Source: Magnetococcales bacterium
Lineage (GTDB): Bacteria > Pseudomonadota > Magnetococcia > Magnetococcales > JADFWU01
Direction: 5' to 3'
DNA length: 47,274 nucleotides
Assembly (NCBI GenBank): GCA_015234045.1
Contig: JADFWU010000022.1
Span: forward strand, 1-47,274
In this document: positions 1 through 47,274 of the stretch, piece by piece
Position numbering within the stretch: position 1 is the first letter of the stretch
Layout of the letters: each line of letters starts with the position of its first letter
Translations under genes and position numbers: made by a program
The notes under the pieces: generated by a model
What the model saw: only the letters and a program-made list of their open reading frames with translations
Databases searched by the model: none
Told to the model about the DNA's origin: nothing

Positions 1-241
1 CAGCGCGTTTTCTCAAATCAATATCATAGCTCATGAGTACATTATACACTGTTAGATTTTAGAATGGAATGACTATAATACGTATGAATGGAGAGTATGG
101 AGATTACAGTAAACTATAGACAATGATTTCTTAATAAGTAAAATACAGCAATTGTTTGCTTTATTGTTATATAGTCATTGGACTTCGCTTTGATTATAAT
201 ATAAACTTGTCTTTGTTTTATAATTACCAATGGAGTCAATA
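1..241. other. AT-rich non-coding leader of the defence pair
   Basis: I see no convincing gene here. The stretch is very AT-rich, like the two genes that follow. A perfect TATAAT lies at 195-200, about 40 bases before the gajA start, but no good -35 sits at the usual distance (TTGGAC at 178-183 is only 11 bases away). A promoter here is therefore a weak proposal. Confidence 0.4.
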
Positions 242-2230
242 ATGCATGTACATAAGGTAAAGATAAAGAATTTCAGGCTGTTGAAAGATGTTGAATTGAA
301 ATTAGAAAGCGGGACAACATTAATTGTAGGAAGAAATAATAGTGGAAAAACGTCTTTATCAGAATTGATGAGACGTTTTTTGGATGAGTCATACAGAAAA
401 TATAAAAAGTTTAGATTAGAGGATTTTTCAGAATCATGTCGAAATAATTTTATTGAGGCATTGCTAGAATATAGTAACAATAACGAATCAAGCAAAGTAA
501 GGGAGCTTCTTCCGTATATTGAGCTAAGATTATTTATTAAATACAATAAGAATGAAAGTTTTAGGTCTCTTGGCGATTTTATTATTGATATAGATGAGGA
601 TTGTTTTGAAGCGCAGGTGGTGCTTACTTATGAAATAAAAAATGGAATGATAGGAAATTTATTTGAAGGACCAGATGGTGTTCCTCTTAAAGAAGGTGAA
701 AAGTCGTTATTTTTTAGAGAGTTGAAACGACGAATTGGATCAATGTATAGCACAACAATTTATGCTGAAGAGCCAAATAATCCAAAAAATAGAAAAAAAA
801 TTACAGAAGCAAGTATTTTAAGCGGGTTGCAAAAAACAAGTTATATAAGTGCGCAACGAGGTCTGGATGATGATACTTCAAAAAACTCCAATGTACTGTC
901 TAAAATCGTTGAAGGTTTGTTTACAACTGCAACATTAACAGGTGCAGATGAAAATGATAAAGCCAATGTTGAAGCGTTAAGAAAAGCTGTAATGAAGGCC
1001 CAAGAAGGTATAGATCATGGGTTCAATGAAAGATTAGATAAATTGATTCCGAAATTGTCTCAATTTGGCTATCCAGGTCTTGGGGGACCAAAGTTGCTGA
1101 CAGAAACAATACTGGATGTTGAAAGGCTTTTATCAAATCATACTGAAATTTGCTATGAAGGAGAAAATGGTGTGCATTTGCCAGAGTCCTATAATGGGCT
1201 TGGTATGCGAAATCTTATCTTTATTTTACTTAGAATAGAAGGTTTTTATAAAGAGTACTGTGCATCAAATAGCGCACCAGGCATACATATAATTTTTATT
1301 GAAGAACCAGAAGCGCATCTACATCCACAAATGCAGGAAGTATTTATTGATAAAATACAAGCCATTATTGATTTGTATAATAAAAATAAAAAAGAATGCG
1401 ATATTTGGCCAGTTCAATTTGTGGTGTCAACACACTCATCACATATTGCAAATAAGGAAGGTTTTGAATCAACGAGATATTTTATGTCGCATAAGTCGTC
1501 AGCAGGAATGAGAGAGTCCAAAGTTAAAGACCTGAGTGCCGGGTTATTAAAGACCGCAGAAGAAACAAATAAATTTGTGCATCAATACCTTACGCTAACA
1601 CGTTGCGATCTGTTTTTTGCAGATAAAGTTATATTAATAGAAGGTACCAGTGAACGTATTTTGCTCCCAGTTTTTATAAAAAAATTAGAAGAAATATATC
1701 CATGTCATGTAAATTTGAGTAGCCAATACGTGGCAACTCTAGAAGTAGGAGGGGCCTATGCTTACAAATTTTTTGATCTATTAGAATTCCTAGAATTAAA
1801 ATCTCTGGTTATTACAGATATAGATTCTGTAAAGACTAAAAGTGGCGAATCGTGCCCAGTTAATATTGGAAACTTTACAAGTAATTCTACAATAAAAAAA
1901 TGGTTTCCAAAAGAAAATGGGGATCTAAGTAAGATTTGCGCTCAAATAGATGAACAAAAAGTTAGTAACAATAAACGTATTGCTTATCAGATACCAGAAC
2001 AGGATGGAATGCCTTGTGGACGGTCTCTCGAAGATGCCTTTATTCTTGCTAATTTAATGGAATTTAATCTTGATGATAAGCTGCCCAAAAATGAGTTGGC
2101 GCAAGAAGCTTATAATCTGGCAAAAAATTATAAAAAGTCAAACTTTGCATTAAAATATGCGATTGAAAAAAATAACTGGATTGCTCCCAAATATATTATT
2201 GATGGTTTGAAATGGTTGTCAGAAAATTGA
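242..2230 (+). CDS. gajA: Gabija anti-phage protein GajA (OLD-family ATPase/TOPRIM nuclease)
   Basis: This is an OLD-like endonuclease of 662 residues. The N-terminal ABC/SMC-type ATPase has a Walker A (GRNNSGKT, Lys36), a Walker B (IIFIEEPEAHLHP) and an H-loop (VVSTHSSH). The C-terminal TOPRIM part has its glutamate in VILIEGTSE (Glu467) and an aspartate pair in VITDIDS (Asp526, Asp528). In known Gabija systems GajA is a nucleotide-regulated DNA-cutting enzyme that forms a large complex with GajB and blocks phage. I chose ATG 242 over ATG 230 because GGAG at 232-235 is correctly spaced for 242 and nothing suitable precedes 230. The gene is much more AT-rich than the chromosome around it, which suggests transfer. 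A solitary OLD nuclease is the alternative, but the adjacent UvrD-like helicase makes Gabija the best reading. Confidence 0.9.
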   Translation: MHVHKVKIKNFRLLKDVELKLESGTTLIVGRNNSGKTSLSELMRRFLDESYRKYKKFRLEDFSESCRNNFIEALLEYSNNNESSKVRELLPYIELRLFIKYNKNESFRSLGDFIIDIDEDCFEAQVVLTYEIKNGMIGNLFEGPDGVPLKEGEKSLFFRELKRRIGSMYSTTIYAEEPNNPKNRKKITEASILSGLQKTSYISAQRGLDDDTSKNSNVLSKIVEGLFTTATLTGADENDKANVEALRKAVMKAQEGIDHGFNERLDKLIPKLSQFGYPGLGGPKLLTETILDVERLLSNHTEICYEGENGVHLPESYNGLGMRNLIFILLRIEGFYKEYCASNSAPGIHIIFIEEPEAHLHPQMQEVFIDKIQAIIDLYNKNKKECDIWPVQFVVSTHSSHIANKEGFESTRYFMSHKSSAGMRESKVKDLSAGLLKTAEETNKFVHQYLTLTRCDLFFADKVILIEGTSERILLPVFIKKLEEIYPCHVNLSSQYVATLEVGGAYAYKFFDLLEFLELKSLVITDIDSVKTKSGESCPVNIGNFTSNSTIKKWFPKENGDLSKICAQIDEQKVSNNKRIAYQIPEQDGMPCGRSLEDAFILANLMEFNLDDKLPKNELAQEAYNLAKNYKKSNFALKYAIEKNNWIAPKYIIDGLKWLSEN

Positions 2231-2276
2231 GTGTATACATACATGAATCTTCCCTGTTTAATGGAGTTGAAATAAT

Positions 2277-4031
2277 ATGAATACCTCAATAGAATTGAAT
2301 CCAGCTGAAGAGGTCAGTGTAAAAGCGATTAATAAGCTGATTGAATGTCTTGATAGTAAGAAAAATTTTATATTTGAGGCTGGAGCAGGTGCAGGAAAGA
2401 CATATTCTCTTGTGATAGCGTTAAAACACTTGATCCGGGAAGGTAGAACTTCTCTGCAACGTAATAATCAAAAAATTGCTTGTATTTCATATACAAATAT
2501 AGCAAAAAATGAAATTGATAAAAAAACAGATAATGATCCTCTTATTTATAGTGATACAATTCATGGATTCTGTTGGTCATTAATAAATGGATTTCATGAA
2601 AAAATGATACGAATAATTAAGAAGGACAATAAATGGAAAGAGCGGATTGCAAAATTTGGTAATGTAGATGGCTTCCAAGTAAAGTATTTAACAGGTCATC
2701 CAAAAATATATGATAATACTACTTCATTAAGACATGACGATGTTATAATAGTAATGTCTGAGATGTTATCAAGTAAGAAATTTAGAAAGTTGGTCACAGC
2801 AAAATTTCCAGTAGTACTCATTGATGAGTATCAAGATACTGAAAAGATATTGATGGAATCAATTCTCAGTAATTTCTTTACTGAGAATGACGGCCTGCTA
2901 TTCGGATTTTTTGGAGATTCCTGGCAAAAAATATATGGTACTGGTTGTGGAAAGGTTTCTCATGACTCATTAATAACAATTGAAAAAGGGGCAAACTTTA
3001 GGTCAGTATCAACGATTGTTGATTGTCTTAATCGAATGCGACCTGGTCTTACACAACAGGTAAAGGACCCTTCAAATGCTGGAAAAATTCACGTTTATCA
3101 GACAAATGACTGGCTTGGAAAACGTCGTGGTGGCGGACACTGGAAAGGTGATCTGCCTCAAGAAGAGGCTCATAATGCCTTGGAAAAAACAAAGGAGCTT
3201 CTTTCCGGTCATGGTTGGGATTTTTCTCCTGATGAGACAAAAATATTAATGCTAACACATGGTGTTCTTGCTGCAAAGCAAGGGTATGGTAATATTAAGA
3301 ATATTTTTATTTACCCTGATTCCTTTACAAAGAAACAGGATCAGCATATTGAATATTTTGTTGATACCCTTGAGCCTATATGCCAATTTTATATAGAAAA
3401 AGACTATGGAAACATGTTTACATGTTTAGGAGAAGATGCTCTACAAATCAGACAATATTCTGATAAGAAAAAGTGGGCTGATTCTATGAATGTACTTATT
3501 GACTTGAGGTTAACAGGTACAGTTCATGCGGTGATTAAGCATCTACAAGACACACAATGTCCGAGATTGCCACATGTTATAGAACAGCGTGAGAGTTGCT
3601 TAAATGAAGTTCAACTGAATGGTTCCATGCAAGAGAGCTCAAAAAGTATTAAAGAATTAAATGAATTGCATAAAGTTAAGTATAAGGAAGTTATTGCATT
3701 AAGTAAATTTTTGAATGGTTGTACTCCATTTAGTACGAAGCACGGTGTAAAAGGCGAACAATATGAAAATGTTTTAGTTGTGGTAGGGCGTGGTTGGAAC
3801 AAATATAATTTCAACAAGATGCTTGAACAGTATAATGATATAGATGGGTTGTCGGGCTCGGATCTTGAATTCTTTGAGCGAAATAGAAATTTGTTTTATG
3901 TAGCTTGTTCTCGTCCAAAACGAAGATTAGCTATTCTTTTTACTCAAGAGATTTCAGGTAAAGCGATGAAGACTCTTGAGTCATGGTTTGGCAAGGACAA
4001 TATTCAATCTGTAGATTTTGCACTTGATTAA
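2277..4031 (+). CDS. gajB: Gabija anti-phage protein GajB (UvrD/PcrA-like helicase)
   Basis: This 584-residue superfamily 1 helicase keeps its main motifs: Walker A GAGAGKT (Lys41), motif Ia ISYTN, motif II DEYQDT (Asp183-Glu184), motif III GDSWQKIY, NFRS, the motif V region TKHGVKGEQYENV, and motif VI YVACSRPKRR. It is shorter than UvrD/PcrA, as expected for GajB. It lies 46 bases after gajA, with GGAG upstream of its ATG, and shares that gene's AT-rich composition, so the two are probably co-transcribed. In characterised Gabija systems GajB senses DNA ends or single strands, hydrolyses nucleotides and activates GajA. There is no third gene behind it; the next gene is on the other strand. 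Confidence 0.9.
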   Translation: MNTSIELNPAEEVSVKAINKLIECLDSKKNFIFEAGAGAGKTYSLVIALKHLIREGRTSLQRNNQKIACISYTNIAKNEIDKKTDNDPLIYSDTIHGFCWSLINGFHEKMIRIIKKDNKWKERIAKFGNVDGFQVKYLTGHPKIYDNTTSLRHDDVIIVMSEMLSSKKFRKLVTAKFPVVLIDEYQDTEKILMESILSNFFTENDGLLFGFFGDSWQKIYGTGCGKVSHDSLITIEKGANFRSVSTIVDCLNRMRPGLTQQVKDPSNAGKIHVYQTNDWLGKRRGGGHWKGDLPQEEAHNALEKTKELLSGHGWDFSPDETKILMLTHGVLAAKQGYGNIKNIFIYPDSFTKKQDQHIEYFVDTLEPICQFYIEKDYGNMFTCLGEDALQIRQYSDKKKWADSMNVLIDLRLTGTVHAVIKHLQDTQCPRLPHVIEQRESCLNEVQLNGSMQESSKSIKELNELHKVKYKEVIALSKFLNGCTPFSTKHGVKGEQYENVLVVVGRGWNKYNFNKMLEQYNDIDGLSGSDLEFFERNRNLFYVACSRPKRRLAILFTQEISGKAMKTLESWFGKDNIQSVDFALD

Positions 4032-4143
4032 TTATTAAAACCAATAGTTACACATCAACTCGGGCATAAGAAAAGAAGCTCGAACCAGTTTGTTCAGTTT
4101 AGCCTATTAGAAGGAAGGGGAAGGCTAGCTGTTAAGTATAAGA

Positions 4144-5154
4144 TCAATACACCGTAGCATGATTGCGGATCAAAATTGTCACGGCATGGGCAGCAATGAA
4201 AGCCTCGTCACCGAACATGCCATTCTGTTGCATCAAGTCAGCCATTTTCATAGGGTCTGCTTTAGCCTCTACCGGGATAGCACGCATCCAGCGGGTTACT
4301 TTTGCGCGGCCATATTTGAAGTTTAGGTGGCTGATCCAGTTGTTTGGAAAGGTGCCGCGATCTTGATTGAAATAGTCAACCGCTGAGTGGATGATCTCTT
4401 TGACCTCTGCGGCAGTGAAGGTGAATACCACTGACGGGGCGGCGAATACCATCAGGTTATCCACATAGCTTTCAACGGTGGAGCCGCACCAGCCTGCACC
4501 GATCTCTAAAATAATGCGTGTGCGGGCGATACGGTCGGTATTGACACCGGTTAGATGGTGTTCGAGTACCGAGCGGATCTCTATGGCACTGCGGCGCATG
4601 TTGCCGTCAAAGGCCATGGGTAGGGCATCGGTATGGATGGTTGGTGTGTTGATTACATCATTATATTGACCGGTGTGATAGATGCGGCGGATCTCGCCAA
4701 GGCTGTTGCCGTGGACATCCAAAAACTGAATCCGCGATCCGATCCAGGCGCGGTCATCCATGCCGCCCATGGCATAGAGCGGCATGAAATCAAACGCCAC
4801 ACGCTCCAGAGAGCGGGAAAAATCTCGATAGACGCTCTGAGTATCACGGCTGTCTGTAAAATGGAGAAACAGTTGTTGGTCCTGAATCTCAGGCGCTTGT
4901 TTACGCGCCTCTTTTTTTGAGGCCATCTCCTGTTTGATCTCATGTTCCAGGGCATGGCCTTGAAGGTCCGGGTTTGCTTCAGGTTCGCACACCACCTCAT
5001 TGATCACCGGATGCCAACCATTATCAACAGCGGGCGTATCATCCCGGTTGAAATCATCCTTGAAGATCATTTCCACAGCCAGTGCCGACCGCACGGACAT
5101 AAGCGGCAGAAGTAGGGCAGTGATGATGAGTAGAGTACGAATCATTCCGGTCAT
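4144..5154 (-). CDS. Exported protein of unknown function
   Basis: The protein is about 336 residues and begins with a clear Sec signal (MTGMIRTLLIITALLLPLM, predicted cut after a SALA-type site). The first mature residues (IFKDDFNRDD...NGW) resemble the opening strand of secreted concanavalin-like/LamG domains, which suggests a beta-sandwich, but I cannot assign a family. Two in-frame ATGs (5154 and 5145) are possible starts; a longer form from TTG 5187 would spoil the signal peptide. No strong ribosome binding site decides between them. It stands alone: the Gabija pair converges on it, and the gene upstream is more than 270 bases away behind a hairpin. Composition is like the chromosome, not like Gabija. 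Confidence 0.7.
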   Translation of the reverse strand: MTGMIRTLLIITALLLPLMSVRSALAVEMIFKDDFNRDDTPAVDNGWHPVINEVVCEPEANPDLQGHALEHEIKQEMASKKEARKQAPEIQDQQLFLHFTDSRDTQSVYRDFSRSLERVAFDFMPLYAMGGMDDRAWIGSRIQFLDVHGNSLGEIRRIYHTGQYNDVINTPTIHTDALPMAFDGNMRRSAIEIRSVLEHHLTGVNTDRIARTRIILEIGAGWCGSTVESYVDNLMVFAAPSVVFTFTAAEVKEIIHSAVDYFNQDRGTFPNNWISHLNFKYGRAKVTRWMRAIPVEAKADPMKMADLMQQNGMFGDEAFIAAHAVTILIRNHATVY

Positions 5155-5306
5155 GGCAGACTGCACGGTTGAGGAAGTTTGAACCAAAGAAAAATCTTGA
5201 TTAACTGTAACCTGTTTATTTGACCATGCTTTTGCGGTTAATTCAACATATTGCCGAATTGAATGTGGTTTGATCCGTTGATGCTTGGAGATCCTATCAA
5301 TAACGG

Positions 5307-5340
5307 TAGAGCGTCAGCGCAGAGATGTGCTGACGCTCTA
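5307..5340. terminator. 12-bp perfect hairpin between two minus-strand genes
   Basis: The arms 5307-5318 and 5329-5340 are perfectly complementary and enclose a 10-base loop. It lies about 90 bases past the stop of the thioredoxin-fold gene on the minus strand. No run of T follows on that strand, so it may be a weak or factor-dependent terminator, or a simple mRNA-end structure. Confidence 0.5.
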
Positions 5341-5429
5341 TTAGTCGTTTTGACTTCTTTTCAAAATTGGGTTTGCACTGACCATAAAACCAATATTGCG
5401 GGTTTTACAAAAGAAGCAGAGTGGATGGA

Positions 5430-5993
5430 TCAGCCAGGCGGCGTGCCTTTCCATTTGATACTGCAACCCATGGATGAGTGTTGACGTTCAGCAACAGGTT
5501 GACCCTCTAAAATAGCCTGAATAGCGGCTTTCAAATCCTGACTTTTAACCATTAAAGGATTGCGTGGGCTGTCGTCCAACCGTCCACGATAGCGCAGCTT
5601 ACGTTGTTGGTCGTAGATGTAGAAATCCGGTGTGCAGATCGCGCCATACGCACGGGCTACTGACTGGTCTTCGTCACAAAGGTAGTCAAAGGTGTATCCC
5701 TTTTCCTCTGCCCGTTTTTTCATGTTTTCAAAGCTGTCATCCGGGTAGTTAGTGGGATCATTGCTGTTGATTCCGACCATTCGGACACCCGCTGGTGCCA
5801 TTTCGCGGGCCAGTTGAATCAGGCGCGGTTCAACCGATCGCACATAGGGACAGTGGTTGCAGATAAACATCACAACCAATACCGATGCATCACGGTAATC
5901 ATCCAAAGCATGGTTGTGACCATCCACTCCAGGCAGATTAAAATCTGCGGCAGGTGAACCCAGTTCACCAGGGGGTGTATGAAGAAGGACCAT
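5430..5993 (-). CDS. Thioredoxin-fold (AhpC/TSA-like) redox protein
   Basis: This is a 187-residue soluble protein of the AhpC/TSA-Redoxin type. The fold begins at GSPAADFNLPGVDG, followed by the redox motif FICNHCPYV (Cys45 and Cys48, a CxxC), and later the cis-proline region (GAICTPDFYIYD). Bacterial relatives with a CNHCPYV site are annotated as thioredoxin-family or peroxiredoxin-like proteins, and their substrate is generally unknown. The open frame runs further upstream, to 6254, but that part overlaps the YdcF-like gene and has no homologous look. ATG 5993 has GGAG about ten bases ahead and starts exactly where the family does. It has no signal peptide and is probably cytoplasmic. It follows the xerC cluster after a 127-base gap. 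Confidence 0.85.
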   Translation of the reverse strand: MVLLHTPPGELGSPAADFNLPGVDGHNHALDDYRDASVLVVMFICNHCPYVRSVEPRLIQLAREMAPAGVRMVGINSNDPTNYPDDSFENMKKRAEEKGYTFDYLCDEDQSVARAYGAICTPDFYIYDQQRKLRYRGRLDDSPRNPLMVKSQDLKAAIQAILEGQPVAERQHSSMGCSIKWKGTPPG

Positions 5994-6120
5994 AAGTTGT
6001 TCACTCCGCTGAAGAATATAGAATACAGAAAAAGATTGAGTGCCTGCCTGCAATCCCTTTATTGTACGTTGGAATTGATGCGGGTCAAGCAGGATATATG
6101 GTGAGATGTCCGCTTTTTTG

Positions 6121-6918
6121 TTAACGCTGTAGAAAGTAGTGTAGCTGATACCAAAGGCGGCCAAGGTATTCATGAATAAACAGAGTTGATGAATAGCCAT
6201 CCTGTGCTGAAGGAAGTATGGCTGGCAAGGTGAATTGAATTCTGTTTGATGCATTGATCAATAGGGTTGGTGCAGCTGTTACTGTCAAACCAGCCTGTTC
6301 AAATGCTTCAACAGCCCTGGGCATATGCATGGCATGTGTCACCAATAGAATATGGGTGACGACTTCACCATTATCCAGTGGATTTTCCTGAAAAATTTTG
6401 GCTGTGAAACGAGCGTTTTCGAAAGTGTTACGGCTGTTTTTTTCCAGCCATCGAACCGGCACTTGAAACTCGTTTTGTAGAGCGCGTTGCATCAAAATGG
6501 CTTCTGAGGGCGGCTCATGGCCATGTGGGCATCCACCGGTTACCAATATCGGCAGTCCAGAATGGCGCTGCACCCAAGCACCGTAGCGTACTCTATTAAG
6601 GCCACAGGACTTAAGGGTATCGCCCCAATACTCCTGTGAATCGGGAAATCGTCCGCATCCGAGAATAACGATGGCCTGTGCTGAGGTGGTGTCAAGATCT
6701 GCTTTGGAAAGTGCGGGATAACGCATCAGACCAACACCCATCGTGCCAACGATAATAGGTGATGTGAAAAATATGTTTACTATCAAACCAATCACAATGA
6801 TTCCGACACCTTGTTTATGATGTCGGCGCATCCAAATCAACCCAATAATGGTCAATAGGATAGTCAGGCCTGGCGGTAAAAAAACCCGCTCAATCAACAT
6901 GTTGATAAAGGAATTCAT
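6121..6918 (-). CDS. YdcF/ElyC-like membrane protein (DUF218)
   Basis: The protein has 265 residues. Two N-terminal membrane segments (about 16-30 and 36-56) are followed by a DUF218 domain with AIVILGCG, ILVTGG, the NTFENA stretch (ENSRNTFENAR type) and HILLVTHAMHMPRA. Family members such as SanA, ElyC and YdcF act at the envelope and are linked to peptidoglycan or lipid-carrier metabolism, but no reaction is firmly known. Its ATG overlaps the xerC stop in an ATGA junction, so it is translationally coupled to xerC. It probably forms the last tightly linked gene of the DUF484-xerC unit. Confidence 0.85.
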   Translation of the reverse strand: MNSFINMLIERVFLPPGLTILLTIIGLIWMRRHHKQGVGIIVIGLIVNIFFTSPIIVGTMGVGLMRYPALSKADLDTTSAQAIVILGCGRFPDSQEYWGDTLKSCGLNRVRYGAWVQRHSGLPILVTGGCPHGHEPPSEAILMQRALQNEFQVPVRWLEKNSRNTFENARFTAKIFQENPLDNGEVVTHILLVTHAMHMPRAVEAFEQAGLTVTAAPTLLINASNRIQFTLPAILPSAQDGYSSTLFIHEYLGRLWYQLHYFLQR

Positions 6919-7880
6919 GTGCGGCGTCGAGCGCGAGGATGTGCGTCATCATAGACCCGTGCAAGACGTGCCATATCCAAATGGGTGTACCGTTGGGTGG
7001 TGGAAAGTGAGGCATGGCCTAACATTTCCTGAATCGCCCGCAGGTCGGCACCGGCTTGAAGAAGATGGGTGGCAAATGCGTGGCGTAGGGCATGCGGTGT
7101 GACATTCTCCGATAATCCCAATTCACCACGGATACGCTTGACCAGACGTTGAATTTCTCGTGGATTGAGTCGTTGACCACGTTGGCCCCGAAACAGCGGT
7201 TGATCTTCTGGAGACGCAGGCGGGCTTTTTTGTTGGGCCAGATAGCGTTGAATTGCCTCAATGGCCAAGTCGGTAATCGGTACGATACGCTCCTTGCCAC
7301 CCTTGCCGAGTACGCGCACCTCTTTTCGGGTGATATCCAGGTCCAAGCGGTTAATACCGCACACTTCTCCAACACGCAGACCAGAGCCGTAGAGCATTTC
7401 AAGCACTGCTGCATCCCGTAGCGTGCGCTGTTTTTGCCAAGGGCTGATTTTCTGATCGCCAGTTGGGTTTCGGTTAGGAACAACGGCTGCGCGCTCCACC
7501 ATCAAGGCGGTTTTTTCTTCGCTGGGTGCACGCGGTAAGCGCTGGGCAGATTTTGGCGTGGCGACCACCGCAGCTGGATTCATGCGGATTAACTCTTCTC
7601 GTTCCAAAAAACGATACCAGGCCCGCACCGAGGCAATGCGCCGCTGGAGGGTGGAGCGGGCCAATCCAAGGCGCATGCCTTTACCGAGAAAGGCGCGTAG
7701 GTCTTCTGGTGCGACATCATTCAGGGTTTCTTTGGTCAGTGGATCGCCCATGCGCTCTGTCCACGTCTGGGAAAATTGGTCCAGATCACGCAGATAAGCG
7801 ACAATCGTGTTGGGCGAAAGGCGGCGTTGATCGGTAAGATAATGAGTAAATTGATCAATATATGGGAGCGCTTCAGCCAT
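6915..7880 (-). CDS. xerC: Tyrosine recombinase XerC
   Basis: At 321 residues it has the two Xer domains: an N-terminal SAM-like core-binding domain (YLTDQRRLSPNTIVAYLRDL) and a catalytic domain carrying the family residues. These are Arg in GSGLRVGE, Lys in VLGKGGKERIVP, HALRH, then His in LGHASLSTT and the nucleophile in QRYTHLD. With XerD and FtsK it resolves chromosome dimers at dif. The gene overlaps the DUF484 gene by eight bases at its start and the YdcF-like gene at its end. The DUF484-xerC order is also common in gammaproteobacteria, so I read it as the housekeeping recombinase, not the integrase of a mobile element. It is a little longer than E. coli XerC (298), mainly through internal inserts. 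Confidence 0.93.
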   Translation of the reverse strand: MAEALPYIDQFTHYLTDQRRLSPNTIVAYLRDLDQFSQTWTERMGDPLTKETLNDVAPEDLRAFLGKGMRLGLARSTLQRRIASVRAWYRFLEREELIRMNPAAVVATPKSAQRLPRAPSEEKTALMVERAAVVPNRNPTGDQKISPWQKQRTLRDAAVLEMLYGSGLRVGEVCGINRLDLDITRKEVRVLGKGGKERIVPITDLAIEAIQRYLAQQKSPPASPEDQPLFRGQRGQRLNPREIQRLVKRIRGELGLSENVTPHALRHAFATHLLQAGADLRAIQEMLGHASLSTTQRYTHLDMARLARVYDDAHPRARRRT

Positions 7881-8607
7881 GGTCGGCCTCGATGAGGCGA
7901 ATCAAACACAGTAGAAAAATATCAGCCAGATCGCGCAGCAGATCAGTGGCATATCCGGGCAGAAAACGGGTCGGCATAGCGCCGCCAAGATTGAGTGATC
8001 CGGGGGGGGTTGGCCATCCCATATCCTTGAGAGAGGGTAAAAACGCTTCCGAAGCAAGCGGTGTTAGCACCTCTGAACGGATACCGCTGGCCAATTCACC
8101 AAAGAACAGTGCCCGGTTGGTGCCTTCCAGACCAATACGCACCACGGGACGACCATCTTTAGGCAGTGTGCGCTTCAGTTCGCGTCCGGCAATAAAGAAC
8201 AGAAGGTTCTTGCATCTGGGATTTTTATGGGCTTTTTTAATCACTGGCAGCTTTTTCAGATGTTGATCCAGACTGATGGAGACCCCTTCCAGCTTAAAGT
8301 CTCTCTGCAATCCTTCAGCAAGCGCAAGAATCAGGCTGGCTGTGTTGCGGGCCAGGATCATACGGTTGCGGACTTTTCTGAAATGCTGATAAATCTCTTC
8401 ATTGCGACGTAATCGGCTGATCACCTCTTGCAGGCGCTCTTGTAATTCATAATTCTGGCGACGTAGTAGACCTAATTCACCATCAGCCATGGAAATGACG
8501 GTGTTTTTTTGGCTCGAATGCGTGTTTACCAGGGTCTGAAGATCCTCTGGATGATCATTGAGCCATGCATGTACATGCTGGGAGGTGATGACAAAATCCT
8601 GATCCAT
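7873..8607 (-). CDS. DUF484 family protein
   Basis: This 244-residue protein begins with the typical DUF484 opening (AWLNDHPEDLQTL), followed by a helical linker (LRRQNYELQERLQEVISRLRR) and a GAF-like C-terminal half. DUF484 proteins sit next to xerC in many Proteobacteria, and their function is unknown. A GGAG six bases before ATG 8607 supports the start. The stop overlaps the xerC start, so the gene heads the DUF484-xerC-ydcF-like unit. The promoter must lie in the 437-base gap shared with the arsR operon. Confidence 0.85.
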   Translation of the reverse strand: MDQDFVITSQHVHAWLNDHPEDLQTLVNTHSSQKNTVISMADGELGLLRRQNYELQERLQEVISRLRRNEEIYQHFRKVRNRMILARNTASLILALAEGLQRDFKLEGVSISLDQHLKKLPVIKKAHKNPRCKNLLFFIAGRELKRTLPKDGRPVVRIGLEGTNRALFFGELASGIRSEVLTPLASEAFLPSLKDMGWPTPPGSLNLGGAMPTRFLPGYATDLLRDLADIFLLCLIRLIEADHG

Positions 8608-8910
8608 ACTCTACTCCATGTTTGGTACGGTGACCAAAAATCCTTTTGGAAGCAAGAGATAACAATTATCTCACAGAGATTACTTTCCTGTTGACGATGT
8701 CCTTCTCATACTGAGAAACTGCTCTGTTCCTTCCGACCTGTTCAAGACATCCTAGAGTACTTGTTCAGGTGAATGGTTCTTCTTGAAAGCAGGGATGGTG
8801 CCATCTTGATCAAGATAAGGATCGTGGACTGAATTTAATTCAAGACGCTGTCATGAATGTGACTGCTTGATAGGGGTTTCGATTATTTGGTTGCAGAGTG
8901 ATTGGAATTG

Positions 8911-8940
8911 TTGACCAAATCGGTAGAACTCCTCTATTAT
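8911..8940 (+). promoter_or_regulatory. Sigma-70-type promoter of the arsR-rhodanese-thioredoxin operon
   Basis: TTGACC at 8911-8916 and TATTAT at 8935-8940 are 18 bases apart, each one base from consensus. The start of transcription would be near 8947, leaving a leader of about 100 bases. The -10 box lies inside the inverted repeat 8932-8961, the layout expected for repression by the encoded ArsR-type protein. Confidence 0.6.
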
Positions 8941-8961
8941 TAGTGGGATCTAATATTAGAG
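8932..8961. promoter_or_regulatory. Candidate ArsR operator (imperfect inverted repeat)
   Basis: The arms 8932-8943 (CTCTATTATTAG) and 8950-8961 (CTAATATTAGAG) match in 10 of 12 positions around a six-base spacer. ArsR-family regulators bind AT-rich dyads of this kind. Position over the -10 box and start site implies autorepression. This is inferred from position and symmetry only. Confidence 0.55.
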
Positions 8962-8980
8962 TTTATTAGGTGCTGATCAA

Positions 8981-9023
8981 GAGCCTGGTTGATGAACGCA
9001 AAACTGCGTTTATGGGTTGGCTC
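8981..9023 (+). promoter_or_regulatory. Stem-loop in the arsR leader RNA
   Basis: An inner stem pairs AACGCA (8995-9000) with TGCGTT (9005-9010), and an outer one pairs GAGCC (8981-8985) with GGCTC (9019-9023). It ends 12 bases before the GAGG ribosome binding site. It may shape translation of arsR, but it matches no riboswitch I know. Confidence 0.35.
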
Positions 9024-9044
9024 AATAAGAGACTGAGGTGATGC

Positions 9045-9344
9045 GTGGGTTGCGATTTCGATGAAGACAGTATCGACAAGGTCGCCCGCTGCATGAAGGC
9101 GTTGTCTCATCCGTTGCGATTGAAAGTGATTGCAGCATTGATGAACAAGGAGTTGAGCGTTCAGGAGTTAGTGGATGCCGTGGGAACCACTCAGTCCAAT
9201 GTTTCCCAACACCTGACCATCATGCGGGATAAAAACATACTCTCTTCACGACGGGTGGCCAATCAGGTCTTCTATCGTGTGGGAGATTGTAAGGTTCTCG
9301 ACCTTTTGGCGCTGACAAAGAACATCTTTTGTGCGCCAAACTAA
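9045..9344 (+). CDS. ArsR-family regulator, YgaV/BigR/SqrR-like
   Basis: This 99-residue winged-helix repressor carries the ArsR hallmark ALSHPLRLKVIAAL, the recognition region TTQSNVSQHLTIMRD and the wing RRVANQVFYRV. The metal motif ELCVC of ArsR/SmtB is absent (ELVDAVG instead). The end NIFCAPN keeps the C-terminal cysteine (Cys96) of the persulfide-sensing YgaV/BigR/SqrR group, but the partner cysteine expected in helix 2 is alanine (Ala30). Cys3, Cys16 and Cys82 are other candidates. The start is GTG 9045, with GAGG six bases ahead. It heads an operon with a membrane rhodanese and a thioredoxin, like ygaV-ygaP, so it probably responds to reactive sulfur or redox state. Confidence 0.8.
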   Translation: MGCDFDEDSIDKVARCMKALSHPLRLKVIAALMNKELSVQELVDAVGTTQSNVSQHLTIMRDKNILSSRRVANQVFYRVGDCKVLDLLALTKNIFCAPN

Positions 9345-9348
9345 AGTA

Positions 9349-9391
9349 CAGACAGCACGGCCACGCCTTTTTGGCGTGTTTGTGCTGTCTG
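9349..9391 (+). terminator. Strong hairpin between arsR and the rhodanese gene
   Basis: The perfect 10-bp outer arms 9349-9358 and 9382-9391 enclose a second perfect stem (CACGCC at 9362-9367 with GGCGTG at 9373-9378). Few T residues follow, so it is more likely an mRNA-processing or partial termination point that sets different levels for arsR and the downstream genes. Confidence 0.5.
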
Positions 9392-9428
9392 AATTCAGCT
9401 TCATTTTGTTAACTATCAGGGCTTCAAT

Positions 9429-9845
9429 ATGAGTTGGTTTCAACAGAACTGGCAAACCGTTGTGTTTGCAGTGGTGATGTTTGCTTTTCTGTTTCGTGGG
9501 CCCATCATGGGTCGGATCTACGGTGTGAAAACGCTTTCAGTTCACGATCTGTCCAAATTGCTTGCAAACGACAATCCGCCTTTGCTTGTGGATGTTCGCA
9601 CAGAGCCTGAATATAATCGCGGCCATGTGCAACAGGCTGTCCTTGTGCCTCTGCATGAAGTTAAAAAGCGGATGGCCCATCTAAAGCAAAATAATGAAGG
9701 TCGGGAAATCGCTGTGATTTGCCAGTCTGGCAATCGTTCCATGATGGGGTCGGTTCACTTCCGCAAAGCGGGTTTTGAAACGGTCTATAATGTGAGCGGC
9801 GGAACAGGGTATTGGCAGGGCCAAGGATATACTGTAGTGCAATAG
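9429..9845 (+). CDS. Membrane-anchored rhodanese
   Basis: This 138-residue protein has one N-terminal membrane segment (about 10-23) and a single rhodanese domain, LLVDVRTEPEYNRGHVQQAVLVP through ICQSGNRSMMGS, with the catalytic cysteine at Cys98 (CQSGNRS loop). Rhodaneses move sulfane sulfur through a cysteine persulfide. The pairing with an ArsR protein just upstream mirrors E. coli ygaV-ygaP, where YgaP is also a membrane rhodanese, although YgaP carries its membrane segments at the C-terminus. The thioredoxin gene follows closely and could reduce the persulfide. The ATG lies 84 bases after the arsR stop, beyond a hairpin. Confidence 0.88.
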   Translation: MSWFQQNWQTVVFAVVMFAFLFRGPIMGRIYGVKTLSVHDLSKLLANDNPPLLVDVRTEPEYNRGHVQQAVLVPLHEVKKRMAHLKQNNEGREIAVICQSGNRSMMGSVHFRKAGFETVYNVSGGTGYWQGQGYTVVQ

Positions 9846-9858
9846 GGGGTTGGGAATT

Positions 9859-10311
9859 ATGTCGGAAGCATTGACCATTGTATGTCCCTCCTGTGGTGTG
9901 ACCAATCGCATTGCCAGTGAAAAGGTGGGATTTGCCGCGAAATGCGGTAAGTGTGGTGAAACGTTGCCCGAAAACGCTTTGGCTCATCCGATAGCTGTCA
10001 ATGATAGCGAGTTCCAAAAAGAGGTGATTCAGTCACCTATTCCGGTTCTGGTGGACTACTGGGCTTCTTGGTGTATGCCCTGTCGTCAGTTGGCACCGTC
10101 GTTGGAGGTTATGGCCGAGGAGTTTGCTGGCCGGCTGAAAGTGGCGAAGGTAAATACAGAAGAGAATCCTGTTTTGGCACAGCGCTTCCAGATTCATGGT
10201 GTGCCCACACTGATTATCTTTGAAAAGGGCCGTATTAAAGAGCGTATATCCGGTGCGCTTCCGGTAGGCCAGCTCCGCAATTGGATCAAAAAGTCAATGG
10301 GATGGTTTTAA
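9859..10311 (+). CDS. trxC: Thioredoxin 2 (TrxC-like) with N-terminal zinc ribbon
   Basis: This protein has 150 residues. The N-terminal part has two CxxC pairs (VCPSC and KCGKC), typical of the zinc-binding domain of thioredoxin 2. The thioredoxin domain has ALAHPIAV...VLVDYWASWCMPCRQLAP, with the active site WCMPC, and ends with the VPTLIIF cis-proline loop. Met replaces the usual Gly of WCGPC. The open frame also allows TTG 9850, but ATG 9859 matches the family start and follows AGGGGG. In this operon it is a likely reductant for the rhodanese persulfide or for the regulator; that partner role is inferred. A small hairpin covers its stop codon (10300-10319). Confidence 0.88.
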   Translation: MSEALTIVCPSCGVTNRIASEKVGFAAKCGKCGETLPENALAHPIAVNDSEFQKEVIQSPIPVLVDYWASWCMPCRQLAPSLEVMAEEFAGRLKVAKVNTEENPVLAQRFQIHGVPTLIIFEKGRIKERISGALPVGQLRNWIKKSMGWF

Positions 10312-10353
10312 CACCATCCTTCCTACATCTAGAGTAGGTCTCAGTGATCTCTT

Positions 10354-10499
10354 CTAGGCCCTGTTGACATTCACCATCTTTCGGCCCCTGGCGGCGTTAA
10401 ATCCGCCTCAAAATGCTCACGTACTACAAGTACGCTCCGCTTTTTCGTTGGATTTGCCTTGCCACGAACCGAAATCTGGCGAATGTCAACACGCCCTAG
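10354..10499. repeat. MITE-like palindromic element
   Basis: The element begins and ends with CTAG. Its 19-base ends (CTAGGCCCTGTTGACATTC and the complement of the right end) match at 16 of 19 positions. Inner segments also pair, including TTTCGG/CCGAAA, AAATCC/GGATTT and ACGTACT/AGTACG, so the whole 146 bases could fold into one long interrupted hairpin. It has no coding capacity. The size and shape fit a non-autonomous mobile element or a chromosomal repeat family. It lies between the convergent trxC and yggU genes and supplies the yggU stop. Confidence 0.7.
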
Positions 10500-10801
10500 T
10501 CTGCAATACCCCATTTTATAAACAGTTGTTGAGCTAATGTTCGGTCTATACCGACAATCTGCACCCGTTTTTGACGGGATGTCTGTCCCTGGATGACGGA
10601 TGCTGCGCTTTTGGCTACGCCTAGCTGTTTGGCAAGAAACTGGCAAACAGCCTTATTGGCCGCACCATCTACCGGTGGTGCGGTAATCGCCAGCTTGAGC
10701 CGATCTTCGCCGTATAATCCCATCACACGATTACGCGATGCTTTGGGCTGCACGCGCAGCGAAAGAATAAGGGTGTCATCACGCCATTGAATCGGAGACA
10801 T
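10496..10801 (-). CDS. yggU: YggU/DUF167 family protein
   Basis: This 101-residue protein shows the DUF167 pattern: LSLRVQPKASRNRV near the start and LKLAITAPPVDGAANKAVCQFLAKQLGV in the middle. Structures are known for the family, but its function is not. It is last in the yggS-proC-yggT-yggU order found in many Proteobacteria, six bases after yggT. Its TAG stop lies in the terminal CTAG of the neighbouring palindromic element, so the last codons may have been set by that insertion. Confidence 0.88.
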   Translation of the reverse strand: MSPIQWRDDTLILSLRVQPKASRNRVMGLYGEDRLKLAITAPPVDGAANKAVCQFLAKQLGVAKSAASVIQGQTSRQKRVQIVGIDRTLAQQLFIKWGIAD

Positions 10802-10807
10802 GGTTTT

Positions 10808-11434
10808 CTACATCATGCCATTGCCCACCATTCCACCACCAGAGGAGAGGGCGATTGTGATCTGGCGTAGCAGTGAGAGTAGTAGAACGAGTAGGGTTGC
10901 GGCCGCTACCGGGGAGAGATCCAAGCCGGAGAGCGTAGGCAAAAACGCTCGGATAGGCCGAATTGCTGGTTCAGTTGAGGTGAAGATGAAACGGATAAAC
11001 GGTTGGCCGATATTGATGTTGGTCGGCTTGCCGCGTTTAAACTGAAACCAGACATAGAGATTGATGCCCGCCCGGATAAACAGCAACAGCATGTAGAATG
11101 TCAATAAAAGATGGATAACGCCGAGTACTTCGGCAGCGATCATGGACAATCCACCACCCGCTGAATGACCTGAAAACAGTATGGCTACCAAGCGTTGTAG
11201 GAAATGGATGCCGATTAATACCACGATGGGTGAAAGATCAATCGTGCCACCAAGTGGTGGAATCAATCGACGTGCCGGTGCCATTACTGGCTCGGTAGCA
11301 CGGATCAGAAACTGTATGATCGGATTGTATGGGTCAGGGTTGACCCAGGAAAGCAGAATTCGAATCAGAATCAGCCAGGAATAGATTTCCAGGCCGAACA
11401 TGATGATTTGACCCATGGATTCAGTGATGCCCAT
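10808..11434 (-). CDS. yggT: YggT family membrane protein
   Basis: This 208-residue integral membrane protein has two YGGT modules in tandem. Each has a membrane segment, a WVNPDPYNPIIQFLIRATEP or FTSTEPAIRPIRAFLP type motif, and a second membrane segment (SPIVVLIGIHFL and SPVAAATLLVLLL). YggT proteins are linked to osmotic tolerance and membrane or division functions in other bacteria, without a defined reaction. It lies 15 bases after proC and six bases before yggU, clearly in the same operon. Confidence 0.9.
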   Translation of the reverse strand: MGITESMGQIIMFGLEIYSWLILIRILLSWVNPDPYNPIIQFLIRATEPVMAPARRLIPPLGGTIDLSPIVVLIGIHFLQRLVAILFSGHSAGGGLSMIAAEVLGVIHLLLTFYMLLLFIRAGINLYVWFQFKRGKPTNINIGQPFIRFIFTSTEPAIRPIRAFLPTLSGLDLSPVAAATLLVLLLSLLRQITIALSSGGGMVGNGMM

Positions 11435-11449
11435 CAGTTATTTCCTTTG

Positions 11450-12268
11450 TCATGCCAATTCTTTAGCGCGTTTCCAAGCAGCCCGTACAGCATCAATCAA
11501 GGCACCGCGTACACCATGTCGTTCCAAGGCCGTCAAGCCGGCAATGGTTGTGCCGCCCGGTGAAGTGACTTGATTTTTTAGTTCACCAGGGTGTAAACCG
11601 CTTTCTTGAGCCAGTTGAGCAGAGCCGATTATTGTCTGAAGGGCCAACTGATCGGCTAATGGGCGCGGCAGGCCGCATGATACACCGCCATCAGAAAGCG
11701 CTTCGATCATCATAAATATATAGGCGGGACCCGAACCGGAAAGCGCGGTGACACCATCCATGAGTGCTTCATCAGACAGGCGCACAGTTTTGCCCACAGC
11801 GGACAGCAGTGCTTCGGCTTGGGCCAGTTGATCATCTTCAATGCCATCAGCGCCAACCAGGGCAGAGATGCCCGCACCAATCAAGGCTGGTGTGTTGGGC
11901 ATGACACGCACCAGAGGTTGTTTCTTGTCCAGCTGTTTGCGCATGGCAGACAATGTGATGCCAGCGGCAATAGAGAGCACGATCGCATTGGGTTTAAGGT
12001 GTTCGGCTATCTCTTTGAGTACATGTGTTACCAAATGGGGTTTGACTGCCACCACCACAAGATCGGCATCGACAATCGCATCTCGGTTTTTGCCAAATAC
12101 GATGACACGGTATTGATTGGCAATGGTGTTGCGCTGTTTTTCTACAGGATCAGAAACCCTGATCTGTAGAGGTGCTACTTTGGCTTCTATCAGCCCATGA
12201 AGTATGGCTGAAGCCATATTGCCGCCGCCGAGAAATGCAATGGTGGTGTCTTCCAGCATAGTATCCAT
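11450..12268 (-). CDS. proC: Pyrroline-5-carboxylate reductase ProC
   Basis: ProC reduces pyrroline-5-carboxylate to proline with NAD(P)H. The 272-residue protein has the Rossmann glycine motif TIAFLGGGNMASAIL, VVAVKPHL, the RVMPNTPALIGAG segment and the C-terminal signature ALSGSGPAYIFMMIEAL...QTIIGSAQLAQESG...LKNQVTSPGGTTIAGL. Two ATGs are possible (12268 and 12259), differing by three residues. The position in a yggS...proC-yggT-yggU block is typical, but here two unrelated genes separate yggS from proC. Confidence 0.95.
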   Translation of the reverse strand: MDTMLEDTTIAFLGGGNMASAILHGLIEAKVAPLQIRVSDPVEKQRNTIANQYRVIVFGKNRDAIVDADLVVVAVKPHLVTHVLKEIAEHLKPNAIVLSIAAGITLSAMRKQLDKKQPLVRVMPNTPALIGAGISALVGADGIEDDQLAQAEALLSAVGKTVRLSDEALMDGVTALSGSGPAYIFMMIEALSDGGVSCGLPRPLADQLALQTIIGSAQLAQESGLHPGELKNQVTSPGGTTIAGLTALERHGVRGALIDAVRAAWKRAKELA

Positions 12269-12294
12269 TCCAGATAAGTAGAGTTGCTCTTCGC

Positions 12295-13752
12295 TTATTT
12301 ATTGTTAGGCTGAGACGCATTGCTATTCAATGCTTGATCAATGGCACTGTTGATGCTGGCAAATGCATTGAGAATAGCCTCAGATGTTTGGGCCTGTTTT
12401 TTAACCTGTTTCTTGGCTGTCTTCTGTTCTGTTATCGCCTCAGATTTTTCTCTGTCAAGCCGTTCCTGGAATAGTGCTCTGACAGGATCTGCGGGAAGAT
12501 CTGTCTTGACAGGGGAGGCCGATTTAACGGCTTTACTTACGGTTTTATCAGCAGATTTTTTAGTTTCAGGGGCTTTTTTATTGGTGCTCTTTTTGGCACT
12601 ACTCTTCCCGGTTGATTTCTTTTGTGCGCTTGATTTTGTTTGTGTAGCAACGGCCTTGGCAGATTGATCAGAAGCGGGTGAGATATCATCGCTTGTTTTA
12701 TTCTCTACTGAGGCGGCTTGCTCAACAATAGGCGGTGCCAAACGGTTTGCTTTTGTAGATTTTTTAGCTGTTGGCTGAGATTCTACAGGCGCAGGCATGT
12801 CAGAGACGGGCTGTTCAGCGTGCACGGTCTTGGAATGGACTACCTTGGGTTGAGCCTGTGTGATGGTCTCATGTTTGTGCCCACGGGCAATATTGACTTT
12901 TGCCTGGATTCGCACACGTGGCTGTTGAGATCTTTCTGAAACAGCAGGTTTTTTGCCTTTTGCTACCGGTTGAGAAATAGTGCCGCCAACGCCCGAAAGT
13001 GGGCTGGTTGCCAAGGGGATGGTCTGTGTGGTCTGTGGCCTGTCGTTATCAATATCCGAGACAGGACTGTTTGCCATCGGTAGAGACGCAGTTTTCTTTT
13101 TGGCTTTGCCAGTTGGTTTTTGAGTTTTGGTTTCTGCAACCGGGCTTGGTGTGGCTAACGGGTTGCTAATTGGCGCTGATGCTGTTTTCTTACGGATTTT
13201 AGATGATGTCTTGCGATCTGAAACAGCAGCTTTGGTTGATTTTTCACTCTTGACAGACACTGAGGTTGAATGTGGCTTTGCGACAGTGGAACCTGCGACA
13301 CCAGAAATGGGGTTTGCAGGCACCGAAAAGAGTGGTGTTGATTGGGAACTGTGCATATTAGCCATAGCATTAACCGGTTTAGTGGCGGTTTTTCCGGTAT
13401 TGGTTGAGGCTGATTTCTGTACATCAGTTGGCACAAGTGGTGAGCTTGCGGCAGAGGATATGCTCTGTTCTTGTTGAGCCAAGATAGGTTGTGCAACGGG
13501 TGTCTCGGAATTGTCGGTATGTGATGGGGTTGGGAACTGACCCATTTGCCGCCAGCGTTGTTGATCCACTTGTTGATCTTGTTCCATTTGACCATTGATT
13601 TTGATTAGATTGTCGCTATTTTCAACGGCTGTTTCCGAAGTGTGCGATTTCTTGTCAAAATAGTTTTCCAGCCAAGTGGAGTGAGGCACAGGAGATTGCA
13701 CTTGAGAATCGTCTGTCTCAAGTGATATTTCAGCATCAAAGGAGGATGCCAA
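12295..13752 (-). CDS. Long disordered Lys/Ala/Ser/Pro-rich protein
   Basis: I recognise no family. The roughly 485 residues are low complexity: acidic and polar at the start, then many Lys/Ala/Ser/Pro tracts (SSAKKSTNKK, AKKQVKKQ) of the kind seen in DNA- or RNA-binding tails. A degenerate motif recurs at intervals: ANPISGVAG, SNPLATPSP, ANSPVSDID, TSPLSGVGG. The last 40 residues (SEAILNAFASINSAIDQALN) could form an amphipathic helix. The start is unsure: TTG 13752 is the first usual start codon, but it has no ribosome binding site, and the frame stays open upstream into the preceding gene. It lies between two genes of the yggS-proC cluster in the same direction. Confidence 0.65.
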   Translation of the reverse strand: MASSFDAEISLETDDSQVQSPVPHSTWLENYFDKKSHTSETAVENSDNLIKINGQMEQDQQVDQQRWRQMGQFPTPSHTDNSETPVAQPILAQQEQSISSAASSPLVPTDVQKSASTNTGKTATKPVNAMANMHSSQSTPLFSVPANPISGVAGSTVAKPHSTSVSVKSEKSTKAAVSDRKTSSKIRKKTASAPISNPLATPSPVAETKTQKPTGKAKKKTASLPMANSPVSDIDNDRPQTTQTIPLATSPLSGVGGTISQPVAKGKKPAVSERSQQPRVRIQAKVNIARGHKHETITQAQPKVVHSKTVHAEQPVSDMPAPVESQPTAKKSTKANRLAPPIVEQAASVENKTSDDISPASDQSAKAVATQTKSSAQKKSTGKSSAKKSTNKKAPETKKSADKTVSKAVKSASPVKTDLPADPVRALFQERLDREKSEAITEQKTAKKQVKKQAQTSEAILNAFASINSAIDQALNSNASQPNNK

Positions 13753-13814
13753 CGCTGCTGCGTAGGTGGTATTCTTTTTCCAGGTGCCGGAGAGTCGCTT
13801 TGATAGGCCGCTGC

Positions 13815-14060
13815 CTACTTTATGCGGATGGTGTTGATATCCTCTCCGGCGGAGAGCTTTCCCAGCAAAGCTTCCAGTTCAGCCAAGCGGGAAACCAGCG
13901 CTTTTTCTCGCGCGGCGGCTTTAACCAGAGTGGTGCCAAAGCGCACTTCCAGCCGTTTTCTCTCCAGTTCGCGTTGCAACTCGAACAGTGATTCCAACTC
14001 TTTGGTGGTCAGTTTTTTGAGATTATATTTTTTGCCATCAATCTTGAATTTTCGGCCCAT
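13815..14060 (-). CDS. Small coiled-coil protein of unknown function
   Basis: This 81-residue protein is highly charged. A basic start (MGRKFKIDGKKYNLKKL) is followed by long heptad-like helices (ELESLFELQRELERKRLEVRF and LVSRLAELEALLGKL). A strong ribosome binding site (AGGAGGG) precedes ATG 14060, so it is a real gene. I recognise no family. It lies between yggS and the disordered-protein gene, all in one direction, and the frame of the latter runs open past its stop. Confidence 0.75.
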   Translation of the reverse strand: MGRKFKIDGKKYNLKKLTTKELESLFELQRELERKRLEVRFGTTLVKAAAREKALVSRLAELEALLGKLSAGEDINTIRIK

Positions 14061-14176
14061 GGGACACCCTCCTCAGGAACGCATATTCAGACCAGGTTTA
14101 GTAAGAGGATCCTGGTACGAACCTGTTATTTGCAAATCAATTTATTATGCCTGATTTTTTTGTCAGCGTCTCGGAA

Positions 14177-14866
14177 TCATCCCCGATTTCCAAAAATGGC
14201 ACTGCCAACCCGAACCAGTGTGGCACCTTCTTCTACTGCGGTTTCAAAATCGTGGCTCATACCCATGGAGAGTTCATCCATGCTGACGCTGGGCAATTCA
14301 AGTCTTTTGAGGTCTTCAGCCAGTTGTGCAAGATCCCGAAAATAGGGTCGAATCTGTTCTTGATCAGGATGATAGGGCGGTACAGTCATCAGACCTTTGA
14401 CGGCGAGATTTTTCATATCAGCCATAGCACGAATCAGTGATTGAGCCTGATCGGGTGCAACACCATGTTTTTGGGTTTCGCCACCGATATTGACTTGAAT
14501 AAGAACGGATAGTGGGTCAGCCTGTGTGTAACGTTTGTTGAGTGCTTCGGCCAGGGCAATGCTGTCCACGCTGTGGATCATGTGGAACAGTTTGACGGCA
14601 TATTTGACCTTGTTGCGTTGCAAAGGTCCGATGAGATGCCATTGGGCACGTGCATCATTGACTGTTGGGACTTTATCCCGCGCTTCCTGAATGCGGTTTT
14701 CACCAAAGATGATCTGGCCGGCTTCCAGAGCGTCCATAACCAGTGCGGCAGGCTTGGTTTTGGAGACGGCAACCAGTTGTACGCGCGAAGGATCTTTACC
14801 GACACGCGCACAAGTTGATGCAATGCGTTGGCGTATAGTGGTAAGATTGACAGAGATGCTATTCAT
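14177..14866 (-). CDS. yggS: YggS/PLPBP pyridoxal-phosphate homeostasis protein
   Basis: This 229-residue PLP-binding protein, with an alanine-racemase-like barrel but no racemase partner domain, carries the PLP lysine in QLVAVSKTKPA, GENRIQEARDK, WHLIGPLQRNK, VDSIALAEALN and, near the end, LSMGMSHDFETAVEEGATLVRVGSAIFG. It buffers pyridoxal phosphate and affects amino-acid metabolism. Frame-open codons exist further upstream (to 14905), but the family starts like MNSISVNLTTIRQRIAS, so ATG 14866 is preferred. It heads the minus-strand group that includes proC, yggT and yggU and is divergent from the chemoreceptor gene. Confidence 0.93.
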   Translation of the reverse strand: MNSISVNLTTIRQRIASTCARVGKDPSRVQLVAVSKTKPAALVMDALEAGQIIFGENRIQEARDKVPTVNDARAQWHLIGPLQRNKVKYAVKLFHMIHSVDSIALAEALNKRYTQADPLSVLIQVNIGGETQKHGVAPDQAQSLIRAMADMKNLAVKGLMTVPPYHPDQEQIRPYFRDLAQLAEDLKRLELPSVSMDELSMGMSHDFETAVEEGATLVRVGSAIFGNRG

Positions 14867-15007
14867 TGGGCATTCCAGACAGCTGACCATTGGAAGAAGA
14901 TTCAATTTTTATTGCCAAAGAGATACAGTAGCACCATTCCAGGACGGTTTTCCACAAACATACGTCCTTCGCCCGCCATCCGAAACACAACCCTGAAGGC
15001 TGAAATT

Positions 15008-16513
15008 ATGGGTCTTGATAAAAGTACCGTGCTGATGACTACAGTTCCGGCTGTAGTGGCATTGCTAACGCATAGTTTGGTTACTACCCTGTTTGAATCT
15101 TCGGGTTTGAAAAGTGCGGTGCTCTATGGTTTGATCGCGGGACTGAGTGTCGCACTGTTACTGGTAGTAAGTGCTGTTTTTCTCACACATCGACGAAATA
15201 GCACCAAAGCGGCTGATATTAACCAGGCGCTTCTTGCCATTGCTGACGGTGATTTGAACGGGCGGCTCTCCTGGGTTGGTGATTCTGGACCGATTGATGA
15301 AATTGGTGTGCATGTCAATCAGCTTGCCGAAATGCTTTCCCATACAGTGGAAGATACCGCCGTTCAAACAAGCCATGAAGCATCAATTAACAAAGAGGTT
15401 GCGGTTCTGCATGACGCTTTGGAACAAGCCGCTGAAAAGATCGGAAAATTGTCTGAAGATGTCTATCAGAAAAATAGTCGTCTGGGTGGTGAGATTCTGA
15501 ACATCAACGATCAGATGGAGCAGGTTTCCGGCAACATTGCCACGGTATCCGGTGCAGCGGATATGGTGCGGGGTAACATTGATTCCATTGTTGCTGAGGT
15601 CGGATCCGCCAATCAAAATATCAATACCATGGTTGCTGCTGCCGAGCAGGTTAGCGCGAATGTTGCAGAAGTTGGCAATAACCTTGGACAGGTGAATGGG
15701 TCCATTGATTCCGTGGTGGAGTCCATTGATCAAATGACATCCGGACTCAGTGATGTGCGTGCCCGTTGTAAAAGTGCCAATAAGGCTTCAGAACAAGCCA
15801 GTACGCATGCCCTTGAAGCTCAGGAGGTGATCACCCGTTTATCAAAATCGGCGGATGATATTGGTGTGGCGTTGAAGATGATCACCAATGTGGCGGATCA
15901 AACCAACATGTTGGCATTGAACGCAGCCATTGAGGCGGCGGGTGCTGGTGAGATGGGTAAAGGTTTTGGTGTGGTGGCCAATGAGGTGAAGGATTTGGCT
16001 GCCCAAAGTGCCAAAGCGGCCAAAAATATCGGTGATAAGATCAGTCAAATCTGTGGACATGCCAAAGCGGCCACCGGTGCGGCAGGTCAGATTTCAGATA
16101 TTATTGAGCGAATATTTCAGGCCAATGATGAAATTGCCCACTCTGTTGATGAACAAAACGCTTCCATTCAGGAGATTGGTACAGCCATGGATGATGTGCG
16201 CAGTGCCTCACAAAATGTGACGCACAATGCACGTGAGTTGGAATCAGCGGCCCAGGAAGTAGCCTCTTCAGCGGGTAGAAGTGCTGCCAGTATTGGGCAG
16301 ATTGCCACCTCATCTGACGAAGCCGTTCAGGCGGTTGGACATATGGCCATGATTGCCAATGATGCCGGTTCAGCCGCTATGGCCAGCCAGCTCGCCACCG
16401 AGGGTGCGCATGCAACTGCTGGTGATGTACGCGATGGTATTGGCGAGATTCTCAAGCTTACAAAAAATATGCATCGTACCGTTGAGCAGATTCATCAACA
16501 GGGAAAATCCTGA
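15008..16513 (+). CDS. Methyl-accepting chemotaxis protein without a periplasmic sensor
   Basis: This 501-residue protein has two membrane segments close together (about 8-28 and 36-58) separated by a short loop, so it lacks a periplasmic ligand domain. A HAMP-like stretch (about 72-115) and a long signalling coil follow, with the hairpin tip region NMLALNAAIEAAGAGEMGKGFGVVANEVKDLA. The usual Arg of EAARAGE is Gly. It may sense cytoplasmic or membrane-borne cues. ATG 15008 follows GAAGG; an open frame back to 14828 would add a region that overlaps yggS and has no homologous look. No cheA or cheW is nearby, so it must work with genes elsewhere. Confidence 0.87.
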   Translation: MGLDKSTVLMTTVPAVVALLTHSLVTTLFESSGLKSAVLYGLIAGLSVALLLVVSAVFLTHRRNSTKAADINQALLAIADGDLNGRLSWVGDSGPIDEIGVHVNQLAEMLSHTVEDTAVQTSHEASINKEVAVLHDALEQAAEKIGKLSEDVYQKNSRLGGEILNINDQMEQVSGNIATVSGAADMVRGNIDSIVAEVGSANQNINTMVAAAEQVSANVAEVGNNLGQVNGSIDSVVESIDQMTSGLSDVRARCKSANKASEQASTHALEAQEVITRLSKSADDIGVALKMITNVADQTNMLALNAAIEAAGAGEMGKGFGVVANEVKDLAAQSAKAAKNIGDKISQICGHAKAATGAAGQISDIIERIFQANDEIAHSVDEQNASIQEIGTAMDDVRSASQNVTHNARELESAAQEVASSAGRSAASIGQIATSSDEAVQAVGHMAMIANDAGSAAMASQLATEGAHATAGDVRDGIGEILKLTKNMHRTVEQIHQQGKS

Positions 16514-16562
16514 TAAGCTCTTCGGGGCAATTAAGGATAAGAAAACAGCTTTCAAAGTCACT

Positions 16563-18041
16563 CTATTTGCCTGACTTTGGCAGTACCAGCGTGGCGCATA
16601 ACCCACCGTTTGTACGATTCCTCAGCTGAAGCTCTCCGCCATGTGCGCGGGCGATATTGCTGGCGATGGAGAGTCCCAAACCCGTACCGCCGGTGTGGCG
16701 ATTGCGCGAGGATTCCAACCGGACAAAGGGTTCTAAAACACGGGATAGATCCGCTTCAGAGATGCCTGGTCCCCGATCTCGAACGTGAATTTCCAGGCTG
16801 GTATCCGCTTTAATATTTGCATCCAATTCTGCGTTGCCACCGTATCTTACTGCATTTTCCACCAAATTGGTCAGCGCGCGTTTAAGGCTTTGCGGCATGA
16901 CCGGAAAGGGGGGTAAGGCGGCCCGTTCTTTCAGAGTGACCGGCTGTCCCATCTCCTGATATTCGGTTTGAAGATTCTCCAACATGGCAGTTATGTCCAT
17001 GCGTTGTCGATTCTCCATACCTTCCATGCCTTTGATATAATCCAGAGAGGCGCGGGTCATCTCTTCCATCTCAGCCAGATCTTTCAACAGGCCCTCTCGG
17101 GCGGAGTCGTCTTCCAGTAGTTCGGTACGCAATCTCATGCGGGTGATTGGCGTTTTCAAGTCATGGGAAAGGGCGGCAAGAAGATGGGTACGTTCCTGTA
17201 CATAACGCACAACACGGGCTTGCATACCGTTGAAAGCCCGTGCCGCTTGGCGTACCTCTGGTGGACCGGTTTCTGGTTGGGGCGGGTGATGGATGTCTTT
17301 TCCTAACGCCTCGGCCGCCTGACAAAATTGGCGCAGAGGTCGGGTCAGTAAACGCACGGCCAGAAACGACAATATCAGCACGGCCAGAAACAGCAGCATC
17401 AAAGGCCAAAGCAGGTTGGATGGCCAGGATATCGCCTCTTTAGGCAGGTGGTTTTGAAACTCTGCCCAAACGCCATCTTGCAGGCGCACTTGAGCAATAA
17501 AAGAAAAGTCTCCGGGCAGATGGTGGCGCAATCGCTGATTTTTAATACGTTGTTGATGGCGCATCGCTTTAAGCGCCCAGGGTGGTGCTCCTTTCATGCG
17601 TTTTTCTTGAATCTCTGCGGGAATATCCGGTGGTCCTGAATCCATGGCATCGGAGCCAGGTGGCGCGCGAACAATGACGCGAAATGGCCAACGCTCATCA
17701 AGATGGCGGCTTAACAGCGTGCGTACCATGGCCGCGCGTTTGTCTGAATCAGACATATCAGGCATCGGCGGAGCCCGATGTATCAGCCGGACCGATTGCC
17801 AAGGCATTTGAAGGCCACGGACAATGCGTCGTCTCTCATGCGGTTCAAGGGAGTCTAGTAGTTGCACTACAGCTGCAACCCGTTGAGCAACATGCAGACC
17901 ACCGACCGTGTGTAGTGCCTTACCCCGATCTTCTTGAAACAGGGCCGCACTGACCAGCAGAGCCGCAGCCAGTCCACCAAATAGAATCAAAAATAGACGC
18001 GTAGAAAGTGTGAATGGTCTCAATGTTGGCAGTGCAATCAC
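16563..18041 (-). CDS. EnvZ-like membrane sensor histidine kinase
   Basis: This protein has 492 residues. The first membrane segment (about 14-32) and the second (about 207-230) enclose a periplasmic domain of some 170 residues. A HAMP domain (LLTRPLRQFCQAAEAL) follows, then the HisKA motif LAALSHDLKTPITRMRLRTELL with phospho-acceptor His293, and a HATPase_c domain with N box (LTNLVENAVRYGG), DRGPGIS and GGTGLGLSI. The GTG start overlaps the TGA of the response regulator, so the pair is translationally coupled. H-box and partner resemble EnvZ/OmpR, but the periplasmic part is basic, Arg- and Pro-rich and unlike EnvZ. Its signal is unknown. Confidence 0.92.
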   Translation of the reverse strand: MIALPTLRPFTLSTRLFLILFGGLAAALLVSAALFQEDRGKALHTVGGLHVAQRVAAVVQLLDSLEPHERRRIVRGLQMPWQSVRLIHRAPPMPDMSDSDKRAAMVRTLLSRHLDERWPFRVIVRAPPGSDAMDSGPPDIPAEIQEKRMKGAPPWALKAMRHQQRIKNQRLRHHLPGDFSFIAQVRLQDGVWAEFQNHLPKEAISWPSNLLWPLMLLFLAVLILSFLAVRLLTRPLRQFCQAAEALGKDIHHPPQPETGPPEVRQAARAFNGMQARVVRYVQERTHLLAALSHDLKTPITRMRLRTELLEDDSAREGLLKDLAEMEEMTRASLDYIKGMEGMENRQRMDITAMLENLQTEYQEMGQPVTLKERAALPPFPVMPQSLKRALTNLVENAVRYGGNAELDANIKADTSLEIHVRDRGPGISEADLSRVLEPFVRLESSRNRHTGGTGLGLSIASNIARAHGGELQLRNRTNGGLCATLVLPKSGK

Positions 18042-18781
18042 TGCTCATGCTCCACAGGACCGTTGAGAATATAACCCTGACCCCAGACAGTACGCAGAAT
18101 GCGTGGATTTTTCGGATCTTCACGTAACCGTTTGCGAAGTCGTCCTATCTGAACATCAATACCCCGATCAAAAGGCGTTGCTTCTCGATTGCGATACAGA
18201 CCCATCAACGCATCCCGATTCATCACCTGGTCGGGATGAGATAAAAAGATCAGCAATAGATCAAATTCGCCTCGGGTCAGTGGTACCAAAACACCATCAG
18301 GTGCGGTCAACTGCTGTGCCACAATGGAGAGATGCCAACCGGAAAACTGGTAGGCTTTGGGATCACCGTTCTCCAGATCCTCACGGGGTTGCAGGCGGGT
18401 TCGGCGCAGGACACTTTTAATGCGTGCCAGAAGTTCACGTGGATTGTACGGTTTTGGCAGGTAATCATCAGCACCCATTTCCAGACCGATGATTCGGTCA
18501 GTTTCGCCACCACGGGCTGTCAGCATGATAATGGGAATGCTGTCATAGCTGTTTTTTGCACGGAGGGTGCGACAGAGTGTTAACCCATCATCACCGGGAA
18601 GCATGAGGTCAAGTACAATAAGGTCAACGCTTTGTTCGTTCAAAATCGACCACATCTCGGTACCGTCACCAGCGGCTAAGGCATCATAGCCGTTTTTATT
18701 CAGATAATCTTTCAGTAACAGGCGGGTTTCCTTATCATCTTCAACAATAAGGATGCGGTCTTTCATTACGTCATCGGACAT
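18038..18781 (-). CDS. OmpR-like response regulator
   Basis: This protein has 247 residues. The receiver domain has the acidic pair EDD (15-16), phospho-acceptor Asp58 in IVLDLMLPGDDGL, LTARG and the KP of DYLPKPYNPRELLARI. The C-terminal winged helix (VPLTRGEFDLLLIFLSHPDQVMNRDALM, RGIDVQIGRLRKRL, RTVWGQGYIL) is of the OmpR/PhoB type. It lies in front of its kinase with an overlapping GTGA junction. A GTAAC direct repeat with an 11-base period about 42 bases upstream may be its own binding site. The neighbouring divergent gene encodes a CpxP/Spy-like protein that may be part of the regulon. Confidence 0.93.
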   Translation of the reverse strand: MSDDVMKDRILIVEDDKETRLLLKDYLNKNGYDALAAGDGTEMWSILNEQSVDLIVLDLMLPGDDGLTLCRTLRAKNSYDSIPIIMLTARGGETDRIIGLEMGADDYLPKPYNPRELLARIKSVLRRTRLQPREDLENGDPKAYQFSGWHLSIVAQQLTAPDGVLVPLTRGEFDLLLIFLSHPDQVMNRDALMGLYRNREATPFDRGIDVQIGRLRKRLREDPKNPRILRTVWGQGYILNGPVEHEQ

Positions 18782-19156
18782 GGTAGCTTTCCAAGTTTAG
18801 GGTCGCGGAAAAAATCCACTTTGTAACCAAGGCGTAACAATCAACAGTGATTGTGACAGATTGTTGAACAGGTTTGAACTAAACCGGGCTGCTTTTTACA
18901 ATAGATGGATTGAATTTACATCCTGTTTTGAGTCATGCTAAGTCATTCGGGGATGATTCCTCCTTTCTTATCCCTATTCTGACGAGGTGTAAACTCTATG
19001 ATCTGCTTGTTTATACCGCGTTGGTGGTTGATTAACTATTGTTTCTGATTGAAGTCTTGGAAAGGCGTTGCCCATTGATTAATACTGTGAGAATGGTCGC
19101 TCCTTTAATGATACGCACGTGTAATTGTCTGAATATGATGAAAAAAGGTGAATGAA
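18782..19156. other. Divergent regulatory region between the two-component system and the Spy-like gene
   Basis: This gap of 375 bases has no gene. The notable element is the GTAAC repeat at 18823-18838. A single GTGTAAACTC lies near 18988. I could not place a promoter for either side with confidence. A good ribosome binding site (AAAAAAGGTGA) ends the region. Confidence 0.45.
18823..18838. promoter_or_regulatory. Tandem GTAAC repeat, candidate response-regulator site
   Basis: GTAAC at 18823-18827 and again at 18834-18838 repeat in the same orientation one helical turn apart (11 bases). CpxR boxes are tandem GTAAA motifs with similar spacing, and OmpR-family proteins bind direct repeats in general. 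It lies upstream of the response-regulator gene and in the region shared with the Spy-like gene. The role is inferred. Confidence 0.4.
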
Positions 19157-20236
19157 ATGATTAAGAAAGCCCTCAAAAAGAAATCCGTTCTGGCCACTAT
19201 GGCTCTGTTTATGGGTATGGGATTGGTTGCTGGTGCCGCACAGGCAGAAGAGCAAGCGGACACTATGCCCCAACAGTATTACTATGGACCCGGCATGCAC
19301 AATAATTGGGGTGGTCCGCAGCATGGTAATCCTGGTGTTGACTATGGCAAGATGTATGGCAATCCCAATGTTGACTATGCCAAAATGTACGGCAATCCCA
19401 ATGTTGACTATGCCAAAATGTATGGCAACCCGAATGTTGACTATGCCAAAATGTATGGCAATCCCAATGTTGACTATGCCAAAATGTACGGCAATCCCGG
19501 TATTGACTATGCCAAGCAATATGGCGGTGTCAGCTACACGCCTCCCAAGTGGAAACATGGCCCGCAAAACTGTGCCACGCCTGAAGGCAATATGGGCCAG
19601 GAAGAAGCCCGTAAATATGCATCCTGCCTGAATAAAGAAGCAAAAAAACAGGCCATGGAGCAGCAGTCATATGCCATGGAGCAACAAAAACAGGCTATGG
19701 CGCAGCAAAAACAAGCCATGGAGTTGCAAAAAGAAGCCATGGAGAAGATGAGCAAGTCATTCCACCATCAATTCCAAAAGAATCACAGACGCGCAATGCG
19801 GTCTGGTGCGCCAGGTCAGCCTCAGTTCCGTCCTGAAATGATCAAGGGTCGCATGGAACAATTGAAACAGGCATTGGAACTGAAAGATACCCAGTTGGAA
19901 GCCTGGAATACAATGGAAGCCGTGATGGCCAGTCACGCCCAAAATCGTCCCACACCACCGGTCAATGCACACGCAATGTCCCCTCTGCAACGCATGGAAC
20001 AGCACCTGACCATGATGGAAGGACGTTTGGACAACCAGAAGCAGATGTTGCACGCCATGAAAGATGTGTGGGCTGTTCTTGATGACCAACAGAAAACACG
20101 TCTGACCAGCTTGTTTCCTCGTTTAGGTTTGCATGGCCCAATGGGTGGTAACATGGGTCATTCGGGTGTGCCTCACGCAATGATGATGCCTCATCAGCCC
20201 GAAGCTAAAGCTCCTGCCAGTGATGCTGGCCCCTGA
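19157..20236 (+). CDS. Periplasmic LTXXQ (Spy/CpxP-like) protein with repeat domain
   Basis: This protein has 359 residues. A Sec signal (IKKALKKKSVLATMALFMGMG, cut near AAQA-EE) is followed by six 11-residue repeats of the type YGNPNVDYAKM, a Gln/Met-rich stretch of repeated AMEQQ/AMAQQ units, and a helical region with two LTXXQ-like segments (ALELKDTQLEAWNTM and VWAVLDDQQKTRLTSLFP). Spy and CpxP are periplasmic chaperones or sensor modulators of envelope stress, but they are only about 160 residues and lack such repeats. ATG 19157 lies behind AAAAAAGGTGA; GTG 19148 is the alternative. The location, divergent from an OmpR-type system, recalls cpxP-cpxRA, so feedback on the kinase is a reasonable guess. 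Confidence 0.78.
   Translation: MIKKALKKKSVLATMALFMGMGLVAGAAQAEEQADTMPQQYYYGPGMHNNWGGPQHGNPGVDYGKMYGNPNVDYAKMYGNPNVDYAKMYGNPNVDYAKMYGNPNVDYAKMYGNPGIDYAKQYGGVSYTPPKWKHGPQNCATPEGNMGQEEARKYASCLNKEAKKQAMEQQSYAMEQQKQAMAQQKQAMELQKEAMEKMSKSFHHQFQKNHRRAMRSGAPGQPQFRPEMIKGRMEQLKQALELKDTQLEAWNTMEAVMASHAQNRPTPPVNAHAMSPLQRMEQHLTMMEGRLDNQKQMLHAMKDVWAVLDDQQKTRLTSLFPRLGLHGPMGGNMGHSGVPHAMMMPHQPEAKAPASDAGP
19322..19519 (+). repeat. Six in-frame 33-bp tandem repeats
   Basis: Six consecutive 33-base units, starting at 19322, 19355, 19388, 19421, 19454 and 19487, each encode eleven residues of the form YGNPNVDYAKM. The middle four differ only at a few silent positions (TAT/TAC, AAT/AAC, CCC/CCG), while the outer two have drifted. 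Copy number is likely to vary between strains. Confidence 0.95.
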
Positions 20237-20302
20237 TTCAATGTGTTGAGAGGGAAGGAGCATTCCTTCCCTTTATGACGAATAATCAGTTGTGCGGAAA
20301 TA

Positions 20303-20342
20303 AAAAAACGGGATATCGCTCTGTGGCGGTATCCCGTTTTTT
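20303..20342. terminator. Bidirectional Rho-independent terminator
   Basis: A 17-bp stem (20303-20319 with 20326-20342, one G-U type mismatch) has a 6-base loop and A/T runs on both sides, so it can end transcription in either direction. It lies between the Spy-like gene (plus) and the Sel1 gene (minus), which converge here. Confidence 0.9.
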
Positions 20343-20466
20343 CGTAGTCGTTTGACTTCAAACCCGATTGGTAGGGAAGTATAGTGATTTCGTCTAAGAT
20401 TTGAACAGTCAACCGTTCCAAATCTGGTTATGATTCATTGTCAAATTTTAGATCGAAATTACTATG

Positions 20467-20985
20467 TTACGCTCTGTTATTGATTTGCTTTAGTTTGCCG
20501 CGTGCAACACCATTACCCTGTTCAGAGGCTTTCTGAAACCATTCGCTGGCCATGGATAGATCCTGTTCCACACCGTGGCCAAATTCATACATGATGCCCA
20601 GATCACACTGTGCCCAAGCGTGATTTTTTTCCGCAGCTTGGCGGAACCAGTTTACCGCTTCTTCAAAATCATTGGGTACTTCCGGGTTGAATGCGTAGAG
20701 GGTGCCCAAAAGGTGTTGTGCTTCCACATCACCCTGGACAGCAGCGCGTCGATACCATAGCGCTGCATCCATGCCCTCTTGTTCGACACCTCGGCCAAGT
20801 TCATAGAGACGACCAATGTTGATCAGAGCGGGTATATGTTCCTGTTCAGCGGCTTTGCGATACCAGAGCAGGGCGTGTTCCCAACTTTGGCTTACACCAT
20901 CACCATGGGCGTAGAGATCACCGACCTGAGTTTGTGCGTCAGGGTTGCCGGTCTCTGCTTTTTTCCAGATATCGTTTTCACTCAT
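20467..20985 (-). CDS. Sel1-like repeat protein
   Basis: This 172-residue soluble protein is made of four Sel1-like repeats of 36 residues, with units such as PDAQTQVGDLYAHGDGV and PALINIGRLYELGRGVEQ and a final GHGVEQDLSMASEWFQKAS. Such solenoids bind other proteins and often act in signalling or envelope regulation. ATG 20985 has AGGA ten bases ahead; an open frame from TTG 21006 has no ribosome binding site. It follows the REC-PAS hybrid kinase gene closely and ends the minus-strand run that includes the solute-binding protein and two kinases, so it may serve as an adaptor in that pathway. That role is inferred. Confidence 0.85.
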   Translation of the reverse strand: MSENDIWKKAETGNPDAQTQVGDLYAHGDGVSQSWEHALLWYRKAAEQEHIPALINIGRLYELGRGVEQEGMDAALWYRRAAVQGDVEAQHLLGTLYAFNPEVPNDFEEAVNWFRQAAEKNHAWAQCDLGIMYEFGHGVEQDLSMASEWFQKASEQGNGVARGKLKQINNRA

Positions 20986-21021
20986 TGGGGATTGGTCCTG
21001 ATTCAAAGTGGTCAGAAAAAA

Positions 21022-23538
21022 TTAATTATCCGAATCTGAACAGATTTGGTCCAGGGTTTCCATAAGACGGGCTTTGCGTATTGGCTTGGCCAAGTGGAGA
21101 TCACAGCCTGCGGCAATGACACGGTGGGTCACTTCCTTCATGGCATGTGCGGTAAGGGCAATGATAATGGTCGGTTTCTGGTTGGTCTGTTTTTCCAGTG
21201 AACGAATGGTTCGAGTTGCTTCGTAACCATCCATTATCGGCATTTGCACATCCATTAAAATCAGATCAAAGTGTTCTTTTTTACAAAAGTTGACCGCTTC
21301 AATACCGTTCTCAGCACAGGTAATCCGGTGCGGTGTGTTATTTAGAAATGCGCGGATCAACATCCGATTGTCTTCAGAATCATCCACCAGCAAAATAGAT
21401 AGTGTATCAATACCTAAAGCCGGTGGTTTGTGGGGCATGGGTGCTGATCTGGTTGGTAACTGACCATTGGTCGCGTGGTCGCTGTACGGCAAAGGAATGG
21501 TGAAACTGAAAGCACTGCCTTGGTTTGGCCTGCTGTCTACGGTCATTCGACCGCCCATGGCTTTAACCAACTGGTTACAGATGCTCAGTCCAAGTCCCGT
21601 GCCACCAAAGCGGCGTGTGGTACTGGCTTCAGCTTGGGTGAAGGGCTGAAAAATGAGTTGCTGCCGATCTTCGGCAATGCCGATTCCGGTATCAATCACT
21701 GAGAAAGTGCAAGAGTCTTCCCCGTTTTGTACAACGGATACCGTTACCTCACCGGATTCAGTGAACTTGAGGGCATTGCCAATCAGGTTTAACAGCACTT
21801 GGCGCAACCGCTCAGGATCGCCTACCACTGGTTTGAGTGGTGTCTGTGGTTTGATGAGCGTGGAGAGCGATAACCCTTTGTTTTGGGCATCCAAAGAGAG
21901 CATTTCTGTGAGATTGATAATTATATCATCGACCTGGAAGCGGGTTTTTTCCAACTCAAGTTGACCTGCTTCAATTTTTGATAGATCCAAAATATCATTG
22001 ATCAATGCCAGCAAGACTTCGCCCGCCTGATTTATGGTCTTGACAAACTTGCTCTGGGATGGTGTCAGAGATGTATCGTTAAGCAACTCGCCCATACCCA
22101 ATACGGCGTTCATCGGTGTGCGGATATCGTGGCTCATGGCGGCCAGGAACTCCGATTTGGCAAGGTTGGCTTTTTCAGCCTGTTCTTTTGCTTGAAATAG
22201 TGCTTTTTCAGCCCGCTTCCTTTCCTGTTGGACCTTCCAACGATCGGTGATATCCTGGACAACACCAACCGTGCGAACGGGCTTGCCTTGTGCGTCTTCC
22301 TCGCGTTTACCAATCATGTGAAGACAGCGAATATCATCAACATCAATCTGGTAACGGGACTCAAGCTCCAGCTGTGTACCCTGTCTATACAGTGCATCCA
22401 GGGCATCTTTGACCCGATCACGGTCTTGATCGTATATACGTGTCAAAAAGAGATCAGTGGTGGCAGTGATCTGGGGTGAGTATCCTAAAACATGATAGGT
22501 TTCTTCAGACCAAGTGAGCTTATTGGTCTTCATGTCAAACTCCCAATTGCCCAGTTTGGCGATCTTTTGTGCTTCTGCCAAACGTTGTTCGCTCTCCACT
22601 AGATGGGCGGTCTTTTCAGCGACCAGTTGTGTAAGCTGCTGTTGGTGGCGTTCCAGTTCCGCTTCAGTCTCTTTTTGTTGGGTGATATCGGTAATCAGAC
22701 CCTCCAGAGCGACAATATTGCCCTTATCGTCAACAACCGCACGTCCTTTTTCCCAAACCCATTTTATGCGCTGATTATTGCATCTGATTCGATACACCAT
22801 TTCAAAAGGAAGTTTTTGTTCAATTGCCTTTTGAACGGTTTCCCAAACATGTTGTTGGTCTTCTGACACAATGAGATCATTGAAGGAAAGTGTATGATTG
22901 TCGATAAGATCCTGTGCGGCATGGCCGGTTAATTCCAAACAACCATCACTGATGAACTCCATGGTCCAGTTGCTGTCATTGGCGCAACGGTAGACCATGC
23001 CGGAAAGATTGGCAATCAGGGTGTCTTGACGGCGTTGCTGCTCTTCCAACTCTTTGAGCGTTATTTCTAACGCGTTGTTGATCTTCTGTATGGCTTGGGT
23101 GCGATCCTGAACACGTTGCTCCAAGGTTTGATTGAGGTGGATGACTTCTTGACGGGCAGTGTAGAGGTTGAGAAAGATATCAACCTTTGATTTAAGAATC
23201 CGGTCATCAATGGGTTTTTCAATATAGTCCACTGCGCCGGACTGGTATCCTTTGAGTCGGTGAAACTCATCTTTGAACGCAGCTGTGATAAAGATGATGG
23301 GAATATCCCAGGTCTGTTCCACCGCTTTGACCATAGAAGCCACTTCATAGCCATCCATATCCGGCATATCCACATCCAGCAACATCAGGGCAATATCATG
23401 CTGAAGTGTTAGGCGCAGGGCCTCATTGCCGGAATTGGCTTCCAGAATAGTTGCGTCAAACGGTTCCAACAGCGCACTCAGAGCTGTCAGATTGTTCGGC
23501 TTATCGTCAACGATCAATATGTTTGGTCGTATGGACAA
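21022..23538 (-). CDS. Cytoplasmic hybrid kinase REC-PAS-PAS-HisKA-HATPase-REC
   Basis: This 838-residue protein has no membrane segment. The order is a receiver (1-125, Asp in LLDVDMPDMDGYEV), a coiled coil (about 130-165), two PAS domains with PAC tails (about 170-290 and 320-435; ITQQKE and ITDRWK mark their ends), HisKA with His470 (AAMSHDIRTPMNAVLGMGELL), HATPase_c ([24 protein letters not shown]) and a C-terminal receiver (LILMDVQMPIMDGYEATR, KPIRKARL). The start is TTG 23538 with GGAG eight bases ahead. It is 19 bases from the preceding kinase gene, in line with a two-kinase relay in which the other kinase passes phosphate to this N-terminal receiver. Confidence 0.93.
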   Translation of the reverse strand: MSIRPNILIVDDKPNNLTALSALLEPFDATILEANSGNEALRLTLQHDIALMLLDVDMPDMDGYEVASMVKAVEQTWDIPIIFITAAFKDEFHRLKGYQSGAVDYIEKPIDDRILKSKVDIFLNLYTARQEVIHLNQTLEQRVQDRTQAIQKINNALEITLKELEEQQRRQDTLIANLSGMVYRCANDSNWTMEFISDGCLELTGHAAQDLIDNHTLSFNDLIVSEDQQHVWETVQKAIEQKLPFEMVYRIRCNNQRIKWVWEKGRAVVDDKGNIVALEGLITDITQQKETEAELERHQQQLTQLVAEKTAHLVESEQRLAEAQKIAKLGNWEFDMKTNKLTWSEETYHVLGYSPQITATTDLFLTRIYDQDRDRVKDALDALYRQGTQLELESRYQIDVDDIRCLHMIGKREEDAQGKPVRTVGVVQDITDRWKVQQERKRAEKALFQAKEQAEKANLAKSEFLAAMSHDIRTPMNAVLGMGELLNDTSLTPSQSKFVKTINQAGEVLLALINDILDLSKIEAGQLELEKTRFQVDDIIINLTEMLSLDAQNKGLSLSTLIKPQTPLKPVVGDPERLRQVLLNLIGNALKFTESGEVTVSVVQNGEDSCTFSVIDTGIGIAEDRQQLIFQPFTQAEASTTRRFGGTGLGLSICNQLVKAMGGRMTVDSRPNQGSAFSFTIPLPYSDHATNGQLPTRSAPMPHKPPALGIDTLSILLVDDSEDNRMLIRAFLNNTPHRITCAENGIEAVNFCKKEHFDLILMDVQMPIMDGYEATRTIRSLEKQTNQKPTIIIALTAHAMKEVTHRVIAAGCDLHLAKPIRKARLMETLDQICSDSDN

Positions 23539-23557
23539 TCGTCATGCTCCATGAAAA

Positions 23558-26392
23558 TCAATGATTGGAAGAATGTGGATTCGTTGGTTTTTCCGTTACA
23601 CAGTGGCTCATTTTTTCCAACAAAATTGTTGGCTCAAAAGGTTTTTCCAAATAATCGTCTGCGCCTGCATCCAGACATTTCTGCCGATCATTGGGCAAGG
23701 TTGCATTGCCTGTTAAAGCAATGATCGGTAGGTTTTTATGAGACTCTTGAGTACGAATCTTTGCCATGGTCTGATATCCGTCCATATTCGGCATCATGAT
23801 ATCCATGATGATTATGGAAATATCTGGATTATCATTGAGCTTTTGTAGTGCATCCAAACCATCATGGGCTAAAAGAACGCGCTTGGTACAATCCTGTAAA
23901 ATTTGTGCCAAGGAAAACGTGTTACGCATATCATCATCCACCACCAATATTGTTGCTGATTGCAGAGCCTCGCAGGAATTGGACACACTTGGCGGTGTGG
24001 TGGTGGTGGTGGTGGATATAGAAGAAGGTGCTGTTATGGTGGCTTGGTCTGCCTCACCAAGTCTCACTGCTTTGACTTCGGAAGTGGGCAGAAGTTCAGA
24101 TAGAACAGTCAGAAGAAGGTTGGTGTTGATGGGCTTGGACAGATAATCCGTTGCACCGGCCACGATACATTTTTCCCGATCCCCTGGCATGGCCTTGGCC
24201 GTGAGCGCAAGGATGGGCAGATGGCTAAAGCGCGGCTGTTCACGAATCTTCTGCATTGCCTGGTAACCATCCATATGCGGCATCATGATATCCATGAGCA
24301 CCAGATCAATATCAGGATGGTCATTCAATATTTTGAGTGCCTCAATACCATCAGAAGCGATGAAGAGTTTTTTAACGCGTTCTTTGAGAATCTCTTGAAT
24401 GGCAAAGGCGTTACGTGGATCATCGTCCACCACCAGCAGAGAACGGGTTAGATCAGTGAATGATGTAGAGGCTGACCGTTCACTGTTTGTTCCAGATTTC
24501 TGACTCTCCAGCAGAGTGATATTTTCTATATGGCTCGATATGTCTATAGGTAGAAAAAGGGTGAAAGTGGTGCCTGTATTTTCCGATCTGCCAACTTGCA
24601 ACTCACCGCCCAACAGTTGAGAGAATTTCCGAGAGATGGACAGTCCAAGGCCAGTGCCGCCATATTTCCGACTGGTGGTGCCGTCCACCTGTCGGAAGGC
24701 TTCAAAGATCTGTTCCCGTTTATCTTGTGGAATACCAATCCCGGTGTCGCTGACTGAGATACCGATCATTTGGCTTGGTGTGATGGTATCGCTTAGAAAC
24801 AGTGTGTGCGGATCAGTAGGATGTACTCGAATGGTGACACTACCTTGGGCGGTAAATTTGAATGCATTGGAGAGTAGGTTGCGAATGATCTGCTCGACTT
24901 TGCTCCAATCAGTTTCCAGATCAGCGATGATGTGATTGGAAATTTCTGTATTAAAGGTGAGGCCCTTGTTTTGAGCAATTGGATCAAATTGCCGTTTCAT
25001 GGTCTGTAAGAAGTTTGCAAAGCTACGCGATTCCACAACCACGTCCATTCGACCAGCCTCTACTTTGGAGAGATCAAGAATATCGTTGATCAAACGAAGT
25101 AGGTCTGAACCGCTTTCATGGATGATGCGGGCGGATTCCTGCTGGTTTTCATTCAGATTACCATCCCGATTATCGGCAAACAGTTTGGATAGAATCAGCA
25201 TACTGTTGAGCGGTGTGCGCAGTTCGTGGGACATGTTCGCCAGAAATTCTGATTTGTAACGGCTGGCGTTTTCCAACTCTTCGGCTTTTTCTTTGAAAAT
25301 ATGGGCCGCCATGGCCATGCTGCCGATCTCATCAGATCGGCCTCGGCCAGGGATTTCAGCGCTGTGGTGACCGCTGGCCAACTCTTTGAGCGTTTGTGTC
25401 ATGGCGCGGATTGGTTCAGCAATGGTTTTAGTGATGCGTCCAGCAAATAGAAATCCCAATAGTGTGGCAAACAGAGAGACCATGATGCTGAAATTCTGCG
25501 AGTCAGAAATTGCTTCAATCAGGCGATTTTTAACCGTTGTCTGTTGTGCCAGCGTTTGATCTTTCAACTCTCTGGCAAGGTGGCCGAACTCTGCGGCTTG
25601 ACCGGCCATTACCACATAGATGAGATGGAAATAGGTACGTGTTGTACGTACCATTCCGAGAAATGCATCATGATACTTTGGCTCCAAACCCAGTAAATCA
25701 TCCAATACGGAATGAATTTTTGGATCTGTAATGGTCTGTTTCATGTTTTGGAGAATTTTATTGAAATGAGCAAGATGTTTTTTTGTCTCAAGCACCAGGA
25801 TTGAGTCAGGTGTGCGAAGAAACGAGAAGGCATCTTTATGGGCAAGTAGCAGTTGTTCCTGGGCTTGGCCAGCTTGAGCTGCGGTGAACAGGTCATTTTT
25901 TGAAACAGATTTGTCAATTAGATTGCTGAGTATGGTCACGGCCTGTTCACCGAGTACAATCATACGTTTTTCAACCAGCTCTTCACGCAATTGACGCTCT
26001 TCTACTGCTGCGCCAAAGGTCTCTACATACTCTTCAAACTGAATGGTCATTCTTTGCAGAATGGCACGACGTTTTGGATCAGTGATAGTGCTGGATACAG
26101 TGTTGAGTTGTTTGCGTAACGATTCTTGAAGGCGAAGCACGCGAAGGACAACACCATTATAACCGGAATAGGTAAAGGCAAGAGAGCTGCGTTGCAGCTC
26201 TAACACATTGCGCTCAATTTCGAGAATTTGGGTCGCGCTGGTGGTGGTTTGACCGTAAATGCCGAAGGTCTTAACCACGCTGTTAAAGTCCAGATTGATG
26301 ATCACCGCCTGGAGGATAAAGACAGCAATCACAACGCCAAAACCGATAAATATGCGACGCCCAATACTGAATTTTATCTGGGGCAGCATCAT
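23558..26392 (-). CDS. Membrane hybrid kinase with helical periplasmic sensor and two receivers (TorS-like layout)
   Basis: This protein has 944 residues. Membrane segments at about 12-32 and 302-320 enclose a long, almost purely helical periplasmic domain like those of TorS-type sensors. HAMP (about 322-375), HisKA with His389 (LANMSHELRTPLNSMLILSKLF), HATPase_c ([27 protein letters not shown]) and two canonical receivers follow, joined by a Thr/Pro-rich linker (SISTTTTTTPPS). There is no Hpt domain. A solute-binding protein gene lies upstream in the same direction, so the sensor may read that protein. A 39-base duplication at the start of the gene makes a short upstream ORF that ends on the start codon. 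Confidence 0.93.
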   Translation of the reverse strand: MMLPQIKFSIGRRIFIGFGVVIAVFILQAVIINLDFNSVVKTFGIYGQTTTSATQILEIERNVLELQRSSLAFTYSGYNGVVLRVLRLQESLRKQLNTVSSTITDPKRRAILQRMTIQFEEYVETFGAAVEERQLREELVEKRMIVLGEQAVTILSNLIDKSVSKNDLFTAAQAGQAQEQLLLAHKDAFSFLRTPDSILVLETKKHLAHFNKILQNMKQTITDPKIHSVLDDLLGLEPKYHDAFLGMVRTTRTYFHLIYVVMAGQAAEFGHLARELKDQTLAQQTTVKNRLIEAISDSQNFSIMVSLFATLLGFLFAGRITKTIAEPIRAMTQTLKELASGHHSAEIPGRGRSDEIGSMAMAAHIFKEKAEELENASRYKSEFLANMSHELRTPLNSMLILSKLFADNRDGNLNENQQESARIIHESGSDLLRLINDILDLSKVEAGRMDVVVESRSFANFLQTMKRQFDPIAQNKGLTFNTEISNHIIADLETDWSKVEQIIRNLLSNAFKFTAQGSVTIRVHPTDPHTLFLSDTITPSQMIGISVSDTGIGIPQDKREQIFEAFRQVDGTTSRKYGGTGLGLSISRKFSQLLGGELQVGRSENTGTTFTLFLPIDISSHIENITLLESQKSGTNSERSASTSFTDLTRSLLVVDDDPRNAFAIQEILKERVKKLFIASDGIEALKILNDHPDIDLVLMDIMMPHMDGYQAMQKIREQPRFSHLPILALTAKAMPGDREKCIVAGATDYLSKPINTNLLLTVLSELLPTSEVKAVRLGEADQATITAPSSISTTTTTTPPSVSNSCEALQSATILVVDDDMRNTFSLAQILQDCTKRVLLAHDGLDALQKLNDNPDISIIIMDIMMPNMDGYQTMAKIRTQESHKNLPIIALTGNATLPNDRQKCLDAGADDYLEKPFEPTILLEKMSHCVTEKPTNPHSSNH

Positions 26393-26448
26393 TAAACCTT
26401 TCGTAACCGGAATTTTATCTGAGACAGCATAATTAAACCTTTCGTAAC
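26369..26448 (-). repeat. Tandem 39-bp duplication over ribosome binding site and start of the kinase gene
   Basis: Segments 26369-26407 and 26410-26448 match at 36 of 39 positions. Each contains, on the minus strand, GAAAGG, TTTAAT and an ATG followed by the first codons of the kinase. The proximal copy is the real start; the distal copy initiates a short ORF. Confidence 0.95.
26392..26430 (-). CDS. Upstream ORF (12 codons) ending on the kinase start
   Basis: The peptide is MLSQIKFRLRKV, a drifted copy of the kinase N-terminus (MMLPQIKFSIGRR). It has its own AAAGG at good spacing, and its TAA stop shares a base with the kinase ATG (TAATG), the typical geometry for translational coupling. 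It arose from the local duplication. Whether the peptide is made is untested. Confidence 0.5.
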   Translation of the reverse strand: MLSQIKFRLRKV

Positions 26449-26505
26449 AAATTGTTAGACATGGATATCCACAATAATCACGGTGATATAAAAATTGAAC
26501 GGGCG

Positions 26506-27792
26506 TTACGCCAAAAGAAACTCATTCCAGCGTGGCAAGCTGTACTCATAGGTATCCATCACGGTGTTCCAAACTGCGACATTATTAAATCGTCGCCAGT
26601 AAGACCCGCCATTTCGAATGCTGCCGCGTTTGACTGCGATCTTGCCATCTGGTCCCCTTAAATCCTCAGCCGCCGGTTTGCCTTCATACCAGTAATCCCA
26701 CTCTTGGGAAGAGAGGAAAGGGCGTGCCCGTTCAGGAACCGAAATATAGTAGCCCTGTCGGGCGACGAAGGCACCGGGCCAGCCAGAGAGCCACCAGTTC
26801 ATGAAGTCATAGGCGGCATCTTTAACATGGCCTTGAGTCATTTTGGACAGGCACATCACACCGTGCCAGGCGCGGTAGCCTTCTTTCGGTGCAGCATAGA
26901 CCGCAGGGATACCACGTTCATTCAGATCCGCAACAGCTGGTGAAAACATGCTGGCAATGACGGCGCGCCCTGTGTCCAAAAAGTCTGCCGATTCAGGCAC
27001 CGAGTTCCAAAATCCGCTAAAATGTCCTTGTTGTTTTTTCTCAATCAGAATTTGAAACAGTTGGTCCACTTCTGCTTTGGTCATGTTGCCCATATCTTTG
27101 AAGGTCATCAGACCCTGAGCGGTAACGGCAAGGGCGGCATCGAATAGGCCGATGGTTGGTGCGTTGATTAACGCAACTCGACCATGCCATTGTTCGTCCA
27201 GTAACCAGGCCCAGCTTTCAGTCTCATAGGCGATACCTCTGGGAATAACGCGGGTATCATAGCCAAATGAGTCAACATTATGGACATACGGAAGAAAGCT
27301 GATCTGGTTGGTGGTGGTGTTACCTAGATTATTATCAGGTTGAACATAGAGCAGTTTATACGGAGCATCGCCAAGTCCAACTTTTGCATCGGGCGTTAAG
27401 CGCCCTTTTTTGGTGAGATTGTTCACCTCATGCCAGAGCGTTATACGTTCAATATCAATAGGCTGAATTGCATTGGACCGCCAAAGCATTTTGATGCTGT
27501 TGGACCACTGCTCATAAATGTCAAAGGATTGGGGTCGGGCAGAAGCCTTCTGAAGTACGCGGGCACTGCCACCGGCTTCAAAGGTAATACGAAAACCAAG
27601 TGCTTTCTCTGCCTCACGGCGGATGGCTTCCCGAAGAGTTACATGAGTGCCCAGAACACGCAGTGTGATCTCTTTCTTACTGAATACGTAAGGTGCTCTC
27701 AGAAGTGTGGCACCGCCCACCGCTGTGGCCGCTGCTTTTTTCAGGAAAGAGCGCCGACTTACAGATGTGTCGTTAACATGCTGTATGGTCAT
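26506..27792 (-). CDS. Tat-exported periplasmic solute-binding protein
   Basis: This 428-residue protein has a twin-arginine signal (SRRSFLKKAAATAVGGATLL) and a periplasmic binding-protein fold of the family 1/PotD-like type (LRVLGTHVTLREAIRREAEKALGFRITFEAGGS, later GRVALINAPTIGLFDAALA and WHGVMCLSKMTQG). Such proteins usually deliver iron, polyamines or similar solutes to ABC importers. No permease or ATPase gene is near, and the next gene in the same direction is a hybrid kinase, so it may present its ligand to that sensor instead. ATG 27792 follows AGGAG; the open frame back to TTG 27816 has no use. The ligand cannot be read from the sequence. Confidence 0.85.
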   Translation of the reverse strand: MTIQHVNDTSVSRRSFLKKAAATAVGGATLLRAPYVFSKKEITLRVLGTHVTLREAIRREAEKALGFRITFEAGGSARVLQKASARPQSFDIYEQWSNSIKMLWRSNAIQPIDIERITLWHEVNNLTKKGRLTPDAKVGLGDAPYKLLYVQPDNNLGNTTTNQISFLPYVHNVDSFGYDTRVIPRGIAYETESWAWLLDEQWHGRVALINAPTIGLFDAALAVTAQGLMTFKDMGNMTKAEVDQLFQILIEKKQQGHFSGFWNSVPESADFLDTGRAVIASMFSPAVADLNERGIPAVYAAPKEGYRAWHGVMCLSKMTQGHVKDAAYDFMNWWLSGWPGAFVARQGYYISVPERARPFLSSQEWDYWYEGKPAAEDLRGPDGKIAVKRGSIRNGGSYWRRFNNVAVWNTVMDTYEYSLPRWNEFLLA

Positions 27793-27837
27793 TGGATACA
27801 GGCTCCTTTGAACCAAAGTCAGAGCTTTTATGGCGTA

Positions 27838-27854
27838 CAGGCGTTACGCAGTTG
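27838..27854 (+). repeat. Dispersed GGCGTTACGCAGTTG motif, copy 1
   Basis: The core CAGGCGTTACGCAGTTG recurs at 47142-47158 and, with one change, at 36588-36604. All copies are intergenic and next to gene ends or starts. Confidence 0.7.
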
Positions 27855-27980
27855 CAAGCGTTTTGGTGCTCAATTGGCAACAATGCTAACTCCTATAGTG
27901 AGGGATTGTGGAAAATTGTCAAATGCAAAATAGGCGATAGTGAACCATACGAGAATATTAGAATATTATGATGCATCATG

Positions 27981-28063
27981 TGGTTACATGTTAATAGATT
28001 GTTTTGATTCGTTATCAAAACAAAATCAAGTTTGCTTTGTATCAAGCTGGTTACATGTTAATA
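27981..28063. promoter_or_regulatory. Pair of identical 16-bp direct repeats
   Basis: TGGTTACATGTTAATA occurs at 27981-27996 and exactly again at 28048-28063, 67 bases apart, with the dyad ACATGT at its centre. Such pairs are often paired regulator sites. It lies about 200-270 bases upstream of the solute-binding protein start. No regulator can be named. Confidence 0.45.
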
Positions 28064-28162
28064 CAAAATGCGACATACTAAATGAAATTTAATACATAAT
28101 CAACCAAATAGAATCAGACCCAAAAGTGTGTCGTTGGTTGAAAATCAGGGGCTTTTTGTCCA

Positions 28163-31100
28163 TCAGACATTGGAGTCAGAAGAGGTGGTCACGGTTTCGA
28201 TTGCCGACAGAAGTTGAGCTTTGCGGATAGGTTTAGCCATATGCATGTCACATCCTGCTTCCAGGACACGTTGTTTATGTTCCTGCATGGCATCGGCGGT
28301 CAGGGCAATGATAGGGGTTGGTTTCTGGTTGGATGCTTTTTCCAGGGCACGGATGCGGCGCGTGGCTTCATAGCCATCCAGTATCGGCATCTGCATATCC
28401 ATCAATATTACGTCAAATGAGTTCTGCTCAAACAGTAGCAAAGCCTGCTCGCCATTGTTGGCCTCAATGACTCTATAATGATCACCTTTCAGAAAGGCTT
28501 TAGCCAGAAAACGATTATCAGGCGAATCGTCCACGAGGAGGATGTCCAGTGATACACTGTCCTCGACTAGTTGGGTGGTTGATTCGGACAGTGGTAGTGG
28601 TTCATCGCATGCGGTATCAGTAACAGCCGGAAGATGTGCGGTGAAAAAGAAACGACTGCCCGCGCCGAGTTTGCTTTCCAACCAAATCTGTCCATCCATG
28701 GCGTGAACGAGGCGTTGGGTGATGGATAGACCAAGTCCTGTACCACCAAAGTGACGTGCAGTATCATCCTCAGCCTGGATGAATGGTTTGAATATCTCAG
28801 CATGTTTTTCCGGTGCGATACCAATGCCAGTATCTACGATTTCAAACAGGATTTGATCGTCCTGATCGCTTTGCGATATGAATAGAGATACCTCTCCTTC
28901 ACTGGTAAATTTGATGGCATTGCCGATTAGATTAATTAAAACTTGACGCACTCTATCTGGATCTCCCACCACTTGAGCGGGCAAGATGTCGGAAAAAGTG
29001 CAGCTGAGTTTCAGCTTCTTATCTTCTGCCAGTAGGGCAAGAATATCGATTACGCTGGATGCTAATTCTGTCAGAGAAAAAGTGACTTGATTTAATCTGA
29101 ACCGTTTTGCCTCAATTTTAGATAGATCCAAAATATCGTTGATCAGGTTAAGCAGTGTTTCTCCCGCATTATGAGACACCTCAAGAAAGCGACGTTGATC
29201 AGGGAGTAATTCAGTCTCAAGCAGAAGCTCGCCCATGCCGATGATCGCATTCATTGGTGTGCGTATCTCATGGCTCATGGTAGCAAGAAAGTCACTTTTG
29301 GCTTGGTTGGCTGCTTCGGCAGCCAGTTTGGCTTCTTTGAGAGATTCCGCTTGGCTCCGTTCAATCATGGCGGCAAGAGTACGACTTACAGCGGTCAGAA
29401 AGGCATGGTCTTTTTCGCTTTCTCTAAATCCGCTATCCACATAGAGGCATAGCACACCCAACAGTGTGTCATTGGCCATGATGGGCACGCAGAAGTGGCC
29501 ATGATCATCCATATTTGCAATATGAATGTCGTGATCGGAATCCATGTGTGCTTTGAAAATGGTTTCACGTGTTGCAGCGCTTCGACCACACAGACAGACA
29601 CCGAAGGGCAAATTATTGCACTGTTGGTGGATTTGGTTGGATATGCGATGGTGTGCAACGATATGTAGGGATTCGCTTTCCAGATCAGCAAGAAAGATCA
29701 GGCCGCGATTCTGAATGCTCAACCAGGATGTGGCGAGCAGGGTTGTTAATGCCTTTTCCATCTGTTCTTTAAGAGAGATCGGTTGCAGAGCGATCCAGAG
29801 CAGGTCGCTGATCACTTTTTGAGACTCACGACTGTTGCGGGCAATCTCTTCGGCGCGTCCACGTTCGTTGACTTCGCGTTTAAGCCGAATATTGGTTTGA
29901 ATCAGTTCAGAGGTACGATCAGTAACCCGTTGTTCCAGTTCTTCATTGAGTTGATAGAGTGCATCTTCAACCTGTTTTCTTTGGGTGATATCCTCTTTGA
30001 TGGCCAGATAATGAGTGATCTCACCACTGCTACTGAAAATCGGGCCGATCCAGGTGTTCTCCCAAAAATCCGAGCCATCTTTTTTACGATTGAGGAGTTC
30101 ACCGCGCCAGATTCGGCCTTTGGAGATGGTGTTCCAAAGCTTATGATAGGTTTCTTCAGACGTGCTGTCTGTTCTCAGAATTCTTGGGTTTTGTCCCATC
30201 GCTTCTTCAGCGGTATATCCAGTCACTTCGCAAAATCTGGGATTGACGTACTGAATCGCACCATTTGTATCAGTAATCACTGTGGAAACAGGGCTTTGTT
30301 CAACAGCAAGTTGAAACTTGTTCAGCTCTTCTTCTGCCGACTTACGGTCGGTAATATCCTGCTGAATGGCAACAAAGTGAGTGATTCGGCCTTGGTTGTT
30401 GCGCACTGGTGTAATGGTGGAGTCTTGGACATAGAGTTCGCCATTCTTGCGGCGATTGACAATCTCACCATTCCACTCATGTCCAGAAAGAATGGCATCC
30501 CAGAGTGTTTTATAGAATTCATCGCTGTGCTGGCCGGATTTGAGAATCCGCAAATTACGGCCTTGGACCTCTTCCAGGGTATAGCCAGTCATACGTGTAA
30601 AAGCGGGATTGATCCATTCAAGATCACCATTGCCATCGGTAATAAATATCGCATTGGCAGCGGATGAGAGCGCGGTTGCATGAAGACGCAATTGATCTTC
30701 GGTTTTCTTGCGATCAGTGATGTCACGGATCACTGCTGAAAAGTAGTTGTTACCGTCCACTTGCCATGTGCCCAGAGAGATTTCAATGGGAAATTCATGG
30801 TCTTTTGAGTGCCGCGCTGTTAATTCAATGGTTTTGCCAATGGTTTGGCTTTTACCTTGAATTTGAAAACGTTGCAGGCCGTTTGCATGATCCTTCTGAA
30901 ACCGTTTTGGCATCAGGATGGTTAATGGCTTGCCAATAATATCGGCTTCGGAATAGCCAAACAGCGTTTGAGCGCCTTGATTCCAGAAAGTAACCAGGCC
31001 GTTATCATCCGCAGCAATGATGGCATCCACAGTGGATTCAGTGACCGAGCGAAAACGGGCCTCAGTGGATTTGCGGATCAACACCTCTCGGCGAAGCTCT

Positions 31101-31876
31101 TCAGTGCGTTGTTCTACCAACTTGTCCTGATCGTCTCTGGCGTTTTTAAGGGCCATCATCTGTTTGCGAATTCGGCCCAACAGGAAGAAACTCAAACTGG
31201 AGAGCAGACTCCAGGCAACCACGTGGATCACCTGCATTATGTTGGTTTGTTCTTGGATTGTTTGAGTAACGAAATCCGCAGGAAAGGTGACGCTGATCCC
31301 ACCACGAATATCGCCTTCCTTATAGCCTTGTCCAGAATGGCAGGCGAGACAGGCTTTTCGAGTCACCAGCGGTGCCATGTAGCGAAATACGGAGGTTGTG
31401 TCAGACAGTTGGATCAGATCAGAGTGCTCTTTTTTTGCGCCGCGCTCAAAGCTGCTTAACGCCATGAATTCCCAATTGTCCGGCACATTGAGCGGATTGA
31501 GTGGATTGGTGCTGGTGATGTGCAGAGACCAATCAGCCGTCTCTTTCAGAAGATCGGACAGTTGTCGGGTCATATAAGCGGGATTGATACGTGTCAATGC
31601 CAGGCCCGATGGTGTCTCAATTTCTCGTTCAGGGATATTAAGATAGGGATTAGGCTGACTGGCTTGCGAGATTGGCACATAAACACCACCATGACGGGCG
31701 TTCCACAGGCGCATGGTTTCAACCATTCGGAAAGTGAAGCGTGCGCGTTCCGTGGCAACGGTTATGGCATGTTGCTTGAGGGTGGCATTGTTCCACCAGT
31801 AAGAGAGCCCGACCAGTAGTGTCCAGCCCAGTACTGGCAGCAGCCATGCGCGTTTGTTCCGAAAGAACGGTCTCAT
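28163..31876 (-). CDS. Hybrid kinase with periplasmic c-haem sensor (DUF3365), three PAS domains and GAF
   Basis: This protein has 1237 residues. Membrane segments at about 11-28 and 215-234 flank a Tll0287/DUF3365-like periplasmic domain that contains the haem c motif CLACH (Cys176, Cys179, His180) in the usual [11 protein letters not shown] context. Three PAS domains follow (about 270-395, 396-520, 521-645), then a coiled coil, a GAF domain (about 690-850), HisKA with His869 ([22 protein letters not shown]), HATPase_c and a receiver ([18 protein letters not shown]). It is probably a redox, NO or similar haem-based sensor. The gene stands alone, with a terminator behind the next upstream gene and a long gap downstream. 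No strong ribosome binding site precedes the ATG. Confidence 0.93.
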
Positions 31877-32020
31877 GTTCGTTCACAACACCTTGTTGCC
31901 AGTTTACTATAAATTATCAGTACGTTGATTGAGTCGCTTTTGACAGCATAATGAATACTTATTATTCAAAGTATCACAATGCTGTGAAAATCGAAAGAAT
32001 ATGAACAGGTTTGAGTTGAC

Positions 32021-32062
32021 AAAAAAAAGCCCTCTCCAGAAACAAAGGATAGGGCTTTTTTG
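32021..32062 (-). terminator. Rho-independent terminator of the ankyrin gene
   Basis: The 11-bp perfect stem (32023-32033 with 32051-32061) is AAAAAAGCCCT paired with AGGGCTTTTTT, with a further short stem in the loop. It begins 11 bases past the ankyrin stop on the minus strand and has a T run on that strand. Confidence 0.9.
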
Positions 32063-32072
32063 CACTATTGAA

Positions 32073-32918
32073 TTAGTGTTCGCCACTGACTTCCATAGGA
32101 CCAATGCGTTGTTTATAATCGGGTTGTTTCTCTTTGGTCAGCCGATGGAATAAGTCCATGTCAGTGACATTGACGGCCCATTGGGTTGGTGATACGCCAT
32201 TGCGATCCGTTACTGTAGTATCGGCTTTATTGTCCAGTAAAATGGTCACGATTTGATCATTGGCATTTTTTACCGCCCAATGGAGTGCTGTACGGCCATA
32301 GAAATCTTGTGCATTGATCTGGGCACCACGCTCAAGATAGAACGCGACAAGATCCGCATGGTTCATCAGGGCCGCCTGCGCCAAAACTGTCCGACTTTGG
32401 CTGTTTTTCAGATCGACTGGAACACCCCGGTCCAATAGTGCTTGTGCGACATCCTGATATCCGCGCAGCGTGGCTAACTCCAGCGGTGATTTTACACCTT
32501 TTATCTTTGGGTTGGGCTTTGCGCCATAGTTCAACAGCTGAACAGCAATAGCCGGGTGACCGCCGATTAACGAGGCTGACAGGGGGGTGCCAAAAGAGGC
32601 CAGCCCTAATTTTTTTCGGCTGTAGGGATTACGGGCTTCAATGTCTGCCCCTCGGGAAACCAGTAAATCAACCACCTGTGTGCGACCGATCAGAGCCGCT
32701 GCATACAGCGGGGTGCCCACATATCCGTTACGCACATTGATATCTGCGCCTTGATCCAGTAGTTGGTTGATTTGGTTGATATCTCCGGCCAGTGTGGCCT
32801 GATAGAGCGATGAACCTGTGAAACGTGCATCATTTTTGACAGAGGCATTGGCACTGATTGAACCCAATAAAAGGCCCACAGTGGTCAAAGTCCACAGCAA
32901 GCGCCATAATCGTTCCAT
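32073..32918 (-). CDS. Exported ankyrin-repeat protein
   Basis: This 281-residue protein has a signal peptide (MERLWRLLWTLTTVGLLLGSISANA) and about six ankyrin repeats, such as DINQINQLLDQGADINVRNGYVGTPLYAAALIGRTQVVDLLVSRGADIE. In bacteria such periplasmic ankyrin proteins bind other proteins, sometimes catalases or chaperone partners; no partner is visible here. ATG 32918 has AGGAG seven bases ahead; an open frame back to 32942 would add a few codons ahead of the signal. A good terminator follows it. It is divergent from the CNNM operon. Confidence 0.88.
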   Translation of the reverse strand: MERLWRLLWTLTTVGLLLGSISANASVKNDARFTGSSLYQATLAGDINQINQLLDQGADINVRNGYVGTPLYAAALIGRTQVVDLLVSRGADIEARNPYSRKKLGLASFGTPLSASLIGGHPAIAVQLLNYGAKPNPKIKGVKSPLELATLRGYQDVAQALLDRGVPVDLKNSQSRTVLAQAALMNHADLVAFYLERGAQINAQDFYGRTALHWAVKNANDQIVTILLDNKADTTVTDRNGVSPTQWAVNVTDMDLFHRLTKEKQPDYKQRIGPMEVSGEH

Positions 32919-33283
32919 GATTGTTCTCCTGCAATTTATCAAAGGGTTGAAGGTGATAATGATGCTATCGGTGTATGCATATAGCAGTCAATCTCCTTAC
33001 TGGGGTGTTAGAGCGGTGTCTTGTGCGAATGGTTCCAAAAAGTCGTTGGAGATGAAATAAATTCCATTTTTCTCATACGGATTGATTATCAGACCGAGAA
33101 ATACGCTATGATGGCGCGTACAGTGAATCAATTCTGACAATCATAGGTGTTACGCCGTAACCAGTTGAAACACGCATCAGAGGCAAGCTTTATTTATTTG
33201 TGAATTGTTAGATGGACTTTTTCAATAAAAAACGAGTTTATACGTAGGCTCTCAGAAACAATTAGGGAAGGGCACCATATATC
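32919..33283. other. Divergent intergenic region between ankyrin gene and CNNM operon
   Basis: This gap of 365 bases has no gene. A possible promoter for the plus-strand operon is TTGATT (33082-33087) with TATGAT (33107-33112), a rather long 19-base spacing. A perfect 13-base dyad GTTACGCCGTAAC lies at 33149-33161, downstream of that -10, and may be an operator. AGGGAAGGG precedes the CNNM start. Confidence 0.4.
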
Positions 33284-34729
33284 ATGGATATCGCACTGTG
33301 GGTCCAGCTGGGGTTGTTTGCCGTCCTGCTTGGTTTTTCAGGATTTTTCTCCAGTTCGGAAACAGCATTTTTTTCTTTGGATAGTCGTCAACTGGATCGT
33401 CTGGAGAAATCCGGTTCCAAGCAGGTCGTACTGATTCGAAAACTGTTAAGTCGGCCAAGGCGATTGATTGTTACCATTCTGATCGGTAATGAGCTGGTCA
33501 ATGTGGCAGCCTCCAATATTTCTGCATCGCTGTTACTTCGTTTTGTAGCAGAAGAGGACATGTGGTGGGTTAATATTTCCATCATGTTGCCGCTTTTGCT
33601 TCTGTTGGGTGAAATCACGCCCAAGACGTTGGCTGTGCGAAATAATGTTGGTTTTTCTGTTTGGTTGTCGGGTCCGATTCACATGTTCGCTCGTATGATT
33701 ACACCAGTGCGTAATCTTGTACGTTTTGTGGCGGATCTGTTTATCACCATGATCGTTGGTCCGCGGCGTTCCCGAGGCAATATCATCACCGAAGATATGG
33801 TGCGTACACTGGCCAATGAAGCAGCAGATGCCGGTGAGCTGGATGCCATGGAGCGGCAGACCATTCACAATATTTTTGATTTTGGTAACCACACGGTTGA
33901 AGAGATAATGACCTCCAGCACACGCCTTGTTTGCTTGCCGTTGGATGCGCCGTTGGATCTGTTTTTAAGTACGTTTCGTGAAGCGCGTCTTCAGCGGGTT
34001 CCGGTTTATCACACCAATCCAGAGAATATTATCGGTTTTCTGCACTATCGTGATCTGCTTCGGCCTGATGTGAATACACTGTTTGAGAACAATCAGCTCG
34101 TTTCCATTTTACGTCAGCCCTATTTTATACCGAAAACCAAACCCTCTACAGATCTGTTCCATGATTTTCTGGTTAAGAAACGCTCCATTGCTCTGGTGTT
34201 GGATGAGCAGGGCGATATCATTGGCGTAGCGACCATGGAAGATCTGCTGACCTCTATTTTCGGTGATTTGGCTGTTGATCGGAGGGAAGCACCGGCAAAG
34301 CCAGCACAGCAGCTGGGCGATGGTTGCTACCGTTTGGAAGGGCGCATGCAAATTGCACGATTTAATCAGGAGGTGGGGTGTGATTTACCTCTTTCAGCTA
34401 AGACCATGGGCGGTCTGGTCATGCATAGTCATGGTGAACTGCCGGAAGTGGGCAGTAAGGTGATGGTTGACGATTTTGAACTGACGGTTCTGGAGATGTC
34501 TGGACGGTCAATCACACAGATTCAGGCTTGCTCCAAACATGCAGTCAATACCGAGCAGGAAATTAATCTGACCGAGTCAGCTGAACAGGTGAGTGACCCT
34601 ATAGAGAACGCCCAGGAAATTGACTCAAAAGAGAATGCCCAGGAAATTGACTCAAAAGAGAGCGCCCAGGAAATTGACTCGAAAGAGAACACACAGGAAA
34701 CGGATCAGATAGAGCAGGAGAAAGCGTGA
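33284..34729 (+). CDS. CNNM/CorC-type membrane protein (DUF21-CBS-CorC_HlyC), first copy
   Basis: This 481-residue protein has a DUF21/CNNM transmembrane domain (about 1-180, three to four segments, with the SSSETAFFSLD motif), two CBS domains (about 195-320, TMEDLLTSIFGD closing) and a CorC_HlyC domain (about 335-425). Relatives such as YfjD/YtfL/MpfA and CNNM act in Mg2+/Co2+ efflux; others are annotated as hemolysins. The last 50 residues are an acidic tail with four 9-residue repeats (ENAQEIDSK). It overlaps the second copy by one base (TGATG), so the two may act as a heteromer. Confidence 0.9.
   Translation: MDIALWVQLGLFAVLLGFSGFFSSSETAFFSLDSRQLDRLEKSGSKQVVLIRKLLSRPRRLIVTILIGNELVNVAASNISASLLLRFVAEEDMWWVNISIMLPLLLLLGEITPKTLAVRNNVGFSVWLSGPIHMFARMITPVRNLVRFVADLFITMIVGPRRSRGNIITEDMVRTLANEAADAGELDAMERQTIHNIFDFGNHTVEEIMTSSTRLVCLPLDAPLDLFLSTFREARLQRVPVYHTNPENIIGFLHYRDLLRPDVNTLFENNQLVSILRQPYFIPKTKPSTDLFHDFLVKKRSIALVLDEQGDIIGVATMEDLLTSIFGDLAVDRREAPAKPAQQLGDGCYRLEGRMQIARFNQEVGCDLPLSAKTMGGLVMHSHGELPEVGSKVMVDDFELTVLEMSGRSITQIQACSKHAVNTEQEINLTESAEQVSDPIENAQEIDSKENAQEIDSKESAQEIDSKENTQETDQIEQEKA
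34604..34708 (+). repeat. Four 27-bp repeats in the tail of the first CNNM gene
   Basis: Units start at 34604, 34631, 34658 and 34685 and encode ENAQEIDSK-type nonapeptides. The first three are almost identical; the fourth has drifted and is cut short. The repeat is in frame, so copy changes only alter tail length. Confidence 0.9.
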
Positions 34730-36081
34730 TGGAAACCGGAACAGTTGTTCTCTTGATGGCGGCTTGTTTGTGTATGGAAGCCTTTTTTTCTGGCTCAGAA
34801 ATTGGCGTAGTCAGTGCGGACCGTCTAAAGCTGAGGCATCAAGCCGCCAAAGGGTCGCGTGGGGCACGCATGGCGCTGGCAATGTTGCAAAAACCAGAGT
34901 GGTTGCTCTCCACGACTTTGGTCGGCACCAACATTGCCATTGTGACCAATGCCTCATTGGGCACAATGTTGGCTGTGCGTTTGCTGGGTGTGGAAAACAG
35001 CTGGATGGCCGTATTGGGACTGGTGCCCATTATCTGGATTTTCGGAGAGATCGTTCCTAAAAGTGTTTTTCAGCAACAGGCTGACTGGTTGACACCACGC
35101 ATCATCTATGTCCTTAAATTTGCTTCCTATCTTTTCTGGCCTATTTTGCTGATCTTTACCGGTGTGGTTAAAGGATTGACCATTCTCGTGGGCGGCCAAG
35201 GTGATGAGACACCGTTTACCCTCAAAGAAGAGATCGACATGATGTTGCAGATGCAAGGCGCTTCTGGTGACATCCATCCGGTGGAAAAAGGGATGATTCG
35301 GCGGATATTTCAGTTTGGCCAGGGTCGGGTGCGTGACATCATGGTACCGCTGGTGGATGTGGATGCCTTGGATGCGGAAATGACCTGCGGTCCTGCCATT
35401 GCGATTGCGGCTCGGCACAGCCATCGTCGATTGATGGTCTACTCCGGTCGTGTGGATAACATGATTGGTATGATCAATGCCATTGACCTGATCAATATGG
35501 ATGATAACACGCCGGTAAAACCTTTCATTAAGCCGATTCGGTTTGTACCGGGTTCTCAGCGTCTTGAGGATCTATTGGTTTCTTTCCGTGAAAATGGCGA
35601 TAACCTGGCCGTGGTGATTGGCGAGTTTGGCGGGTGTCATGGTGTGGTCACTCTACGGGATACCTTGGAACGGGTTGTTGGTGAAATTCAGGGTGAGTTT
35701 GATTCTGATAGTGGTGATAAGTCGGTAAGCTGGGTTCGTCAGGTGGGTGAACAGGACTTTTTGGTCAGTGGTCGCATTGACTTGGCAACCATTGAAGAAA
35801 AAATTGGCATTAGCTTGCCTGATGGTAACTATGAAACATTAGCGGGCTTCCTTTTGGAAAAAATGGAGCGCATACCTGCCGAAGATGAGAGTTATACCTG
35901 TGCCGGGGCATTGTTTACCGTTGAGAAGGCTACGCCCAAAGTCATACACGAGATCTTAATTCAGAAGCAAAGCAAAGATCAAAATGGAAGCAAAGATGAA
36001 AGCGGGAACGCTGGTGAAAACGCAGGCGAGAGTGCCAGTGAGAACGTAAGCGAGAGTGCAAACGTTAGTGAGAATAAATGA
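34729..36081 (+). CDS. CNNM/CorC-type membrane protein, second copy
   Basis: This 450-residue protein has the same layout: DUF21 membrane domain (about 1-175, SGSEIGVVSADRLKLRHQA), CBS pair (about 195-320, motif VVTLRDTLERVVGE) and CorC_HlyC domain (about 335-415). It is clearly a paralogue of the gene in front. Its tail is a different low-complexity run of Gly/Ser/Glu/Asn. ATG 34729 overlaps the previous stop, and its own TGA overlaps the next gene (ATGA), so three genes are translationally coupled. Paired CNNM genes of this kind are common in Deltaproteobacteria-like and related genomes and suggest a heteromeric transporter; that is inferred. Confidence 0.9.
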   Translation: METGTVVLLMAACLCMEAFFSGSEIGVVSADRLKLRHQAAKGSRGARMALAMLQKPEWLLSTTLVGTNIAIVTNASLGTMLAVRLLGVENSWMAVLGLVPIIWIFGEIVPKSVFQQQADWLTPRIIYVLKFASYLFWPILLIFTGVVKGLTILVGGQGDETPFTLKEEIDMMLQMQGASGDIHPVEKGMIRRIFQFGQGRVRDIMVPLVDVDALDAEMTCGPAIAIAARHSHRRLMVYSGRVDNMIGMINAIDLINMDDNTPVKPFIKPIRFVPGSQRLEDLLVSFRENGDNLAVVIGEFGGCHGVVTLRDTLERVVGEIQGEFDSDSGDKSVSWVRQVGEQDFLVSGRIDLATIEEKIGISLPDGNYETLAGFLLEKMERIPAEDESYTCAGALFTVEKATPKVIHEILIQKQSKDQNGSKDESGNAGENAGESASENVSESANVSENK

Positions 36082-36569
36082 TGCGAAAAATTGTGGTGGG
36101 CATTATGGGGCCCGGCGATGGTGCTTCAGATCAGGAGCGCACCTGGGCAACGGCGTTGGGACGCGGTGTGGCTCTGGCGGGATGGGTGTTGCTTTCCGGT
36201 GGGCGCAATGTTGGTGTCATGGAGGCGGCCAACCAGGGCGCTCGTGCAGCGGGCGGATTGACTGTAGGTATTCTGCCTGATGCGGATGGTGAGCGTCTTT
36301 CTGAAGCGGTGGATATTGCTATCTTCACCGATATGGGCAATGCCCGCAATAATATCAATGTGCTTTCATCGGATGTGGTGGTCTCCTGCGGTATGGGGTT
36401 GGGCACGGCATCGGAAATTGTTCTGGCTATCAAAGCGGGCAAGAGCGTCATTTTACTCAGTAATCAGGAACAGCACTGGCAGTTTTTTCAAGGATTGGCA
36501 CCCGGAAAAATACAACGCGCCAGTGCGCCAGATCAGGTGATTGCCTTAATCCAGGCGATGTTGGTCTGA
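36078..36569 (+). CDS. LOG/TIGR00725-like Rossmann protein
   Basis: This 163-residue protein belongs to the SLOG superfamily: a start strand IVVGIMGPGDGA, a nucleotide loop LLSGGRNVGVMEAANQGARAAGG, ARNNINVLSSDVVVSCG and the family turn GMGLGTASEIVLAI in place of PGGxGT. Characterised LOG proteins release free bases from cytokinin-type nucleotides, but the TIGR00725 branch has no proven reaction. Start ATG 36078 lies in the stop of the CNNM gene (ATGA); a second ATG follows at 36081. It ends the operon. Its link to metal efflux is not understood. Confidence 0.8.
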   Translation: MMRKIVVGIMGPGDGASDQERTWATALGRGVALAGWVLLSGGRNVGVMEAANQGARAAGGLTVGILPDADGERLSEAVDIAIFTDMGNARNNINVLSSDVVVSCGMGLGTASEIVLAIKAGKSVILLSNQEQHWQFFQGLAPGKIQRASAPDQVIALIQAMLV

Positions 36570-36587
36570 GTGCTTTGAATTGGGCTT

Positions 36588-36604
36588 AGGCGTTATGCAG
36601 TTGA
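36588..36604 (+). repeat. Dispersed GGCGTTATGCAGTTG motif, copy 2
   Basis: One base differs from the copies at 27838 and 47142. It lies in the short gap between the LOG-like gene and the signalling operon. Confidence 0.55.
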
Positions 36605-36713
36605 ATGACGGGTACACGCTTTGAAGCCTGTTTAAATCGGCACTTGCGTAACCCTTGGCTATGAGCGTTTGTGGCCTTCTTCCAAGCCAACTGTACGTGA
36701 TAAGGATGGATAA

Positions 36714-38573
36714 ATGGGTTTCAATACAAAGCTGATTTTAGGTGGTGCGCTTATATTCTTGGTCGTGCTTCTAAACGGTGTCCTCATGTACAACACAGTT
36801 CGGTCTCTGCTCTCTACGCAGCAGTGGGTGGATCACACTTGGCAGGTTATTGGCCGTGGTGAAAAACTGACTAAAATGTTGGTGGATATGGAGACCGGTG
36901 CACGCGGTTTTCTGATCGTTGGTAAAGAGTCATTTTTAGCCCCTTACTATTCCACTACAGAGAATCTGGACAAAGAGATACACGCCTTGCGTGCTCTGGT
37001 GAGTGATGACGTTGAACAAGTCAAACGCCTTAATAAAGTGGAACGACTGGCGCATGATTGGCGCGAAAATGTAGGCAGTGTACTCATCGAACAGCGCAGA
37101 AAAGTGACTTCGGGCGCAGTCAATGCCGAAACACTCCAAAATTTGGTAAAAGCCAGGACAGGTAAGGCAATATTTGATCGGATGCGAGACCGGATTGCGG
37201 CGCTTGGAAGCGCATTGCAGCGAAAAAAAATAGGTAAGGATTCAGAGTTGTTATTGCTCTCACTCTCCAAAGATATGGTTGATCAGGAGACAGGACAACG
37301 TGGATTTCTTATTACTGGCGATCAGCTCTTTTTGGAGCCGTTTGAACATGGACAGATTGCTTTTCAGAGCCATTTTGATCAATTGATGGGATTGATTAAG
37401 GCGCATCCAGAGCTGGTAACGTTACTCAATGAGGTTGGCGTGTTTGCCAAAGAGTGGCTGGATAAAACCGGTCGGCCTGAGATCATGGTCCGTGAGTTGA
37501 TGCGTGAGAAGAGTGACAGCATGGCACGAATTGTTACTATGGTGGAGCAGGAGGGCGGAAAGCAGAAAATGGATGCGTTGCGTAAGGTGTTGGGCGATTT
37601 CATCCAACATGAGAGAAAATTGATTGTCCAACGCCAGAAAGCCTCACAGTTACAGACGGGCCGAGCGGTTTTGATGGCACTGGTGGGCAATCTGATCGTT
37701 ATTGTGCTTGGTACGTTTGTTATCTCCATTATTGTTCGGTCCATCAATCGTCCTCTCAAAGCCATTACTCGGCAGATGGAGCGATTGGGTAAAGGTGAAT
37801 TTGTTCGGGAAGAAGTAAATTATCAGGCGCGTGATCTGCTTGGCAGAATGTTGTCTGCCTCTCATCAGGTGTTGGATAATATGGCGCGACTCAATCATCA
37901 GGTAGACGCTATTTCACGCGGTGATTACTCTCAGCAGGTGGCGGTATTGTCGGACAAGGATACGCTCGGCAGATCCATCAATCAGATGACCAGTGCCTTG
38001 GATGAAAATCGTGTTCTCAATCAGCAACAGAACTGGATCTCAACGGGTTTGCGCTCCCTTTCTCATGAGTTGTCAGGCAACCCGGAAGTTGTATCGCTGG
38101 CAGATCGTTCGCTCTCCTTTTTGACCCGCTATCTTGAGGCTGGCCAAGGGATATTCTATGCAATACTGGATGAAAAGAAACAGGGTGGTCTTACCCTGAC
38201 TGCCACATGCATGGTGCCCGAGCCCGATAAAAAACAGAAATATATTATGCCAGGAGAAGGGGCTGTCGGTCAGGTGCTGAGAGAAAAGGCCGCTATTCGA
38301 CTGACCAATATTCCACGCCAGGATCTGGCGATTACTACCGGCCTTATTGCTGATGCGCCGCTGAATACCTATACCTTTCCCTTGATCTATGAAGAGACGG
38401 TGTATGGTGTTGTTGAGTTGGCTTCTTTTAATCAATTTGAAGAGAATCATAAGGCGTTTCTTAATGAAGCCGCAGATTTAATCGCTGCCGGTCTGTTTGC
38501 TGCTCTGCAACAAGAGAAAATTCGTTTGCTGTTGGCTCACGCTGAAGCCAAGGATAAAGGTCTTGTATCATGA
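36714..38573 (+). CDS. CHASE3/HAMP/GAF sensor without a kinase domain
   Basis: This protein has 619 residues. A membrane segment (about 8-28), a helical extracytoplasmic domain with two CHASE3-like signature segments (ETGARGFLIVGKESFL and ETGQRGFLITGDQLFL), a second membrane segment (about 318-340), a HAMP plus a second HAMP-like repeat (about 342-440) and a GAF domain (about 455-605) follow in order. No HisKA, HATPase or output domain follows. From HAMP to GAF it is closely related to the 1400-residue kinase two genes downstream (ERLGKGE, AISRGDY, FLTRYLEAGQGIFY), so it may pair with it. AAGGATGG precedes the ATG. The end overlaps the next gene (ATGA). Confidence 0.88.
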   Translation: MGFNTKLILGGALIFLVVLLNGVLMYNTVRSLLSTQQWVDHTWQVIGRGEKLTKMLVDMETGARGFLIVGKESFLAPYYSTTENLDKEIHALRALVSDDVEQVKRLNKVERLAHDWRENVGSVLIEQRRKVTSGAVNAETLQNLVKARTGKAIFDRMRDRIAALGSALQRKKIGKDSELLLLSLSKDMVDQETGQRGFLITGDQLFLEPFEHGQIAFQSHFDQLMGLIKAHPELVTLLNEVGVFAKEWLDKTGRPEIMVRELMREKSDSMARIVTMVEQEGGKQKMDALRKVLGDFIQHERKLIVQRQKASQLQTGRAVLMALVGNLIVIVLGTFVISIIVRSINRPLKAITRQMERLGKGEFVREEVNYQARDLLGRMLSASHQVLDNMARLNHQVDAISRGDYSQQVAVLSDKDTLGRSINQMTSALDENRVLNQQQNWISTGLRSLSHELSGNPEVVSLADRSLSFLTRYLEAGQGIFYAILDEKKQGGLTLTATCMVPEPDKKQKYIMPGEGAVGQVLREKAAIRLTNIPRQDLAITTGLIADAPLNTYTFPLIYEETVYGVVELASFNQFEENHKAFLNEAADLIAAGLFAALQQEKIRLLLAHAEAKDKGLVS

Positions 38574-39532
38574 TGGGCTTGAACATATCTGAAGACCGCT
38601 TTCTCAGGTATTTCATGCTGTATTGTATTGCGGCCATTTTAATTCTTGGTGGTAGTGAGGCAGTCGAGGCATCAGGCAATCAAACCTCTTTCTCTGAAGT
38701 CTATGCGGAAGCCGTTTGGATTCATAAAGAGCTATCATTAATACAGCGCCATATGGGCGTTTCTGCGTTGGAAAATGTTGAACAGTTCAACGCAGTTCTC
38801 AAACCGCATCACGTCATGGCCAAGAGTTATCTTGTCTTGGTTAAATTGAATATCTTTCGCAGTAATAATGGGTTGCCACGCATTACGCCAAATGCGCTGG
38901 AACCTGTGCGTCGCTTGAATCCGGCTTTGGTTTATGGACAGACACAACGGATTCTCACCGAGTTAAGAATTATAAAAAGACATTTTGGTATAAACGGTCA
39001 AACGCCTAAACCAGATGTCGTGCCCGGTAAAAAACCGATTGACGTATTTAATCGGCTTCATGCCATATCTTTGGATTTGGATGCGTTGAACAATCAGCAG
39101 ATTGATCCGCCGTATGTGTTTGCCGAGGTGATGCGATTGTATGAAGATGTGTCCTATTTTCTGCGCCAGCTTGGTATCAAGGACAATACATTTCCGCCTG
39201 CGCGTCAGTCCAATATCATTCCTGGAGATTCATTCAAAGTCTCTTTTGGCGTTATGAAGGAAATACAGCGCATACAAAGAATACTTGGTGCTTCTCATAC
39301 CAGTTTTTCCGCTTTTGACAAGCAGCAGGATGTGGTTCCATCAGATGTGTTTAATATGGTCAGTATGTGTCTTGCAGAGTTTCAGATTGTCAAAGCCCAT
39401 ATGAAAATCACCAGGATAACCCCAGCAGCCCATTTATTAACAAATAACAAGACACCAGATGATATCTATCAGCTTCTTCGATGGATCCGCCGTAAGTTGC
39501 GTTTGGTTCAGGCCGATACTATTCAGGGATAG
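38570..39532 (+). CDS. Exported protein of eight 38-39-residue helical repeats (unknown family)
   Basis: This protein has 320 residues. A signal sequence or anchor (about 9-30) is followed by eight copies of a unit that begins V-F/Y, runs through a helix of the form VYxxxxxIxxELxxIkRHxGI and is joined by short loops, several with (D/N)(V/I)(V/I)P. Units start at residues 44, 82, 121, 159, 183, 221, 260 and 299, that is every 38-39 residues except for one short unit of 24. I know no family that fits. It starts inside the sensor gene's stop and ends six bases before the large kinase, so it is probably the periplasmic partner of one of the two membrane sensors. Confidence 0.8.
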   Translation: MMGLNISEDRFLRYFMLYCIAAILILGGSEAVEASGNQTSFSEVYAEAVWIHKELSLIQRHMGVSALENVEQFNAVLKPHHVMAKSYLVLVKLNIFRSNNGLPRITPNALEPVRRLNPALVYGQTQRILTELRIIKRHFGINGQTPKPDVVPGKKPIDVFNRLHAISLDLDALNNQQIDPPYVFAEVMRLYEDVSYFLRQLGIKDNTFPPARQSNIIPGDSFKVSFGVMKEIQRIQRILGASHTSFSAFDKQQDVVPSDVFNMVSMCLAEFQIVKAHMKITRITPAAHLLTNNKTPDDIYQLLRWIRRKLRLVQADTIQG

Positions 39533-39538
39533 GTTTTT

Positions 39539-42500
39539 ATGAAAATCCTACACCAATTGATGGATCGACTGACTAGAATCGGCATCCGCAGCCGATTCTA
39601 TCTGTCATTCTATCTGGTGGTTGTTCTATCCATCTCAGGTGTTAGTTACTATGGCTACCACACTGCCCATGATGTGTTGTATGGCAAGGCGCTGGCACTT
39701 GTGTCACAGAAGACCGAAAGATTATCCAAACAGATTGAGAATATTCTCTATGATGTGCCTGCTGATCTGATTTTTTTGAGCAGTGCATATGCGCTGCACC
39801 GTACCCTTTTCTGGCAAGATTTGGCGGTGGCCAATAAGGTGACCAGTTGGCGCACGCAGGTTCTTGAGACATTCGACTCTTTTTTGAAAGCCCGAACACA
39901 TTATGTATCTATACGGTTTTTTGATCAGAACGGCGATTCAACCATCGAATTGTTGAGTGATGACCATCTTCATTCAGCCAGTCACCGGGGAGAGGGGGTG
40001 TTAAGGATGGTGGACGCTAACGTGCGGCTGTCTGTCCAGTATTATCTTGAAGGAGACCGGCAAGACTATTTTGCTTTGCCTATGTCATTTAATACAAGAG
40101 ACGGCAAAATTGAAAAACCGTTTCTGCCTGTAGTCCGATTTGCTCAGCCGGTGATTGGTGAAAATGGTGTGGATTATGGCACCATCGAAGTGCGTGTAGA
40201 TGCTAAATATCTGTTTGAAACTTTGCAGAAAGCCGAGCAACAAGAGGATTGGGACTTCTATCTTGTTTCTGCTGACGGCAGTTATCTCTATCATGCCGAT
40301 GCACAAAAACAGTGGGGTGCTCTTCTCGGTCATGATGCCAGTCTCAGTCAGGATTTTCCCGCTTTGTTTGCACAGTTGGCAAATAATTCGACCGGGATAG
40401 TGGATATTGATGATCATGTGATGAGTTATAAGCGTATATCGCTCAAGCGCACGGATGAAAGTCATGTGTGGTATCTGATCAGTAGTGTGAATCAGACGGC
40501 GGTAATGGAATCCATTAACTTTTTCATTATTGTTTTTATTGGAATACTTGTTACGACATTGGCGATGGCACTATTGGTGAGTCGAGTCACTATTGATAGC
40601 GTGCTCAAGCCCATCAACGCCGTGACGCGTCAGTTGGAGCGTCTGGGAAAAGGAGAGATGGTTCAGGAGGTAATTCACTATTCAGGGCAGGATAGTATTG
40701 CTGAGATGCTCGTCTCAGCCAATCGACTCATGGATAACATGGCCAATACCATCACGCAGGTAGAATCCATTTCCAGAGGGGATTACAAACAACGCGTTGT
40801 ATTGTTGTCTCAAAAGGATCAGTTGGGCACGGCCATCAATACCATGAGTCAGATTTTGCAGGATTCACAGTCTGAAAATAGAGTGCAAAACTGGTTGAAT
40901 GAGGGCATTGGTCAGTTATCAAGGCAGTTGTCAGGTGATTTGTCATTGCAGGTATTGTCAGAGCGTGCGCTCTCCTTTGTGGCACGTTATCTGGAGGCTG
41001 GGCAGGGTGTGTTCTATGATATTCAACAGGATGACACGGGTATTGAACTAACGTTGGTCGCTTCGTATATGTTTACTGAACGGCATCGGATATCCAACCG
41101 GTTTCGTTTGGGGCAGGGTGTGATTGGTCAGGTAGCCCGTGAGAAAAAACCGATTTTGCTGAAAAATATTTCTAGGACTGAGCGGGAAATCACCACAGGT
41201 CTCGTGACATCAAAACCGCTGAATAGTATGACTCTGCCGTTGGTGTATCAGGAGGCGCTTCAGGGTGTGATGGAGTTGGTCTCTTTTATCCCATTTGACA
41301 AGAATCATCAGACTTTTCTTGACCAGGCTACGGATGTTATTGCTGTGGCTCTGTTTTCAGCACGTCAGCGTATGCAGGTGAAACAGTTATTGGATCTGGC
41401 AGAAGAGAATGCCAAAGTAGTGAAAGTGCAGAATCGCAAGTTGCAGGCCTCTAATGATCGAATGGAGATACAGCAGAGGCAACTCCAGGAAGCCAACAAC
41501 CAAATGGAGGAGCAGCAACAACAACTTCAGCAACAGACCGAAGAGCTTCAGCACTCCAATGCCCAGATGGAGGAGCAGCAACAACAGCTTCAGCAACAGA
41601 CCGAAGAGTTGCAACAGACCAATGCTCAGATGGAAGAGCAGCAACAGCAACTTCAGCAACAGACGGAAGAGTTGGAAAGCAAAAATGAGGCGCTTCGCAC
41701 ATCACGCGATGAGATAAACAGCCGTGCCAAACAGTTGGAAGAGGCCAACCAGTATAAGTCCGACTTTTTGGCCAATATGAGCCATGAACTTCGTACACCA
41801 CTGAATGCCATTATCGTTATCTCCAAAATGCTCTTCATGAATGAAGAAGGCAAACTGGATGAAGAAACCGTAAAACGGGCGCAAGTAGTGTTTGATTCTG
41901 GCAATGATCTATTGCGTTTGATCAATGATATTCTGGATCTGTCAAAGGTTGAAGCGGGCAGGGTTGATCTGCATTGGGAGTCATTCAGCAGTGTGGACGT
42001 TGCTGAAGAGCTGAATGCACTGTTTATCGAAAGCTTCCGGGAAAAGTCTTTACGCTTTGTGGTTGAGGATCAGTTCCAAGGGGTTTTGACCAGTGATCGA
42101 AACAAGCTCGTTCAGGTGCTGCGTAATCTGCTGGGTAATGCGCTGAAATTCACTCAAGAGGGGCAGGTTACTCTTAAATTTGAACGTAACGATGACCATA
42201 ACTGTGCGTGTCGGATTTTAGTCAGTGATACTGGCATAGGTATTCCGCAAGATAAACTGGCTCAGGTTTTTGAAGCGTTCCGACAGGTGGATGGTTCCAT
42301 CTCACGCCAGTTCGGCGGTACTGGTCTAGGGCTCTCTATCAGTCGGAAATTTGTTGATCTGCTGGGTGGTACACTCTCTGTGAGCAGTGTGGCGGGCGAA
42401 GGCAGCACCTTTACGGTCTGTTTGCCCCTTGAGATAGATAATGCCCATGTGGTTTCCAATTCGGTAACACGCATCAGTCAGCCACCAACACGGCAACAGA

Positions 42501-43741
42501 AGCCGCTCATCTCAGAGACGGAGCCTGAGTCAATTACGCTTTCAGAAGAGAATCTAAAACAGCCCGCTGGTGATGGGCCTGCGGTTTTGGTGATTGATGA
42601 TGACATCCATTTTCAGGACTCCATCGTCTTGATCAATCGTCAGTATGGTCATCGGGTTTTGTTGGCTGAGACCGGTAGACAAGGGTTGGCAATGGCGGCT
42701 AAACACCGGCCTCAAGGGATTATTCTGGATATGGGTTTGCCAGATATGGGTGGTGATCAGGTGTTGCGTACTCTGAAAACCGATCCCGATTTAAAGGATA
42801 TTCCCATCTATGTTATTTCAGCACAGGATCGTGATCCCACTCTGTTGGAAAATGGTGTAATGGGCGTACTGCAAAAACCGGTGACCGACGATGAAATCGT
42901 TGCAGCGGAAGTGGCCTTGTTGGGTGCTGTTAGTCAGCAGGTGTATAGATCCATTCTCATGGTTGAAGGTTTGACGCTGAAACAAGATCTGATCGAGAAT
43001 CGGATTGTTGAGACAGGTGGTCGGTTAACGGTGAGTCATTCAGCCAAGGAAGGTCTTGCCTTGGTGGAGAAGCAATCATTTGATCTGATTCTGGTTGATC
43101 ATGATCTGGATGATATGGATTGTGTGGTCTTTTGTGAACAGATCCGCGTACATCAACCGGATGTCGCCCTGATTATCTATGGTTCTGGTTCGTTTGGAGA
43201 GTCTCGCGCATCGGATCTGCGCCGCTTTACCGATAGTATTATTCAGCAAGCACCAAGCGCGACCCAAAGGCTGTTTGAGGATATTGATCGCTTCCTGTCT
43301 AAAACAGAGAGAGGCACGGCACAAGAGAGCGTGTCTTTGAGCGCAATAAGTTCTGATAAGCTTCTGGAACAACGCCGGATTATGATTGTTGATGATGATC
43401 CACGCAATCTGTTTGTGCTGACCGCTTCTCTGGAACAGCATGGTGCGGTTGTGATCACTGCATTAAATGGGCTCAAGGCATTGGCACTGTTGAAAAAAGA
43501 GTCGGTTGATCTGGTGTTTATGGATATCATGATGCCGGATATGAACGGCTATGAGGCCATTGAGCAGATTCGTGCAGATGCTGATCTAATGCATCTTCCG
43601 ATCATAGCTCTAACCGCTAAAGCCCTCAAAGAGGACCGACAGAAGTGTATGGATGCTGGTGCGGATGACTATCTGTCAAAGCCGGTGGACTATGAAGTGC
43701 TGGTCAACATGGCCAAAGCTTGGATTGAGAAGGGCGCATGA
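39539..43741 (+). CDS. Giant hybrid kinase: Cache-HAMP-GAF-coil-HisKA-HATPase-REC-REC-REC
   Basis: This protein has 1400 residues. Membrane segments at about 20-38 and 323-347 enclose a dCache-like domain; HAMP and a second HAMP-like repeat (about 350-450), GAF (about 465-620), a Gln/Glu-rich coil (about 625-745), HisKA with His749 (LANMSHELRTPLNAIIVISKML), HATPase_c ([27 protein letters not shown]) and three receivers follow. The first receiver (about 1015-1130) looks complete. The second (about 1140-1260) lacks the acidic pair (MVEGLTL) and the lysine and is probably a pseudo-receiver. The third (about 1277-1395) is canonical. It overlaps the CheB-CheR gene (ATGA), which suggests co-regulation by methylation. 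Confidence 0.93.
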   Translation: MKILHQLMDRLTRIGIRSRFYLSFYLVVVLSISGVSYYGYHTAHDVLYGKALALVSQKTERLSKQIENILYDVPADLIFLSSAYALHRTLFWQDLAVANKVTSWRTQVLETFDSFLKARTHYVSIRFFDQNGDSTIELLSDDHLHSASHRGEGVLRMVDANVRLSVQYYLEGDRQDYFALPMSFNTRDGKIEKPFLPVVRFAQPVIGENGVDYGTIEVRVDAKYLFETLQKAEQQEDWDFYLVSADGSYLYHADAQKQWGALLGHDASLSQDFPALFAQLANNSTGIVDIDDHVMSYKRISLKRTDESHVWYLISSVNQTAVMESINFFIIVFIGILVTTLAMALLVSRVTIDSVLKPINAVTRQLERLGKGEMVQEVIHYSGQDSIAEMLVSANRLMDNMANTITQVESISRGDYKQRVVLLSQKDQLGTAINTMSQILQDSQSENRVQNWLNEGIGQLSRQLSGDLSLQVLSERALSFVARYLEAGQGVFYDIQQDDTGIELTLVASYMFTERHRISNRFRLGQGVIGQVAREKKPILLKNISRTEREITTGLVTSKPLNSMTLPLVYQEALQGVMELVSFIPFDKNHQTFLDQATDVIAVALFSARQRMQVKQLLDLAEENAKVVKVQNRKLQASNDRMEIQQRQLQEANNQMEEQQQQLQQQTEELQHSNAQMEEQQQQLQQQTEELQQTNAQMEEQQQQLQQQTEELESKNEALRTSRDEINSRAKQLEEANQYKSDFLANMSHELRTPLNAIIVISKMLFMNEEGKLDEETVKRAQVVFDSGNDLLRLINDILDLSKVEAGRVDLHWESFSSVDVAEELNALFIESFREKSLRFVVEDQFQGVLTSDRNKLVQVLRNLLGNALKFTQEGQVTLKFERNDDHNCACRILVSDTGIGIPQDKLAQVFEAFRQVDGSISRQFGGTGLGLSISRKFVDLLGGTLSVSSVAGEGSTFTVCLPLEIDNAHVVSNSVTRISQPPTRQQKPLISETEPESITLSEENLKQPAGDGPAVLVIDDDIHFQDSIVLINRQYGHRVLLAETGRQGLAMAAKHRPQGIILDMGLPDMGGDQVLRTLKTDPDLKDIPIYVISAQDRDPTLLENGVMGVLQKPVTDDEIVAAEVALLGAVSQQVYRSILMVEGLTLKQDLIENRIVETGGRLTVSHSAKEGLALVEKQSFDLILVDHDLDDMDCVVFCEQIRVHQPDVALIIYGSGSFGESRASDLRRFTDSIIQQAPSATQRLFEDIDRFLSKTERGTAQESVSLSAISSDKLLEQRRIMIVDDDPRNLFVLTASLEQHGAVVITALNGLKALALLKKESVDLVFMDIMMPDMNGYEAIEQIRADADLMHLPIIALTAKALKEDRQKCMDAGADDYLSKPVDYEVLVNMAKAWIEKGA
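41504..41692 (+). repeat. Three 63-bp repeats encoding a Gln/Glu heptad coil
   Basis: Units at 41504, 41567 and 41630 each encode 21 residues (three heptads) of the form MEEQQQQLQQQTEELQxxNAQ, after a shorter related piece (MEIQQRQLQEANNQ). They occupy residues 656-718 of the kinase, between GAF and HisKA. Because the repeat is a whole number of heptads, copy changes keep the coil in register. Confidence 0.93.
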
Positions 43742-45423
43742 GTATCTCTGTTCATCAGGGTGCTGATAAAAAAAACATCATGGTGTTGGGCGATATTCGT
43801 GAACAGACAGAAACACTGCTTTTGAACATGCTGCGGGAGCCGAATGATCAAAAGGTCGAGGTATCATTCTTTGATGCCACAATGGTCAAGGCAAAGGTTG
43901 TTCAAGGGTTGCACCATTTTCTGAATCAGAATCCAGATAATCAGATTTCAGTTTATCAAAGCACATTGGCCCAATATCTCCATAAACTGGATATAGCCTG
44001 TCGTCATCGGTTTGCTGCCCACAACGCGATAGAAAAATCACCCTTTAATGCCATAGCGCTGGGCGGTTCGGCAGATAGTTTGGATAAAATTATTCACATT
44101 ATCCAAAATCTGCCAGTAAGCGCGCTTTCAGTGTTTATTGTCCAACATGTTATGGAGGATAACACCAATTATCTTGATGAACTACTGCGTACCCGCACTG
44201 ATTATACATTGTTGATGCCGTTCCATATGACGGCGATTGAGCCGAGTACGATCTATATCGCACCAGCCGGTTATCAGATGCGTGTTCATGACGGTTTGGT
44301 CTATCTCACGCGGGACCGAAAACGCAACTATGCTCGGCCTTCCATTGATATCTTGTTTGAATCGTTGGGTAGTGTCTATAAGGAACACTTGCTTGCGGTA
44401 TTGCTATGTGGATTTGGTCGGGATGGTGTGGACTCTTTGCACCATATCCGGCAACAGGGTGGTTGGGTTCTGGTAGAGAATGGTGAAGAGTGTGATGCCC
44501 CGGTGTTGGTGGAAGCGGCGATTGCAGAGAAGGCTTATGATCAAATCTGTACGGTGGAGGAGATCAGCGCTCACTGTGCTGCTGCAACGGGTCATGTGCT
44601 GGACAGTGCCTTGACCCAAACTTTTCTCAAAGCGATAGACAGTCGCTATGGCTATCAATTTCAACACTATGCGTCAGGCACTTTGGAACGGCGAATTAAA
44701 CGGTTGATGCATGCGTCCGGTTATGATGCGGATCAATTTTTTGCTTTTCAGCGTGATGTGTTGACTCAGCCTCGGCTTTACGAACAGTTGTTTCTCTCCT
44801 TTTCCATTGGTGTCACCCGGTTTTTTCGCCATCCGGAGCAGTTTTCCTGGTTGCGTTCCCATGTGTTGCCCTATCTGGAGAGTTTTCCTTATATTCGAAT
44901 CTGGGTTGCTGGTTGTGCCAGTGGAGAAGAGGCTTTTTCTTTGGCTATTCTTCTTGAAGAGGCAGGGTTGTTGGAAAAGTCCAGAATCTATGCTACTGAT
45001 ATCAATCCAATTCTCTTGCAGCATGCTACAAATGGTTTGTTTGGTCGTGACGGTTTGGAAACCTTTAGCGAAAACCATCAAAAGAGTGGCGGACGTGGCA
45101 CAGTACGCGACTCTATGGTCGATAATGGGCGATATTTAGCATTGAATTCTCGGTTTCAGGATAAAATTTTATGGTATCATCACTCGTTAGTCAGTGACGG
45201 CGCATTTAATGAATTCCAACTAATTATGTGTCGAAATGTGCTCATCTATTTCAATTCAGAATTGCAACGGAAGGTAATGAAACTGTTTGCACGCTCTCTT
45301 CATCCTCGTGGTTTCTTGATGTTAGGTGCTCAGGAAGGGATTCATCCTGGTGGTGGTCAAACACACTTCAAGGTGATGGAGAAGCAGTTGAAGTTCTTTC
45401 AATTGAAAGATGGTTACGCATAA
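43738..45423 (+). CDS. CheB-CheR fusion (methylesterase-methyltransferase)
   Basis: This protein has 561 residues. Residues 1-95 are a small domain that is not a receiver and looks faintly STAS-like. The CheB esterase domain (about 103-285) keeps its triad: Ser111 in LGGSADS, His137 in VQHV and Asp229 in GFGRDGVD. The CheR part (about 290-555) has the N-terminal helical domain ([16 protein letters not shown]), the SAM motif [15 protein letters not shown], Asp421 in YATDINP and [11 protein letters not shown]. CheR methylates glutamates of receptors; CheB removes the groups or deamidates glutamines. It lacks a regulatory receiver of its own; the neighbouring kinases could provide control. It starts inside the stop of the giant kinase and shares a base with the next start (TAATG). 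Confidence 0.93.
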
Positions 45424-47138
45424 TGACTCAATTATTCCGTATTCTGATTGTTGATGACAACGCAAACAACCGCTTTACGTTGAAAAGCGTGTTAACGCGG
45501 CTGGACAATTGTCAAACGCAGGAAGCGGCTTCAGGTGATGAGGCGCTTGTTGCGGTCATTGAACATCAGATTGATTTGATCCTGTTGGATATCCAGATGC
45601 CGGGTCTTGATGGTTTTGAGACTGCGCGTCATCTAAAGATGTCTGCCCGTACCCGTGATATTCCTATCATCTTTGTCACCGCAGTGTTCAAGGCGGAAGA
45701 GTTTATCCGCAAAGGTTACAAAGTTGGTGCGATAGACTACCTGACCAAGCCCATTGATGACAATCAATTGATTAATCGGATTCAGCTCTATCAGCGGTTG
45801 TTTCAGCGTGAAAGACATGTGCGTGACGCGCTGAACGCACTTCAGGAAAAAGAGCGCCAACTTCAGAAAATCAATCAAGAACTGGATCAGCGTGTCCAGC
45901 AACGCACACACTCTCTCAAGCTGAAAAATCAACATCTCGAACAGGAAATTCAGGAACGAAAACGTGTTGGCAATGCCCTCAAACATGCCATGAAAAAGGC
46001 TGAGGCAGCCAACAAGGCAAAAAGTGAATTCCTTGCCACCATGAGCCATGAAATCCGCACGCCCATGAATGTGGTCATCGGAATGAGTGATCTGTTGCTG
46101 GATAGCACGCTGGATGGTGAACAGAAACAGTTTGCTGAAGTGTTGCAAAATGCCGGGCGTTCTCTCCTTGACCTGATCAACGATATCCTTGATTTGTCAC
46201 GTATTGAAGCGGGACAAGTTGATCTTTCTCCTACACCGTTTCAGGCGGCTAAACTTGTTCAGCAGGTTGTGGAGATCCTTGAGATCAAAGCGGCCGAAAA
46301 TGGTATCCATTTGAGCTGTGAGATTGCCGAAGATGTGCCGGAAAGTGTGTATGGTGATAACAGCCGAATTCGCCAGATTTTGGTGAACCTTGTTGGTAAT
46401 GCGGTGAAGTTTACTGAACAGGGCAGTGTGACAATTCAGCTGAGCTATCATCATACTGACGTGCATCAATTGAATTTTGTCGTTAAAGATACCGGAATCG
46501 GCATTGATAAAAAGCATCTTGATTCTATTTTTAATATGTTTTCTCAAGCGGACTCCAGTGTTTCACGACGGTATGGTGGTTCTGGTCTTGGTTTGACCAT
46601 CTCCAGTCGTTTGGTTGGGTTGATGGGCGGTTCGATTCGTGTGGAGAGTACGCTTGGCAAAGGCAGTGCTTTTTATTTTAGTGTGCCGGTTCATTTGGCT
46701 GATCGTGTTGACATACCTGCTGAATCGCCAGAAACCAAGCCACGTTCCGGTGAGGCGGTTAAGGCGTTGCATATTCTTCTGGTCGAAGACAGCCCGGACA
46801 ATCAATTGTTGATCAAGACCTATTTGAAAAAAACACCACACACATTGGACATTGTTTCCAATGGTGTTGAAGCACTGAAAACGATGATTAATAACCATGA
46901 TACGTTGGATCTGGTATTGATGGATATTCAGATGCCAGTGATGGACGGTTATGCGGCCACGCGGGCTATTCGCAAATGGGAAAAGGATGAATCGCGTGAT
47001 TCTCTGCCCGTTCTGGCACTGACAGCCTTTGCTCTGGAAGAAGAGAAGCAGAAGTGTTTAGCGGTCGGATGCAACGAGCACATGACCAAACCGATTCGCA
47101 AGAAGATTCTTATGGATATGATCGCGCAGTTCTCATAA
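45423..47138 (+). CDS. Cytoplasmic hybrid kinase REC-HisKA-HATPase-REC
   Basis: This 571-residue protein starts at ATG 45423, which overlaps the CheB-CheR stop; the longer open frame from 45228 would lie entirely within CheR. The order is a receiver with Asp56 ([17 protein letters not shown]), a coiled coil (about 125-190), HisKA with His209 ([22 protein letters not shown]), HATPase_c ([26 protein letters not shown]) and a C-terminal receiver ([26 protein letters not shown]). It has no membrane segment. The N-terminal receiver probably accepts phosphate from the giant kinase, so this would be the second stage of the relay. No transcription factor or other classical output gene follows it inside the window. 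Confidence 0.93.
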
Positions 47139-47141
47139 TGT

Positions 47142-47268
47142 CAGGCGTTACGCAGTTGACTGCGTCAGAGGCCCAAAGGGCCGACTTCTACAGGGGACTG
47201 GGGACCGAAGGTCCCCAGCGGGTTTGGGCAGCGCCCAAATTAATGTAATGCGGGGCGTTTACGCCCCG
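47142..47268 (+). repeat. Array of five perfect hairpins after the signalling operon
   Basis: The array starts with the dispersed motif CAGGCGTTACGCAGTTG. Five self-complementary units follow one another: 47151-47164 (stem CGCAG, about 5 bp), 47170-47182 (GGCCC/GGGCC), 47198-47218 (CTGGGGACC, 9 bp, loop GAA), 47223-47239 (TTTGGGC, 7 bp, loop AGC) and 47251-47268 (CGGGGCG, 7 bp, loop TTTA). Arms differ between units, so it is not a simple tandem repeat. There is no T run. It may end or stabilise the operon mRNA, or be a chromosomal repeat of REP/BIME type. The window ends six bases beyond. Confidence 0.8.
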
Positions 47269-47274
47269 AGCATA

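Follow-up and report, generated by a model that had tools for sequence, protein, structure and literature searches.

A conserved operon joining an exported helical-repeat protein, a membrane hybrid kinase and a STAS-CheB-CheR protein: a candidate Wsp-like adaptive module

In textbook accounts, chemoreceptors adapt through methylation. Among systems in which a periplasmic protein is paired with a kinase, LuxP and TorT have periplasmic-binding-protein folds, and we know of no methylation enzymes in the LuxPQ and TorT-TorS systems. The two proteins cooperate with membrane hybrid kinases by way of the sensor domains of these kinases (PMC8534201). In the Wsp system, the last-slot receiver is fused to GGDEF in WspR and to a histidine kinase in WspH (PMC8552884). 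In atypical clusters of Campylobacterota, hybrid kinases and REC-kinases are accompanied by c-di-GMP genes and by genes for stand-alone sensors, and the available part of their description mentions neither the repeat protein nor the CheB-CheR module of the operon reported here (PMC9239204). HmrABCX of Caulobacter was considered as a parallel and dropped, the available part of the source reporting no CheR/CheB module for it. A description of the present operon was not found in the literature searched on CheB-CheR with hybrid kinases, an absence that is weak evidence.

The operon is located at the end of a Magnetococcales contig (JADFWU010000022.1), the whole of which (47,274 nucleotides) was analysed and is called the window; only 136 bases remain 3' of its last gene. 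It comprises five plus-strand ORFs coding for 619, 320, 1400, 561 and 571 aa (genes 1 to 5), the start of gene 5 being an internal ATG within a longer mechanical ORF. Genes 1 and 2 overlap by ATGA (38570-38573), a gap of 6 bases separates genes 2 and 3, genes 3 and 4 again overlap by ATGA (43738-43741), and genes 4 and 5 are joined by TAATG (45421-45425). The genes and junction types proposed by a sequence-only reading match these coordinates exactly, and the domain make-up that it gave agrees with Pfam for genes 1, 3, 4 and 5, gene 2 being without a match. The operon of G010, a relative with a single contig, likewise stops at the REC-HK-REC gene, save for one small ORF of no known function 60 bases further (L146).

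Likeness to Wsp lies in a membrane receptor, a CheR/CheB-type pair encoded with it, a kinase, and a last-slot receiver that is fused here to a histidine kinase, as in WspH, and in relatives to GGDEF among other domains. The operon differs from Wsp in having no MCP (WspA), CheW or CheA (WspE), a single hybrid kinase with its own sensor apparently doing their job; as had been read from the sequence, no MCP, CheW-type or CheA domain was detected by Pfam in the five genes. It differs also in the CheB, which carries a STAS-like domain instead of a receiver, and in the addition of a periplasmic repeat protein (gene 2, hereafter REPT). The association of a periplasmic partner with a membrane hybrid kinase recalls LuxPQ and TorT-TorS; in contrast to LuxP and TorT, the REPT model consists of helical repeats only and matched no PDB chain, although failure to find a match leaves membership of a known family possible.

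The order REPT, sensor kinase, CheB-CheR and receiver regulator is conserved in Magnetococcales, Campylobacterota, Gammaproteobacteria, Nitrospirota and another family of the phylum. Four junctions of the kind described above, together with the same order recurring in distant genomes, are far beyond chance. The core of the module consists of four genes, encoding an exported repeat protein, a membrane hybrid kinase, CheB-CheR and a receiver-bearing regulator, and of the five-gene order originally suggested, genes 2 to 5 recur whereas gene 1 is optional. Module genes in relatives encode the sensor kinase, CheB/CheR and receiver proteins, and are usually found together rather than separate, contrary to the refuting condition set in the sequence-only reading. 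CheB-CheR, CheR and CheB, or CheR was present in 27 of the 37 complete relative operons; the absence of CheR/CheB from the other 10 indicates that adaptation is an add-on. Among the genomes with CheR/CheB-free operons, three (drafts) show no kinase-type CheR anywhere, and both points weigh against the adaptive reading.

REPT (38570..39532, plus strand, 320 aa) carries a signal peptide followed by eight single-helix units at a spacing of about 39 residues, and is predicted to be periplasmic. Its AlphaFold model is a confident, all-helical prediction (pLDDT 89.7) with helices at residues 41-62, 79-99, 118-138, 156-173, 180-200, 218-239, 257-277 and 296-311. Searches of Pfam, NCBIfam and PADLOC gave zero matches, a sequence search of solved structures found none, and comparison of the model with the PDB (Foldseek, VIA) retrieved only unrelated helical proteins (Z <=4.2), a missing match being no proof of a new fold. 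The sequence-only reading mentioned similar clusters of CheB/CheR and hybrid kinases in other genomes, though none with the exported repeat protein; this protein is no oddity, but the component of the module that is most consistently present. It directly precedes the same sensor kinase in 43 of 56 loci and lies beside a methyl-accepting chemoreceptor (MCP), of the other receptor class that undergoes methylation, in 9, where the REPTs are the distant ones; three other loci are cut by contig ends and one (L081) has no adjoining receptor. In the REPT tree, MCP-linked and kinase-linked members are separated by one branch (97/99). As a family, these uncharacterised exported proteins mark the genes of two receptor classes. 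An unrelated role of REPT in the envelope, as a structural protein or a carrier whose co-transcription with receptors is fortuitous or serves dosage, would agree with a function and fold without known counterpart and with locus L081, but appears improbable given that a membrane receptor, of either output class, directly adjoins REPT in 52 of the 53 loci with usable flanks.

The membrane hybrid kinase (gene 3, 39539..43741, plus strand, 1400 aa) begins with a periplasmic sensor domain, PF21623 (residues 101-308, 39839..40462, Pfam E 8.9e-15), for which a sequence search of solved structures found no match. Strong relatives of this domain occur solely next to REPT: all 18 matches above 75 bits in 61 genomes adjoin a REPT gene. 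In a mirror-tree analysis leaving out two long-branch rows, REPT distances followed those of the sensor domain beyond what the kinase domain in that protein accounts for (partial r 0.67 vs 0.05); with all rows the values were 0.39 and 0.18, so that retaining the long-branch paralogues brings the difference down to the level of noise. The mirror-tree is suggestive only, and REPT may contact the sensor domain of gene 3. The sensor is followed by HAMP, a GAF domain (residues 468-605, 40940..41353), a Gln/Glu-rich coiled coil of 21-residue repeats (residues ~615-735, 41381..41743), HisKA and HATPase_c (41756..42433) and three REC domains. Gene 3 thus has all the marks of a hybrid kinase, namely a sensor, HisKA with H-box, HATPase and a C-terminal REC with the conserved Asp. 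It had been described as a three-receiver kinase; three REC domains are present, but alignment shows canonical residues in the first (approximately 42554..42913) and third (43379..43714, also Pfam), the middle one (approximately 42929..43303) being degenerate, without the acidic pair and the Lys.

Gene 4 (43738..45423, plus strand, 561 aa) was resolved by Pfam, alignment and predicted structure into a STAS-like domain, CheB and CheR. The first domain (residues 1-94, 43738..44019, AlphaFold pLDDT 86.8) stands in place of the CheB receiver, and no REC domain, as in canonical CheB, was matched in gene 4. The model of this domain has a STAS fold: its top Foldseek matches are STAS proteins (probability 1.00), and it superposes on RsbV with Z 12.2 and rmsd 2.1 over 91 aligned residues (VIA). 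No conserved phosphorylatable Ser/Thr follows its FFDA/FYDA motif in the alignment. The CheB methylesterase (residues 106-278, 44053..44571, Pfam 1.1e-35) and the CheR methyltransferase (residues 294-550, 44617..45387, Pfam 1.6e-36), which has the SAM-binding domain, keep their catalytic residues invariant in 17 sequences (S111, H137 and D229; R364, D421 and N500), which suggests selection for each of the two activities. CheB-CheR-coil-PAS fusions, of which one is encoded in the same genome (L092), also have CheB and CheR in one chain, but in L092 CheR is followed by an extended coiled coil and further residues, whereas gene 4 has a STAS-like domain before CheB and nothing after CheR; L092 falls outside the kinase-linked CheR clade.

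The earlier suggestion that this methylation module serves hybrid kinases is upheld as regards association: it travels with the kinase and not with chemotaxis genes (27/37), has its own CheR clade and retains invariant residues. The alternative that gene 4 serves the chemoreceptors of the cell, its place in a kinase operon being incidental, draws on the 42 MCP matches of the genome (some being pieces of one gene), on an MCP inside the window (14828-16513) and on the MCPs that adjoin distant REPTs. It is nevertheless unlikely, since kinase-linked CheRs from several phyla, including that of the operon, form a clade (99/97) that excludes five further CheRs encoded in this Magnetococcales genome, since this genome has separate CheR genes next to REC-CheB genes, arranged as in chemotaxis systems, and since the kinase linkage recurs even in L031 and L143, where CheR and CheB are split into two genes and their order is reversed. 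Besides that of gene 4, the genome has three kinase-type CheRs (C73, C58, C117), which are on the contigs of the kinases ranking 3, 5 and 2 of 65 by likeness to the GAF-coil-kinase part of gene 3.

As for the target of methylation, no site could be named: the coil of gene 3 is the most evident candidate for methylation or deamidation, but a scan of genes 1 and 3 found no MCP-type methylation consensus, and the coil is retained in several operons without CheR/CheB (L046, L079, L083, L089). The coil was accordingly dropped as a diagnostic of methylation, the CheR-free sample being moreover too small. The canonical CheB active-site motif is GASTGG, that of gene 4 GGSADS. This motif, the missing consensus site and the exchange of the usual CheB-gating receiver for a STAS-like domain would fit a CheB-CheR that acts on a different protein of the operon or has a scaffolding role, and is not an adaptation enzyme of the kinase; the invariance of the CheB triad and of the key CheR residues argues against this, and we regard it as rather unlikely. 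The preferred reading remains that CheR would methylate the gene 3 kinase.

Gene 5 (45423..47138, plus strand, 571 aa) encodes REC-HisKA-HATPase-REC (Pfam), and its first receiver (45441-45785) is the constant receiver of the module; in other lineages, the receivers closest to it occur in fusions with GGDEF, HD-GYP or EAL. The operon had been called a phosphorelay, but Pfam matched no HPt domain in its five proteins, so that a strict His-Asp-His-Asp phosphorelay does not appear to be encoded within it; an unlinked HPt is possible, and in the far relative L053 an Hpt lies within the protein at the gene 5 position. Its output had been left as unknown, with no output gene in the operon, a statement that the window, ending so soon after gene 5, is too short to bear out. 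While the last slot is REC-HK-REC here, relatives place REC-GGDEF, REC-PAS-HD-GYP-GGDEF or REC-PAS-GGDEF-EAL there, and a sibling operon of the same genome (L104) REC-GGDEF-EAL. The output module is thus swapped behind the same receiver, much as WspR and WspH replace each other in Wsp systems, and the fusion of c-di-GMP enzymes to it in relatives makes a c-di-GMP output likely; in this genome too, c-di-GMP may be the end output.

On balance we favour a chemoreceptor-free adaptive module of Wsp-like type, with a hybrid kinase and a periplasmic partner in place of the chemoreceptor and CheA. REPT would bind the sensor domain of this kinase or bring a ligand to it, in the manner of LuxP with LuxQ, and the signal would pass via HAMP, GAF and the coil to the gene 3 kinase, which would phosphorylate two receivers, the C-terminal one of gene 3 itself and the dedicated one with which gene 5 begins. 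Methyl groups would be added and removed by STAS-CheB-CheR, or Gln deamidated, on the cytoplasmic helices of the kinase, whose sensitivity would so be reset, CheB being putatively gated by the STAS-like domain rather than by a phosphorylated receiver. The constant receiver would directly drive a c-di-GMP enzyme in many relatives and, in this genome, a second kinase that probably hands the signal to an unlinked regulator. Such a module, whose genes form a block common to sulfur-oxidising, magnetic and related bacteria, would be an environmental sensor resetting its own sensitivity without a chemotaxis receptor. More tentatively, REPT could be the founder of a family, new in itself and in its helical-repeat fold, of periplasmic proteins that partner both chemoreceptors and sensor kinases, the kinase operons then forming a sensory adaptation class in which CheR/CheB methylation tunes the histidine kinase itself under STAS and not receiver control. 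Being kept together in several phyla and having its own CheR clade, the operon is a direct candidate for methylation adaptation acting on a sensor kinase, and the module contains natural controls in the operons without CheR/CheB and in those where the two genes are split.

Gene 1 (36714..38573, plus strand, 619 aa) encodes two CHASE3 domains, HAMP and GAF without a kinase (Pfam), and is an optional extra outside the four-gene core, a CHASE3 gene being found upstream in only three of the 56 loci (L034, L035 and L142), where it is 348 aa long. Its second half is similar in sequence to gene 3 over TM2-HAMP-GAF (residues 299-615 against 309-626, 41% identity, E 3e-76, blastp).

The five plus-strand genes at 36714-47138 were recovered with the coordinates and junctions first described for them, and the architecture of each was confirmed by Pfam. 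They are best read as a two-component module built around a hybrid kinase, to which a putative adaptation cassette and a putative periplasmic partner are added, and they encode in order a CHASE3-HAMP-GAF sensor, an exported repeat protein (REPT, 320 aa), a PF21623 hybrid kinase, a STAS-like-CheB-CheR protein and a REC-HisKA-HATPase-REC protein. The genome comprises 3.65 Mb in 117 contigs; the window is one entire contig, ending 136 bases past gene 5.

The sequence-only reading had taken the repeat protein for the odd item of the operon. This is wrong, as a sensor kinase of the same PF21623 type lies directly after REPT in 43 of 56 relative loci (a further three are cut by contig ends), with gaps mostly below 20 bases or overlapping genes. 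A methyl-accepting chemoreceptor (MCP) directly adjoins REPT in 9 of the 56 (Pfam-confirmed for three, the rest assigned by similarity), and L081 is the sole locus with REPT beside neither. All 18 matches above 75 bits to the gene 3 sensor domain (61 genomes) adjoin REPT, and one branch of the REPT tree splits MCP-linked from kinase-linked members (97/99). With two long-branch paralogues left out, evolutionary distances of REPT follow those of the sensor domain (partial r 0.67) more closely than those of the kinase domain in the same chain (0.05), the values with all rows kept being 0.39 and 0.18; this preferential tracking is only suggestive.

REPT had no family match in Pfam, NCBIfam or PADLOC and no sequence match in PDB. 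Its AlphaFold model, built on 16 relatives (pLDDT 89.7), contains eight helices, one per unit and mostly 38-39 residues apart, for which Foldseek against PDB returned nothing credible (best E 1.0) and a second structure comparison gave Z ≤ 4.2. A genome scan placed relatives in Magnetococcales, Campylobacterota, Gammaproteobacteria and Nitrospirota. Within the phylum, 31 of the 398 genomes sampled had a relative. Doubled forms of 615-632 aa with two repeat domains (L052, 9993-11840; L053, 3632-5527; L054, 9172-11070) precede a GAF-less sensor kinase at loci lacking CheR/CheB, which end with a REC-GGDEF gene (Pfam-checked in L053).

Over 318 residues, the C-terminal stretch of gene 1 is 41% identical to the TM2-HAMP-GAF region of gene 3, but gene 1 has neither coil nor kinase; a CHASE3 gene occupies this slot in only 3 of the 56 loci. 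In gene 3 the middle receiver is degenerate, and the coil between GAF and kinase carries repeats of 21 residues with many Glu-Glu and Gln-Gln pairs. In MCPs, CheR methylates Glu and CheB deamidates Gln; by analogy, the coil would suit as a candidate CheR/CheB target. No MCP-type methylation consensus was found in it, and it is still kept in operons without CheR.

No Pfam model exceeded the cut-off for the N-terminal domain of gene 4. Because its AlphaFold model has a beta-beta-alpha-beta-alpha-beta-alpha fold (pLDDT 86.8) and the top-ranked solved structures are STAS proteins (best Foldseek probability 1.00; VIA against RsbV, Z 12.2, rmsd 2.1, 91 aligned), the canonical CheB receiver position is, on the predicted structure, occupied by a STAS-like domain, which lacks a conserved phosphorylatable residue. 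S111, H137 and D229 of CheB and R364, D421 and N500 of CheR, residues with established catalytic and SAM-site roles in these enzymes, are invariant in an alignment of 17 sequences.

Among 37 complete kinase operons, 23 encode a CheB-CheR fusion, 2 encode the two enzymes as separate genes (L143 and, within the present genome, L031), 2 have CheR alone and 10 have none. Kinase-linked CheRs all fall in one group of the CheR-domain tree (99/97), outside which stand five other CheRs of this genome, their mutual order unsure owing to long branches. Four of its nine CheRs are kinase-type (contigs C32, C73, C58 and C117), and the kinases ranked 2, 3 and 5 of 65 matches to the GAF-coil-kinase part of gene 3 lie on C117, C73 and C58, respectively. 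On C58 (L103), about 8 kb with genes on the opposite strand, another kinase set among them, lies between this GAF-coil hybrid kinase and its likely CheR partner (the pair occupies 7047-7880 (-) and 16018-18999 (-)). Since 7 of 10 genomes (drafts) with a CheR/CheB-less REPT operon keep a kinase-type CheR elsewhere and 3 have just weak, chemotaxis-like CheR matches, the methylation module is, judging by gene content, usual but dispensable. The earlier proposal that it serves hybrid kinases is probably right on present evidence; methylation of the kinase itself we still infer.

The output, which could not be seen from the window, is hinted at by relatives, where the module's constant receiver, which is N-terminal in gene 5, is fused either to kinase modules or to c-di-GMP-type domains (GGDEF, PAS-HD-GYP-GGDEF or PAS-GGDEF-EAL). 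Within the present genome, the sibling operon L104 encodes REC-GGDEF-EAL together with CheR and a GAF-coil kinase. In the Wsp family, similar receivers precede GGDEF in WspR and a histidine kinase in WspH (PMC8552884), the same last-slot swap as among the module's relatives. Because of these fusions, L104 and the shared swap, a c-di-GMP end output is likely, here through an unlinked regulator. The module would work like a Wsp system, but without its chemoreceptor, CheW and CheA.

Elsewhere in the window, an MCP gene (14828-16513) lies 20 kb from the operon. A second hybrid kinase, 53% identical to gene 3 in its kinase region, is paired with a REC-PAS-kinase-REC gene (21022-23538 (-) and 23558-26392 (-)) without CheB/CheR; a large PAS/GAF hybrid kinase (28163-31876 (-)) has a CxxCH haem-binding motif in its N-terminal part. 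Two tandem CNNM/CBS/CorC-type membrane protein genes with a 4-base overlap are followed by a SLOG-family gene (33284-36081). The 17-base repeat AGGCGTTAYGCAGTTGA occurs at 27839-27855 and, in identical orientation, on both operon flanks (36588-36604 and 47143-47159); it is probably a REP-like intergenic element, its 16-base core having 51 genome copies with at most one mismatch versus 0 for the reversed control.
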